From Apoda limacodes (lineage: Eukaryota > Arthropoda > Insecta > Lepidoptera > Limacodidae), in NCBI GenBank assembly GCA_946406115.1, contig OX291542.1, forward strand, positions 1,884,959 through 1,948,958: 64,000 bases of DNA. The letters run 5' to 3'. The notes under the pieces were generated by a model. The model ran no database searches. It had not been told where the DNA came from and was given only the letters and a program-made list of their open reading frames with translations. This document shows positions 1 to 64,000 of the stretch, piece by piece. Within the stretch, counting starts at the first letter, position 1. Every line of letters begins with the position of its first letter. A program made the translations under genes and the position numbers.

Positions 1-284
1 CCAATACCTGTTAGACTACTACTACTTTTAGGCGGCTGGCCTCAAAACTTTGTTGTCGTGAACTCCGTGATAACTGATATTTTTTAGCTTCGAAAGCTCG
101 GGTTTGGTTGCAAAGGAGGTTGCGAAGATGCAGTTTATGCAGCTCGCACTTTCTTTCTTCTTTGGATGAGGTATTTTTAAAAATGATTTAAATATATTGA
201 ACAAGGGGTGGTGCATTACTAAACGGAATTTATAAAGTAACACCGGAGATATACGGTTATATGTGGCAAGGTTACGGCGTCCCT

Positions 285-590
285 TCAAAATTATTTTTTG
301 ATCATAATGAAATCTTGTCTAGTGTAGGATGCCAACAAGGAGATCGACTTGGGCCTGCTGCGTTTAGTTTTGCATTTTAGCCTATCATTTGATATCTAAT
401 TGTAATGTTTGTTTGTTTAGATGTTTGTTTAGATGTTTGTTTAGATGTTTGTTTAGATGTCGGGTCCATTGGAGGAGCTGCGTCTTCTGTGTTGGAGCAT
501 CTCCAAAATATTATTCAACGTTTTAAGATTTTTTTTATTGGACTGTGACTAAATTTTGAAAAATGTGAGGTATTTTTTCTGAACACACAA
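285..590 (+). pseudogene. LINE reverse-transcriptase fragment (degenerate)
   Basis: Translation around 325-375 reads GCQQGDRLGPAAFSFAF, which matches the palm block before the catalytic motif in LINE reverse transcriptases. After a gap, 463-580 reads GSIGGAASSVLEHL and then NFEKCEVFF, resembling the block that follows the YxDD motif. The motif itself is missing. In its place lies a 12-bp tandem repeat containing tttagatg. Stops and frame changes show it is dead. The clade is uncertain. Confidence 0.6.
405..460. repeat. 12-bp tandem repeat (atgtttgtttag)
   Basis: Three perfect 12-bp units (421-456) plus partial units on both sides. The array sits where the LINE reverse transcriptase around it should encode its YxDD motif, so it probably arose by local slippage inside the dead element. 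Confidence 0.85.
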
Positions 591-761
591 AAAAAACAAT
601 TCTTGACAACTTAAATTCGATAACTCCAAACATATCAATAAAACCACATTGACTGTACCAGGTTCTCCAATTTTTGAAGATGCATTTCCTTTGAGGTAAA
701 TTTGAACTTGACATTTTTAATGAATTTTCTAACCGCTTCATTAAAATCGAAGCACGCATGG

Positions 762-1880
762 TTTTTTTTATACCACTAAGGTGGCAAACAAGCTAGAAAA
801 CAAGCTGGTTCTCTTGATGGAAAGCGGTCACCGAGGCCTATGGACGCTTGCAGCATCAGGGGTATTAGTCGCGCGTTGCCGACCCTTAAAAAATCTAATA
901 ACTTCTTATCAAAAGAACCCCATACTGTAGTCCTTAGAAAAAACCTTGGCAGGGAGCTCATTCCACAACCTAAGCGATCGCGGGAGGAAGTTTTTCTGAA
1001 ACCGTATGGTGTACGTGATTATTTCGGTTCTTAAGTGTGAGAATGAATTCCCTGCCGATGGTGATGATGGAGAATGAATGGTACAAAGTAGCCGTAGGCA
1101 TAATTTCGAACAATTTCTTAAAACACAAATCATTTTAAAAGCGTTAGAACACAGAGAGTGAGGCAAAACCTCTCCTCATACTTAAGGGCTTGATACGGCA
1201 AGTGAGTTGGGATCGTCGGCAATTCTTGAACCGAGTCAAATAGGCCTAGCTGGTATAAGGTGCATCCGCCCAGAAATGGCTATACTCCATATGGGGCTAA
1301 ACTTGCGACTAGTAAGGCAACAACCTTTGCCTAGACGTGAAGCACTGCTTCGCTCTGTTGAGTACACCAAGTTTTTTGGACGCCAGTTTCACCTTGTCTA
1401 GCAAATGATCTCGGAACTGAACATTGCTGGAGATTTCAACACCCAGGATTCCAATGCCCTTGCCCAATGGAGAAAGGAGTGTTTTGAAATTGTGGGACCA
1501 CAGTGAATGGGGTTTTCTTAGCGGTGAACACACCGACTTGTGTCTTTGTAGGCATGAATCGAACCAAGTCCCCAGTCAAAGACCTTGGACAGAGTGGTCT
1601 CGATTTGAGACACAAGTTCCCCACGCTTATCCTTCACAACGGAAAGAGGGATGTTTGCTCGACCCGTGTTATAAGCGTCTCCAGTACTGTCATCTGCATA
1701 GCAATGTATGTTGTTGATGTCCAACATGTCATTGATATGCAGTAGAAACAGCGTAGAAGACAGCACAGAGCCCTCGGGACATCTGCATTAATGTCCATGC
1801 TATCAGAGCAACTACCGTCAACTACGGCTTGTATGCGTCTGCCGGACTAAAAGCTAGCCACCCATTTGCACAAACAAATC
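762..1880 (-). pseudogene. Jockey-like LINE, 5'-truncated, reverse strand
   Basis: On the minus strand, from about 1880 down to 762, the pieces of a Jockey/CR1-group polymerase appear in order. First is a GVPQGSVLS-like block, then LFLLHINDML, then the catalytic CYADDS near 1700, then ILGVEISSNVQFRDHL and ASKKLGVLNRAK. The usual C-terminal LPRSLRLWNELPAKVF segment lies near 950-1010. The element ends at a poly(T) run at 762-769, which is the poly(A) tail on the coding strand. Several frameshifts and stops are present. Fragments of the same family occur at 10955-11210, 29246-29479 and 46050-46760. Confidence 0.8.
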
Positions 1881-3229
1881 AAATCAAAATCTTTTTATTC
1901 AAATGGGTTACTAAGAACACTTTCTAATCGTCAAGTAAATTAACTACAATTAGCTTTACAAACTAATTACAATACTGTTTTATTGCGTGCGTCAAATAGG
2001 TAATCTTTGTAAAATCACAAATGAAACATAATATTATAGTGTATCAACTAATAAATACATGTATTGTTCATTTTTTTTGTGTGTTTCATTGTTTTGAAAC
2101 ACTTAATAAACAAGATTTACAATGTAAATAGTTTGATTTAAAAAAAAAAACAATCAAAATTTAGGTAATATTTCAATTGCCTATTGTTCTTTAGATTGCA
2201 GCACCATGTGATACGTTAAAGGTCTTCAATTGTTCCGTGACGGGATTTAAAGTAAATATGTAAAATCTTTTATTAAAATTAGAAAACAATTTGAAATAAA
2301 ACTATAACACTTACATACTTAAGTTTGTTTAAATAGTTGACACTGTATAGGAAAAGTACAGACAACCTGCTTCGATAATAGCATTAGTAAAAGTGACAAA
2401 AATATTAATAAGCAAAATTGAAAGAATTGGTTCATAAAGCTGCATGCACATGATTACATTCTAAGTTTATTTGCAATCATAGGACCAAAAATACTTAACC
2501 ATTTACCAATGTAAACCTTATGATGTAAACACAAATCTTATTTTTTATTCAACATAACTATAACCATTAATCTCTGATATGCACACGGTCTAAGGAAACT
2601 ATGCTTGGTCAGTATTTAAACTAAATTTGGTTGTCTGTTTTGAATTCGATACAAGATTCTAAAAAAAGAGTTTTGTACTTGCATTGATTGGTAACTAAAT
2701 AGAATAAAGCTAAGTTGGTATGTATACATTTTAAAAGATGCAGGTTCATTTTTTACCGACTTCAAAACTGAGGAGGTTTTATGTTCGTTGGGTATATTTT
2801 TATGTATGTCCATCGATTTCTCCGTCAATTGTGGATCGATACAAAAAAATATTTTTTTATTCAAAAGAGTGTACTTTCGAGATGGTTCCATTGTCACCAA
2901 TTCATGGCTTGCAATTATATTAATTTGATTAACGTGTGTCAATTGCAACTTACAATAAAAATAATTGCAATTAACTTTTTTAGTTGTTTTATAAAACAAT
3001 TAAAACTAATAATTAACTTTATGTATCAAAATGAAATTAGTAAAGATTTAGGAAAATTTAGCTATAAGTATCAGACTTTAGACGAATAAAAATGTGGTCA
3101 AAGGCTGTAAGTATAGCTTATTTTTTCTAAATCTTTCTTTCTACATAAAAAAAAACTTGTGTTTATTTTTATGTATAACAATGTTGCATTGATAAATATT
3201 TCTACAGCGTAAGTATAAAACATTTCAAG
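1881..3229. other. AT-rich intergenic DNA with minor repeat fragments
   Basis: No supportable gene. The stretch at 1880-1915 (aaatcaaatcaaaatc followed by tttttattcaa) and the stretch at 2752-2850 (accgacttcaaaactgagg onward) resemble repeat fragments I recall as common in moth genomes. The open frames here, such as 2616-2999 on the minus strand, are low-complexity and show no domain. Confidence 0.4.
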
Positions 3230-3485
3230 TCGTAATGTGTTCATTTTGTCGACCCGCACGAGTATATTGCTCTCGCCTCTCGCTCTCACACACACGTCAC
3301 GTATACATTCTTCGTCTCCATCACTCTCGCGCCGGGCGCGGGGCGTCGTTCGTTTCGTTCAGTGCTAATTGCTCGCTCGCCACGTGAACTAGTCTCTTTA
3401 CTCGTGTCGTTTAAGCTTTTTGCATACATAAATGTTTGTGTTTTAGTTAAAAATACTTTGTTTTAGCCTAGACTTGTAACATAAA
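3230..3485 (+). promoter_or_regulatory. GC-rich promoter-like region upstream of the hAT open frame
   Basis: This stretch is much richer in C, G and CpG than its surroundings (ctctcgcgccgggcgcgggg near 3325). It contains a TTCAGTG initiator-like site near 3357, about 130 bp before the ATG at 3486. It may be the promoter of the hAT element or of a host gene derived from it. This is inference from base composition and position only. Confidence 0.3.
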
Positions 3486-4070
3486 ATGGTGTCGATAAAC
3501 GAATTGGACGAAGGCAGTAAAACTTCAGGCACTGTTTCGGTTTTGGACATAAATGATTCATTAGAAACGGTTTCGTCTGTGACACCAACCGACACCGCTG
3601 AGAGTGTATGTATCATCGTCGCAAGCGCAGCTTCTCTTACTGGATGGAACATTTTTCAAATACTTGCCTGAAGAGTGTACGGGTAATAAAATTACAGCGC
3701 TTTGTATGAAATGTCCAAGATATTAGTAACTAAAGTTTCAGGATTTCATAATTGTACGTCGATCTTTTTGAGTCACCTGAAGCGAAAACATGGGCAATAT
3801 CGCATTGAAGAGTACAATACCTATGTAAAAAACAAGAAAAGTGAAGTCCAGGAAAAAGGTGATACTTTTGTCAAAATAACAACTAGTAAAACAAAAATTC
3901 GAATGGAAAATGACACAAGAACAATTCGATGAAAATATTTTGAAATATTTTATACATCCCATTGTAGTAGAGAAGCCAGGCCGTCAAGACCGAAGTCCCG
4001 TCGGACCGAAGAGTCCTCTACCGACAACTGGTATCTTTGGGTTCAGCATGATGTCTTGGATAAGAATAGA

Positions 4071-5003
4071 CCGGTTGTCGCGTTCTTAAGTGGTGGAAGG
4101 GGGTGAGAGGGGAGGGGAAAGTTGCGGAAACCGGTTGTCGGGGTTTGGTTAATTTTTCAATAGCCACTTATCCGATTAAAACAAATAAGGTGTCATATGA
4201 TAGGTGATAAAATGCTTAACACAACATGTCTTACAATGGTTTCTGTATATACCATACTTTATTAAATATTTAGAAAAAAAGCGAATTTTGGACAAAACCC
4301 TCTTTTTTTTTTGACATTTGCGCCATCTTCAGGCTGGCAAATAAGGCAAAGATTCCTGTTTATTTCGGCGTTTTCTTTTCGCTTAGATAAACTAACCGAC
4401 CCGACATGTTTACTTGCTAACTGCTATATACATAGGTGTGTTACTTAAAGTGTAGGATAAGTCTGTATTATTTATTAAGTTTCTATAACACAACCAAATA
4501 AAACTTATTAAGTACATATACAGCCACTACGGTGCACAAACAGAGCGAGACACAGAGTGACTGACGTGCGTGAGACGTCGTCGTTGAGCTGGCCATTTAG
4601 CCAATCTCCGTCTCGGTTGTCGCGAGCTAGCCCGGGATATCGGTAATAACTTTGTTATTTTCTGACCTAATTTAAAATTCAAATCCCCAAGCTAATAAAT
4701 GTGGCAATTTTATGTAGTACTTGGTTTCATACCTGTTTATATAATTTACTGCTTCAATTCAACAAAATTAAACATACCTTTGTTGAAAATTCCCTTTTTT
4801 TCTGAATATTAAATAAACTATGGTATTTACAGAAATTATTGCAAGACATGATATGTTAAGCATTTTATCACCTATGATATCACACCTTGTTTGTTGAAAT
4901 CGGATAAGTGGTTATTGAGAAAATAACCAAATCCTGATACCCGGTTTCCGCGTATTTTCTCTCCCTCCCTCCCCCCTCCACCGCTTTAGAACGCGACAAC
5001 CGG
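4071..5003. mobile_element. 933-bp nonautonomous DNA element with ~230-bp terminal inverted repeats
   Basis: The left end (ccggttgtcgcgttct from 4071) is the reverse complement of the right end (agaacgcgacaaccgg to 5003), and similarity continues inward for about 230 bp on each side with scattered mismatches. Both arms contain aggtgataaaatgcttaaca. There is no coding capacity. A clean target duplication was not seen. The centre (4530-4640) is locally GC-rich. It interrupts the hAT transposase remnant, so it inserted later. Confidence 0.8.
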
Positions 5004-5255
5004 TTAATTAAAGGGCGACCAAAAGTGCCGAAATAATACAGGATGTGTTAGGGCACACGTTAATCCGACCTGGCGAGACCAGGTGGAATAGCTTGTTTGA
5101 TGCCCTCCAGCAAATTTTCAACATTAAACAAAAAAGCTTACATAGATCATTAAACATAAAAAATACTATCAAAGAAAATGAATTTGATTACATACAAGAA
5201 CATTTGATGCAGCATTCGATATAATGCAAAGTGAGACTAACACCTATTATGGGAT

Positions 5256-5311
5256 AACTCTGCCGTGCTTACTTACTCTGCCGTGCTTACTTACTCTGCC
5301 GTGCTTACTTG
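5256..5311. repeat. 18-bp tandem repeat, 3 copies
   Basis: The unit actctgccgtgcttactt is repeated three times inside the hAT remnant, with no change between copies apart from the last bases. Confidence 0.9.
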
Positions 5312-5878
5312 CGCTGAGAAAAAAATTGCAAAATATTGAAAAGAAAAACAACTTTTCCTTTTGCAACCTGTTAATCAATTGCAAGGCATACAGAGAGTGC
5401 TGAGGAGAGATTTGAAAAAATGTTTGACGTCACCTCTCCTGAAGCGGAAAATGCGGCTATTGCGGCATTACCAAGATTTAAAAATAAATGCTTGACTTGT
5501 TGTACCCAACGATCGTACTAAACTTCTAAAAATTTTCAAGACCTGCATTTCCAAACAAATGAGTGAAAATACAGTAGCAACAACAAAAAGTACCCAAGAA
5601 AACATTTTTTTTAATTTCGACTCTGACTCGGATATTTCAATCTCAGATAATAACGGATGCTCCTCCGCTGCCCTTACGATAAAGTAAAAAAATGTTAAAT
5701 GCGAGTTAAACTCGTGTGGAAATGGTTCCGTTACCATCATTTACCTATGAAGTTATTAGTAAAGAACTACTTTTTGTATTTTTACAAAATTTAAGGCTTA
5801 GAACTTAAGTTTTCTTAGATAACTAAAAAACTTTATTTTTTTTAAACTTAAAACTGAATTTAAGACCCTCACCACAAT

Positions 5879-6090
5879 CCATTTAATATGTCCCTCGGTA
5901 CACATTTAATATGTCCCTCGGTACACATTTAATATGTCCCTCGGTACACATTTAATATGTCCCTCGGTACACATTTAATATGTCCCTCGGTACACATTTA
6001 ATATGTCCCTCGGTACACATTTAATATGTCCCTCGGTACACATTTAATATGTCCCTCGGTACACATTTAATATGTCCCTCGGTACACATT
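5879..6090. repeat. 23-bp minisatellite, 9 copies
   Basis: Nine essentially perfect head-to-tail copies of acatttaatatgtccctcgg plus tac. No coding or regulatory role is visible. The near-identity of the copies suggests recent expansion. Confidence 0.95.
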
Positions 6091-6254
6091 GCAAACCCCT
6101 TTTTTAATTTTCTAATTCACTTCATATTTGAAATTCATTTATTTACGTTTACGGGCTGTGTTTGCGTTATAGAAATTCATATGTACCTATAGATACTCGA
6201 GTGATTCTAAAAGGGTTCTGGCCGTTCTTTATTGAGACGTGCCGAACCCTTAAA

Positions 6255-6400
6255 ACATGCCACATCGGCTTCGAGGCTCTGTAGATAATGACCTGAGTTA
6301 ACCCGACTTTCAAATCGAGGGGTTCAATTCCCGCACAAGACAAACATGACTGGGTGTTTTCTATGTATAATATGTATTTATTTACAAAAAAAAGTGTATA
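6255..6400 (+). repeat. tRNA-derived SINE-like fragment
   Basis: The segment cttcgaggctctgtagataa resembles a degenerate A box, and ggggttcaattcccg resembles a tRNA B box about 50 bp later. The tail is AT-rich with an A run (6386-6393). A related sequence lies on the minus strand at 7500-7592. This is SINE-like rather than a functional tRNA, because the stems do not pair cleanly. Confidence 0.5.
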
Positions 6401-7331
6401 TATACATTTGTATCCGGTGTCTGGTATCCATAGTATTCCATAGTAAAAGCTTTGCTTAGTTTTGGACCAGATGGTGCTGTGTGTAATGTCCGAAAATATT
6501 AATTATTTAATATTATTATTATTTATCAGAGACAGTCATTCCAAAGGCTAGTACCTGCCGAAATACATTTCTGTTTAATAAAAAAAAAATATCTATAAAC
6601 AGTTTTCTTTAATTAACAAAATTTTAATAAGTTAACTGTAGAAATTCTTAACTTAGGTGACAAACAGTTTAAATTTTATATTAAACATCTGCTACGTAAG
6701 AAAGCATATTAAAATGTAGATGAATATTTGAATGACAATATTTTTTTGCCTAGTGTCACACAAAATTAATGTGAGGTTTCCTATTCAAACTTAAATAATT
6801 TAGGTTTGATAATTTAAAGGAGCACTCTAAATACCAAGCTGAGTAACGATGTTATGTCTTGGGGCTTTGGATGTGTGGGGGTGTGTGTGGCGCACGAGTA
6901 CGTACGTGTATGTGTGTATGTACATATTTGGATAGATATTGTGTACTTGATGGCTTGGTTCCTGCATGACTGATTGGTAACAGGTGTACATCCGGGAGTT
7001 TCTTGTCACTTCTTCTTCCCTTAGGCTAGTTTCCGAAGTGATGGTAGTTTAAATGATGTGCATTTGTTGCCGACTGTTGTGTAGGGGCTGGGCCACTTTT
7101 GGGTGTGCGACGTCTGTTTGAATGTGTGTGTATGTGTGCATACATATAGATAGACAAACCGCGTTGTTATCTGGCACGCTTTAGGTATGGAACCCTAAAT
7201 AAAATGTTTCTTGTCTAAAGCATGGCCCTGCTGGCCCACGCTCAGTCACAGTATGCCGTCCGCACCCTGTTGCTCTCAGATATAGCCCGTACGTTTACTT
7301 TTATGTACTTAATAGAAAAATACGCGCCAAT
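6401..7331. other. Intergenic DNA, no gene seen
   Basis: AT-rich sequence with a GT/TG-rich patch at 6870-6935 and another at 7120-7150. Open frames here are short and compositionally biased. Confidence 0.4.
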
Positions 7332-7480
7332 TTCAACGCGCGTACCTTACTGTAGTTCCAACACGCGTACTTAAATGTAGTTTCAACGCGCGTACCTAAG
7401 TGTAGTTCCAACACGAGTACTCAACTGTAGTTCCAACGCGTGTACCTAAGTGTAGTTCCAACACGCGTACCTTACTGTAT
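7332..7480. repeat. ~25-bp degenerate tandem repeat, about 6 copies
   Basis: Units follow the pattern tgtagttccaacacgcgtac plus 4-6 variable bases. Copies differ by a few substitutions (caacgcgcgtacc versus caacacgagtact), unlike the perfect array at 5879. Confidence 0.85.
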
Positions 7481-7499
7481 AAAGTATGTTAATGTGTTA

Positions 7500-7592
7500 C
7501 TGTCCATATTAAATGTTAGTCTTGTGTGGGAATCAAACACAAGCCTCTCGATTCAGCAGTCGGGTCATTACCCAATGAGCCACGGAAGTGAC
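7500..7592 (-). repeat. tRNA-derived SINE-like fragment, reverse strand
   Basis: The reverse complement reads tggctcattgggtaatgacc (A-box region) and then gtttgattcccacacaagac (B-box region), matching the arrangement in the 6255-6400 copy. It ends next to a GGTTCCGTACC-type repeat. Confidence 0.5.
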
Positions 7593-7599
7593 GTCCGTC

Positions 7600-7895
7600 T
7601 TTTTAGGGTTCCGTACCTAAAAGGTAACTAGGAACCCTATTACTAAGGCTTCGCTGTCCGTCCGTCCGTCTGTCTGTCACCAGGCTGTATCTCATGAACC
7701 GTTATAGTTAGACAGTTGAAAAGTTTTACAGAAGATGTATTTCTGTTGCCGCTATAACAACAAATACTAAAAAACAGAAAAAAAAAATATTAAAGGGGGC
7801 TCCCATACAACATACGTGATTTTTTTTGCTCGTTTTTGTAGATAATGGTACGGAACCCTTCGTGCGCGAGTCCAACTTGCACTTGGCCGATTTTT
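7600..7895 (+). repeat. Interspersed repeat with GGTTCCGTACC...GGAACCCTT
   Basis: It contains agggttccgtacct, then a (gtcc)n-type pyrimidine stretch (tgtccgtccgtccgtctgtc), a conserved middle (gggctcccatacaacata), and ends tacggaacccttcgtgcgcg followed by gtccaacttgcacttggccg. I associate this organisation with very abundant lepidopteran repeats. Partial relatives occur at 11500, 14920, 23088, 24420, 29925, 30755, 43000 and 54483. Confidence 0.7.
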
Positions 7896-9885
7896 TTTAC
7901 CGGATCTTTGTATGTTCTCACCTTCGGCTAATGCCATAGTCATAGTCATTCATGCGAGCTCAGTGCGGTTTGTGGACCACATACACCACGGTTTTCAGAG
8001 ACCTCGATCGGACAATAGAAAGCAAGTACACATTTGAAACTAGGAACGATCGTAGCAGTAATACAAACAATAATTTCCTTTCGATTTCACAATACATACT
8101 TGTTACCATATAGACAGTTAACAAGAATCGTGAAGTCATCTTTTCAAATAATAAGAAGACTACAATAGAATTGAAACTTGGCACAGCTGTCCAAATTTAT
8201 TTTACTATTAAGTACATAAAAGGTAAACGTCTCGCGCAATCGATAAATTTAATAAATTTTAACGTTATTAAATAAATATTCGGAGAGTTTCTGTGCATGC
8301 TAACTCATACCGATACCGATGATAGTACCTCAGAGTGCTTAGCATGATCTGCTGTTACACCAAACTACTGCAGAAATCATTTTGTAATAAGTATATATGT
8401 ATATTGTTAAGGATTGATGCTAAGCAATGTGTGTGGCGAAAACACGATCCCAAAAAAAATTCTTAATAGAAAAGTTACACGAAGTTACTTCGCGAGGCCA
8501 TTATTTCTTATTCTGCGCTGAAGCGTACAATATCAATCATAATTAAATGTTATTGTTTTTCGTCTGGTCCCAACGTAATCAAAGCTTGTGTTATGGATAC
8601 CAGAAAACGGATACAAGTAGGTACAGGGTCAAAACGCTAAGAGATCTCACTCGATTATTTCTAAACAATACACGATATCGAAATACTGATTATTGATCCT
8701 GAAAGAGCTTCACGACCTCTATCCAATGGTATCAATTTTTGTTTATAAAATAAACTCCGAGCAATGTCCGAAAATTTTATATTTTCAGCTTTTAACATCA
8801 CTTTTTTCAACAGAAGAATACGCTTTCATTGCTTAAGTACGTTTATTGTTTTCGATGAGTTAAGTTTATTAATATAATATAGGGACAGGAACAAAAAAAT
8901 TATAATGACTTTAATTATTATAATTTTCTTTGTTCCTGTCCTTTATCCTTCATCCTGTTTTGATCCTGTATTCTGTATCCTGTATCCTGTATCCTGTATC
9001 CTGCTAGATTTGGTCACACACACTGCTACATTTATTACTATTATCATTACGAGAGTGGTGGCAGCTACTGGTCTTTCAAAGGGTGTAATTTTTTGCTAGT
9101 ATTTCTAAAAGTAATTTTTACAAAGTTCTAAATTATCTGTTTATTTCAGTTGTAAATGATAAAAAAATACTAGATTCAGCTAAGATAATTAAATAAAAAC
9201 ATTAATTAAATAAAATAGTATTAAGTTACACAAATATGTGGTAAAATGAAAAAAAAAACGTTTTTGTTAGTTTTTATCTGTTTTTTGCAACTGCAAATAT
9301 TATTGGCTCAAAGTAAAATTTTGAATTTAGAAACTTTAGACACAGACTCACCAAATTCCCCAGGTCACAGGTGTCCGAGATGCGACCCGCTTGGACGCTG
9401 ACGGGCTTTCAATCAAGTCAATCAAATGGTTGACATTTTCTAACTCCTTTTTTCTGATTTAGGCCCATTTTTTACTCAAACGGTAAGCCTAAGATTTCGA
9501 GTTAGATCGCTATTTTTAGATCAAGGCATTTCAAGGTTTTGAGTTCATTTGTAACTATTTTGTGTCAGTCTGTGAATGTTATTGTAGTGATTTAGTTCTA
9601 AGGACCACAAAGCACTTTATATTTCTGCGATCGAACTTTTACTTCGTGAGATACTCGTTTTTAAATTTTAGTCGAGTAATTTAGGAGGAATTAATTCAGA
9701 GTGCTCATGCCGACAAAGCCTAAAGGCGACTGAAGAAACACCCTTACGCAGACACGGCATACAGTCGACTGAAGAGACACCTTCACGCAGACAAACACTT
9801 AGGTGTAGGTAGGAATTATTGAATACTTGACCACAGTACTTTATTTGTAATTTGGAGTAGGCACATACATATCTTTTTCATCCTA
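7896..9885. other. Intergenic DNA flanking the left end of the large TIR-bounded unit
   Basis: No supportable gene. It contains a short tandem repeat at 8964-9002. A ~53-bp imperfect duplication lies near 9725-9800, where gactgaagaaacacccttac and gactgaagagacaccttcac each precede gcagaca. Confidence 0.4.
8964..9002. repeat. 8-bp tandem repeat (tcctgtat)
   Basis: Four to five copies of tcctgtat or a one-base variant. Confidence 0.85.
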
Positions 9886-10019
9886 CACTGAGAAAAATTT
9901 GTATGGGGAGAAATAAATTACGTAATGAGTCGGATGCTTTCACTAAATTAAGGAGTAAACCTACTTATTTTAGTTAGTTCCTACGTAACTCCTTACGTTT
10001 AGTATCTGCCACAAAACAG

Positions 10020-10950
10020 ACAATGTAAATCCCAAAAGCTACGTACACGTAACATTCATCTCCTATAATGCTAAAAACTACTTACGCCACTTGACAAATT
10101 TGCATTACCGTAAGTAGTTTCACACCAATTGGTAATGTTTAAACTTAATCACGTTTTAACAAAGATTCCTAAACATTATATAATAAGCTGAGTACATTAT
10201 AACGTTTTAAATACAATAAATAATGTTTTCTACGCATTAAAATGTTTAATTAATGCGAAGTCTAAATATAATGTGTTGTGATGGACAGAAGTCTTTACAA
10301 TGAGGGAAATATATATATTATAATGCATAAAAAGCTTTAGATTGTTTACAGCACCATACTTAAAGATCTGAACGTCATGAAAACTTTTTCTATACATTAT
10401 TATAGCATCCGCTATGTTGTAATAATTAACATTACGAAACTGGCAATGCACATTAAAATACTCTGTGCACAGTAGTTAGAGTTAAACAAATTACAATAAA
10501 CTCAACACATTTTAATGTGTAAAAGTCTACTCACTGAGGTGAATACATTACAATGTGTAATGACCATTACAATGTTTCCCACACAATGCATAGATAACCG
10601 AACACATTGCACTGCCTTTTTTACGTTATATACAGATCAAAATACATTACAATGTATTTGCTACGTTGTAATGGCTTCGGATCTTTACAACGTAGAAAAA
10701 GAGTTACAATTGGCTAAATACATTTTGCGATGTATCATCTACATTACAAAACTGACAAAACACATTAACATGTACCTTATACAATATTTAGAGGTCAAAC
10801 CGTTACAAAATGTATCCAACACATTGTAATGTGTAAAAGTCAACCGTGTGAGGTAAATACATTATAATGTGTAATGCCCATTACAATGTGTGCTACACAA
10901 TGCGTAGGTAACTGAACACATTGCACTGTCTCTTTCACGTATATTTAACC
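10020..10950. repeat. Left subterminal array of near-palindromic cattacaatg motifs
   Basis: Dozens of variants of acattacaatgtgtaatg occur on both strands. A ~115-bp block at 10503-10617 recurs at 10816-10931 about 313 bp later. Both blocks run from caacacatt-taatgtgtaaaagt to gaacacattgcactg. The 104-residue frame at 10515-10829 is a by-product of the repeats and I do not call it a gene. Confidence 0.75.
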
Positions 10951-10954
10951 TAAA

Positions 10955-11210
10955 TGGTCCCGAACAGTGCGGTTTGAGAGGAGCTTTCTCCCGCGAACGC
11001 TTAAGTTGTGGAATGAGCTCCCTGCCAAGGTTTTCTCTATGGACTACAGTATGAGTTCTTCAAGAAGGAAGTGATTAGAATTTTGAAGGGTCGGCAATGC
11101 GTGAGTGATGCCTCTGGTATTGCAAACGTCCATAGGCTACGGTGACCGATTAACATCAGACGGGCCGTAGGCTTGTTTGCCACCTTGGTGGTATAAAAAA
11201 AAAAAAAAAA
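10955..11210 (+). mobile_element. 3'-end fragment of Jockey-like LINE
   Basis: The sequence gcggtttgagaggagctttc and then tgtggaatgagctccctgcc encodes the same C-terminal LWNELP segment as the copy at 762-1880. It continues through gcttgtttgccaccttggtg and ends in a 16-base poly(A) (11195-11210). It is severely 5'-truncated and nested in the TIR-bounded unit. Confidence 0.85.
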
Positions 11211-13158
11211 GACTTACTACCTGTATGATACTTCACGTAGGTTTACAATTAAACGATTTTATTTTCTTGGACCGTTTACGATACCTACTAACATTTAGAT
11301 CGAGTGTTATCGATACTATCGACTTATCGGTACGACAATTATGCTGGCCAAGACTTCGCTTTTAATAGGTACGTATAACATTCCACTATGAACACTGCTC
11401 GAGATTAGTGTGAACGGTGTAAAAGGCCGAGCAAATAATTGAGGAACCAAGGCCCACTCTACTGCAGGGAACGGAAAATCTTTTTAATTTAATTACAAGG
11501 TTTTAAGGGTTCCTTTTCCCAAATGTTAACCAATGAAACCTTATTAGGTACTAATATATCACTGCCCGTCCATCCGTCTGACTGTCAGCGGGCTATGTCT
11601 AATAAACCGCAATAGTTACCTACACGCTTATATTTCGACGAACAAATATTAAAACTTAAACTGCGTACCTACCTACATACATAAACTAAAAATTATAGGT
11701 AGCCCCTAAAATATTTCGTGTTGACCTAGAATCGTGAGTTAAGAAGCTATTAGCTTTTGTAGTTACAGTAGGTAGGTACAAAAAGAACACAACAAAATAG
11801 TTTCTCATGGGAATTACAACCTTTAAGGTACTTCCCGTAGGTCTACAATTATAGGATTTAGCAAGCAACTATTGCAAATCCAAAATAAGCAAATCTTAAG
11901 TTACAAGGGTTACGGGACGAATAGACGCGAATAATAAAATAGATTCTATGTGACCCGTTCCTTGAGTCCTTGCAGTGGACCGCTGGCTGGTAAGACGCTG
12001 GAACAGAACGGAACGGAAAATATATTGTTTTAAGTATGACTCGCATTTAACCAATTTTGTTTTCTTGGACCAACTGGAACCCTATTGGGAAGAATTTCGA
12101 ATGACGTGTGATCTGGAATTTTCCGGAGCAAAATGTATGCAAGTGGTGTCACGTGTCTCGAAAGACAGAACCAACTTCCATACATTTTTCTCCCAAATTC
12201 TAGATCTCGTGTTAGTCGAGTCTTGTTCCCTAGCTACGCCCATGGTCGACACAAGAGTTTCTGAACGCATGTTGTCTTGTCACCGTGTACGTGTAATGTG
12301 TACAACACATGACACAAGTAGCATTTTACTTTATTTAATGTGTTAATCACATTATTCTTGAGTCAATAACATTATTCTTGTGTTGACCACACGGAGACGC
12401 CACGTATTAGTACAACATATAACTTTATAATTTGTTGCCACGTAGTATTTTGTTTTCTCTTGCAGGGCGCCCAACTGTTACCAATCGATCGAATCATTGC
12501 GCAAAACAATCGATATATAATTGTGTTTATTTACCTAAGTTAAACCATTGATAAAACGTTTAATCAAGTCATATCATGTATAGGAAGACGATACTAACAG
12601 TAGTGTTGTCGATAAAATCGACCTATCGGTTAGTTTAGAAGTTTTGTCGGGCATTTGAAGTCTTTCCCTACACAGGATATGTTCAACATCAGACCCTTAA
12701 ACCACAAGATCTAGAAGCAAACTCTTTGTTTGTGATTAATTAACCACATTAGTCATTTGATTACAGATCCATTTCCTAACTCATGTTTATTTTTGAATTT
12801 ATCGTTATTGCACTGATTGAAGAATTCTATCCAGTAATAGATCTAACAGATACATCAATCTGAGGAGAAAGTAGCAGTTTATTTAGCTATCGGTTAAATT
12901 TTACTTAAAAACGAATCCTCGACTAGTCGATACATCATCGATTATCAGGCAACATAGAATCGGCGTTGTGACACATCACTATATATCTATTCGTCAGACG
13001 TCAGACACCGCGTGCGCTCGCTTCGCTTGTTTGTAATAATTTTTAAATCGGGTTCAAGTATTTTGTTTTTAATTTTCAGTGTAAGCGAAACCAAGTCATA
13101 ATACTGGTGTTAAATCTATGTTTCCTATTTAAATTTTAACGCGCACTAGTTTACAGCA
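11211..13158. other. Mostly unassigned DNA upstream of the SAM-like gene
   Basis: Includes a partial GGTTCC-type repeat (11500-11610) and two loosely related copies of a segment ending attttcttggacc (11235-11271 and 12035-12072). A possible promoter for the downstream gene lies at 12980-13005, with TATATAT followed by TCAGAC and CG-rich sequence (gcgtgcgctcgcttcgcttg). No coding region is supported. Confidence 0.35.
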
Positions 13159-13956
13159 ATGTTTACAACTGTACGCAATCTTCTGCAAGAACGTGGGCTA
13201 GAAGAATATTTTGACATATTCTGTGGTAAGTTCCTTTTATTACTTTAATGTATCATACATAACTTTTGTTTTGATCCGTAAATGTTTCCATGGAGTTTTG
13301 GCGCGAATCTTAAGAAGAAGTGGTGTTTTTTTCTGTTTAATTTTTCTAAATTCATTTAGTGACTTTCGATGTATATATTCTAGCAATGTTTTACGAAAAC
13401 GTGTTAAGAATTGTGCAGCGAAGGCTTATGAATAGTGAATTATGAAGAAATAAGCAGGACATGACGCGCAATATCTTAGGATCCACACCAAATCTCCCGC
13501 CCAATCTTGGGACTTGAAATCGAGGACGCGCGGTAACGCCCGCGCCACGATACGATATAATATAATTGACTTTAGACTCTGGCAAATGCATAAATGGTCT
13601 GCTAAGACCGTGCGAGCCCATTATAATATTAAAAAAAACTGTTTCCATCAATTGCATTTAGTACAAAAACATAGGTAGGTATATGATTCCTTCTTTATAA
13701 CCCTGGAGTATAACTAGGGCACATATACTTACCTGTTTATTTCTGCTTCAGCCTTTTACTACGTCCCACTACATAGGCTCTTCTCGAAGACGACATATTC
13801 AACACTAATGTAATTTAGTGTGAACATGTTAGATACCTTCGCATTTTTTATGCAAACGCAATCTAAATGTCACTTTCCTTTGTATTCTACGTTTAAACTT
13901 GTTTCCTTTGAAAATATTATACCTTTTCCTTTTAAAATTGCCTAAACAGAGATGTG

Positions 13957-15130
13957 GGTTGGGGTGTACAAAATCCGGATTTTTTCCCTTAGCGCCCCCT
14001 TTTTGTTACTCTAACCGAGTTGTGTGTTACAATAAGAAAAGACAACAAAAAGGTTGTATCGTTTCCACTTCTTGCTAATATCTATCAGGTACTGTAACAG
14101 GATCTCTGTTACAGTACCTAATTATACAGGTACAATTGAACAAAGTTCTAGGTGACCACCTCTTAGACTGGTTTTGCATGTACTTATCAGTGAAAACATA
14201 TGAAAGCGTGGGTCAGAGTAACTAAAAGGGGGCGCAAGGGAAAAATTACCGGACTTAGAAAATTTTTACGAATTTTTGTCTTTTTCGTTACGGTTAGGGT
14301 GTACAAATGGGGGCTTTTTTCAGTCATTTTTATGAAGCCCTGGGACTTGGAAAAATTTTTCGTGAAAATTTATGGTGTCCCCATAAGCATATATTTTGAT
14401 GATGGAAATCGATAGAGTACATTGTCGGAAGCAACGTTTGTATGGAGCATTTTTTTCTGCGACCCCTCCCCGAACCCCTAGGGAGGTTCAAAATTTTTTT
14501 CAAAAGGGGTGTGTCCCTATAACTGACCATTTTGATGATGCAGATCGGTAGAGCATATCGTCGGCAGCAACGTTTGTATGAAGCACTTTTTTCTGCGACC
14601 CCTCCCCGAACCCCTAGGGGGGTTCAAATTTTTTTTCAAAAGAGTTGGGTCCCTATAACTGACCATTTCGATGATGCAGATCGGTAGAGCACATCGTCGG
14701 CAGCAACGTTTGTATCAAGCACTTCTTTCTGCGACCCCTCACTGAACCCCTAGGGGGGTTCAAAATTTTTTTCAAAAGGGGTGTGTCTCTATAACTGACC
14801 ATTTTGATGATGCAGATCGGTAGAGCATATCGTCGGCAGCAACGTTTGTATGAGCCGTTTTTTTCTGTGATCCTTCCCTGAGGTACTATAAATGGAAAAC
14901 TAATCGAAAAAAAATAATTTTAGGGTTCCGTAGCGGCGGAACTAGGGACCCCAGGAAAAAGTGTCTCGTACAAACATTGCTCGTAGCGATGCCTTCTATC
15001 GATTAAAAATAGGTGTTAAATTTTTGAAATTTTTCTTAGCGCCCCCTTTTCTTCACCTCAACCGGGTTGCTTCGTCGCGAAAAATTTTCTAAGTCTTTTT
15101 TCTCAGCACCCCCTTTTGTACACCGCAACC
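13957..15130. mobile_element. Nonautonomous element with ggttggggtgtacaaaa ends
   Basis: ggttggggtgtacaaaa (13957-13973) matches the reverse complement of 15114-15130 at 16 of 17 bases. Two direct copies of cttagcgcccccttttt followed by a cct/tct-aaccg-gttg stretch lie near the two ends (about 13989 and 15036). The centre is a 136-bp tandem array. It lies in the first intron of the SAM-like gene. Confidence 0.6.
14405..14870. repeat. 136-bp tandem repeat, about 3.5 copies
   Basis: The word gatcggtagagca recurs at about 14545, 14681 and 14817, giving a 136-bp period. Each unit contains ctgcgacccctccccgaacc, then gttcaaaattttttt and gtgtccctataactgaccat. Copies differ by a few bases. Confidence 0.9.
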
Positions 15131-17976
15131 AAAGCGTGAGCGCATATTCACATGAATATTAAATGAGCACCTGTGAGTGTTCAATAGTACATATACCTAC
15201 ATACACAATATCTTGCAGAAAACATTGTTGACGATGCCACTCTTGAAGACTTGGATGACCATTGATGTGCAGCAAATTATACCCATAATTGGACATCAAA
15301 TGAAATTTAAAAAAGTGTAAAAAACCGGCAATCCCAACAAAATAGGTCAGTGTAATTGATACTCAAACAACCCTGATACTGATACTACATTGCTCGCTTA
15401 GCGAAGCCTGATAATGAAGCTGCCGTAGGATTCACAATTTGTAAGAACCTGTCACCTCGGGTTATCTAAGTAACGAATAATATCCTTCACTCCTAAACAA
15501 GTATTAGAAATAGGCTAGGTCTTCTGCATTGCATAAGCGTTAGGCTCTTTGCCAATTTTGACAAATATCCTTATCTAGATACAGGGACCGGTCCAGGGTT
15601 TGTTTCTGGGGAGGGGGGAGGCAAGGGGCATAAGGGCTTAATAGGAGAGGATTAATAAAGTTACCCTGACTTTTTTGTGCATTTGTTTGTAACAATTATG
15701 ACAAAATAAAAAATTGTGATAAAGTACAAAAACCCCCCTTTTTTAGCCTCCCTCCATAAATCCGCCTATGTCTACATATATATTACTCTTATGTTTTTTA
15801 GCTTGCCGAAGTTAGTGACTCAATAGACCTGGTCAGAAGTGACAGAGAAAAAATAATACAAATACCTGAAGCTGCCGTTGTATATTCCGTCCATCCTATT
15901 AATAATTAATAAGCCTGAATGTGAAAACAAGGTTAGTAATTTTAATATTTGTAAACTACTACAAATACCATTAGGAAACAACCAACTACTTTTTTAGAAA
16001 GAGGGGGTTGTTTAGTTGTGTCAAGTAATAAATTATTTACTTAGTATTAAAATAAGTGGTCAAATTTGAATGAGCCCTCCGCAATAAGTATGTTTTTTTT
16101 TTTAATTAAAAGCTTTTATCTACACCGATGCTATAAATTTGTCTTATTGTCAACATTAAAACAATGAGTGACATTATAATTCATAATGTCATCAAAAACG
16201 TGTGACGTCACCAGGTGAGTTGCGGACCTGACCGCTCACACAAAGATGCCCGTAGCGAAAAACACCACTTTACTCATCAATATCTGAGCCATTTTTAAAG
16301 ATTTATTTATTTTTGTTAGTTTTCATACAATTTATTGATATCTTTAATAAAAATTGACAGCCAGCCTCATTATACAGCTGTTAAATAATTTGCTTTTGCA
16401 GGTAAAAAGCATTTTAAATGTGAGTGCACAATCAGTAACACGAACTGCCTCGTAGAGTATGATAATAAATTTGTAGGTATTTAATATAACAATTAATTTG
16501 ATTATTGGTTATTAGTTATTCATTATGTGTAGAATTTTTTGGTTGATCTTATATTTATGCAAATATCTATTGCACAAATGGCAAACCTACCTTTAATGCA
16601 TTCATTTCAATGTACCTAAAAATATTATTACAAGTAATTTGTGATGGTTAAAAATTATATTGGTGGCCTGGTGCAACCTGTCAAAAACCATTTTTAGGGG
16701 TCCATAACCAAAGAGGTACCTTTTGGTATGATCGAGGTGTGGAGCGTATGGGACGGTATTACCGACTTAAAGAGCTCTATTTTTTTTACCATGGTAGGTA
16801 GAAGGCTGAAATTTTCACAGAAATCATTCATTCACCATGATAGCGGGCACCCTTGGCTTGGAATAATTTGAATGCTACATCAACAACTATGTATGCTGTC
16901 TGTACCTTATTCGAGGACTCGTCGACTAATATAATGAATGGTTGCAAAGTCTTTCTAAGTGTTATACCTGTAATGTAGGTGTAGAACTGTATAATAATTT
17001 TAATGTGCATGTTATATTACTGCACTGCGTGATTTAAATTTTATTTTCATTATGTAATTTTTACAAAGAGTTTTTTATACACCTAAAATATGGTACTTGG
17101 TTAATGTTGTAGTAAAAGTTCAGACCAGGGCTAGGTGATTTAAACCAAATTGATTTTATCAACAATTTAAATCACTTGAAAGAAAAAAATCATTGATTGA
17201 AATCAAAGTCCTAAAATCAAAGAAAATTTTAATGAATATAGACTTTCTTTTAACTGAATTATTAAGGTACTATGACATCAATATGAGTTAGCTGAGTGGG
17301 TACATTCATGTAATTCAAATATTGACCAGATTTTATTTAAATGTTATTGCTACGGAAATATGCATACAACATTTATTATATATCTTTATAGCAATTACTT
17401 TTAATTATTGAAAACTAGAAAAATATAAGCACTACTCAAAATTAACACTAATGGTCACTTTTACTGTGACGTCATATAACACTCCACTGTGTGGAATCAT
17501 ACTTTCTTATTCATTTTAGAGTTGCATCTGTGTAATTTGTCTACTATCATATTTCACAGGCATTTTAATGTTACCTGCTAGCAAACTGAGATATTGTAGT
17601 TAAAGTAAAAAAAAAAATTATCAAAAAAAAAAATATTTTTTTTTCCAACACTGGTTGAAACATAATATTTTGGCCAAAAGCATGCAAATATTTTGATTGA
17701 TACTATATAAATAATTGCAATTAAGTTATTAGTTTATAATATTTATAAACTTGTAGTATGTTAGTACACTAAATATAAAAATATATACAGTACTTACCTA
17801 CTTATTTATATCAACAGAAATCTTCAGATGGTCGTGCTATGCTTGCATGTGGAAAATTGTCTGCCGGATTACTTGATGCAAGTCACCGCAAACGGTTAGA
17901 TGAACCTTGTGTAATATGTCATCAAATGTCATTCGACGGATAGTTTTGTAAATGAAAAATAAAGTTAAAAAAACTA

Positions 17977-18302
17977 TAACCCGACTACGGCAATTCATAA
18001 AGTGATCTAAAAAGTAAAATATGAGAAAAAAATCGAAAATCTAGACATGCATAGTTACAAAAATGTTCAAGGTAGAGTCGTAGTCGCATGCCCCTAAACA
18101 AACATAGCCTAAGACACTGTGCGATAGAAGTGTGGATTAGTGACTACCGGAGGACTGACAGGTGTTCCATCCTGGCATCCACTTGCTATATACACATACA
18201 GACATGCGACTACGGGTCTTCCTTGACCATGCATTTATAAATTTCCGATTTTTTTTATTTTTTACTTTTTAGATCCCTATGTTTATTGCCGTTGTCGGGT
18301 TA
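17977..18302. mobile_element. 326-bp MITE with ~120-bp terminal inverted repeats
   Basis: taacccgactacggcaattc (17977) pairs with the reverse complement of gttgtcgggtta at 18302. The match continues through gatctaaaaagtaaaa, gcatagttacaaaaatgttc-like and gtagtcgcatg blocks. No coding capacity. It sits 13 bp after the poly(A) signal of the SAM-like gene. Confidence 0.8.
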
Positions 18303-18400
18303 CATTTTTTTAAGAAGAAGATAAGATTTTCTTAATACACGAGTATGATTTCTATTGGCGGCATCGACGCGGTACCGCCGTGAAGTTATTATGTAACTCT

Positions 18401-18591
18401 TAGGGTCAGTTTACACCGATACGCGACGCGACGTGACATAAAACGGCGTGCAGATGCTTGAAGATGCTACTACACAAGTTGCCTTTCACTGAATGTTGTA
18501 ACCTTTTGTAAAGTAAACAATATCTGAATTGCGTTGCTATATTAAAAATGCATCGGCGCGTCGCGTCACGTCTCGTTATGAACTGTCCCTT
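18401..18591. mobile_element. ~190-bp inverted-repeat MITE rich in CG
   Basis: The left part (tagggtcagtttacaccgat followed by acgcgacgcgacgtgac) is roughly the reverse complement of the right part (gcgcgtcgcgtcacgtctcg ending aactgtcccta-like at 18591). No gene is present. Confidence 0.6.
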
Positions 18592-18894
18592 AAGTGAACT
18601 AAAGATTAAGGTATTAACGTTGAATGTATGACTAAAAACATTATGAATGTTATTCCTTAGGCATTGTATAATACGAAGCATTTGACAAAAATAGTATTGT
18701 GAAAAACTTTCGTAAATAGCTGTTTTCTAATTTTGTGTTACGTTTTGTAATATTTTTGTAGTGATTATTAGATTTTCTCAATAAACATAAGTTTTAATTT
18801 TTATTGCAGTTTTTTTATTTTAATTTAACATAAGATTATATATTGTATTGATTAATGATTATATATATAGATTGAACATTCGGTTACTTCTACA

Positions 18895-19640
18895 TTGAGT
18901 GACCGTCTGTAATGTGCTGGTGTACGTATTGTAATGCTATAAGCTACATTTGTTTAGACCTTGTATAGCTTGGTCCAAACTCACGAAGTACTGTTAATGA
19001 TACATTAGCGTAATGCTGAGGGGTCTCTATAAATGTAGCTATTAACATTACAATACGTACAGCAGCACATTACGTACTGTTAATGCTACATTAACGTAAT
19101 GCTGAGGGGTCTCAATGCACGGATAGCTCCGTAACATTACAATACGTACATCAGCACATTAAATACTTAATGATACATTAGCGTAATGCTGAGGGGTCTC
19201 TATACACGTAGCTATTAACATTACAATACGTACAGCTTCACATTACGTACTATTAATGATACATTAGCGTAATGCTGAGGGCTCTCTATGCACGTAGCTA
19301 TTAACATAACAATACGTACAGCAGCACATTACGTACTGTTAATGCTACATTAACGTAATGCTGAGGGGTCTCAATACAAGTAGCTATTAACATGACAATG
19401 TGAACATCAGCACATTACATACTGTTAATGCTACTGTAATGTTTTGTCCCCAGCTCAAAACACACGTAGCTTTTAACATTACTATACGTACAGCACCACA
19501 TTACATACTGTTAATGCTACAATAATGTTATGTTACCAGGTCCAAACATACGTAGCTATTAAAATACGTACGCAACCACAACACATATGGCAACTACTCA
19601 TTATCGTAATGGTCCTGCACCAGAAAATAAGTAGCCTAAA
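18895..19640. repeat. Right subterminal array, ~85-bp units, about 8 degenerate copies
   Basis: Units read approximately acattagcgtaatgctgagg, then ggtctctatacacgtagcta, then ttaacattacaatacgtaca, then gcagcacattacgtactgtt. The spacing of the gcgtaatgctgagg word is about 85-88 bp. The cattacaat word is shared with the left array, supporting the idea that both belong to one element. Confidence 0.8.
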
Positions 19641-19889
19641 ACATTACAATATGTGTCTATATACGTGTGTGTGAATGTGTATGGATACAGTAATGTAAAA
19701 TGCTCATTACAAGAATTACACTACGCTTAATGTGTCTAGCTCATTACGTCCGTCTATCCCATTTTTCTACGTAATTTTAATACTGCACTACGTAATTACG
19801 ATAGTCTGCACATGAAATTTTTCTCAGTGTAAGTTAGTACTAAATTTCTACTAACGAACAATCACCGGCAGAGATCCAGCTACCACAAA

Positions 19890-20620
19890 CAACAAAAACT
19901 GGCCCTGGCAACGTAAATTGCACACACTTTGAGGAATGCAAATATATTTGAGCTGGAAGTCTACTTCGAAAAGCTGCGCTGGGATATAATAGGGCTATCT
20001 AAAGCGCGAGGATAGGAGAAGGACTCAATATTGCTCAAATCCGGTAACTTGTTCTACTTCCGAGAGGGTGAACATCTGTCCCAAGGTAGTGTCGGGTTTA
20101 TTGTCTACAAGTCCCTCATCTACATTACGACCATCGAGAGTGTGTCGAAAAGGGTAGCGTACATTGTACTCAAAATCATCAAGCTGTAATTTCTGAAGGT
20201 GATGATGACAGGTTGACGCACCGACTTCGGCACACCCAGATGATGAGCCTGATGGTATGTATAAGTATATTGACAAAACCATACACACAAAGCCAACACG
20301 CTTCACTGTCGTCATTGGGTACTTCAACGCAAAGCTGGGCACTGGAAATTGAGATGAGCTGAAAATAGGGAAATTTTGAGTATTTGGTGGATTTTTTCTT
20401 CAAAAAGTCACCTCACAGGAAATAGACCTGGTTGACCAAAAACGATATTGACTTCTAACAGGAAAAATTTTGAGCGATGTCTCTGTGACCAATGGAGTAA
20501 AACCTGGCAGCAAAGCCGGTTAGAGCTAAGTTCTTAAAAGCTCGTCGCAAAAATAGAACACGAAAACTCTGATCGGTCTCTGAATCTCATGAAGATTGCT
20601 GTCTTCAACTGATAAGTCTG
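19890..20620 (+). pseudogene. RTE-type LINE endonuclease fragment
   Basis: With several frameshifts the plus strand reads LRWDIIGLSKARG, then LKSGNLFYFREGEHLSQGSV, then GFIVYKSL, then VYAPTSAHPDDEPDGMY, then FTVVIGYFNAKLGTGN. This is the order of the apurinic-endonuclease domain in RTE-group LINEs, including the Y-A-P-T and D/Y-F-N-A-K catalytic neighbourhoods. It continues with RAKFLKARRKNRTRKL near 20520-20565 and then stops matching. It begins about 60 bp outside the right TIR of the large unit. Confidence 0.75.
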
Positions 20621-22189
20621 AATACACGCGGCTCAATAACCATAAAAACCATTAAAATAAATTCTCGAAAGCCGTACGCGGCAATTGATATGTTACAGTC
20701 TTTTTAAACCTACATGCTTACATGCTTTTTAGTTTTCTTTTCTATAGACAGTAGGATTTGATTTGTATTGTCTACAGTCGTAAAAAAGTGAATAAAAAAC
20801 ATCATTAATGAAGTAATAAAAAAAGTTCATAACGAGCCGGATAATGTATTGTAAATATGAATCAGACACGGTTTATGCAAGGATTAACTGGATCATATTA
20901 GAAAACTGGTAAATCTAACTGGTAACAATTAAATCGCTGGATGCAGACAAGTAAACATTGGCTCGCATTTTATTGATTAATAAAAATAACATAAATGCCA
21001 ACTTATGGTAAAAATAACGGAATCTTAAACTTTAGCCTGCAATACTCAAGTGAAAGAGTTTTCTTGTGAAAGTGACTAGGATTTTGCTACAAACTAAGTG
21101 AAATAACAATAGAATATCGTATCCTTTACAAGTGTTGGATTAATTGACTTTTTACAATGTATATCAGATGTAAAAGAGGGTATACATTTAGTAAGAAAGC
21201 CTACTCAGAATTAAACAGTGAAAAATAGTAGTAATAGTAGTAGTGAGTAGTGAGTAGTGAGTAGTGAGTAGTGAGTAGTGAGTAGTGAGTAGTGAGTAGT
21301 GAGTAGTGAGTAGTGAGTAGTGAGTAGTGAGTAGTGAGTAGTGAGTAGTGAGTAGTGAGTCATCCATGGTTGTCATTAAACTACTCAAATTCGAAACATT
21401 AACAGCTGATCTTAACCGGCCTGCGTTTGTTACTTGTAATGTGTTACGCAATTTCGATCAAAGAAATAACTTATACGATGTCCTAATGAATGTGGTCCCG
21501 GCGGACTGAACTAAGTGGCATGCGTTCAAATCCTGATTTTTCATGAGCTCTTATTGTTTTTATTTTTCTTTTACGTCGACCTTACTGTAGGTTTACATAT
21601 AAAAATACAGAAAAACATATTTAAGAAATGTAGTCACAGAACATAAAAGTACAACAGAAAAACAAAACTGCGATTAATGTGTCCCTAGACTTACCTTCAC
21701 GTCAATTGCATGAAGTATGAGATGTCAAAGTTTATCTGATTTATCAACAGGGTTCGACTCCGATCTAGAAGACTTAAAAGATGTAATCTCTTATTTAAGG
21801 GGCTACATAAACTCAAATCCTAATTTTCGTGCTGCTTCAAGTCAAAAAGCTCAAGAAACTGTTAGTCTAATACGTTAACAAAAAATATCAATTGATACCT
21901 TAAAGCCTCGTTAATATTTTGATTTGAACAGAATTGTAATTTTAGAAATTGCTTCTTAAAAAAAAATCGCTGTGAGTATCTGATTTAAGAGTCTTCGCAA
22001 AAACTCTCGAGAATAGTATAAGCGTCTTAGTTTCTGTTTACGAGTAAAAGAGGTCTTTCAAAAACCGACACTTCAATTTGAGCACTTTATTTTTAGCGAG
22101 TTTTGCCTGCATGAAAAGTACGTTTTTCCTCAAAATTGTAATATCACCTCGCGAGTCCCCTGCTCCGTCGCTCTGTAATCCCCCGCGTG
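20621..22189. other. Intergenic DNA with a heptamer repeat
   Basis: No gene seen. A possible tRNA-like SINE B box (cgttcaaatcctg) lies near 21525. The heptamer array at 21238-21358 is listed separately. Confidence 0.4.
21238..21358. repeat. 7-bp tandem repeat (gtagtga), about 17 copies
   Basis: Perfect heptamer array. It is open on the minus strand as a repeated LLTTHYS-type peptide, which I treat as a by-product because the period is not a multiple of three and the frame cycles over 21 bp. Confidence 0.95.
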
Positions 22190-22783
22190 TTAGGGGTGTC
22201 CACTTCGAAAAAACATCGATGTTTTTTTCGATGCGATATATCGGAACTGAACATCTATGTCTTCCGATGTCATCGATGACAACTTGAATGGCGTTTTTCA
22301 TACAAACCATCGCTGATTTAAATGTAGTTTATTCAAAAAAACTAAAAGTAGTACAAATGAAATATCAATCATCTACAGTTATGGTCACTCCGGAATTAAT
22401 GTCCAATTTCCAGTTTTCTTTTGACAGACTTTGCAAAAACAAAAGTTTATATAAACGTTTCCCTTACAGTCTATTTCGTTGTTGGTTGACGATTTGTGCC
22501 GCTTTAGAAAACAAACGTTCAGATAGGACTGAAGTTCCTACCATGGTTAAGTATTGGTGAGCAACTGTATGAAGTTTAGGAAGCTGAATCTTGAGATCAT
22601 TCCAAATTCTAATGGGTTCTCATTTAATCTGCCTATAATTGCCTTTAAATTAACTGATTATCATCGATTCGATATTTTAGCAAAATACATTTATACATCG
22701 ATTGTATCAATAGCTTATCAATTCGATGTATCGTATTGCAAACATCGAGTGATTTCGATGCATCGATGTATATCGAATATCCC
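22190..22783 (-). mobile_element. hAT deletion derivative with short TIRs
   Basis: The left end taggggtgtcc (22190) and right end ggatattc-like ...atatcccta (to about 22783) are imperfect inverted repeats of the TAGGGNTNTNC kind typical of hAT. The flanking 8-mers ccgcgtgt and ccgcaagc agree at five of eight positions, possibly a decayed target duplication. Only the C-terminal transposase block remains inside. Many catcgatg-like words lie near both ends. Confidence 0.6.
22400..22612 (-). pseudogene. hAT transposase C-terminal dimerisation block
   Basis: The minus strand reads LPKLHTVAHQYLTMVGTS, then SERLFSKAAQIVNQQRNRL, then KRLYKLLFL. This matches the hAT C-terminal dimerisation domain, with its yL...TSvpsER.FSkag...qRnrL signature. 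An in-frame stop follows RNRL. The rest of the transposase is absent. Confidence 0.8.
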
Positions 22784-23087
22784 TACCGCAAGCACAGGCA
22801 CAGTCCATCATTTAAGGACTTCGTGGAGGTAGGACTACACGTCGGTGTCGGAGCGACACAATGGAAATTAATAACGATTGCGAAAAGTTTTGCAGTCATT
22901 TAAAAATATATGTAATATTGTAAATTCTTAATTTGTTAATTCAGTATTCAAAAACACTTAGATTTTTTTTTTAAATATTTTCTTTTATGAAGGACTCATA
23001 GAATAGATACAAGTTGCTTGATGAGCAATTAATATTACTACCTATTATATTGTATTTAGGATATTTAGCTATGCATTAAACACTTCT

Positions 23088-23365
23088 AGGGTTCCGTAGT
23101 CAAATCGCAAAAACGGAACTTTTATAAATTCGTCATATCCGTCCGTCCGTACGTCATACACAACCTTATAGTTCCATCGTCTTTGCTCCGATTCTAATGA
23201 AATTTTACAGAACTTTACAAAAAATAAATTATAAAAAATAAGAAAAAAAAATTTTTAGTTATAGAACTTTATAAATAATTCCATGCAAAATTGTTTTATA
23301 CTAAATCGGTTTATAGGTTTTTGAGAAATCTGCAATAGTTGTGTTACTACGGCTACGGTACCCTA
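23088..23365 (+). repeat. Interspersed GGTTCCGTA-type repeat
   Basis: Starts tagggttccgtagtcaaatc, has the tccgtccgtccgtacgtc stretch, and ends near ctacggtaccctaac. A diverged copy of the family at 7600-7895. Confidence 0.65.
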
Positions 23366-23688
23366 ACTTAATGCGTGTACGACACGTACGTGGGTGGATT
23401 TTTAAATTATCTTACTCAAAATGTGACTTTATATCCGGCTTATTGTGATGGTGGCTTATGTAAACCAGCAATTCCTACTCACCTAGTTTTGTAATAAAAT
23501 TAAGACTTTTTAGAGCTCTTCATACATTTAAAGGTTTCTGCGTAAATACATTTTTTTGTAATTATTAAAAAAATAACCATAGCTCCTGTAAAGATTTCAA
23601 ACTAAAAAATCTTAAGCAAATCGAACTGATAGATAATAGTGATTAGGTATCTAAATTTTAATGCAAAAATAAAGTTTTGTATTTGTAC

Positions 23689-24089
23689 GCGCCAAGTTTC
23701 ATACCTACTTATTTATTTCATTTTTTATTATTTTGCATATCACACATTTTTAACCACACAACACTCGCCACTCAGTTAATTCATTAATTCCTTTGTCCAG
23801 TCACTCTTCCGTTCTTTCATTCCGTTCTGCACGTTAGAACTGGCTTCACGCGCTCGATATATAAATAAGAAAACTATCAAGAAAAACTATACCTATATAT
23901 ATACGAAAATTAATGGTGTAATTATTATATGTTTTTATTGCTATGGAAAGATAAGAAAAAGAATTCAGCGACCTACATCAAGGAGATCAAGCCAGCCAGC
24001 CAGGTACCTCTCATTTCCTTACTTATCGTCCAATATTTTAATATTTTTGAGTAGGTAGGTACATAATAAAGTATAAAACTTGGCGCGGC
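23689..24089. repeat. Inverted-repeat-bounded ~400-bp segment
   Basis: cgcgccaagtttcatacc at the left resembles the reverse complement of agtataaaacttggcgcg at the right. The rest is AT-rich with no coding. It may be a small nonautonomous element. Confidence 0.35.
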
Positions 24090-25455
24090 GCGGGTACCTG
24101 CGCTACGCTTGGTGTGCGAGCGTGTAAAGCGCGCAGGAACACAGTACCTACATACATTATATTATACTAGGTAGGTATACGAAAAGGCACGGCAGTTTAA
24201 CTCGCTGTTTTAATTGTTTTTACATATATTTTTTTTTGTTATTTTTATCATGCAAGTTGGAGACTATTTGTCTAGAGCACACCTTTTATTTCTTTATTAT
24301 ATATTTGACTACCGTTGTTGCGCATTGACTTCGAAGTCTAGTTTTTCTAAAACTTTAAGGGATAATAATATATTAGCATTTCATATTAATTTAAACTTGT
24401 TACTTAGAAGCGTCTTAATCGACAGACAGACGGACAACAAAGTGATCCTATGAGGGGACTCCCTTTTCCCTTATACCTACATACAAGTTAAGTATTTATC
24501 TCGTTTCAATTTTATTTCTGTGTACAAATCACTGTGCATTCACATCTATGTAGATACAAAACGCCACTTGTCGCGTACTTTTACCGCAAAGCGACACGTA
24601 CTCTCACCTTAGGAACGTGGGGTGGAATGAAATCAGCGTTCGTTCGTGCTCGGCTACAGACAGATCGCGCCCGCCATAGTAATTTGTATGGAGATTTCAG
24701 GCAAAATAGTTTGATAGATTGCAATTTTTTTTACAAAAAACTGAAGCATTGTTAAGTAAAAATAAAAGTGTGTCTGTTGTCTGTTCTATTACATTAAACA
24801 AACGAGAGTTCACACTCATTTCATCTGCTAAGACACATAAACTAAACAAAAGCTGTAGTGACTTAAAAACCGAGTAATAAATACTCTTAAGATGACAAAG
24901 CTTAGAATTGCCTCGTAAGCTTCGCAGGTAACAATAAACAAAAAATATTTGGTTATTAAATATATGAACCAAATGTGTTAAAGTGCCCTTTTACTATAAA
25001 ACCTCAGCGGGGGCTTTAAAATGACACACTTAACTAGGATCACTTACGGGGGCGTGCAGAATACACCCCAAATTAGGAAAAAAATAGTAATATACCCTCC
25101 TTTCAGGTCAAGATTGTACGTCCCAAAATTTTAAGATACCATACCACCCCCGATGACAGGGATTGTAGATCGGTTTTTCGAAGACAACTTCACGAGACTG
25201 GAGAAGTGGGGATATACGGAGGCTGCCGATCTGTCTGGAACGACTTTCTTGGCATTCAGAAAATAATTCATGAGCAATCAACTCGTCTTTCACTAATCTT
25301 TTATTTTGTGATTTTGCTTATTTTAATAGCTAATTGTCAATAAAATCTTGGTACCTAATATAATTTATACAATAGTAGATTCAGTGTCGAGCGACTGCGG
25401 GAACTCAGCTTAGTATTGCAGTATCACTTTAATTATTATTTGTATACCTGCTTAA

Positions 25456-25457
<2 letters not shown>

Positions 25458-25489
<32 letters not shown>
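25458..25489. repeat. TG dinucleotide microsatellite
   Basis: About 16 GT units. Confidence 0.95.
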
Positions 25490-25492
<3 letters not shown>

Positions 25493-25544
25493 CTTTTCAG
25501 TAAACAGATAACTGTTTGTTTCGTCCTAAGCCCTAATAGGGTCT

Positions 25545-25735
25545 GTGTAACGTTATTAAACTTACGATTGTAAATTCTAGTGAATAATTGTAATTCCTTT
25601 GAAGTTACCATTATGAATTGAAGAAAATAACTATCATGTTTATTAAATCTACTATTATAAATTGTATAGATTAGCTATCATGCTTTTGGACTAATTATTA
25701 TAAATCGCAGAGAATAATTATCATTCCTCGTGAAA
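25545..25735. repeat. Degenerate ~46-bp repeat, about 4 copies, bracketed by inverted words
   Basis: Units share attataaattgtagagaata- and attatcat-like words. The array is bracketed by ttttcagtaaaca (about 25494) and tgtttactgaaaa (about 25740), which are exact inverted copies of 13 bases, so it may be a MITE with internal repeats. Confidence 0.5.
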
Positions 25736-28700
25736 GTTTTGTTTACTGAAAACACCCTGATTTATCTTTTTCTTTCTTTAATGTTTTGTTTTATTGTGTT
25801 AGAGTTAATTTAATATTTGACTTTACGATGTTAGAAGTGGGGGTAGTGGTTTTGTTTGGCAGCTCTTCCTTTGTTCCACTATCAGTAGGCAAAAACCCCT
25901 AGCAATTAGAGAAGAGCCTGTGTTGAGGGTCACCCTACTGGATGACCAGCAATAAAGAAATTCCTTGAAAAAGTTTCGAGTATCTACAACCAAATATATA
26001 AAATAAAGTAATTTTTCGTTTCGTAAATTGGTTTTCTGTTCACCTATTGTAAAACGTTTATGGCTGTAAAATATTATAAACGTTCATGTACCTATATTTT
26101 TAGTAAAAGAAAGTAAAGAACAGAAAATGACAATAAAAAAAAATAAAAAAATAAAACACGAATGTAAAAATTTTAAGCACACAATAAAATGAGTAAAGAA
26201 ATTAACACTAATTACTTAGCTTTATTTTCGCCGTTGAAGTTGTGTCCCCACAGAGTTTAACAAAACTCAAGGTAAAATTGCAATCCTGGATGTTGACGAT
26301 TTATTTAGATAACGTTTCACTTTTATTATACGCACACTTTACACTTATGTCCTAACACTTTTCTTCCCTTAAATATGTATAAAACAAAATGTATACGCGT
26401 AAAATCTTGTGTAGTGAAAAGTGTATGTGTAGAGTTATGTCTATAAAATATATTAAATATAGTATATTTATTCAATTTTGAATAAATAAATAAATAAACG
26501 ACAAGAGAAAAACAAAAATCATCTTCCTGAAAATTTAGAATACTTAAACAACCTTTGGTATGTTCCTGAAACCTTTTCAAATTCATTAAATTTTTATTGT
26601 TATCTGAAAAGTAATATTCTAAATAAATTCCTACTTCATGGACTCCCTCCTCTCCAATACCCATGAGCCTCGAAAACATCCTAGCGACCTACTTCCCCTA
26701 GTTTCTAAGTTATAAATTTCAAACCATCAAAACAGATTTCCAGATCATCTCATAGGTATCATACTAGGACCTAGACATAGATTGTTCAATCTCCTCCTAA
26801 AATAATACCTATTACACAATCATACTCCTCTCCTAAAGTCTGCAGACATCCTAGACTTCTAAGTCGTGCTAGACTCCTAAGACATAGAATATCTTAATAT
26901 CAATGTTGAAAAGCAAATTTCAAACATTGCTTGTATTTACCTAGTCTAACATCTGTTCGTGACGCACATTTCCGATTCTATAACCACGTAGGAAACAATT
27001 ATATGAGGTCTAGTTAAAACTGGATTCCAACACACTGACGCACGAGATCAACGGTTTCCTCCATGAGTTTCCCAGAGCCGTTTATTATTGATCCGGTCGT
27101 CTCCGAACGAAAGCTAACGATTAACTGACTTAAAATTCTACACAATTCTTCATTTAAATTTTCAGCCAATACCCAGTTCGTGGGATAAAACCAAGTTACG
27201 TTTGTTAAAATCTCTAGTAGAACTCAAGAGTTTTCACGATTTTTTGTTCCAAATATTTGCATGTGTGAGTTAATCGTCGCGTAAGTCAAAAAACCATAAA
27301 TCCACAGTATAATGCGTTTTCTCTTGGATTTGTTAGGGCTGGCAAAAGTTATATCATGTGAACTTTTTAATTTTCTTAAGGAAAACTTTGAGCCTTTTTA
27401 TTTAGAAAAATCCATAAAATCGTGTTATCCTAACAATAACACTCTATATAATTCATCCAATAAGATTTTCTTATTTTGGATAAAATTTTATATAATTATA
27501 TATGTATAAATTATTCATTTATTTGTTTTATTACTCCTTTGGTTATAAATGAGATTTACAAATAAGTAATTCTCATTTGATTATTCCCATTATTTTTATG
27601 ATTTTTCACAAATCTGCAAATTGTTGACATTAAACGTTCGAAAACTATTAATTTTAAATTGTATACTCTTAAAATGTCTAATTTCTCTCTAGAATAATCA
27701 GTCAGAAAGTTGGTTTTAAATTGATTTAAGATGTTAATAGTTTCTTACAAATTAAATCAATAATATTTGTTTTCTATTTTGTGTCAACCCTTGGGTTTGA
27801 ATGTTTTAAATACGTGTTACTGATATTCCTGCTAGACGTAGAGAACTTTTTTAGGCACTCATATACGAAACTCGACCAGTTTAACTTGGCCTGTGAAAAC
27901 AATTTTGTACTGAAGTATCTTTAACTCCGATAAAGATTGAAGCATGTGTGCCCTTTGTCGAATTCTAGCCTCTTTTAAATATTGGAATGATTTTACATAC
28001 CTGTAGGACCACTTCATGAATAAGTGATTTCTACACTATCCTATAAACTATTCAGTCAGTTCTCGTAATAAACGTCGTTAAGCTCTTATACCAAATACTT
28101 ACAAAAGGGGTAACATATATATTATAGAAAGAAAGTGGTTGGATAGATATTTATATATTATTATTTCAGTTAATTTCCGCTTTAACGATATTTTACGATA
28201 TAAGGGTCAAAATAGGACTGAGGGCTTGACAATCGATTTTTCTACTAACAATTAATAAAAGGTACCTTAAAAGAAATGATCATTATAAAAAACTGATTGG
28301 CCAATCAAGACGGACGTACGTTTCCAGCTTACTAATCCCCATGGGTTACAAGTATTGGGCCTAGTACAATGCCCCAAACAAGAAGAGAATCGATCTATCT
28401 TTCCTCAGAGTCATATTCAGATACGATACTGCCTAAATCTCTGGTTTTCAGGTTACAATCTTAGTCAATACCTATGTTCTATTTAAAATGATCACCTATT
28501 ACAATTATCTGAGTTGATAAATCACAAAACTACACAGTTAATATTCATTGTAAAGATAACGCAACTTGCAATAATAGAAGTTTAATCACTATCGAAGTTG
28601 GTTTTAACAGCAAGTAACAATCTTTGGCAAAAATACCTATGAGAACTGACTGCGATACTGAAAATATCAAATACCCAGGATCAAATACCCACTCACTTCC

Positions 28701-29245
28701 AAAATAGACGATCACGAAAATTATTTAGGTCTCCAGGGCTGAACTCCGAGTACGAGCGATGAACTTCGACGAGATTTTCATCTATTCAAATTAACCTAAT
28801 ACTGACAATGTTTAGGTAAACAATTTAGTTAGTCATCCAACTAGGAACTAATACCTTCTAGGTACGTCTAGGTACGTCTAGGGTCCATCACAGTATTCAT
28901 TCTTATTTACGTCAAAGTTGTGAAATTAAGGAGGCGCATTACCTTTTTAGTGATATTCTAATTTTTTTTTCCCTCATCAAGAAGTTTTATCCTCAATCTT
29001 AAAACTTTGGCTTAAAGACTGGCACTCTGGCACATATTTTTTTTCTTGAATGCTACTTTACGTTTTCTGTATAAAATTATCAAATTCCCACAACACGATT
29101 TTCTATTACTGGCCCATTAAGAGGCAACCTTTTTTTATGTTGTTGGTTGACTATCGATGTTTTCGGGAATATACGCATCTAGAAAGTTACCGACCGTAAC
29201 AATAAAAATTCTATATGTCCTCATCTGCGATATATTTTTTGGTGG

Positions 29246-29479
29246 CATACAGTGCTGTTTCAGAGAAACTTCCTCCCGCGAACGAATTAGCTCCCTGTCA
29301 AGGTTTTCTCTAAGGACTACAGTATGGGGTTCTTTAAGAAGAAAGTTATTAAATTTCGGAAGGGTCGGCAATGCGCGAGTGATACCCCTTTGCAAGCGTC
29401 CAAAGGCTACGGTGACCGCTTACCATCAAGCGGACCGTAAGCTTGTTTGCCACCAAAGTGGTATTAAAAAAAAAAAAAA
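29246..29479 (+). mobile_element. 3'-end fragment of Jockey-like LINE
   Basis: Same family as 10955-11210: cttcctcccgcgaacgaatt, agctccctgtcaaggttttc, gaagggtcggcaatgcgcga and gcttgtttgccaccaaagtg precede a poly(A) run at 29465-29479. It ends about 300 bp upstream of the TATA box of the secreted-protein gene. Confidence 0.85.
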
Positions 29480-29484
29480 GAAGT

Positions 29485-29610
29485 ATATGTATATATATAT
29501 ATATATATATAATACATATACCTCTTATAATACATATATATACATATACCTCTTTTTATATATATATATTTAATAGGTCATTTATACATACGTATATATA
29601 TATATATACG
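29485..29610. repeat. TA-rich microsatellite cluster
   Basis: Alternating tatata and atacatata runs, probably grown from the LINE poly(A) tail just upstream. Confidence 0.85.
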
Positions 29611-29784
29611 TATGTAAAATACACAAAGCCCATCATAAATCATATTTTTGAAAATTCTCGCCCGAATGCAAATATTGATTCACTTGTGCTTGCATAATCA
29701 TTACACACTGCTCCACGTACGCTGACAACTTCTCTGTATGTGATACCCATGCACTTTCATTGTTATGTTAATAGATTTCTCGTG

Positions 29785-29819
29785 TATATATAGCCAGGAG
29801 GAACTGTGGTAACTTCAGT
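29785..29819 (+). promoter_or_regulatory. TATA box and initiator of the secreted-protein gene
   Basis: TATATATAG at 29785-29793 and the arthropod-type initiator TTCAGTG at 29814-29820 place a start site at A29817. That is 32 bp after the first T of the TATA box, the expected spacing. The predicted 5' UTR is only 24 nt before the ATG at 29841, which has A at -3. A compact TATA/Inr pair is common in strongly and tissue-specifically expressed insect genes. Confidence 0.75.
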
Positions 29820-29840
29820 GGTATTTGTAAAACGCTCACG

Positions 29841-32800
29841 ATGAATTATTCTGTGTTCCTCCTTGCGATCTTGGTAAAAATATTAAATTATTACTTATTT
29901 TCGATCATGTTTAGGATTTCGTACCCAAAGGATTTCAAAGCTACCTCATTACATTACCAAGGCTGAGCTGACTGTCTGTCTGTCTGTCTGTCTGTCTCTG
30001 TCTGACCTTTAAAGGCCTATCTATAATTGTTATGTAATTTTTATGTGTTTTAGTGTTTATGTGTTACTATGGTAGATTTCTCGTATCTCTCTAAGTAATA
30101 AAAATACCGCTAAGTGCGTGTCGGACTTCGCAGTTCACACATTAAGGGTTCCATACCAAAAGTAGAACATAGGCCATCCGAATGGCAGAATTCATAAGCA
30201 GTAGGTGAGTGAATCCCTTCTGTGCTATGCATTTGACCGCAAAATCAAATTGGTTGTTATAGGAAAAATAAGGAAATTTAAAAAAAAAATGATTTATTAA
30301 TATATTGGTTTTCTAGTAAAATGTACATAAAAAATAAACATTTCACCAAATTTCAAGTTCATAGGTAAATAGGAAGTTTAAAAATTGAAAAAAGAGTGGA
30401 TGCGCGATGACCGATAAGTTTGTCATATGATTGCTGTCGATTTATCAGAAATAGCTTTATCTATATATTTTTATTCAATATTTTCATTTCTCTATGTAAA
30501 AAAGGTATTCAAACTGTAAATGTTGATAATATGAAACTAAGGTCTGTCCCGCTCCGGTACTAAGTAAATGCAGTGGTCCGTCTCGCTCCGGTACCTACTT
30601 ACCGCTCGACTAATCGTGCGCCTTACCTTACCTTTACCTTCTTATTTTTGCAGGTAAGCTTCGTGGCCTGTCAACCTTGTGACAGACAAAGTCAGGGTAA
30701 GTGTTATATTGTATATGAGATTATACGACTGAACTGACTTTGTGTTTTTGCATTTAGGGTTCCGTACCCCAAGGATGTCAACGCGTTGTGTGCTGTCCAT
30801 TACCTTTATGAACTTACCATATTACATCAAAATATTAGGGTAAATGAGTTAAAATGACCTATTAAATTGTAAAAAGATATTAAATATAAATTTGCTTATT
30901 TTTCAATTTACTTTCGCATAACGATTTAGGCATAACTTTAATGGCATAATAATACTGTACATAATAATACTGTACATAATAATACTGTACATAATAATAC
31001 TGTACATAATAATACTGTACATAATAATACTGTACATAATAATACTGTACATAATAATACTGTACATAATAATACTGTACATAATAATACTGTACATAAT
31101 AATACTGTACATGATATTTTTTTGCATACAGTTTAGATAAGCTTAATTATTATGTTGGCTATATTTTGTTGAAATATGCCGATGATTATTCAAGATGTCG
31201 GGAAACTGGGAGCTTTACATGGCTAGCACTGGCTAAGAGTTTCATATATTTCTAACAAATGGCAGTGTAAGTTAGTTTATACTCTTAAACATGTCCGGAT
31301 TGGGATAAATATCAATGGGAATTAAATCCACGCTGGTGTAGCCGTGGGTATTTGCTACCCCTTTGTTGTAACAGATATATATCAAATTTAAGGGCAGAAA
31401 GAACAACGTCTGCCGGGCTAGCTAGGTAATAAATAAATAAATCTATATATATAATGAAGTCAGTTAAAATGAACCCGTTTCCCTTAGTCAAAACATAACT
31501 TCCGAACGACTGTACCAAATTGGATAATGCTTTTTTGTTGTATTCATTATTGTTAGGGAAAGGTTTTTATAAAAAGGGTTAAGTGCGAGTTGGACACGCG
31601 CACTTAGAGCAAATCGATTTGCTATTGTAATGAAATTTTGGTAAGTTGCTTTGCACACTACGGGGGAGGTTTCTGAATTAGTACAACCCTTTCAAAATAG
31701 GTGGCGCGCCAGTTGTTTTAAAAACGAGCAAGACGTTCGTCGGGTCAGCTTGTTGGATATAAATATCAAAATATATTATTGAGCGCTAAAATCGTAAAAA
31801 AAATAATGAAATATCGATGAATTCCAAAAGAAAATAATAATGTAAATCGATTTTATGGGAAGAAATACAAAAACAAAATGTATACATTACGTGAATTTTT
31901 ATAGTTTTATTTTTTCACGATATTTCAAATTGCAAAGTTGGAATGTTTGTGGAGACATTGTATAAATAATAAGCGTCAAATTAAAAACTTAGGTATCTAT
32001 ACTTTTTTTTCTCGTTTATTCCCGCAGAATACGTTGGTGTAGTCAGTTTATATAAATTTGGTCAATACAATACACTTTTTCAATGATTATTAAGAAAATG
32101 TAGTTTGCAAAGTAAAAAAAAATTTCGATTATTCCATTTTTTTTCAATTTTTAAGTAAGTATATGTGTTATATATTATATTTGCTGGATGACCATACAAT
32201 GTTTTTTTTAATTCAAAAAGTAGATTTAGACGCATAAAATGAGCCATTTTTGAATATTAAATCAAAAAAATGTTAAATGCAACCTGAAGTTGAGGGTAGT
32301 TTTCGGCCTTCCAAGACAATAAAACGTTAATTTCTTGAAAATGGCTCAATATTTTAATTTCAAAAATTTGGTGGTTATTATATGTATTTTGAAGATATTT
32401 TTTTCTAGATGTATGAAAATCAGAACAATTTTGCGGACCTGAAAAATTAAAAAACGAAGAAAAAATCCAAAAACGGGTTATTTGCAAATATCTCGAAAAT
32501 TTTGAGGTTATGGTAAAAAGTGTCTTCTACAAAAGTTGTAAATGTTTAGTATTGTTTTAAAGATTCACGGTTAATATCACTATTACGCATAATGTTATAT
32601 AGGGTTCTTACATCTCCACACCGCCAGTCCCACTTAAAATTTGGAAGAGGTACGGGGATGATGTATTTTGAATATTGAAGGATGGAGAAAAAGAGATAAA
32701 GGAGTGTTTAGATTATCTTAATGGCATCCACAGTAACATGCGGTTTACGGTAGAAAGAGAACAAGAAAGATTGTTGGCGTTACTGGATCTTAAAATAACG

Positions 32801-35800
32801 GTGAAAGTAAATAGGATTCTTAGCCATACAGTTTACAGAAAGCCAAATCACACTGATCGGTACCTTCATGCGACTTCACATCACCACCCCCGCCATCTTA
32901 ATGCAGTAGTAAGCTGCCTTACCAATCGGGTATTCGACTTATGTGATGATGAACACCTTCCGAAGGAATTACCAAAGGTATAGGAAGTGTTAAGAAAAAA
33001 CGGATACCACGTGAAAGGTGTGCTCCGCAGATCTAAGAAAAGCCAGTCCCTAGCTAATAGGGTAGAACGTCAGCCCACACTTTTACCGTATATTAAAGGA
33101 GTAACAGGTAAGTTCGGCAAGAGATTGAACAAATAAATTTGGAAAATCCAAAAGTGCACGCCTCATAGCGGTCATTCACATTTTAAAAAAAAATTCTAAA
33201 ACAAAAACTCAAGTTTTTTAAAATAAAATAACAAATAAGGTGAGGAAAAAATATACTATAAAATAAAAATAAAAAATATATATATAGATATACAGTATAC
33301 AGTGGTATATTAGTTTTTTATAAATTATAATTAAACGACAGTACTTAGAACGCTAATATTAACTAGGAATCAGCACAGTGTAATACTTTATATATTAAAA
33401 ACAAAAGTATTCCGGTAAGATGAATTTTTCGACCAATTTCTCTGCCACATACATGGTCACATAAACACAGACTCACGGACGTCCAAAAATGATTAGTTTT
33501 AATGTTATTATTTATTATATTAAACAAATTAATTGTTTATAAAATGTACCATATGTGCTAGACAGATTATTTAACTTCATATTAGTGCACTCATATTATC
33601 CTGTAAGTGTTATATTAAAAAAAAAAAACGTCATTTAAGTTTCGAAAGACTGGGTTTTTTGACATGTCGAGAGTAGAGCACTACCTCACCGCTCCGCTTA
33701 AGAGGCGTGCAATATGCAATAAATACCGTATTTACTCCCTTAAAAAAAATCGCACAAAGCCTGCGTTCCCCTAAGGACAGTTTACCGCTGGAAAATCCGG
33801 GTGTATACAAAATAGACTGCAGTAGCGGCAGTGCATGGAGAAACAAAAAGATCCATCGCGTGCCGCATGAACGAACATATTAAGGCTGTTAAGAACAATG
33901 ACAGACAGAAGTCGGACATTGCTGATCCTTTACTGGATTTCGGGCCCTAACCGTTGGATCGAATTTCACAATCCACAAATACTGTCGACAGAACGCCACT
34001 ATGTGCCTAGACTAGTTAAAGCTGCAATTGAAATTTATTACTATATAAACTTAAATGGGGAAGATGGGTTTAAATTGTCGAATACGAGGAATCCAGTGTT
34101 AGTAAAAACAGTCAAAAAGTAGTACGTTCCGAAAAACGCAGTGACACAGTGAGTATATACTGTCGTGGTGACTTGCGAGTGAGTTCTAGTAGTTCCGTAA
34201 CAAAACGAAAAAGAAAGAGGGCAGATAGATATAATTGCCCATAGACTTTGTGCAAACTCGCAAGTCCGCCAGTCATCCCGCGACCATGGTGCTTGCAACA
34301 GCACCGAAATATCGGCAGCTCATCTCCTCGGCTAATCACGGTAAGAACCCGGTATATCATTATGTGTAATTGTAAATGTTAACAATTACTACTACAACGC
34401 TACGTTTAAGTATAGCGTAAACTGTACTGTTGGCACGTTATACGTTGTCTATATATTTTTCATAGTTTTATTCCCTCGCATAAAATAAAAAAAAATATGC
34501 GACTGAAAAATGAACCTATATAATATAAACACATGTTTATAAAGTATCTTTTTTGATTTTCTTAGGTTTTGTTTTAGGTAGGCATTGTAATAAATATAAA
34601 GAAATACTTTAGAAAATTTTATTTTAATTTAATTACACGTTAACATGTAAGAAAATTAACTAGTTTAGTATTGGTTAAAATAAAACAAGTTTCTGATATG
34701 ATATCAGTAATAAATATATCGTTTATAGTTATGTTAACGGACATAAACTAGTTGATCATTTTAATCTTATAATTTCTAACTGACCTTAACTAGTCAAGCG
34801 ATTTAAACATATCAGATCGATTGTCCGCTCGCCATTGTTTTAAAGATTTCCTTTAAAATCTGATAACGAAGTTTGTAGTTCTTTATAAATTTATGAGTAG
34901 TCAGACTAGCACCATTAGGGTTTTGGACTAAACAATAACAATCAATCGCAATAGTCGACAGGTTGACAATGTAACAGTTTTTAATTAATTAAGAAATACC
35001 TGGAATTTGTAAATTTGGCACGGTACGGAAATTTGATTTTTCTCTTCCTCAGTACTATTGACCTTAACCGTTGTACGAATAAAGATGACCTTACCAAAAA
35101 GGCGTTAAAGATTGTTGGCAATGATTTTCAAAGTTGGATTAGTGAATATGTGGATGAACCGATTATGAAGTTTTTTGTCTGACAGCTTAAAGAAAGTCTT
35201 TTGGGCTGAAAAGTTTAAAACAAGAAAAACATTTAAATATACGATATTAAAAAAAACACATTATTCAAAAAATATATTATCAGCCACTGATTTGTCTATT
35301 TGTATTTTTACAGATAACGAAAACTGGACTTCTGATGACAAAAAACGTTCTAGAGTTGGTAATGGTCGTGTCAATGAAAACGTCAATGTTGACGTAGAAA
35401 ACTTATATAGCAAAACTGATGACTATGATAGTAACGACGACTTAACACGTTCAGAAAGTAGAGCAGAAGACGAAGAGTATTATAAAGATCAAGATGCAGA
35501 TTTTGGTAACCAAAACAGAGTTGATGAAAAATTAGACTCTTCTAATGATTACGACGGTTATCGAAATTCTAATGGTGTTGTTCAAATTGGAAATTACAAT
35601 AACAAAATCTATAGAAACAATGACTCATATAATAAGCGCGAATCCGCAGACCATAGCTACAGTAAAGATTTAGATATATCTAATAATCGCTATAGTGATG
35701 AGGTTGAGAATAGAAATGTCGAAAAGAATGTCTATAAAAACAAGGACTCATATAATGAGCGCAAATCCGAAGATAATAGCTATAGTCAAGGTTTAGATGT

Positions 35801-38800
35801 ATCTAAAAATCACTATAGTGATGAAGTTCAGAACAGAAATGGCAAAAATAATGTCAATAGAAACGATAACTCATATGATGAGCGCAAATCCGTAGACCGT
35901 AGTAAAGATTTAGTTGTATCTAAGACTAATCAATATAATGATAATTATTATGGTAAGGGCAACACTAACGAAGGAATATCTGAAGGGCACAGATCGGTTG
36001 ATAATAATTGTTACAATAAAAATCGGTCAGGGTCATCTCACAATGGAAACAACAACTCAAATGTTTACAAAAATAGTGACAAGGAATCAGGACTGGTGGG
36101 TAAGTATTTTGAATCTAACGATACTCAAACTCGCACTCAACTCGCACATTAACTAAAACCAAAAAAAAGCCACAAAAGCACAACAGTGCGGCAATTGTTA
36201 GTATCTTTTCAACACACTTGCTCGTAAAGTGACTCTTATTGTACTGCCTTTGCTTATTATATATATATATAGTCGGTGGTGGTCGAGGGGTTTAAATTTC
36301 ACTTCACGTCCCAAGTGGCGGAGGTTCGAACCCCGGGTCGGCGTGTACCAATGAGTCTTTTCTTAATTTCTCAAGTACACTGAGTTATTTATTCACACCA
36401 CTGGCTTTTCGGTGAAGGAAAACATCATGAAGAAACCTGTATACGTCAAAAAAAAAAAAGACGTATGCGAAGTCCACAATCTGCACTGGGCCCGCGTGTG
36501 GACTATGGCCCAAATCACCCTCTATATATATATATATATAAATATATAATATAATTTAGATTAGATAATATATAATTTAGATTTTGTTCATGTCACTTTT
36601 CTGATTATTCGTATGGTAATTTTATATAGTTTATTTGATTTTGCATTGTGCTTTTTATATTTTAAATCCAACTGTTTTTTTTAGACGGTATCGTGAAAGC
36701 CAAGTTAGGTAAGTTTCTACTTTATATTCTCAAGTACAATACAAAAAACAAAAGGTATTTAAAATGTTTACTTGTAAGTATATTTAAACGCATTAATCTT
36801 AGAAACTACTTGTCCTATGGTTACATAGTCTATTCTTTAAGTAAAGTTATGGTCATGGTAAAGCTATGGTTACATAGTCTATTCTTTAAGTAAAGTTCTT
36901 ACTAACACTATCTGTTTCTGGTGGTTACCTCGCGTTTTATAATTGCTCCTCTCCTAAGGATTGTAGGGTGAAGTTAAATGTAGGGAATCTCAACTCAAGC
37001 AAATTATGAGAGAAATACGAAGCGCCATCTATTTATCAATAAGCGCCATCTAGCGGAAGCGTGGTTGCATCTCACTTTTCTGTACGGTTAACTTATATAC
37101 GATATTATATATTACATACTATTTTGAACGCGTACTTATATATGGTACGTACGGATTTTGAGAAATTATACCTGTTGGATACTGACCTTATGTGATAGCC
37201 GTCACGACGTAGGGGTGACAGGCCGTATGTCCTATCATCAGTAGGGGCCTAGTAGAGGAATTTTACTTTGAGGGTAGCAAACAGAAGGGATATCAAAGAA
37301 ATTAATAGTAAACTGAAAGCAGTCGACGTTACCGTGGCGTCGCTGCCAACCGACGTGTAGTACCAAAATCCGACTCAACCCGGTCAACCCGACGGTGTTG
37401 ATGCTGGGAAGGAGAAGCTGTCCGAAAAGTATGCACCTGATGCACTGTCCACTAGCACTTCACTAAAACCGTTGTGCCGGTGGACGAGATGTTCAATATT
37501 ATATAAAACTCTGATCACAGCAGTCCGTAGATAGGTATTCTGCGTTCCGAATTGCTAGCCGCGCAACCGTGTGTATGGATCTAACTTCAACTACGTTTCC
37601 GTACAAACTAGATTTGCACACCTGGCAGCGAGCAGTCGCCCGGTTAGTCCTATAAAGTGAAAGGGCGATACGTCATCGCTAGCCCGCTAGGTATGTTTAC
37701 CGAACAATCCCCCTATCTTATACCATAGCATAGTGTTAATACCATACAATAAAAAATAATACGGAGACTATGGTTAATTAGTGCTATCGTGTTTTTTTAT
37801 GTGGATTTTCCGTGAGATCGTCGATCAATGGAGACGTCTATCAAGGTCGCAATATTTATCATCTCAGCCAGAAGACTTTCACGACCGACACCGGCCACAC
37901 ACACACAACGACTGGTGTTGTGCCGTCTGCTTCCACTGACTTCCTGCGGCTTTAACCAGGTCGTCTGTCCACTTGGTAGGAGATTGTCCCACGCTGCGCC
38001 TTAAGGTGTGAGTTTCCCATTCGACGACTTGTGTTTCCCATCGCTGATCAGTTAGACGAGCAATGTGGCCATTCCATTTCCACTTCAGCTCGAATGTGAG
38101 TACAAACACAACAAAAATTAATAGTTTGACATTAGGTACCTACACTTTCATTATTTTTTTAATTTCTAGAAAGTCTACAACAGCTTTTGAGTGGAGGTAT
38201 GTATGATTTTTTAATTACTACTATATGGATTTCGATTATACTGTCACACCCATAACTATCATAATAACCCATAAGTAATCCAACATACATTTTGTATTTT
38301 ATTACTTATTTTTTTAAGAATATACCAGTAATTAAGTTTCAATAAATATTGTAAAAGTCAAAATGTAATTTATTTAGGTTTAATAAAAAACTAACTGTTA
38401 GACAAGTTTACTCCTCTACCAAATCGACATGTTTACACTTGCGCACTTGTTTACACTTGCGCACTTCATTAGCTAACTCTACCGAAAACAGCCTGAATAT
38501 ATCGAACTGATGTACCTCGGCTCGGTAATACCTACTCTTGGAAAAATAATACTTAACAATATTTTAGGTAAAAATATTTAATATTAATAACCCTTATTCA
38601 CTGCTTTGCTAATTGTGTAAGGTGTGAAAAAAAATCCCATATCTCTTACTTTGGCAAATTTATCTAAGTGTCCGGGTAACATGTTACAGATACCAGGAAC
38701 ACTTACATGATGATAAGTGAATAAATGTAAATAACATAAACGTTTTGACGACCCTTTTTAATGTGTTTTATCTGGTACTTATTTTTTTTAATAGATGTCC

Positions 38801-40342
38801 AAGGTTCATTTAAAACTGGATTCAATGGATTGTCAAACGGTAAGCTATGTTATAAATTATCGCATACACACATATACACAGCTCTTTAGATTTGAGGCTT
38901 TCCTCAAACTAGGAAACTCTGTGCTGTACCCTAACCCTGTGCTGAGTTGGTCAGAACCAACAATGCAGTAACACCCAAACTCTGTGTTGAGTTGATCAGG
39001 ACCAACAATGCAATAACACCTAAACCCTGTGTTGAGTTGGTCAGGTATACCCATAGTTTTATACCCTCTCGTACCTGCTGTTATAAAACTGTATCGGTTA
39101 TGTGTCTGTCGTAACATACCTTCAATATATTGGGATTGACTGTTTATAAATCTCTGGACCTAAAACTGTCTGATTGTTATGATAAAACTCAATACTTTCA
39201 GAATAGATTTTAATGTACCTTTTGCCAATCTATAACTTGAGATCCTACTTAAAATGCAAACTGCGTTTCACTCAAATCCATTAGATACTAGATGTAAAAA
39301 CGGTGCATGTGTGATTTTCGTAGACAGAATCGCAGGCAAAGCTAGTTTATAATAAGAACGACTAATAGTGGGATTCATGTTTTAAAACGTCATAACGTGG
39401 CTTGAAAGCTTGGTAACCAAATAACCATCCCTTTCTTTCTTATGTTCATAAAAGAGGGTATAAATAAAACAAGGGAGGTAGACGTTGGGTTGACCAGTGT
39501 TTGTGCCGAGAGTGAAAATTAACAATAGTGGCGTTTTGTTGACATAATGTACATAATGCGGTAATCCTACCAAAGAGAGTGAAGATTTGTACTGTGTTAT
39601 ACAGAATTTATATCTTTTTAACTTGGCACGGTTATGACGTTAAACGCATTGAAGCAGTCAACAAAACGCTCTTAATATAATCTGTTTTCCAGACGCAAAC
39701 AAGCTTACATCTACAGTGACCGACTCCTTGGGAGGCGTGCAAACAATAAGTAAGTAATCTTACAAAATATGTTGCCTACTTACAGACATAAGGATCATGC
39801 TAGCAAAATATATCTGAGTTACATAAGCAAACTGAAAATAGACAAGGAATAAGCTCTCTTTCAGTTTTGTAAGTCCAAGGAAGTACAATAAATATCATTA
39901 CGACACTTATCTCCGAAGGATTGACCAAAGATAATAATGGAAGCTGAATGTTACGGCGAACCGTCAATATTGCACCTTTTATGCAGATAGTAATTTGTGT
40001 CTCAAGTCATATGAAATTATAGTAAGCCGCCAAATATTTGTCTCGGGATTTGGCGGCAAAAATTACCAATGTATTACTTTTATGCTAGCAATTTTTTCAT
40101 TCCAGAAGATTCAAATTTGTATTTTGCGTTAAAAAAATATAAATGTAAACAGGTACTCTATGGTCTGTGGACTCATCCAGACTCATCAATAACCTTCATC
40201 AGTAGAAACTAACATTTTCCGATTTGGGATCATTTTTTTTAGTGCCAAAAAAGTCATCTAACATGACCGTAATGCAATAATGTAATATTTGTAATTTTTT
40301 TTTCTAGCTGGAGGATTGGTCGGAGGTCTTTTAGGTGGTTAA
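29841..40342 (+). CDS. Secreted Asn/Ser/Asp/Tyr-rich repetitive protein, 8 exons, 349 residues
   Basis: Coding exons: 29841-29873, 30654-30696, 35314-36099, 36685-36708, 38170-38196, 38795-38839, 39693-39749 and 40308-40342. Each internal boundary has GT-AG sites, usually gtaag donors and T-rich acceptors. Intron 1 is phase 0 and the other six are phase 1, so the exons join into one uninterrupted 1050-nt frame. The protein begins [17 protein letters not shown], a clear signal peptide probably cut after Cys17, followed by QPCDRQSQ. Residues 27-287 come from exon 3 and are hydrophilic, rich in N, S, D, Y, K and E, with three ~41-residue repeats. The remaining ~60 residues come from small exons and end [11 protein letters not shown] do not recognise the family. 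Composition and secretion suggest a silk, glue or other extracellular structural protein, but that is inference. Confidence 0.85.
30654..30696 (+). CDS. Exon 2: end of signal peptide and mature N-terminus
   Basis: Acceptor tttttgcag ends at 30653. The exon reads [14 protein letters not shown] and ends with a single G before GTAAGT (phase 1). Joined to exon 1 it completes the hydrophobic core and cleavage region. The two cysteines (17 and 20, CxxC) are almost the only ones in the protein. Confidence 0.85.
30944..31112. repeat. 15-bp minisatellite (ataataatactgtac) x 11
   Basis: Eleven perfect copies at 30946-31110 inside intron 2 of the secreted-protein gene. Because 15 is a multiple of three, the minus strand is open as a repeated MYSII peptide. 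No other coding signal supports that frame. Confidence 0.95.
31113..32611. other. Intron 2 DNA with Helitron- or repeat-like fragments
   Basis: Contains aacaacgtctgccgggctagc (about 31403) and ttcgtcgggtcagcttgttg (about 31735), terminal-looking words I associate with common lepidopteran repeats, possibly Helitrons. It also has atgaacccgtttcccttagt at 31470. The rest is AT-rich and unassigned. Confidence 0.35.
32612..34360 (+). pseudogene. Penelope-like retroelement, 3' half, broken
   Basis: From 32621 the plus strand reads WKRYGDDVF and then a stop, the YxDD catalytic motif of reverse transcriptase. It continues [20 protein letters not shown], then [20 protein letters not shown] and [20 protein letters not shown] to about 33110. 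After an AT-rich gap (33130-33640), 33734-33905 reads [25 protein letters not shown] and [16 protein letters not shown]. This is a GIY-YIG nuclease of the kind fused to Penelope polymerases, with VYKI at the GIY-YIG position. The C-terminus reads [20 protein letters not shown] (about 33977-34036). Frameshifts, stops and the gap make it dead. The tail to 34360 looks like its 3' UTR. It lies in intron 2. Confidence 0.8.
33130..33640. other. AT-rich segment interrupting the Penelope-like element
   Basis: The Penelope reading stops at about 33120 and resumes near 33734. The intervening ~500 bp has no homology to the element that I can see. It contains ta-rich runs (33275-33310) and an A run at 33616-33627, suggesting an insertion, but the boundaries and target duplication are unclear. 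Confidence 0.4.
34361..35313. other. End of intron 2 with an unexplained coding-like segment
   Basis: Mostly AT-rich intron. At 35053-35178, directly after a good acceptor (tttttctcttcctcag), a frame reads [20 protein letters not shown], then [20 protein letters not shown] and a stop. It has no phase-compatible donor for the exon at 35314, so it is not included in the gene. It might be an alternative terminal exon or chance. Confidence 0.35.
35314..36099 (+). CDS. Exon 3: large hydrophilic repeat exon
   Basis: Acceptor tatttttacag ends at 35313 and donor GTAAGT starts at 36100. The exon is 786 nt, phase 1 at both ends. It encodes residues 26-287, starting [20 protein letters not shown]. Three tandem repeats of about 41 residues are encoded at 35601-35717, 35718-35840 and 35841-35963, sharing the pattern N-x-DSYN-[ED]RKS...SYS-x-[DG]LD[IV]S...YSDEV[EQ]NRN. 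Tyr, Asn, Asp, Ser, Lys and Arg dominate and hydrophobic residues are scarce. An open frame runs upstream to an ATG at 35175, but that stretch has intron-like composition and is better explained as intron. Confidence 0.85.
36266..36535 (+). repeat. tRNA-derived SINE
   Basis: ggtggtggtcgaggggttta is an A-box-like segment and gaggttcgaaccccgggtcg holds a strong B box (GGTTCGAACCC). It is followed by tcggcgtgtaccaatgagtc, gaaggaaaacatcatgaaga and gtgtggactatggcccaaat, features I recall in lepidopteran SINEs, and then a ta-rich tail. It lies in the intron after exon 3. Confidence 0.75.
36685..40342 (+). CDS. Exons 4-8: phase-1 mini-exons encoding the C-terminal tail
   Basis: Five small exons of 24, 27, 45, 57 and 35 coding nt (36685-36708, 38170-38196, 38795-38839, 39693-39749, 40308-40342). 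The four exons 36685-39749 are symmetrical phase 1-1 modules, so any could be skipped without frame loss. The encoded pieces are [51 protein letters not shown] and [11 protein letters not shown]. The first four begin at a split Asp or Glu codon. The tail is less polar than exon 3 and alternates helix-friendly and Gly-rich parts. Every acceptor is T-rich and every donor is GTAAGY or GTATGT. Confidence 0.8.
36811..36898. repeat. ~34-bp direct duplication
   Basis: tatggttacatagtctattc followed by tttaagtaaagtt occurs twice about 45 bp apart, in an intron. Confidence 0.85.
37865..38109 (-). pseudogene. LINE C-terminal fragment, reverse strand
   Basis: The minus strand reads [20 protein letters not shown], then [20 protein letters not shown] and [11 protein letters not shown]. 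This is the typical extreme C-terminus of arthropod LINE endonuclease/reverse-transcriptase proteins (KW.W.GHIAR...GRPP.RWTDD). It lies in the intron between exons 4 and 5 of the secreted-protein gene, opposite in orientation. Confidence 0.75.
38925..39050. repeat. ~58-bp tandem repeat, 2-2.5 copies, in an intron
   Basis: Units share ccctgtgctgagttggtcag, aaccaacaatgcagtaacac and ccaaactctgtgttgagttg with substitutions. Confidence 0.85.
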
Positions 40343-41221
40343 TCAAAAACAAGCTGCTGATTGTATGTATGTAGGTAATATTTTTATTTCTACATTAATT
40401 TATAACAATATTATATTAAAAGGCTTACGTAATACATAGTTATCGCTTTGAGATTTTATTTATAATGAAGATGGATCACGATTTGTTAGACACAATTCAA
40501 TTTCTTTTGCTTTATTTTTTTAGATGAACGTTGACCAACCCCAACCCTATCGTCTGCTGCGATGGTTACAAACTACTGCATAGCAATATTATGTTTTATC
40601 ACATAACGTTATATAATAAAAGTTAGACAGTTATGTATTAATTTGAATTTTTTTCAGATGTATATATTCGTGTGTATGTCTTCATTTGACTGCATTGTGT
40701 GACGTCACATTGTGTTGTATGTACGAAACGTAAACGTAAAGCCTAATAAAAATACTACCTGTTTGTTGTGAAATTTCCTGTAAAAATTACAAATAATAAT
40801 AAATGTGCATTTCTAAATTCTGTTTTTTATGAAGCATTAAAAACCCTAATTTTCGGTTGGTGGTTTACAAGAATAAATTTTTAGTAAGTTTTTGTGTGTA
40901 ATTTGTTAATTATAAAACATAAAACTAATGAAGACACCCAATTAAGTATAAGTTTGATCGCAGACAAAGGTTATATACATATATACAAACTCGTATCGAC
41001 AAGATTAAGGAATAATTGCATCAGCACACAAAAACATCAGCACACAAAAACAACATTAAAAAAGAAATTTAATCAAAGTACTATAAAATTAAATAGTATA
41101 AATCTCCCAAGAAAATGTCATCATATTACATTACTTATACAAAAATTTAAGCAAAAAATAATAATACATAATAAAACAAGGTACCTGCTCGTACTCAAGC
41201 CACATTTACATTTACGAGTAT
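40343..41221 (+). other. 3' UTR region of the secreted-protein gene and downstream AT-rich DNA
   Basis: After the stop, a possible 3' UTR intron could run from a GTATGT donor near 40362 to the acceptor ttttttttag at 40523. A candidate poly(A) signal lies at 40615-40620, with further AATAAA-like words at 40745 and 40873. The ORF at 40894-41235 is Lys/Asn/Ile-rich without motif and not called. Confidence 0.4.
40615..40620 (+). terminator. Candidate poly(A) signal AATAAA
   Basis: First AATAAA after the stop codon at 40340-40342, about 275 nt downstream, or about 110 nt if the proposed 3' UTR intron is removed. Confidence 0.5.
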
Positions 41222-41650
41222 ATTATACCTCGTGACGGGCATGCCGCCACTCAGGCGTTCTAGTATATACCTCGTGACGGACATGCCGCCAATCAGGCGT
41301 TCTAGTATATACCTCGTGACGGGCATGCCGCCACTCAGGCGTTCTAGTATATACCTCGTGACGGACATGCCGCCACTCAGGCGTTCTAGTATATACCTCG
41401 TGACGGGCATGCCGCCACTCAGGCGTTCTAGTATATACCTCGTGACGGACATGCCGCCACTCAGGCGTTCTAGTATATACCTCGTGACCGGCATGGCGCC
41501 ACTCAGGCGTTCCAGTATATACCTCGTGACGGGCATGGCGTCACTCAGGCGTTCTAGTATATACTCCGTGACGGGCATGCCGCCATTCAGGCGTTGTAGT
41601 ATATACCTCGTGACGGGCATGCCGCCAATCGGGCGTTCTAGTATACGGAG
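41222..41650. repeat. 42-bp minisatellite, 10 copies, open on both strands
   Basis: The unit is gttctagtatatacctcgtg then acgggcatgccgccactcag and gc. Because 42 is 3 x 14, both strands are open: plus strand repeats MPPLRRSSIYLVTG (frame 41232-41738) and minus strand repeats MPVTRYILERLSGG (41195-41680). The first six copies alternate gggcatg and ggacatg, so the higher-order unit there is 84 bp. No splice sites or known motif support translation. Confidence 0.95.
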
Positions 41651-41879
41651 TGTATTTTTTAAGTGGGCGTGCATGGCCAAATCCGAAACTATGATGAATA
41701 TCGAAAAGTACTCAAACGACTCTCGGGCCCGATTTTGATGAAAACTAAAACTGCATCATTGGATTTTTGTAAAATTAATAATCCTAGCCAGGAATCGAAT
41801 CCGTTAATTTTGAAAAAAAACACACCTGTATTTTTACACCATTCTAGGAAATAATGTCATACGGGAAACTTAAGGAAAG

Positions 41880-42897
41880 TGTTAGATTTCAATAAACCGT
41901 ACATACATACATTACCTGTACCTTGTTTGTAATGATGCTCAATATTTAGTTAGATTTCAATAAACCGTACATACATACATTACCTGTACCTTGTTTGTAA
42001 TGTTGCTCAATATTTAGTTAGATTTCAATAAACCGTACATACATACATTACCTGTACCTTGTTTGTAATGATGCTCAATATTTAGTTAGATTTCAATAAA
42101 CCGTTCATACATACATTACCTGTACCTTGTTTGTAATGATGCTCAATATTTAGTTAGATTTCAATAAACCGTACATACATACATTACCTGTACCTTGTTT
42201 GAAATGATGCTCAATATTTAGTTAGATTTCAATAAACCGTACATACATACATTACCTGTACCTTGTTTGTAATGTTGCTCAATATTTAGTTAGATTTCAA
42301 TAAACCGTACATACATACATTACCTGTACCTTGTTTGAAATGATGCTCAATATTAAGTTAGATTTCAAAAACCGTACATACATACATTACCTGTACCTTG
42401 TTTGAAATGATGCTCAATATTTAGTTAGATTTCAATAAACCGTACATACATACATTACCTGTACCTTGTTTGAAATGATGCTCAATATTTAGTTAGATTT
42501 CAATAAACCGTACATACATACATTACCTGTACCTTGTTTGTAATGATGCTCAATATTTAGTTAGATTTCAATAAACCGTACATACATACATTACCTGTAC
42601 CTTGTTTGTAATGATGCTCAATATTTAGTTAGATTTCAATAAACCGTACATACATACATTACCTGTACCTTGTTTGTAATGATGCTCAATATTTAGTTAG
42701 ATTTCAATAAACCGTACATACATACATTACCTGTACCTTGTTTGTAATGATGCTCAATATTTAGTTAGATTTCAATAAACCGTACATACATACATTACCT
42801 GTACCTTGTTTGTAATGATGCTCAATATTTAGTTAGATTTCAATAAACCGTACATACATACATTACCTGTACCTTGTTTGTAATGTTGCTCAATATT
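41880..42897. repeat. 68-bp minisatellite, about 15 copies
   Basis: The unit is gttagatttcaataaaccgt, acatacatacattacctgta, ccttgtttgtaatgatgctc and aatattta. Copies differ mainly at tgatgctc/tgttgctc and tttgtaatg/tttgaaatg. Each unit carries an AATAAA word. Confidence 0.95.
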
Positions 42898-42997
42898 TTT
42901 TTCAACACTCATTCGCAGCGCATTCATCTTTACAACATTATGTTAATTTTTCTATTATTTTATCGCGGCTAAATGCCACAGTCAAAGAAATTAAAAC

Positions 42998-43150
42998 TGG
43001 CTTAGTGCGAGTTGGACTCGCGAACCAAGGGTTCCGTACAGTATACGTAATTTTCAAACACAAACAAAAACAAAAAGAAATCCCATACAACAAACGTGAT
43101 ATTTTGCGGTTTTTATAGATAAGGGTGCGGAACCCTTCATGTTCGAGTTT
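42998..43150 (+). repeat. GGTTCCGTACA-type interspersed repeat, short copy
   Basis: ttagtgcgagttggactcgc then agggttccgtacagtatacg, with tgcggaacccttcatgttcg at the end. A shortened form of the 7600-7895 family, oriented similarly. Confidence 0.65.
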
Positions 43151-44077
43151 TTCAATTTTTTCAATTCATAACTATTATACCTGGCCAAGTTGCAGAACAA
43201 CGTCTGCCGGGCTGGGAAGTAACACGTAAACTATGTTAAATGGGTCAGCGTCATAGCTGTTACGGATCAAAAGATGGCCCATAACTCTAAAAACCAATAC
43301 AACTTAGTGTTATCGAAATCAAATAACGTTAAATAATAAAATAATATTTTAAAAAGCAGAATAAATAGTCAGCCCCTAAAGCACCAATGTCTAATGCAGG
43401 GGCTACATTACTGTTACCGTCTACCGTCTGTTACCGTCTACCATCTCTTACCGCTTTGATTATGGCATTAAATTACCGCCTAAATTGCAGTAGTGTGGTC
43501 TTTACCTAGATATGAAAATGAATAGGTAAATAAAGAATAATTTCCAAGATGGAGGTTGAAGCTGTGGCGGTGTTATGTTTTATGAGTATGAATTATTATA
43601 TGAATCTTTTGCATTTCAACAAACCAGTGATTCTTTTGCCGGGTATCCCATAAACATGGTTCCGATTGCAATAGTTCCAAAAACTCGACTGCTTTTTCAT
43701 TCAACAACTCCATTTTGAACTGAACAAATACGTGTGACCGCACACGCAGTAATTACCGCGGTAATTTTCTTTGGTATGCGAAAACGGACCACCACCGCAG
43801 CTATTGCTTGTCGCTATATGCTATATTGATTGGCATTGTAGAATTATGGCCCTACATCGTGGCTACACCTAGGAGTTGCCTTAACTATGGCCATAAGCAT
43901 TGCCATATCCCGGTAGTGTAGCAGTAGCATAAAGGCCGGATCAGACTAGATGCGTGACGTGTGCACGCGCGTGCAAGCCCTGTCATACTGGCAAAAACGG
44001 TACAGTACACGTCACGCAGGTAACTTCTGCATGCGTGCATTCATATTAAGGTTAAGAGCATTTGATTTTTTGATTTG
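43151..44077. other. Intergenic DNA with small repeats
   Basis: Contains accgtctaccgtctgttacc-type short repeats (43420-43455) and a CG-rich stretch (43940-44030) resembling the MITE at 18401-18591. No gene supported. Confidence 0.35.
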
Positions 44078-45926
44078 ATAAAAATTGCCGCCTTTAGGCA
44101 ATACCCGAATAACTCACAGACACATTCCACAAACACTAGAAAATGTCGTGAAGATAATAATGACTATTTAATATTTTTTTTACACTTCTTTAAAATACGC
44201 TTCGTACGAAGAAGATATAAATAATATTTAGTGGCGGCGCTAGTGTCTACTAAACGGGGCCTTAAGAGGAAAACAACCACAGCTAAGTAGTAAGTAAGCT
44301 TTGCAAGGTAACGAGTAAAAGTCGACTATATTATTGAATGTACCTGAAGAAGTAAAAATTTTTACAAGTTCCATTGAAAATTCCTTAGATGAAGTAGTTT
44401 AGTTCTGTAAAACAGGTAGTAAATATAAGTTTATGAACCATGTACAGTACAATTATATAAAAAAAAATCCTGAATTAACAAAAATGCTTACATTCAAATA
44501 ACGCATTGGAGTAGCGTACGCTTTGCAGTGCGGGCACAGAATAAGAAATGAACGGGGTTTGAGCAAAATCTGTATAAAATTTTTTGAAATATCAGCAGTA
44601 GTGTACGACACGCACTTGGCCGGTTTTTTATTTTTATTATACATATACCACATCACATACTACCACATTCGATGTCCACGATTAAGAGCTACGGCTACGA
44701 GCCGTAGAAACTACGCTACCCGCCTACGTCGCGCTACAGCTCGCTACGTCGCGCTACAGCTCGCTACGTCGCGCTACAGCTCGCTACGTCGCGCTACAGC
44801 TCGCTACGTCGCGCTATAGCTCGCTACGTAAAGCCGTCTTAAGAGGCTGACCAACGCTAAGAGACACATTTTAAAATTTAAAAAATCAGTACTTGTAGTC
44901 AGTATTTTAGGTTAAAAATTTAACCCTATATTAAGTAACATATACCTAATGTCTTGTTCTACCAAAAACACGATATCATTAATTTTTCTCGATAGAAAAA
45001 ATCTGGAAAAACCTCTAATTTTTTTTATTTTTTTATTTTTACCCACTATTCTTTAACATATAACATTAAAATTCATATTAATGGCTAGCTAACTAGAAAG
45101 TCCATGGCTGTTTTTACTGAAATCTAAGAAATCGAGTTAGTTTTCAAGTAAATACCTAAAAACCGATTTGACGGTCACGTTTACTTATACTGAAAAGCGC
45201 TGTGATCTTTTGTCTTGCTCAAATGTACGTGATATTAGATAGCTGTGTTTCAAACCAGTTCTCGTAGACACTCGTAGCGAGACGTAGCGTAGTTTCTACG
45301 GCTCGTAGCAGTAGCTCTTAATCATGGACATCGAATGTGGTAGTATGTGATGTGATATATGTATAATAAAAATAAAAAACCGGCCAAATGCGTGTCTAAC
45401 ACGCATGAAGTTAGGGTTTCGTAGATTTAAAACTTTTATACAGATTTTGCTCAAACCCCGTTTATTTCTTATTCTGTGCCCGCACTGCCAAGCGTACGCC
45501 ACTCCAATGCGTTATTTGAAAGTAAGCATTTTTTTGTAATTGTAGTGTACATGGTTCATAAACTTATATTTACTATTTGTTTCACACAACTAAACTACTT
45601 CATCTAAGGAATTTTCAATGGAATTTGTAAAATTTTTTACTTCTTCAAGTACATTCAATAAGATAGTCGACTTTTACTCGTTACATTGCAAACTTACTTA
45701 CTACTTAGCTGTGGTTGTTTTCCTCTTAAGGCTTCGTATAGTAGACACTAGCGCCGCCACTAAATATTAATTATGTCGTACGAAGCGTATTTTAAAAAAG
45801 TGAAAAAAAATATTAACTAGACTAGAGGAAAATGTCGTGAAGATTATTATCTTCACGACATTTTCCTAGTGTTTGTGGAATGTGTCTGTGAGTTATTCGG
45901 GTATTGCCTAAAGGCTGCAATTTTTA
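44078..45926. mobile_element. 1.85-kb fold-back element with ~640-bp inverted arms
   Basis: The left arm (44078 to about 44718) and right arm (about 45280-45926) are inverted copies along nearly their whole length. Matching blocks include ggcaatacccgaataactca / tgagttattcgggtattgcc, tgcgggcacagaataagaaa / tttcttattctgtgcccgca, and catcgaatgtggtagtatgt / acataccacattcgatg-like. The ~560-bp centre holds a 20-bp tandem repeat and unassigned AT-rich DNA. No transposase is encoded. Confidence 0.85.
44722..44830. repeat. 20-bp tandem repeat in the centre of the fold-back element
   Basis: About five copies of tcgctacgtcgcgctacagc, adjacent to the inner end of the left arm, which itself contains related gctacgagccgtagaaacta sequence. 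Confidence 0.9.
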
Positions 45927-46049
45927 TAGCAGAAACCCGAAATAAAACTCACAGACATCCAACAGACAATACAAAACGATCTGAAAAGAGGTAATGATCT
46001 TTTGGGAATGATGAGGGAATAACATACGAGTACCTACGATATATAAAAC

Positions 46050-46760
46050 TACTTTTTTCCCCGCCTGATGGTAAGCAGTCGCCGTAGCCTATGGACGCTG
46101 CAACACCAGGGGTATCACACGTACGTTGCCGACCCTTCAGAAATAATTAATAAGTTCTTTTTTGAAGAACTCTATATTGTAGTCTTTAGAGAACACCTTG
46201 CAGGGAGCTCATTCCACAAACCAAGTGTTCGCGGGAGGAAGTTTCCCTAAAACCGCACTGTACGCAACCATTTTGGTTCTTAAATGTGAGAATGAATTCC
46301 CTGCCGATGGCGAGGGTTGCGATGGTAGAAAGTAGCCGTGGGCATCATTTCGAAAAATTCCTCAGAATACATTCCATTGTACAAGCGGTAGAACACACAC
46401 AGAGAGGCAAAGTCTCTCCTCAGACTCAAGGGCTCGACACGGCAAGTAAGTTTGGGATCGTCGATAATTCTCGCAGCTCGTCGTTGAACTGAGTCAAAAT
46501 GGCCAAGGTGCACCCGCCCCGAGATGGCAGCAGTACTCCATATGGGGCCGAACTTACGACTTGTAAAGCAGCAACCTTTGCCCCGACCCCAAGTTTTTTT
46601 GACGCCAGCTTCACCTTGTCTTGCAGATAATCTCAGAACTGAACATCGCTGGAGATGTCAACACCAAGGATCCCAATGCTCTTAGAGATGGAGACGGGAG
46701 TGTTCTGAAATTGTGGGACCACAGTGAATGGGGTTTTCTTAGCTGTGAATACTGTAGTAT
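46050..46760 (-). pseudogene. Jockey-like LINE fragment, reverse strand
   Basis: The minus strand reads FDSVQRRAARIIDDPKLTCR, then RRDFASLCVFYRLYNGMYSE and EFFEMMPTA, then the LPR...WNELPARCSLKT-like end, matching the C-terminal part of the family at 762-1880. Both LINE copies also share a block containing cacagtgaatggggttttct (at about 1499 and 46720). The poly(A) end is missing. Multiple frame breaks. Confidence 0.8.
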
Positions 46761-48059
46761 ATACCACATATACACCTCCCAATATAATGGTATTTTTTTT
46801 AAATAATAATTAAACTGACGATTAAAAATTGCTGTTTAAAAGTTTATTTGAATAAAATATTTTTGAGTTTGAGTTAAACATACGAGAAAAAAGGAACAAA
46901 AATCATTTTATTGCTGAAGTATAAAATATTAAAAATATATAAGCAATAATCTATCAGTCTGAATTTTGATTAGTAAAATTGTTTTATGGTTTCACATTCG
47001 TTTTCCCGGTCCACAGATTCCAGAGTATAGCCCGGCCCACCAAGCACAGACGAAAGCAGCCAGCTCAAGTATGATGTTCTACTGCCGCCGAGCCAACCGA
47101 CGCTCCGCACCGCATCGACAATACGTATTTTTAGTATAGACAACTAGACACGTAAGTTTTAGGTATCTATAATATAACAATATGTCTATTGCTAAGTATT
47201 TTTAATATGTACCTTTTAAATCTTTTTTAACCTATGACTATTTTTTCATATCCCAATGTCTAGTATAATAACTAAGCTAGAAATTATTTATGAACGGTTA
47301 GTGGAAATCAAAACCTATCTCATTAAAACCGGACCTCAAAGAAGGCAAAGTTCAGAGTCAACACAGCAAAAAATTCAGCAAGCGAAAGAATTTAACACTC
47401 GTTTGTAGTGTATAGTGTCTGAAATTAAAATACAAACAGAATCACACGAGTAAGATAGTGATCAGTAAATGAGTTGATAGGGAATATTAAAGAAATCTAT
47501 GTATAAGCGGGTCTGGTCCGCGGCGGCACAGGCCGCTGCTGGCTGTGGCTGGTACACGCACTCGAGCTGCACAGAATGCACCAACAAGAAGCACTCTCAC
47601 GCTCCTCAACTCAATAATATCCTCAAACAACGTAGATTTATTTGCTGATACAATAGGAGAAATTATATCTGCAACGCGTATCCACCTTGCGTACTGCAGT
47701 TCACAACGGTAGATCACACTATTATGGGCTGTGTATTTCATTTTAATTGTTATTTTATATTTTACTTTCATAGTTATTTTATATTTATTTTGTTTACATT
47801 GTTATTAAGTAGGTATTAATTTCTTAGGCGGATGCTCTAGCGTAAGTGTAAAGGTTTTATGTACAGTTATTTATAAATTTAATATAGTTAGTCTGTAAGT
47901 GTATAGTAAATAACTAATTTTAACTGATTGTAAACGCTTTGGGTTACCTGTAAGTTTACGATTTTACCAATAAATAAATAAATCAATAAACTTTATTTTA
48001 AGTTTGCATGTCACAAGAGAGGTAGAAACTTCAGAAAGTATAGATATAGGCACAGAAAC
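46761..48059. other. Intergenic or element-leader DNA, no gene seen
   Basis: Lies just 5' of the Ty3/Gypsy gag remnant and may include its degraded leader or LTR, but no LTR pair or primer-binding site could be identified. The CG-rich patch at 47030-47110 and the 94-codon minus frame at 47487-47771 have no recognisable product. Confidence 0.35.
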
Positions 48060-50640
48060 CGAAAAAATGGAATCCGAAAATTTTGATATAAAAACTGCTA
48101 TCTCCCTGTTGCCAATTATGACAAGCTAGGAGCAGGTAACTACCCAACTGATTGATAGCATTCAGTTATACGGGTCCATGCTCAACGACGCAGCCAAAAA
48201 GTAATTAATAGAATTCGTCCTTAAGACACGGCTCTTAGCTAGCGCCAGACTTAGGCTTAAATCTTATTGCGTGACTGTAGACTCACTGTTGAAGGACATG
48301 CGCAAACACCTTATTCAAAAAAAATCAGCTGTCGCCCTTCAGTCGCAAATGTTGACTACTAGGCAGGGACGTAGGTCTATAGAGAAGTTTGGCTCAGATT
48401 TGGAAGAGTTATTTGTAAACTTGACCTTAGCCCAAGCAGATGGAAACGAACAAAAATATGAGGTTCTCCGTCCACTGAACGAAAAGATAGCGATAAAGCG
48501 TTTCGCAGACGGTCTTAGCAATTCCCGTCTCAGTACCATTATCGCTTCCCGTCCGTTCCATTCCGGAAGGAAGCTATTAGGGCCGCTTTTGACGAACATT
48601 CGTTAGCCCCTAGCGAAGAACCGGTCACGCACTTTAAGAGCAACCGCGGCATGAGACATAGCACCCGCGGTAGAACCGCTGCAAGTTCCAACTACAATAG
48701 GTATAATTCGCAAGTTAACCAATACATAACAGTTACCTTACCTTTTCATAACAGTTCCGGATTTTTCTGATCTCGTAATCATGGAAAGCGCACATGAGGC
48801 TCCATACGTTATAGAGGTCACGAAAATTTTCACAAAACATGTAGTTTGTCGAAAAACGGGATAACCCTATGTATGCCCACAGGCAACGGCCCCAACAGGT
48901 ACACGCAAGTACACGTTTTCACGTATCCCGCCTCGTTGTGAAATTATGAAATTGATTCCTTGTTCGGCAAGCGAAGATTGTTTAGTTTTAGCTCACGAAA
49001 TTCTAAGGTTTTCCATTGCCGGAATAGTAGCGAAACCTTATCAAGGACGCATTCCTGTAAAAATGCTAAACACAAGAGACCGAGAAGCCAAAATCTATTA
49101 ATCTCAATTACAGGTTTAATCTATTTACAAACTTCGACGTTTTTTGATTTAACAAGGAAAATAAATCCGTGGATAGGGTTAAGCCTCTGTTCGAAATACT
49201 CGATTTAGGCTACCTAAATAGGGAAGAGCGTTTAAGTATTCAACAGATTTGTGCGAAATACGCTAATGTATTTCATTTACCAGGGGACAATTTATCTGTC
49301 ATTAACTTGATGGAACATAACATTGTTTTAAAAGAAAACGTTACACCTATTTACGTTAAGCCTTACAGAGTCCCCCAAGCTTTAAAAAGTGAGATAGAGA
49401 GACAGGTACAAGACATGCTCAAAAATGATATCATAGAGGAGACTGTATCAGAATGGTAGAGCCCAGTTTTGTTAGTAACCAAGAAAGCTGATAAATCGAA
49501 TCAGGAAAAGTGGAGATTAGTTGTCGATTATAGACAGTTAAACAATAAAATACAAGACGATAAATTTCCATTACCTTACATTACCGAGATATTAGACTCA
49601 TTGTCCGGTAGCATTTATTTTTCAAAATTAGACCTTTCTCAGAGCTACTGCCAGCTATCCTTAAATCCAGAATCGCGTTAATATTAAGTTTAAACAAGAT
49701 GTATCAGCTTTCTTTGGACAAGAGCTCTCGTAAGTGTACCGCGTTTACCACAGGAAAACAGTACCAAATGAAATGCTGTCCCATGGGTCTCAAAACAAGT
49801 GCAAGTGTTTTTTCCAGACTTATGACCATTGGAATGGCAGGACTTAATTTTGACAAGTGTTTTATTTATTTAGACGATTGCGTTGTCATAGGAAAATCTA
49901 TGGAACATCATAATAAAAATCTCATATGCGTACTGAACCGATTACGTCAGGTCAACCTTAAATTGAACCCAATAAAGTGTGAGTTTCTTAACAAGAAATT
50001 ATTTAATTAGGACACCAGATTAAATCACAAGGTATATTTCCAGATCCAGAAAAAATTCAAATTATTAACAGCTATCCAAGGCCAAATAATGTAGACGAAG
50101 TAAAACGATTAGTTGCGTTCGCAAACTACTACCGTCGCTTCATATCACGTTTCGTTGACATAGTATTTCCGTTAAACGCCTTATGCAAGAAAAATCCTAT
50201 ATTTGAATGGACTAGCGATTGCGAGAACGCATATCTAAATTTAAAATCAGCTTTATTTAACCCACCAGTTTTGGATTATCCCGAGTTTTCCGAGACCAAC
50301 ACCTTCCATTTACAAACCGATGCTTCAAAAATAGGACTAGGTGCAGTTTTATCAAATTGCAATGGCAAAGTCGTAACTTATACTAGTAAGAGCTTAACAG
50401 CAGCTCAGACAAGGTATCCCATTATAGACCTTGAGTTACTAGCCATTTTATGGGCAGTACGTCACTTCAAACCGTATTTAAATGGTAGAAAATTTAAAAT
50501 CTTTACCGACCATAGGCCCCTTGTTTATTTATTTGCCTTAACCGACCCATCCAGCCGACTGACAAAGTTTAGTTTGTATTAAGAGGAGTATGACTTTTTT
50601 CGTTCCGGGCCGACTCAATGCAGCTGCAGACTACATGTGA
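48060..50640 (+). pseudogene. Ty3/Gypsy retrotransposon, gag-pol remnant
   Basis: Gag-like sequence runs from an ATG near 48067 through 48606, with in-frame stops and a segment reading FADGLSNSRLSTIIASR. The polymerase starts near 49169. Visible blocks are VVDYRQLNNK, FSKLDLSQSYCQL, CPMGLKTSASVFSRLM, the catalytic FIYLDDCVVIG (about 49862), FANYYRRFI and a tether-like FEWTSDCENAY. The RNase H has LQTDASKIGLGAVLS, DLELLAILWAVRHF and KIFTDHRPL. The reading changes frame twice (near 49690 and 50010) and meets stops at 49457 and 49679. It ends with a VPGRLNAAADYM motif at about 50637, and no integrase or 3' LTR follows. The protease is not clearly present. Confidence 0.85.
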
Positions 50641-52139
50641 TATCAGAAGGTTTTTAATTCCCATATTGATTTCCGATATTAGATTTTAATATCGGAATTT
50701 AACGTATTTTTCATAAAGTTGTATTAGATACAAGACGTTTTTAAATTAATATATATTTGTAATCAAAATAAAAATAAAACAATTACTGTGATGATTACAC
50801 TGTAAAAAAACAAAAATCTGAAATCAATTTTAATAAATATATTTAAAAATAGCACAACCTATGAACAAAATCTAAATTAAAAATAGCTTCTGAAATAACT
50901 TCACTAAAATACTTAATCAAAAATTAACAAGAGAATAAAACTACTAATGCTGTACTATTTATTTATTTCTTTGGAAACCACCTCTTTTCTTCATAATGCG
51001 TTCATAGAAACTCGTCCACTTGGAATATAATTACTAAAACATAACAGATTTCAGGACAGCACTCTATACTCAACTTATGGGTGACTCTTCTCAGCTGTGT
51101 AGACTCTCATCTGGCCGCCGCTTACTCGGGTGGGATAGTCATTTCGGCTGCAGGTCACACTGGGGCCTTCCCACCTAAACCTAAATCGCACGTAGGCTCG
51201 TGGTGTCATAGAGTTCTATTTCGTGTTTTGGTGTTTGCCAACTTGTGTTAGCAGTGTTGCGACTGACTGTACATGATAATTGCTAGAGCTAATTGTAGTA
51301 GTTTACTTACCTAGAAACTTGCTTGTTCCGCGACACTCCCCATGGATGAAGAGTGCATTATAAACGGAGTGAATTGTTGCGACCACTCCTTTGGTTATTT
51401 TTCTAACCTTCCAGTCGATTGGGCAAGTCTAGTGCGCAAGCAACGGCTGCGCCAGTCATATGCTTAGACGGTGACTGCACTACAGGCTCCTTGTGTGGGC
51501 AAGCGGTTGCGGTGAACAGTATTTTATTTAACTTTATTTGTTGACAAGGAGGCGGAGTTAGATTACAAATTACGAACGATACAGTTTTAGACAAATTTAA
51601 AGTATCTAAATGATTGATAAAATTGATTGAAGATAAAATTAATTACATTGCTTATAATTATTGAACATGAATATGCTAATAACCTTTAAAAAAAAATGTA
51701 TTTTACTTACGATCCGCTAGGTCTTTTGACGCCTTTAATAACGATAGGAAAGGTATTGTTTTAAAGAATCTGGCGCTTGGTAAGTAGTTGAGATGAGATA
51801 TAGAATTTAACCTTTAAACCATTTGTAAACCATCGTGTCGGGGAAATCTCCAAGATAACTAAAATTAGAGAATGGCAATGGGTTCCCTCAGCAATGAACG
51901 TTAATAAAAACTAATAGTTTGGTGGCTCTAGAAAGATGGTTTAACGGTTCAGTTTTTTAATTTTGGGTAAAAATTAATGGCCTAATGAACCATGTGTGCC
52001 AGTTCCTACTATAGAGTGTACCACAAATGCCTAAATCCTGGTCGTAAATACACTTTTATAAATATAACTCCTTAAAATTGTAAAAATATTTTTCTTGGTA
52101 CAGATTACTGCGAGTTACTGCTAGAGGTAATCAATTTCT
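50641..52139. other. Intergenic DNA between two retroelement remnants
   Basis: No supported gene. A moderately GC-rich stretch at 51060-51560 might be single-copy or LTR-derived. The 63-codon minus frame at 51403-51594 has no motif. Confidence 0.35.
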
Positions 52140-53572
52140 AAGATTGTAAAATTAGCGAAGGAACAGAACTCGTTGATGGAGAGTGCTACAGCAGTTTTAT
52201 CCACTACCACTGCCAGCTAAAGACTACACCGATGGAGAACTTCATCTTCTCCGACAGAGTCAAGAAGATAGTTTCGAACGAGATTTAACCAGCATTTGCC
52301 GAAGGGATATGTCCTCCGCAAAATCAGATTAAGAATTTTGATACCTATATGGACGAGAACGGTCTTCTCCGACTTAATAGCCGAACAAAGGCTGCCACTA
52401 ACGTCTGGGACGTTACGAGTATGCGTTCTATCCAATTGTTTTAGATGGACAACACCACTTCGTAACAGTACACGAGTATTTGCTTATCAAGAATGGGCTA
52501 GACATGGAAAATATAACGAGACTAGTATTTAATGAACTTAGCCAGCGTTTCTGGATTATTCGAATTCAGCCTACGGTTTGTCGTTTAAATATAGCATCTT
52601 CAAGAATTTCACCTGATCTTCCGCTAGAAAGGCTTGATCATCAGAAACCCTTTACTAAAACCGGGCTTGATTATTTTAGTCCCATCGATATTACAATGGG
52701 AATAAAACATGAAAAGCATAATGTTGCGCTATTTACTTGCCTCGTTACAAGGGCAGTTCACTTAGAACTAGTTGAAAGCCTTACCGCAGATGCCGCCATT
52801 GTGGTTTTGCGTCGCTTTACGGCTTTATCGCCAGACGGGGATGTCCTGAAACTGTCATGAGTGACGATGGAACCGCTTTTGAAGGAGCAAATAGAGAATT
52901 TAAAAAGGAATGGGAAATTGTCTCTCAAGAAATTCAAGACTTGTAGCTATCAAACCAATTTAATGTAAATTTATTCCACCCTGTTCTTGTTTCATGGGAG
53001 ATGCATGGGAACATCACTTTCAGACCATAAAATGAGCCCTGAAAGCCACATTAAAAGAGAAAGCATCAAAGGAGGAGACACTTCCAACCCTGTTTACAGA
53101 AGACAGCCAGGAAGGTGTTCAAGCTAGCGAATTTAAGAACACTTACACACGTTGCAGTATCAGCAGATGATTGTGAATCTCTTACCCATAATAATTTTCT
53201 GTTAGGATCTTCAAGTGGATTACCACGTCATTCTTTGGATGATAGAGACTTACATAAACGTCCTGAATAGCGCAAAGCTCTTCGTCTGGAAGATCATTAC
53301 TGGGAAGGTGGATAAAGGAATACTAGCTGACGCTCACAACAAGACCAAGATGTAATTCATCTACACCTAACTTACAAACCTTGTTCTAATTGTTGACGGA
53401 AACTTAACCCGAGGATTTGGCCACGTGGTATTATAGATACGACATAGCCAGGAAAAGATGGAATCGTTAGAATAGCAGATGTGAAGACACAAGCGGATGT
53501 ATTGAGGAGACCGGATCGAAAATTGATTAGGCTGCCAGTTGAGGGGGTTAAGCCAGAATTGTCAGCTTAAAT
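52140..53572 (+). pseudogene. BEL/Pao retrotransposon 3' remnant (integrase and C-terminus)
   Basis: Reading across frames: a block like DENGLLRLNSRTKAAT near 52350, then LVFNELSQRFWIIR, then PLERLDHQKPFTKTGLDYF, HNVALFTCLVTRAVHLELVE and SDDGTAFEGANREFKKEW. These are the zinc-binding, core D and second D regions of a BEL/Pao integrase. The C-terminal IVRIADVKTQADVLRRP with KLIRLPVEG (53465-53550) matches the domain that ends BEL/Pao polyproteins. Many stops and frameshifts. It is a different, much older copy than the element at 57036-63291. Confidence 0.8.
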
Positions 53573-53701
53573 GAGTAAGGCTAGTGTACCTTACGGAGAG
53601 GGCTATGTTGACGATACCGGCACCTTAGTTTTAAAGTTTTATAATATAAATTTAAGGGCAGATTTTGTATATTTTTGACTAGATAGATAGAAGCGTTTGA
53701 G

Positions 53702-54035
53702 ATGTGGTGCTATAGACGCATGCTGGCTATAAGTTGGACTCATCGAGTTACCAATGAGAAGGTTTTACGGCGGGTTGACCGAAAACGCGAACTTTTGCAG
53801 ACTATCAAAAAGAGAAAAGGTTGTATATTTAGGCCATGTGCAAAGATGATGGGCAAAGTCGCAGGAAAAAGGAAAGTAGGTCGGAGGAAGAAGTCTTGGT
53901 TGCGTAACATCAGGGAGTGGACTGGGATCGCGAGTGCAGCCGAACTATTTTGCCTCGCTGGAGACAGGGAGAGATTTGCGGAGCTGACTACCAACCTTCA
54001 CTAGTTGGAGAGGCACTATTAAAAGAAGAAGAAAG
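53702..54035 (+). pseudogene. RTE-type LINE C-terminus with trinucleotide tail
   Basis: The 100-codon frame reads MWCYRRMLAISWTHRVTNEK, VLRRVDRKRELLQTIKKRKG, then KRKVGRRKKSWLRNIREWTG and AAELFCLAGDRERFAEL, the usual C-terminus of RTE-clade LINEs. It is followed by aaaagaagaagaaagaagag, consistent with the short-repeat 3' tails of that clade. 5'-truncated. The endonuclease fragment at 19890-20620 may belong to the same clade. Confidence 0.75.
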
Positions 54036-54482
54036 AAGAGGATGCACTTGCTTGTTTTCGTTTCCAATTGTTGTGTGATTGCGAAATATTATATTGGATG
54101 GGATTCATTGAACAATTTTGCGGTAATTTCTTGTAGTCGACAGTGGTCTTGATCCATCGACTTACAGACTGTGAATACACGTTATTGAAAGGTTTCCTAA
54201 AACTATTAACAAAAAATCAAAATTACTTGAACGTTTCGTTGCTGAAAGTGTTGATTAACTTCCCCTAGGAAGCCCTTGCTGGGCAAATGGCAGGACGTTC
54301 AATGAAATAAGGTAAATACAATGTAGGCTGCGAACGATGTACAGCGGAGGTCTTAACTGGGTCGGTTATATTAATAATAAACCTTTAATTAGATTTATGA
54401 ATATTATCTAGCCTACCTACTGACTAATCAGCGAAAGAGTTTGTGAATGATGTGCTGTGAGCAGAGCTAGAATCGTCAATTT

Positions 54483-54850
54483 TTAGGGTTCCGTACCTCA
54501 AAAGGAAAAAACGGAACCCTTATAGGATCACTTTCTTGTCCGTCCGTCTGTCAAGACCCTTTTTCTCAGGAATGTGTAGAGGTATAAAGCTAAAATATAT
54601 ATCAAATTATCAAGTGTACTGTCCCTTGGAACTGTGAAAAAATCAAACGTCTAAGTCAACGCAATCAAAAGATACAGCCGTTTATGCCGCATATTTCAGC
54701 AAACTTTCGAAACTCGCAAGAGAATCTAAACCTACATGGTACTAACCGTGAACTCAGAATCTTGAAATTTGGTTCGAAACATCGTCTTATAGCACAGATA
54801 AAGAAAAAATTGCGAAAGCCATAAATTTTTAGTTACATCATATAATAAGA
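54483..54850 (+). repeat. GGTTCCGTACC-type interspersed repeat
   Basis: Begins tttagggttccgtacctcaa, has cggaacccttataggatcac and tccgtccgtctgtcaagacc, and continues to about 54850 with a caaactttcgaaactcgcaa block. Boundaries approximate. Confidence 0.6.
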
Positions 54851-54974
54851 ATATTTTTAATAATGTACAACAACATATAATAAGTTTGCACGTAACCGTC
54901 GTTGCGCGATTCAGACTCTCACTTGGCAGGCTTGATTGAATGAAAGAATCGTTAGGGCACCAATTTCTTTCTTT

Positions 54975-55510
54975 GAGCCGCAGTTTCTCAAAATATTTCC
55001 CTTAGGGGGGGAGTTATGGTGTCATCAATTTTTTGTATGGGATTAAAATTTTTTTTTTTTTAGATACCCACCGTGAAGGGTATCAAATGAAAGGGCTTAA
55101 TGAGCCGGTTCTAGAAATAAATATAAAGATCTGAAGTTTAAGGAACCGTCTCACATTGCAATATTCAAAAATTCAAAAAAAATACTAAATTTTACTTATT
55201 TTCTAAATTAATTTCAGGGAGTTAAAACTGAGGATATAAAATATCATTTAAAGTATATATTAGGGAAAAATACTGAGTCGTCTTGTACCTGGAGGGGCCC
55301 AAACTTGGTATGTTTTGAAAATACTTTTTGGATTTCAAGAAAAAAAGTATCCAAAAGGTAATAGTGTGGTAAATTTTTAGAACCGGCTCATCAAGCCCTT
55401 TTATTTGATACCCCACACGATGGGTTTCTAAAAAAAAATTTTTAAACCCCATACAAAAAAAAAAATTATTAATAAAAGGGAAATATTTTGAGGAACTGCG
55501 GCTCAAAATG
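54975..55510. mobile_element. Fold-back MITE with ~140-bp arms
   Basis: Left arm 54975-55115 (gagccgcagtttctcaaaat ... atgagccggttctagaaa) and right arm 55376-55510 (tttttagaaccggctcatca ... gaggaactgcggctc) are inverted copies. The ~260-bp loop includes an exon-like but unsupported minus-strand frame (55222-55695). Confidence 0.8.
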
Positions 55511-57035
55511 ATTGTTTTGCCCTGTGTGCCAAACGGCAAAACTCTACATCGATTTGCGGTTTTCGAGCGAAATTGCCGTTGTACACCTGCCACTATATCC
55601 GCAAGTTCCAATTCTATGTCAGCATGCATTCTGCGAGATTCTGCGTCCGCCTTATAATTATCGCTGGAACTTATGTATGACGCTAATATAAACAAACAGC
55701 GTTCCTCGAACCACTACAGATTTCTTTTCTTAAGTTACTTAAATGGGGGAATTGAACGTCCCCCATTCTGTTAATATATTTTATTATGAAACTAGCGTTT
55801 GCCAGCGGCTTCGCTCGCCCTAAATTTGGTTATTAGCGTAGGATTCTTACGGAAACTCTTCAATTATAAAAAAAAAACCTGATAAACTCTCCCTCCATCT
55901 CTCTCTCTCTCTTTCTCCTCTCTTTTTCTCAAAAATAATAAATAATTAACTACTAAAAACTAATTAACTAATGGATTAACCTCGCGAGCATTATACAAAC
56001 TTTGAAACCCCATTTAAGGGATGAGTTTTGGAAGATCCTTTCTTAGCGCACGCCTACATCATAATAGCTATATATGTGCTAAATTTCAGCTCGATCCGTC
56101 AAGTGGTTGGAGCTGTGCGTTGATAGATCAGTCAGTAATAGTTACTTTGGGCTAACGCTAACTTTAACCTGCGACTTTGTTTACGTAGAAGGTGAAAATA
56201 TTTTTAAATAATACGTAGCGCCCTTCCCCCTCATGACTGCCCGCCGGTCTCGCACATCATAAATGCGCGTGCAGTACTTGATCATTATTTTGCTGCGATG
56301 TTAATTTAAAACTGCGATATGTCCTAAGCTATTCAGTCAAATCGAATGATGTAAAGGGCAATTATGTTTTAAATTAAATACTTGTGATGAATAACGTATT
56401 TATTTGGATATGGATTAATAGCATGCTTACAAAAACACCGTCGCAAATAATGCATTATTTTAGAACAAATTTGGTTAGCATTAAAAGGTTATAGTGAAGC
56501 AACCTTAGAAGGTAGACATATTCTGTCGTACATAATTTTTGCAACACTTTAACCGTTCACGCAGCGCGCTCAGCTGAAGCTCTCAAAAGGAATCAATAAA
56601 CCCCGATTTTGAAACATTCTTTATTGGTGCTGCACTCCTGTTGGTCTTAGTGTAATTATATATAGCCTTATAGCCTTTCTCGATAAATGGGCTAACACTG
56701 AAAGATTTTTTTAAATAGGACCAGTAAGTTCCTGAGATTAGCGCATTCAAGCGAACACACAAACTCTTCAGCTTTATACTCTTAATAATAATATTATTAT
56801 AGAAGAAGATTTGCTTATGTTTTTATGTGAGTTTAATCTATTTTGAAAAAAATCGAATTGAGTTGTCAAACATGTGTCAAAATAAAATGTAATTTAAATC
56901 AAAGGCACTAAGGCGTTTTGATGTCAACTTCGAAGCAAATGACCACCACCACCACCACCACTTTCTACCCCTTTTTAACCCTGTTAGGGGATGAATTTTA
57001 ATAAAATACGAAACACGTCTTCCATTAATTCTGTT
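55511..57035. other. Older repeat-rich DNA disrupted by the BEL/Pao insertion
   Basis: 55795-56150 contains aaactagcgtttgccagcgg, cttcgctcgccctaaatttg and gctaaatttcagctcgatcc, phrases I associate with common lepidopteran LINE/SINE 3' regions. A CAC repeat lies at 56943-56961. The sequence right of the BEL/Pao element (from 63297) continues similar repeat text (tgctaaatttgaagtagatt). Confidence 0.45.
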
Positions 57036-57221
57036 TGTTTGATACACAAACATAAATATTTAATGTGGCAACATTTTTTTATTTTCATCTTTGATGATAT
57101 ACTCTGTAACTCTCTCTGTTAGCTCTGTGTCAATGACCAGTAACATAAAACTTAATATAAGTTTATTAAATAATAAAACCAAGTTTTATTTAAATATTCC
57201 ATGTGGAAGCTATATTCTACA
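57036..57221 (+). repeat. 5' LTR of BEL/Pao element
   Basis: 186 bp, TGTTTGATACACAAAC... to ...GCTATATTCTACA, with AATAAA at 57171-57176. Identical by eye to 63106-63291. Confidence 0.95.
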
Positions 57222-57225
57222 TAGT

Positions 57226-57240
57226 TGGTCCTTCGAAAAT
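57226..57240 (+). promoter_or_regulatory. Primer-binding site
   Basis: TGGTCCTTCGAAAA starts four bases after the 5' LTR, as expected for pairing with a tRNA 3' end terminating ...CGAAGGACCA. The tRNA identity was not determined. Confidence 0.6.
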
Positions 57241-57668
57241 TCATATTAGAAGATTATATAACAGTGTTCTTGAAGAAAATCATAAGAATTCAATCTCGCA
57301 AGAAAGATCCAGCGGCTTGTTATACAATTACTGTTCTCAACCTGCCCGGGAGTCCCGCTGTGAAGCTGTTACAAGGAGGAAAGTATTTTCTATATAAGAG
57401 TAATAATATCGTCATTTTGGGTTCTAGTAGAACTTATATTTCTTGTAAAATAAAAAGTACGCCCGCCGCCATTGTTACGTTGGCAACCTTGGATGACGCC
57501 GACTCAAGCCGAGTGGTAATTCTTCGCTTCGCGCGCTTTTGGTGTGGATTGGCAGCATTGAGCAGCTGTCAATTTCGCAACTTCAATAAAGCAAACAAGA
57601 AGTAAACAAACCAATATAGTGCAGTGCAGTGCGTTTATTATTTACAAGTGTATATTGTTGTGTTCATT

Positions 57669-58310
57669 ATGGCAGAACAACTTGCTCGTTTACGTACTAA
57701 ACGCGGTTCGTTGAAAGGAATAATTACAAGGATCGAGACCTTTGTAAATGACTCTGCAAGTCTGGCCTCTTCCAGTAGAGTGATGCTGGAGGCAAGACGG
57801 GACAAACTTGTAACTACTCTCAAAGAATATGAGGAAATTAATATCGATATATCATCAATATGTTTAGAACAGGAAGATAAAGAAAACGTTTCTGAAATTG
57901 AATCTAAATATTACAATGTATGTTCAAAAATTAATGAAGCTTTGAAATTATTGTCCGATAATGAGAAAGCTCAATGTAGCAATGTGTCCAACTCGAAGCT
58001 TCCAAGTATTGACATCTCAATTTATGATGGTAAAGACTTCACTAAATATAAGCCATTTATAGATTTGTTTTCAGCTTTAATTGACAACAATAAAACTCTG
58101 TCTAATATTCAGAAACTTTTTTATCTTAGGAAATATTTAGTATCAGATGCATTAGCAGTCATTGTAAATTTACCATTAGTAAACGAATCCTATCCAGAAG
58201 CCTTACATCTTCTTAAAAAACGCTTTGACAATAAGCCTCGACTTATTTCTAATCATATAAATGTTCTCTTGGACTTCCTTGTATGCAAAAAGGAACAGCA
58301 ATCAATTTAA
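57669..58310 (+). CDS. BEL/Pao gag N-terminal region (DUF1759-like)
   Basis: The start chosen is the ATG at 57669 (MAEQLARLRTKRGSLKGIIT) rather than the in-frame ATG at 57624, because this is the usual BEL/Pao N-terminal sequence. Residues near 120-200 contain IYDGKDFTKYKPFIDLFSAL, then FYLRKYL and the PEALHLLKKRFDN block typical of the DUF1759 gag domain. The frame ends at TAA 58308-58310 after LVCKKEQQSI. The expected continuation lies one base back (-1) at the aaaaagg run near 58287, where the next frame takes over with KGTAINLRSF. A homopolymer error, a mutation or programmed slippage could explain this. Confidence 0.85.
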   Translation: MAEQLARLRTKRGSLKGIITRIETFVNDSASLASSSRVMLEARRDKLVTTLKEYEEINIDISSICLEQEDKENVSEIESKYYNVCSKINEALKLLSDNEKAQCSNVSNSKLPSIDISIYDGKDFTKYKPFIDLFSALIDNNKTLSNIQKLFYLRKYLVSDALAVIVNLPLVNESYPEALHLLKKRFDNKPRLISNHINVLLDFLVCKKEQQSI

Positions 58311-60550
58311 GATCTTTTACTTCTCAAATACAACAACAGTTGTATGCGTTAAAAAATTTAGATCAATCGGTCGATGACTGGGATATGATATTAATATCTA
58401 TTTTAAGTAGAAAATTAGATAACTTTACTAATAGGGCTTACCATCTTGATAAGGTGAAGTCAGACAAGGTGCCTACCTTATCTGAGTTTTTAATTTTCTT
58501 AGAAAAGCGTGCTATAGCGCTAGAGGACAGTCCTCAAGACAAAAGTTTTCACTATGAGAACAAGTTTAAGTCTAATTCATTTCAAAAGGTGAGTAATATT
58601 GCCACTGATATACCACATTCTAAATGTATGTTTTGCGAAAAGACGGACCATCTGATCTTTTTATGCCCTAAATTTAAAATGTCTACAGTTATAGACCGAC
58701 TTGCATTTGTCGAGTCACAAAAATTGTGTGTCATCTGCCTTAAAGCCCATGCTGGTAAGTGCAAATTTAACTTCAAATGTAGACATTGCAAACAGAAACA
58801 TAATTCCCTCTTGCATCAAGATGAGTCAAAAGAAACAATGCAAACACCACTGCAAGAGAAGACAGTAAACTGTTATTCAAATATTAGAACTTGTAATAAT
58901 GTCTTGCTTCCAATTGTCAAAGTAAAGGTTATTGACAATAGTGGTAATGAAATGTTTGTAAAGGCCTTGTTAGATAGTGGAAGTCAAGCATCATTGGTGA
59001 AAAGTAGTCTAGTAGAAAAGTTAAATTTAAAAACCTTACCACAGAATACAAATATAATAGGTATTGGCAATAAAATCAATAAAGTAAACAGAAGTGTATA
59101 TCTATCCATTTTTTCATGTATTAACAATAATAAATGTAAGGTAAATTGTCACATTGTTCATAACATTACAGCTATGTTACCGCAGCATAATTTTGATGCA
59201 TCGGTTTTGAATGTTCCTTATGATATCAAACTTTCTGATGAACATTTTAATGAGCCGTCAGAAATTTCTATTTTGCTAGGAGCTGATATCTATTTCAGGT
59301 GCTTACTAGAAGGCCACATAAAATTGGAAAATGGTTTAGTGTTACAGAATACTGTTTTTGGATATGTTGTTGGTGGCAGTCTAAATTGTATTATAGCGTG
59401 TAATGTTTCAAATACTATGGTGTCTAACTTTGTCACAAGTGATAAAAATGTGAATAACTTAGAAAACATTATGGAGCAATTTTGGCTGTCTGAAAAAATC
59501 CCTGAAGTAGCCAAAAATAATAATCAAATCCCTGAATTTAAAAAAGCTGAAGAAATATTCAAAAGTTCAGTAAAATTGGAGCATAACCAGTTTCAAGTTG
59601 ATATTCCACTTGCAACTCCGGTGAATGAGTTGCAACTCGGTGACTCCTTCTCAGTGGCACTTCAGAGATTTTTATCATTAGAAAAGAAATTCAAGAATGA
59701 GAAATCATATTTTGAACAGTATAAAAAGTTTATTGATGAATATATCTCAATGGGACATGCTAAAATAGTAGACATAAATACTTACAATCTTTTTGATGAT
59801 CCGGTATACTTTCTCTCGCATCACGCAGTGCTGAAAGAGGATAGCAGGACAACTAAAATAAGGGTCGTTTTCAATGGAAGTATGTTGACTAAAAATAATC
59901 TTTCCCTTAACTCTGTTATGCTGAATGGTGATATCCCTCAGAAAGAACTTTTTGATATCCTTATTCTTTTTCGAACATACTTATTTACTCTGATTTGTGA
60001 TATAGAAAAAATGTTTAGAAATATACTTATAAATGATAAACATAAATGCTTACAAAACATACTTTGGCGTGATGATCCATTGAAGCCCCTCAATTGTTTG
60101 CAGCTACAAACAGTGACTTATGGTTTAAAGGCATCCACTTACCTGAGTACTAGGTGTCTTGTAGAATTGGCATGTCGTTATGAGCATAAGTACCCACTTG
60201 CTGCACAGGCTATGCATTTTAATACTTACGTTGATGATATACTCGCTGGTTCTGACAGTGTCGAACTTCTTAAAGATCTGAAAAATCAATTGGTAAGTAT
60301 GTTAAGTTTAGGTGCTTTTAGACTACACAAATGGTGTTCTAATGTAGAAGAAGTAATCGCTGATATACCTGTGGAACAAAGATATTTCAATGAAATAGAT
60401 ATTAACAAAAATAACATTATTAAAACTTTAGGCATTAAATATGAAGTTGATACAGACTCTTTTACATTTACTTGTCCTGTTAAAAGTGAACATGATTTGA
60501 ATACCAAAAGAAGAATTTTAAGTTTCATAGGTAAAATGTTTGATCCTTAA
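58283..60550 (+). CDS. BEL/Pao gag C-terminus, protease and reverse transcriptase
   Basis: 755 codons. Positions below are codon numbers from 58283. About 20-90 complete the gag domain. A CCHC knuckle (CMFCEKTDHLIFLC) is followed by CVICLKAHAGKC and CRHCKQKHNSLLH. The aspartic protease active site is LLDSGSQASLVKSS with Asp231. The reverse transcriptase includes KIRVVFNGS, a LICDIEKMFRNI block, YGLKAST and the catalytic YVDD at about 649-652 (nt 60227-60238). The frame ends KMFDP then TAA (60548-60550). In the family the next residue is normally Leu, and TAA is one base from TTA, so this looks like a point nonsense mutation inside the polyprotein. Confidence 0.9.
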   Translation: MQKGTAINLRSFTSQIQQQLYALKNLDQSVDDWDMILISILSRKLDNFTNRAYHLDKVKSDKVPTLSEFLIFLEKRAIALEDSPQDKSFHYENKFKSNSFQKVSNIATDIPHSKCMFCEKTDHLIFLCPKFKMSTVIDRLAFVESQKLCVICLKAHAGKCKFNFKCRHCKQKHNSLLHQDESKETMQTPLQEKTVNCYSNIRTCNNVLLPIVKVKVIDNSGNEMFVKALLDSGSQASLVKSSLVEKLNLKTLPQNTNIIGIGNKINKVNRSVYLSIFSCINNNKCKVNCHIVHNITAMLPQHNFDASVLNVPYDIKLSDEHFNEPSEISILLGADIYFRCLLEGHIKLENGLVLQNTVFGYVVGGSLNCIIACNVSNTMVSNFVTSDKNVNNLENIMEQFWLSEKIPEVAKNNNQIPEFKKAEEIFKSSVKLEHNQFQVDIPLATPVNELQLGDSFSVALQRFLSLEKKFKNEKSYFEQYKKFIDEYISMGHAKIVDINTYNLFDDPVYFLSHHAVLKEDSRTTKIRVVFNGSMLTKNNLSLNSVMLNGDIPQKELFDILILFRTYLFTLICDIEKMFRNILINDKHKCLQNILWRDDPLKPLNCLQLQTVTYGLKASTYLSTRCLVELACRYEHKYPLAAQAMHFNTYVDDILAGSDSVELLKDLKNQLVSMLSLGAFRLHKWCSNVEEVIADIPVEQRYFNEIDINKNNIIKTLGIKYEVDTDSFTFTCPVKSEHDLNTKRRILSFIGKMFDP

Positions 60551-61099
60551 GGATTAATTGGTCCAGTTGTTGTTGTGGCCAAACTATTTATGCAAGAACT
60601 ATGGGCTTTAAAAATTGATTGGGACTGTTTACTTCCAACAAAACAATTAAGTACCTGGAACAAATTTTTAAAAAATTTAAGTGCAATGCAAAAATTTACT
60701 ATTAGTAGAGGTTTGAATAACCCTACTGCCAGGTTGATCCAGCTTATAGGATATGCTGATGCCTCCTTTCAAGCATTTGGATGTTGTCTATATCTCCGAA
60801 TTGTATCGGAGGATGGTAAAATAAGTGTTAATCTCCTTTGTTCTAAGTCAAGAGTTGCTTCTTTAAGTAAAGATTACACAATTCCGCAGCTTGAATTGAA
60901 TGCTTCGTTATTGTTGGCCCAGTTAAGTAATAGGGTTAGCCATATACTACAGTCTAGGTTTTCTCATGATATACTGCTTTATAGTGACTCACAAATTGTG
61001 CTTGCATGGATAAGTAGTGGTACAACAAAAAGCAATGCTTATGTTAATAATAGGGTCAATCAGATAAAAAAATTAACTATCCCATTGGTCTTATATTAA
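60551..61099 (+). CDS. BEL/Pao RNase H-like / Peptidase_A17-type region
   Basis: In the same frame as the upstream polymerase after the TAA. It starts GLIGPVVVVAKLFMQELWAL, the classic segment following FDP in BEL/Pao, then YADASFQAFGCCLYLR, TIPQLELNASLLLAQL and LYSDSQIVLAWI, with the acidic residues expected of RNase H. It ends at a TAA (61097-61099), but the homologous reading continues in another frame as YINSSNPADLLSRG, so a one-base shift lies near 61085-61095. Confidence 0.85.
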   Translation, partial: GLIGPVVVVAKLFMQELWALKIDWDCLLPTKQLSTWNKFLKNLSAMQKFTISRGLNNPTARLIQLIGYADASFQAFGCCLYLRIVSEDGKISVNLLCSKSRVASLSKDYTIPQLELNASLLLAQLSNRVSHILQSRFSHDILLYSDSQIVLAWISSGTTKSNAYVNNRVNQIKKLTIPLVLY

Positions 61100-61658
61100 C
61101 AGTTCCTCAAATCCTGCGGATTTGCTTTCAAGAGGGTGTGACCCACATAAATTGCACTCACAAAAATTGTGGTGGCATGGTCCTCCTCATTTGTCTCTTC
61201 CAGACTTTAACCATCAGCAGTTTGATAGCTCACCTATCAAAACAGATGAGCATGAAGCTAAAACTGAAATATGCAGTAACATTAACAAAGTAGAGTCCGA
61301 TTTTAATCTTTTTAATAAATATTCAGATTTTAATAAACTTCAACGAATAGTAGCCTATATTTTCAGATTTTATAACAATTCTAAGTTCAAAACTGCTAAA
61401 ATTGATGGTGCCCTCACAACTCTAGAATTGAATAAGTCAATGCTGCTTATAATAAAAAATGTTCAAAGTAATTATTTTGCCAAGGAGATAGATGCACTTG
61501 ACAGAGGCATTCCTATAAAATCAGCACTAAGTAATTTACATCCATTTTTGGATCAAGAAAAGTTACTAAGAGTAGGAGGTAGACTACAAAATGCCAATAA
61601 TATAGCATATGATAAAAAATATCCTATAATCCTACCAAAATCTTGTCATATCACCTGA
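61100..61658 (+). CDS. BEL/Pao linker and integrase zinc-binding N-terminus
   Basis: Opens with SSNPADLLSRGCDP and WWHGPPHLSLPD, both typical of BEL/Pao between RNase H and integrase. It then has a lysine/asparagine-rich linker and RVGGRLQNANNIAYDKKYPI with ILPKSCHIT. The TGA at 61656-61658 is bypassed by a one-base shift to the frame that continues LIIQREHLRLLHAGP. Confidence 0.8.
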
Positions 61659-62149
61659 TTATACAAAGAGAACACTTAAGATTGCTCCATGCTGGTCCTA
61701 AATTGGTGTTCAGCTCACTATCGCAAAGGTTTTGGCTTATGAATGGAATTAGGGAATGTAAAAAAGTTTTACATAAATGTATTAAGTGCTTCCGAATAAA
61801 AGCTGTAGCTGCTAAACAGTTGATGGGCTCATTACCTTATCAAAGAATTACTGCTGCTAGGTCTTTTGAAGTAACAGGTGTTGATTTTTGTGGTCCATTC
61901 AACCTGAAAATAGCTAGAATAAGAAGACCATTAATAACTAAAGCTTATGTAGCAATATTTGTCTGTTTTTCAACGAAAGCTATACATACTGAGTTAGTTA
62001 GTAACTTAACTACTGAAACGTTCTTAGCATGTCTCAAGCGCTTTATTGCAATGCGTGGTTTGCCTCGGCAAATATACTGCGATAATGGTTCCACATTCAA
62101 GGGAGCATCTAATCAACTACATGAATTGTATAAATTATTTTTATCTTAA
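61643..62149 (+). CDS. BEL/Pao integrase, HHCC finger and first part of core
   Basis: The HHCC finger is REHLRLLHAGPK...HKCIKC. The core includes FEVTGVDFCGPFN (first Asp), a AIFVCFSTKAIHTELVSNL block and RQIYCDNGSTFKGA (second Asp). It ends LYKLFLS then TAA (62147-62149), and the reading continues in the same frame afterwards, so this is a single in-frame stop. Confidence 0.85.
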   Translation: MSYHLIIQREHLRLLHAGPKLVFSSLSQRFWLMNGIRECKKVLHKCIKCFRIKAVAAKQLMGSLPYQRITAARSFEVTGVDFCGPFNLKIARIRRPLITKAYVAIFVCFSTKAIHTELVSNLTTETFLACLKRFIAMRGLPRQIYCDNGSTFKGASNQLHELYKLFLS

Positions 62150-62791
62150 AGTCACAGAGAATTTGTAAACAATTTTTGTTCTCAGAATTATATAACATTT
62201 AAATTTATTCCATGTTACTCCCCTGAATTTGGAGGCCTCTGGGAGGCAGGGGTAAAAAGTCTAAAATACCATTTAAAAAGAATAGTGGGTAATCTAGCAC
62301 TTACCTTTGAAGAATTGTACACAGTTATCACACAAATTGAGGCTGTACTAAACTCGAGGCCGTTGCTCCCTATGAGCTCAGATGTATCAGACTATAATTA
62401 TTTAACACCTGGTCACTTTCTCATAGGTGCTCCTATGACCAGCTACCCAGAGATGAATTTTACTGAGAGTAATGTTAATAAATTAAAATTCTGGAATATT
62501 TGCACCAAGCTGAAACAGGATTTCTGGAAAGTCTGGTCTCAGGACTACCTAACACAATTACAAAACCGTCCCAAATGGAGGCACAATCAACCTAATCTTA
62601 AGGTAGGTGACTTAGTAATTGTCAAAACTAATAATACCTTACCATTTGAATGGCCAATGGCCAGGATTATAAAAACCATTCCTGGACCAGACAATATGGT
62701 AAGAGTGGCAGAAATTAAAATGCCTCATTCTGATAAAATTTATACTAGATCATATGTAAAATTATGCCCTCTTCCAATTAATGAGGATTAA
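62150..62791 (+). CDS. BEL/Pao integrase end and DUF5641-like C-terminus
   Basis: In frame with the preceding segment. FIPCYSPEFGGLWEAGVKSL supplies the catalytic Glu. Next come LTFEELYTVITQIEAVLNSR and LTPGHFLIGAP, then a C-terminal KWRHNQPNLKVGDLVIVK with FEWPMARI and IYTRSYVKLCPLP, the standard end of BEL/Pao polyproteins. The stop is TAA at 62789-62791. About 314 bp of untranslated DNA separate it from the 3' LTR. Confidence 0.85.
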   Translation, partial: SHREFVNNFCSQNYITFKFIPCYSPEFGGLWEAGVKSLKYHLKRIVGNLALTFEELYTVITQIEAVLNSRPLLPMSSDVSDYNYLTPGHFLIGAPMTSYPEMNFTESNVNKLKFWNICTKLKQDFWKVWSQDYLTQLQNRPKWRHNQPNLKVGDLVIVKTNNTLPFEWPMARIIKTIPGPDNMVRVAEIKMPHSDKIYTRSYVKLCPLPINED

Positions 62792-63105
62792 AACTTGATG
62801 TAAAATAAAGTACAAACAGTGTTAACCATCTGTAAGTTTTAAAATTACTTAGTAAAATTGCTAACTTACTAACATATACTTAATATTAAAAATAAATACC
62901 TAAGCTTATAATAAGAAACAAGAAAACTATCATACTTTTGTAAAATTACTGTATATATAGTTACTTAATATAAAATAAAAACAATTATATATGTTAATTT
63001 AAAAATAAATAAATAATTAAGTTCTATGTATTTTATATCTTAAAATGTGTTGTAAATTTAGTACTTTTATAAATTTAATCTTGCACATTCGCTGGCCCCA
63101 ACTTA

Positions 63106-63291
63106 TGTTTGATACACAAACATAAATATTTAATGTGGCAACATTTTTTTATTTTCATCTTTGATGATATACTCTGTAACTCTCTCTGTTAGCTCTGTGT
63201 CAATGACCAGTAACATAAAACTTAATATAAGTTTATTAAATAATAAAACCAAGTTTTATTTAAATATTCCATGTGGAAGCTATATTCTACA
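63106..63291 (+). repeat. 3' LTR of BEL/Pao element
   Basis: Identical by eye to 57036-57221. The 20 bases before it (cattcgctggccccaactta) are not purine-rich. Confidence 0.95.
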
Positions 63292-64000
63292 CTGTTAAAA
63301 AAGGTTTATGCTAAATTTGAAGTAGATTGGACCAAGGAATCACGTTGTCCCATACAAACTTTACCCCCCTTTTTCACCCCCTTAGGATTAGAATTCCGGA
63401 AAAATTCTTTCTTATCGAATGTCTACGTCATACAAAGATCACACCCTCCAAGTTTCAGGTCTCTACGATGAGCAGTTTAGGATGTGCGTTGATCCGTCGT
63501 CGGTCATTCAGGACAAAGCATTTTATATGTATAGATTGCAGTGGACTTGTTGATCCTTAAAAGGATTTGACAACTCCTGAAATTTTCTGCAAAATTTTCA
63601 AAACGAAGAAAGAAAGCGCGTCAATTCCAAACAAATATATGTATTTATTTAAGCTCCCGTCCGGACCATTGTCCACTGGCAGTTTTATGACAGCAAAGAA
63701 CCGCCCTAACCAGAAAGGGCCGCGTCCGAGAAGATCTCCAAATGGTAATTGCCCGATCTTATAGGATACGTACGTTTATATTACGAAGCCGCCAGTTGAA
63801 ATCTTCATTTAAAGTTTATGGAATATTAATAAATTGATCGTAATCGTTATTTTCTCTTAGATAGTGAAACTTGAACCTTTCGAAGTTTTTTTATATACAT
63901 GCAGCCAGAGGTCGCTGCGGGGTATATCGGAAACAATAATCCTATTAAATGTGTAAAGTTACAATGTATACATCTTTTTATGGAATAAAAAAAAAGTGTA
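63292..64000. other. Right flank of BEL/Pao element, older repeat DNA
   Basis: After the CTGTT duplication, 63297-63510 carries tgctaaatttgaagtagatt, cacgttgtcccatacaaact and tccaagtttcaggtctctac, resembling a lepidopteran interspersed repeat that continues from the left flank. The remainder is AT-rich. The frames at 63271-63764 have no recognisable product. Confidence 0.4.

Follow-up and report, generated by a model that had tools for sequence, protein, structure and literature searches.

A predicted family of repetitive secreted proteins in Apoda limacodes, with a small member best explained as a sericin-like silk coat or glue protein

Results

The window, a 64,000-nucleotide stretch of Apoda limacodes DNA, contains a protein-coding gene that looks real and intact, a small member of a gene family for which a sericin-like silk coat or glue protein is the best explanation and, judging from sequence, probably the correct one. 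The family appears to have at least three, and probably four, genes in this species, a count that is based on a giant sister gene and on copies of the promoter and exon 1 on contig C10.

We re-derived all 8 coding exons at the positions first proposed; with GT-AG sites and compatible phases they join into one frame of 1,050 nt (349 amino acids plus a stop), as in the preliminary description, and the sister genes match the borders and phases. All 7 introns are GT-AG. The donor reads GTAAG or GTATG in 6 of the 7 and GTAAA in intron 1, where the longer form (GTAAAAA) is weaker than in the three sister genes. Intron 1 is in phase 0 and the other six are in phase 1. All features are on the plus strand. 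Exon 1 (coding part, 29841-29873; 33 bp) encodes 11 residues, the first half of the signal peptide, and ends at a phase-0 donor; exon 2 (30654-30696) encodes 14 residues, comprising the second half of the signal peptide and the start of the mature protein, and ends at a phase-1 donor. The signal peptide was read by eye from the sequence and is conserved in the sister genes. Exon 3 (35314-36099) encodes the hydrophilic, repetitive core of 262 codons, which begins with D, ends with GLV, and is in phase 1 on both sides; an in-frame tandem repeat at 35608-35897 consists of 2.4 copies of 123 bp (41 residues) with 83% matches. Five short exons follow the core. Exons 4 (36685-36708; DGIVKAKL) and 5 (38170-38196; ESLQQLLSG) are microexons for which no counterpart was found in the giant gene. 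Microexon 6 (38795-38839) encodes 15 residues, the last four of which align with the end of the giant's GVERALGGGVNN, and microexon 7 (39693-39749) encodes 19 residues that align with the giant's VVKDVESTVEQLGGAAAA. Exon 8 (coding part, 40308-40342) supplies 11 residues and the stop, and aligns with the giant's VKGVLSGLLGG. An AATAAA polyadenylation signal was read at 40615-40620, and a putative 3'-UTR intron is possible at about 40375-40523. Rfam and tRNA scans across the window were empty.

The TATA box (TATATATAG, 29785-29793) lies 56 bp 5' of the ATG, at a distance equal to that in the giant gene, and an initiator-like TCAGT (29815-29819) lies about 30 bp 3' of it, where the sister promoters align with similar bases. 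Both elements and the two-exon signal peptide had been named in the preliminary description. Just 5' of the TATA box is a predicted POU-type site, ATGTTAAT (29765-29772); the aligned place holds ATGCAAAT in the giant and in one C10 gene, and ATTAGAAT in the other C10 gene. Upstream of the promoter, a further octamer (POU-type) site, ATGCAAAT, was predicted at 29666-29673; across the 314 kb around it, this octamer has a frequency of 0.07 per kb. POU-M1 elements are present in the ser1 and fibH promoters, but POU-M1 is also described as a possible repressor of ser1 in the same source (PMC5831788), and the predicted site therefore gives no clue to where the window gene is on.

The giant sister gene lies on the same strand of the same contig (C2), 72 kb downstream of the window gene. 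Its core is one open exon of 25,899 nt (8,633 codons) with about 200 repeats of 39 residues, and the model predicts a protein of 8,711 residues and 997 kDa. It shares with the window gene the TATA promoter, a two-exon signal peptide, the core-exon phases, and a related short-exon tail ending in GLLGG. The two signal peptides are alike and split 11/8 residues (one is MKSSVYLFAFL/VSFVACHP). Alignment scores between the two genes were 153 for promoter plus exon 1 (maximum of 300 random segments, 58), 95 for exon 2 (maximum of 1000, 57), 49 for the 5' border of the core exon (random maximum 41, n = 1000), 40 for its 3' border (reached by 1 of 1000 random comparisons), and 62 for the tail (attained by none of 5000 shuffles; maximum 59). 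At least 3 short exons follow the giant's core; they were recovered with a loosened pyrimidine threshold, and the gene may have further microexons. Two candidates, GLTQQFNGL and EFSADGAA, were rejected. Homology between the repeat cores was not convincing, with z values of 3.0 for the N-terminal part (where the best of 300 shuffles equaled the observed score), 1.9 for the C-terminal part, and -0.3 for the middle. Across the sister genes, conservation is much stronger in the promoter and the signal-peptide exons than in the protein core. As read from these comparisons, the predicted family keeps its promoter and the exons for secretion, whereas its repeat core varies.

Two further copies of the promoter and exon 1 are present on C10, one of them with a matching exon 2. 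Patterns for exons 1 and 2 (21 and 29 bases) were built from the two C2 genes, which match by construction, and were searched against 800 Mb. The exon-1 pattern had 4 matches in the whole genome (2 on C2, 2 on C10), and the exon-2 pattern also had 4 (2 on C2, 1 on C10, and a chance-like one on C13); reversed control patterns had none genome-wide. Alignments confirmed the C10 matches, exon 2 of the window gene scoring 86 against the C10 gene (maximum of 1000 random segments, 28). The C13 match was set aside, as its alignment scores of 18 and 17 were below random maxima of 28 and 30. In the 4.5 kb past exon 2 of the minus-strand C10 gene, there was no frame longer than 91 codons and exon 3 was not recognised; exon 2 of the plus-strand C10 gene was not located. 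The preliminary description had overlooked this family, both the giant member 72 kb away and the two C10 copies.

Exon 3 sits inside a 327-codon stop-to-stop frame. The chance of such an open frame at one given place is 1.5e-10, calculated with the stop-triplet rate of introns and flanks (6.7%). A microexon scan of the 4,250 bp 3' of exon 3, which required strong splice sites and phase 1-1 with thresholds chosen after the exons were seen, returned 4 candidates, exactly the four internal microexons proposed. The 108 control tiles covered both strands and excluded the two silk-like genes; 82, 19, and 7 of them held 0, 1, and 2 candidates, respectively. The frame across seven chosen junctions had been called very unlikely by chance, but it is weak evidence alone because short phase-compatible exons can often be selected. 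The decisive evidence for the predicted gene is instead the conservation in sister genes of the promoter, exon 1, exon 2, the core-exon borders, and the tail, the last of which was read in one sister alone, the giant.

The 349-residue product contains 15.5% N, 12.0% S, 10.9% D, and 6.3% Y, with a GRAVY of -1.31 (giant, -1.81). Its hydrophilic core carries tandem repeats within a large exon, as does that of the giant, and is followed by a short, less hydrophilic, microexon-built tail ending in GLLGG. The earlier view of a secreted, repetitive, structural protein is borne out by the conservation of the signal-peptide exons, by the 41-residue repeats, and by the giant's roughly 200 repeats of 39 residues. 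Repeat copies 1 and 2 differ by 17 nonsynonymous and 4 synonymous codon changes, and protein-level purifying selection was not clear within the repeats of either gene. The tails of the window protein and of the modelled giant contain no cysteine, and a CXCX/CXCXCX motif near the C-terminus is absent.

Pfam profiles gave no family at E up to 1 for the product, in line with the earlier remark that it has no familiar domain, and 2,254 residues from the core of the giant matched none at E up to 0.01. In a single protein database of uncertain insect coverage, the product had 1,590 candidates and a stretch of 1,200 residues from the giant core had 7,994 scored, none at E 1e-3 in either case; the tail region had 51, none at E 1. 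The product search that had been proposed was thus run with both profiles and proteins and found no relative, although on the protein side it covered this one database, whose uncertain insect coverage makes the empty result weak evidence of novelty. Against its own genome, the exon 3 protein matched only itself (6 candidates scored), and the giant core, queried with its first 454 residues, matched the giant exon alone (94 matches). A description of the family was not found in the literature searched, a search by text rather than sequence with most subscription journals and supplements outside its scope.

The Fibroin_P25 family marks silk-making Lepidoptera. Its profile (PF07294) identified four stretches above the cut-off on contig C28 and none in 14 control genomes. 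Two of the four contain one stop codon, perhaps beyond the exon ends, and the intactness of that gene is thus open to doubt. In the 314 kb around the window gene, no sericin-cluster landmark gene was recognised by eye (DNAH2 and rtoA were not among the targets), and open reading frame lists (at least 110 or at least 100 codons) held mainly transposon-like and repeat frames.

Discussion

If the window gene encodes a sericin-like coat or glue protein, its TATA promoter and POU-type site would give rise to a transcript whose first two exons encode a signal peptide, followed by the hydrophilic Asn/Ser/Asp/Tyr-rich repeat core and the microexon tail. The protein would be made in the larval labial (silk) gland and deposited around the fibroin core as a water-soluble coat or glue, in which the charged core would bind both water and adjacent chains, and the tail may have a part in assembly or storage. 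A major share of the bulk coat would then come from the giant sister, and the window protein would be a lesser constituent or belong to another life stage. Over the evolution of the family, the cassette for expression and secretion would be kept, as would the tail, and the repeat core would expand, shrink, and change in sequence.

Alternatively, the family could be real and secreted but serve another gland or surface, as an accessory-gland egg glue or in saliva, gut lining, or cuticle. A signal peptide, repeats, and charge fit any extracellular gel or glue, POU sites are not restricted to silk genes, the Ser1-type cysteine motif is absent, and serine is low. However, short signal exons followed by one 25.9-kb repeat exon, alongside Fibroin_P25 matches elsewhere in the genome, are like bulk silk genes, and tandem repeats in large exons are described for coat genes (PMC9684489; the literature compared was on silk only). 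We regard another gland as unlikely, but as the alternative most deserving of attention.

In another scenario, the giant and C10 genes do the work, and the window gene has shrunk, is non-essential, or is dying, being open by chance or weakly used. Its core of 262 codons against 8,633 in the giant, its weak first donor, and the 17 to 4 excess of nonsynonymous changes would fit such decay. Against this, all 8 exons, the splice sites of the 7 introns, the promoter, and the poly(A) signal look intact, and the terminal exons retain both frame and resemblance to the giant, which makes a dying copy improbable. It is hardly credible that splice-like sites in noncoding DNA happened to line up as the eight-exon chain: phase-compatible microexons of 24-57 nt can be found by chance somewhere, but the open-frame probability, the scan against control tiles, and the sister genes matching in promoter, exons, phases, and tail all argue otherwise.

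Within the silk coat reading, a bolder proposal is that these genes represent an undescribed lepidopteran silk family on two chromosomes, in which a fixed cassette (POU/TATA promoter, two-exon signal peptide, GLLGG microexon tail) surrounds freely swapped cores in members from 39 kDa to about 1 MDa. On that view, the tail would be a conserved module for assembly or storage that is new and lies outside the known cysteine-motif sericins. We put this forward tentatively, the odds being somewhat against it. Because their cores change so fast, silk coat genes are poorly accessible to similarity searches. Here, patterns of 21 and 29 bases isolated the family from the genome with one chance-like extra match, which suggests a practical search route across moths. 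Expression in silk would place the modelled giant among the heaviest silk proteins known; the heavy-chain fibroin masses compared, those of moths and caddisflies, reach 746 kDa and 912 kDa, respectively (PMC11241164), and a coat protein of about 1 MDa would, if true, exceed them. Its length would lie within the heavy-chain range, which extends to 8,773 residues in moths and 9,027 in caddisflies (PMC11241164).

Comparison with known silk proteins

The heavy-chain fibroin FibH shares with the giant sister a giant, repetitive, secreted product and a short signal exon ahead of the repeats. As described in PMC11241164, however, FibH has two exons, with an exon 1 of 39-45 bp, compared to 8 exons and a 33-bp exon 1 in the window gene, and differs from both genes in having no separate exon 2 and no short exons past the core. 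Lepidopteran FibH is rich in Ala, Gly, Ser, Pro, Gln, and Asn (PMC11241164), whereas the window protein is rich in Asn, Ser, Asp, and Tyr.

Sericin genes are reported to be clustered, to have expanded by lineage, and to carry tandem repeats within large exons (PMC9745057, PMC9684489). Bombyx mori sericin 1 resembles the window protein as a repetitive secreted coat protein, with 38-residue repeats (PMC9745057), and its promoter has POU-M1 elements (PMC5831788); the window gene has a predicted POU-type site. In contrast, Ser1/P150/Muc1-like coat proteins have a cysteine motif near the C-terminus, unlike the cysteine-free tail of the window protein, and are mostly richer in serine (31% in the repeat sequence of Bombyx Ser1). 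Serine in the window protein and in the giant core (19.6%) is below the level common among listed sericins (20% or more), although Ek-Ser1A (17.6%) and Ek-Ser1B (14.6%) are also listed below it (PMC9745057).

The acidic cocoon protein P47 of Galleria mellonella and Ephestia kuehniella was also likened to the window protein. Galleria P47 is similarly Asn-rich (N 16.1%, E 13.2%, S 9.0%) but is a 55-kDa protein, rich in E instead of D and Y, and Ephestia P47 has only 8.3% N (PMC9745057); this comparison was by description alone. Yponomeuta cagnagella sericin 4 (YC-Ser4), also compared by description alone, differs in length (731 residues) and in its Asn content of 28.9% (PMC9684489). Like the window gene, it is a silk gene candidate with 8 exons and with Asn as its commonest residue, and its product is strongly hydrophilic (-2.13) and acidic (pI 4.23), as we liken it to the window protein (PMC9684489). 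The Yponomeuta sericins span GRAVY values of -1.09 to -2.13 (PMC9684489), and both the window protein and the giant are similarly hydrophilic.

Structure of the window gene and its product

The preliminary description had proposed, from the sequence alone, an eight-exon gene at 29785..40620 (+). Re-deriving all eight coding exons, with splice sites and phases, gave the same single product of 349 residues. A TATA box (TATATATAG) at 29785 (+) and an initiator-like TCAGT at 29815 (+) mark the 5' end, and AATAAA at 40615 (+) the 3' end. Under the local rate of stop triplets, the open stretch of 327 codons that holds exon 3 had a probability of 1.5e-10 at one given place. A scan of 4,250 bp for strong phase-1 microexons, with thresholds chosen after the exons had been seen, returned precisely the four internal microexons proposed, compared to no more than 2 candidates in each of 108 control tiles.

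The computed properties of the product (39.3 kDa, pI 4.88, GRAVY -1.31) are those of a hydrophilic, acidic protein, with a GRAVY of +0.21 for the last 64 residues. Exon 3, the large repeat exon or core, contains a 123-bp repeat in 2.4 copies, which keeps the frame and encodes units of 41 residues; between copies 1 and 2, 17 codon differences are nonsynonymous and 4 synonymous. A Pfam profile search of the product found no family, and protein-database searches found no relative.

A candidate intron in the 3' untranslated region (40375-40523, GTAATA ... TTTTTTTAG) would give a ninth, noncoding exon. Intron 2 contains a 15-bp tandem array (30945-31116, 11.5 copies, 99% matches), and intron 3 contains, by eye, a putative tRNA-derived SINE at 36270-36540 (GGTTCGAACCCC box), where ARAGORN reported no tRNA gene.

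A giant sister gene downstream

The genome comprises 800 Mb in 31 contigs, with the window at C2:1884959-1948958. A listing of open reading frames covering 100 kb on either side of the window revealed an 8,659-codon frame on the strand of the window gene. The corresponding gene, the giant, lies outside the window on the same contig (C2:1987003-2046672, same strand), with 72 kb between the two start codons. Exon 1 (C2:1987003-1987035) encodes MKSSVYLFAFL followed by a GTAAG donor, and exon 2 (C2:1989984-1990029) reads VSFVACHPWQESQNQ, both on that strand. The core exon, 25,899 nt with no stop, is preceded by TTTTTTACAG; its first residue is Asp, from a phase-1 codon, and at its 3' end GGACTATTGG is followed by GTAAG. 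Its start and end are like those of exon 3 of the window gene. Short exons follow (GVERALGGGVNN, VVKDVESTVEQLGGAAAA and the final VKGVLSGLLGGGGNRREPPLGL). The modelled protein has 8,711 residues (997 kDa, pI 8.8, GRAVY -1.81), with about 200 repeats of 39 residues in the one open exon; SSET motifs number 195, spaced by 39 residues in 186 of 194 cases.

Alignment of promoter and exon 1 between the two genes scored 153, against at most 58 for 300 random segments, and that of exon 2 scored 95, against at most 57 for 1000, the random segments being drawn from the same 314 kb with both genes included. The core-exon borders scored 49 and 40, reached by 0 and 1 of 1000 random segments, respectively, and the tails, the short exons after the core, scored 62, reached by none of 5000 shuffles (shuffle maximum 59). 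Comparison of the repeat cores gave no support for their relatedness.

Among the 195 SSET sites, 180 units had a regular next unit, and in these the codons departed from the unit consensus at 591 places. Synonymous to nonsynonymous counts were 25:187 for one unit type (expected 65:268) and 102:277 for the other (expected 65:267); because the units are not independent, the counts show that the frame is kept but do not clearly show selection per residue. None of the 591 differences was a stop, which approximately 5% of single changes would create.

The other strand of the giant also has long open frames, the longest of 1,208 codons, which probably arise incidentally from codon use. One frame is present twice between the two genes, 6.5 kb apart (C2:1970593 and 1977105), and recurs as an inverted pair in intron 2 of the giant (C2:1995634 and 1997147).

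Family members and promoters

An exact degenerate exon-2 pattern derived from these two genes matched the genome four times: the two genes themselves and one site each on contigs C10 and C13 (reversed control, 0). The C10 match is real (VSFVACRPCDSDSQ, acceptor and donor conserved); it aligned with the two genes at scores of 86 and 75 (random maxima 28 and 30). The C13 match, with scores of 18 and 17, was unsupported as a family member. An exon-1 pattern searched genome-wide with up to 3 mismatches also had four matches, the two genes and two copies on C10 (control, 0). The C10 copies, at C10:24680076 (-) and C10:24735900 (+), are divergently oriented with 56 kb between them; each encodes MKSSVFLLALL followed by GTAAG, and their promoters can be aligned with those of the first two genes. 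The minus-strand member is located at C10:24677694-24680104 (-). The searches thus found four promoter-exon-1 units, three with exon 2, the C10 members being known from promoter and first exons alone.

Immediately upstream of the TATA box stand ATGTTAAT, ATGCAAAT, ATGCAAAT and ATTAGAAT in the four copies; the exact octamer has a regional density of 0.07 per kb, and an additional one lies at 29666 in the window gene. Bombyx ser1 and fibH promoters are reported to contain POU-M1 elements, where POU-M1 may also repress (PMC5831788). As a link to silk-gene promoters, the POU-type sites are no more than suggestive.

Neighboring elements

Pieces of DUF1759, DUF1758 peptidase, integrase zinc binding and DUF5641 occur in several frames at 57606-62791 (+), with an integrase core piece slightly below its cut-off; these look like parts of a BEL/Pao-type retrotransposon. 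A second retrotransposon at 49612-50582 (+) has reverse transcriptase and RNase H pieces across two frames. A satellite-like array (41881-42898, 68-bp unit, 15 copies, 98% matches) lies 1.3 kb 3' of the poly(A) signal and adjoins a 42-bp array (41224-41645) with open frames on both strands. A frame series at C2:2071000-2079200 is, by eye, putatively Polinton-like or DNA-virus-like (polymerase-, protease- and phospholipase-like pieces).

Likely role and comparison with silk genes

Fibroin_P25 matched four stretches above cut-off on contig C28, two of them with a stop codon, and none in 14 control genomes; the source animal is, therefore, most likely a silk-making lepidopteran. These matches, together with a build like that of silk coat genes and a likeness to Yponomeuta Ser4, make a silk coat or glue protein the probable reading of the window-gene product, in which we infer the step from secreted to silk. 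The main rival reading, which we consider rather unlikely, is another extracellular glue or lining.

Searches of open-access papers turned up no description of the family. The new points are a retained cassette around a replaceable core and a near-megadalton member. Among the features of sericins, the window gene has a signal peptide and a large exon with tandem repeats, and was found to have neither high serine nor the Ser1/P150/Muc1 cysteine motif. In the open-reading-frame lists of the surrounding 314 kb, no landmark of known sericin clusters stood out by eye. A silk coat or glue protein of this kind may work like a sericin, without assignment to any named sericin family. Silk coat genes, as described in PMC9745057, PMC9684489 and PMC12661448, likewise have short signal exons, a large repetitive hydrophilic exon, a fast-changing core and an arrangement in clusters. 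Yponomeuta Ser4, as described in PMC9684489, has eight exons and Asn as its main residue, as does the window gene, a likeness in these described features.
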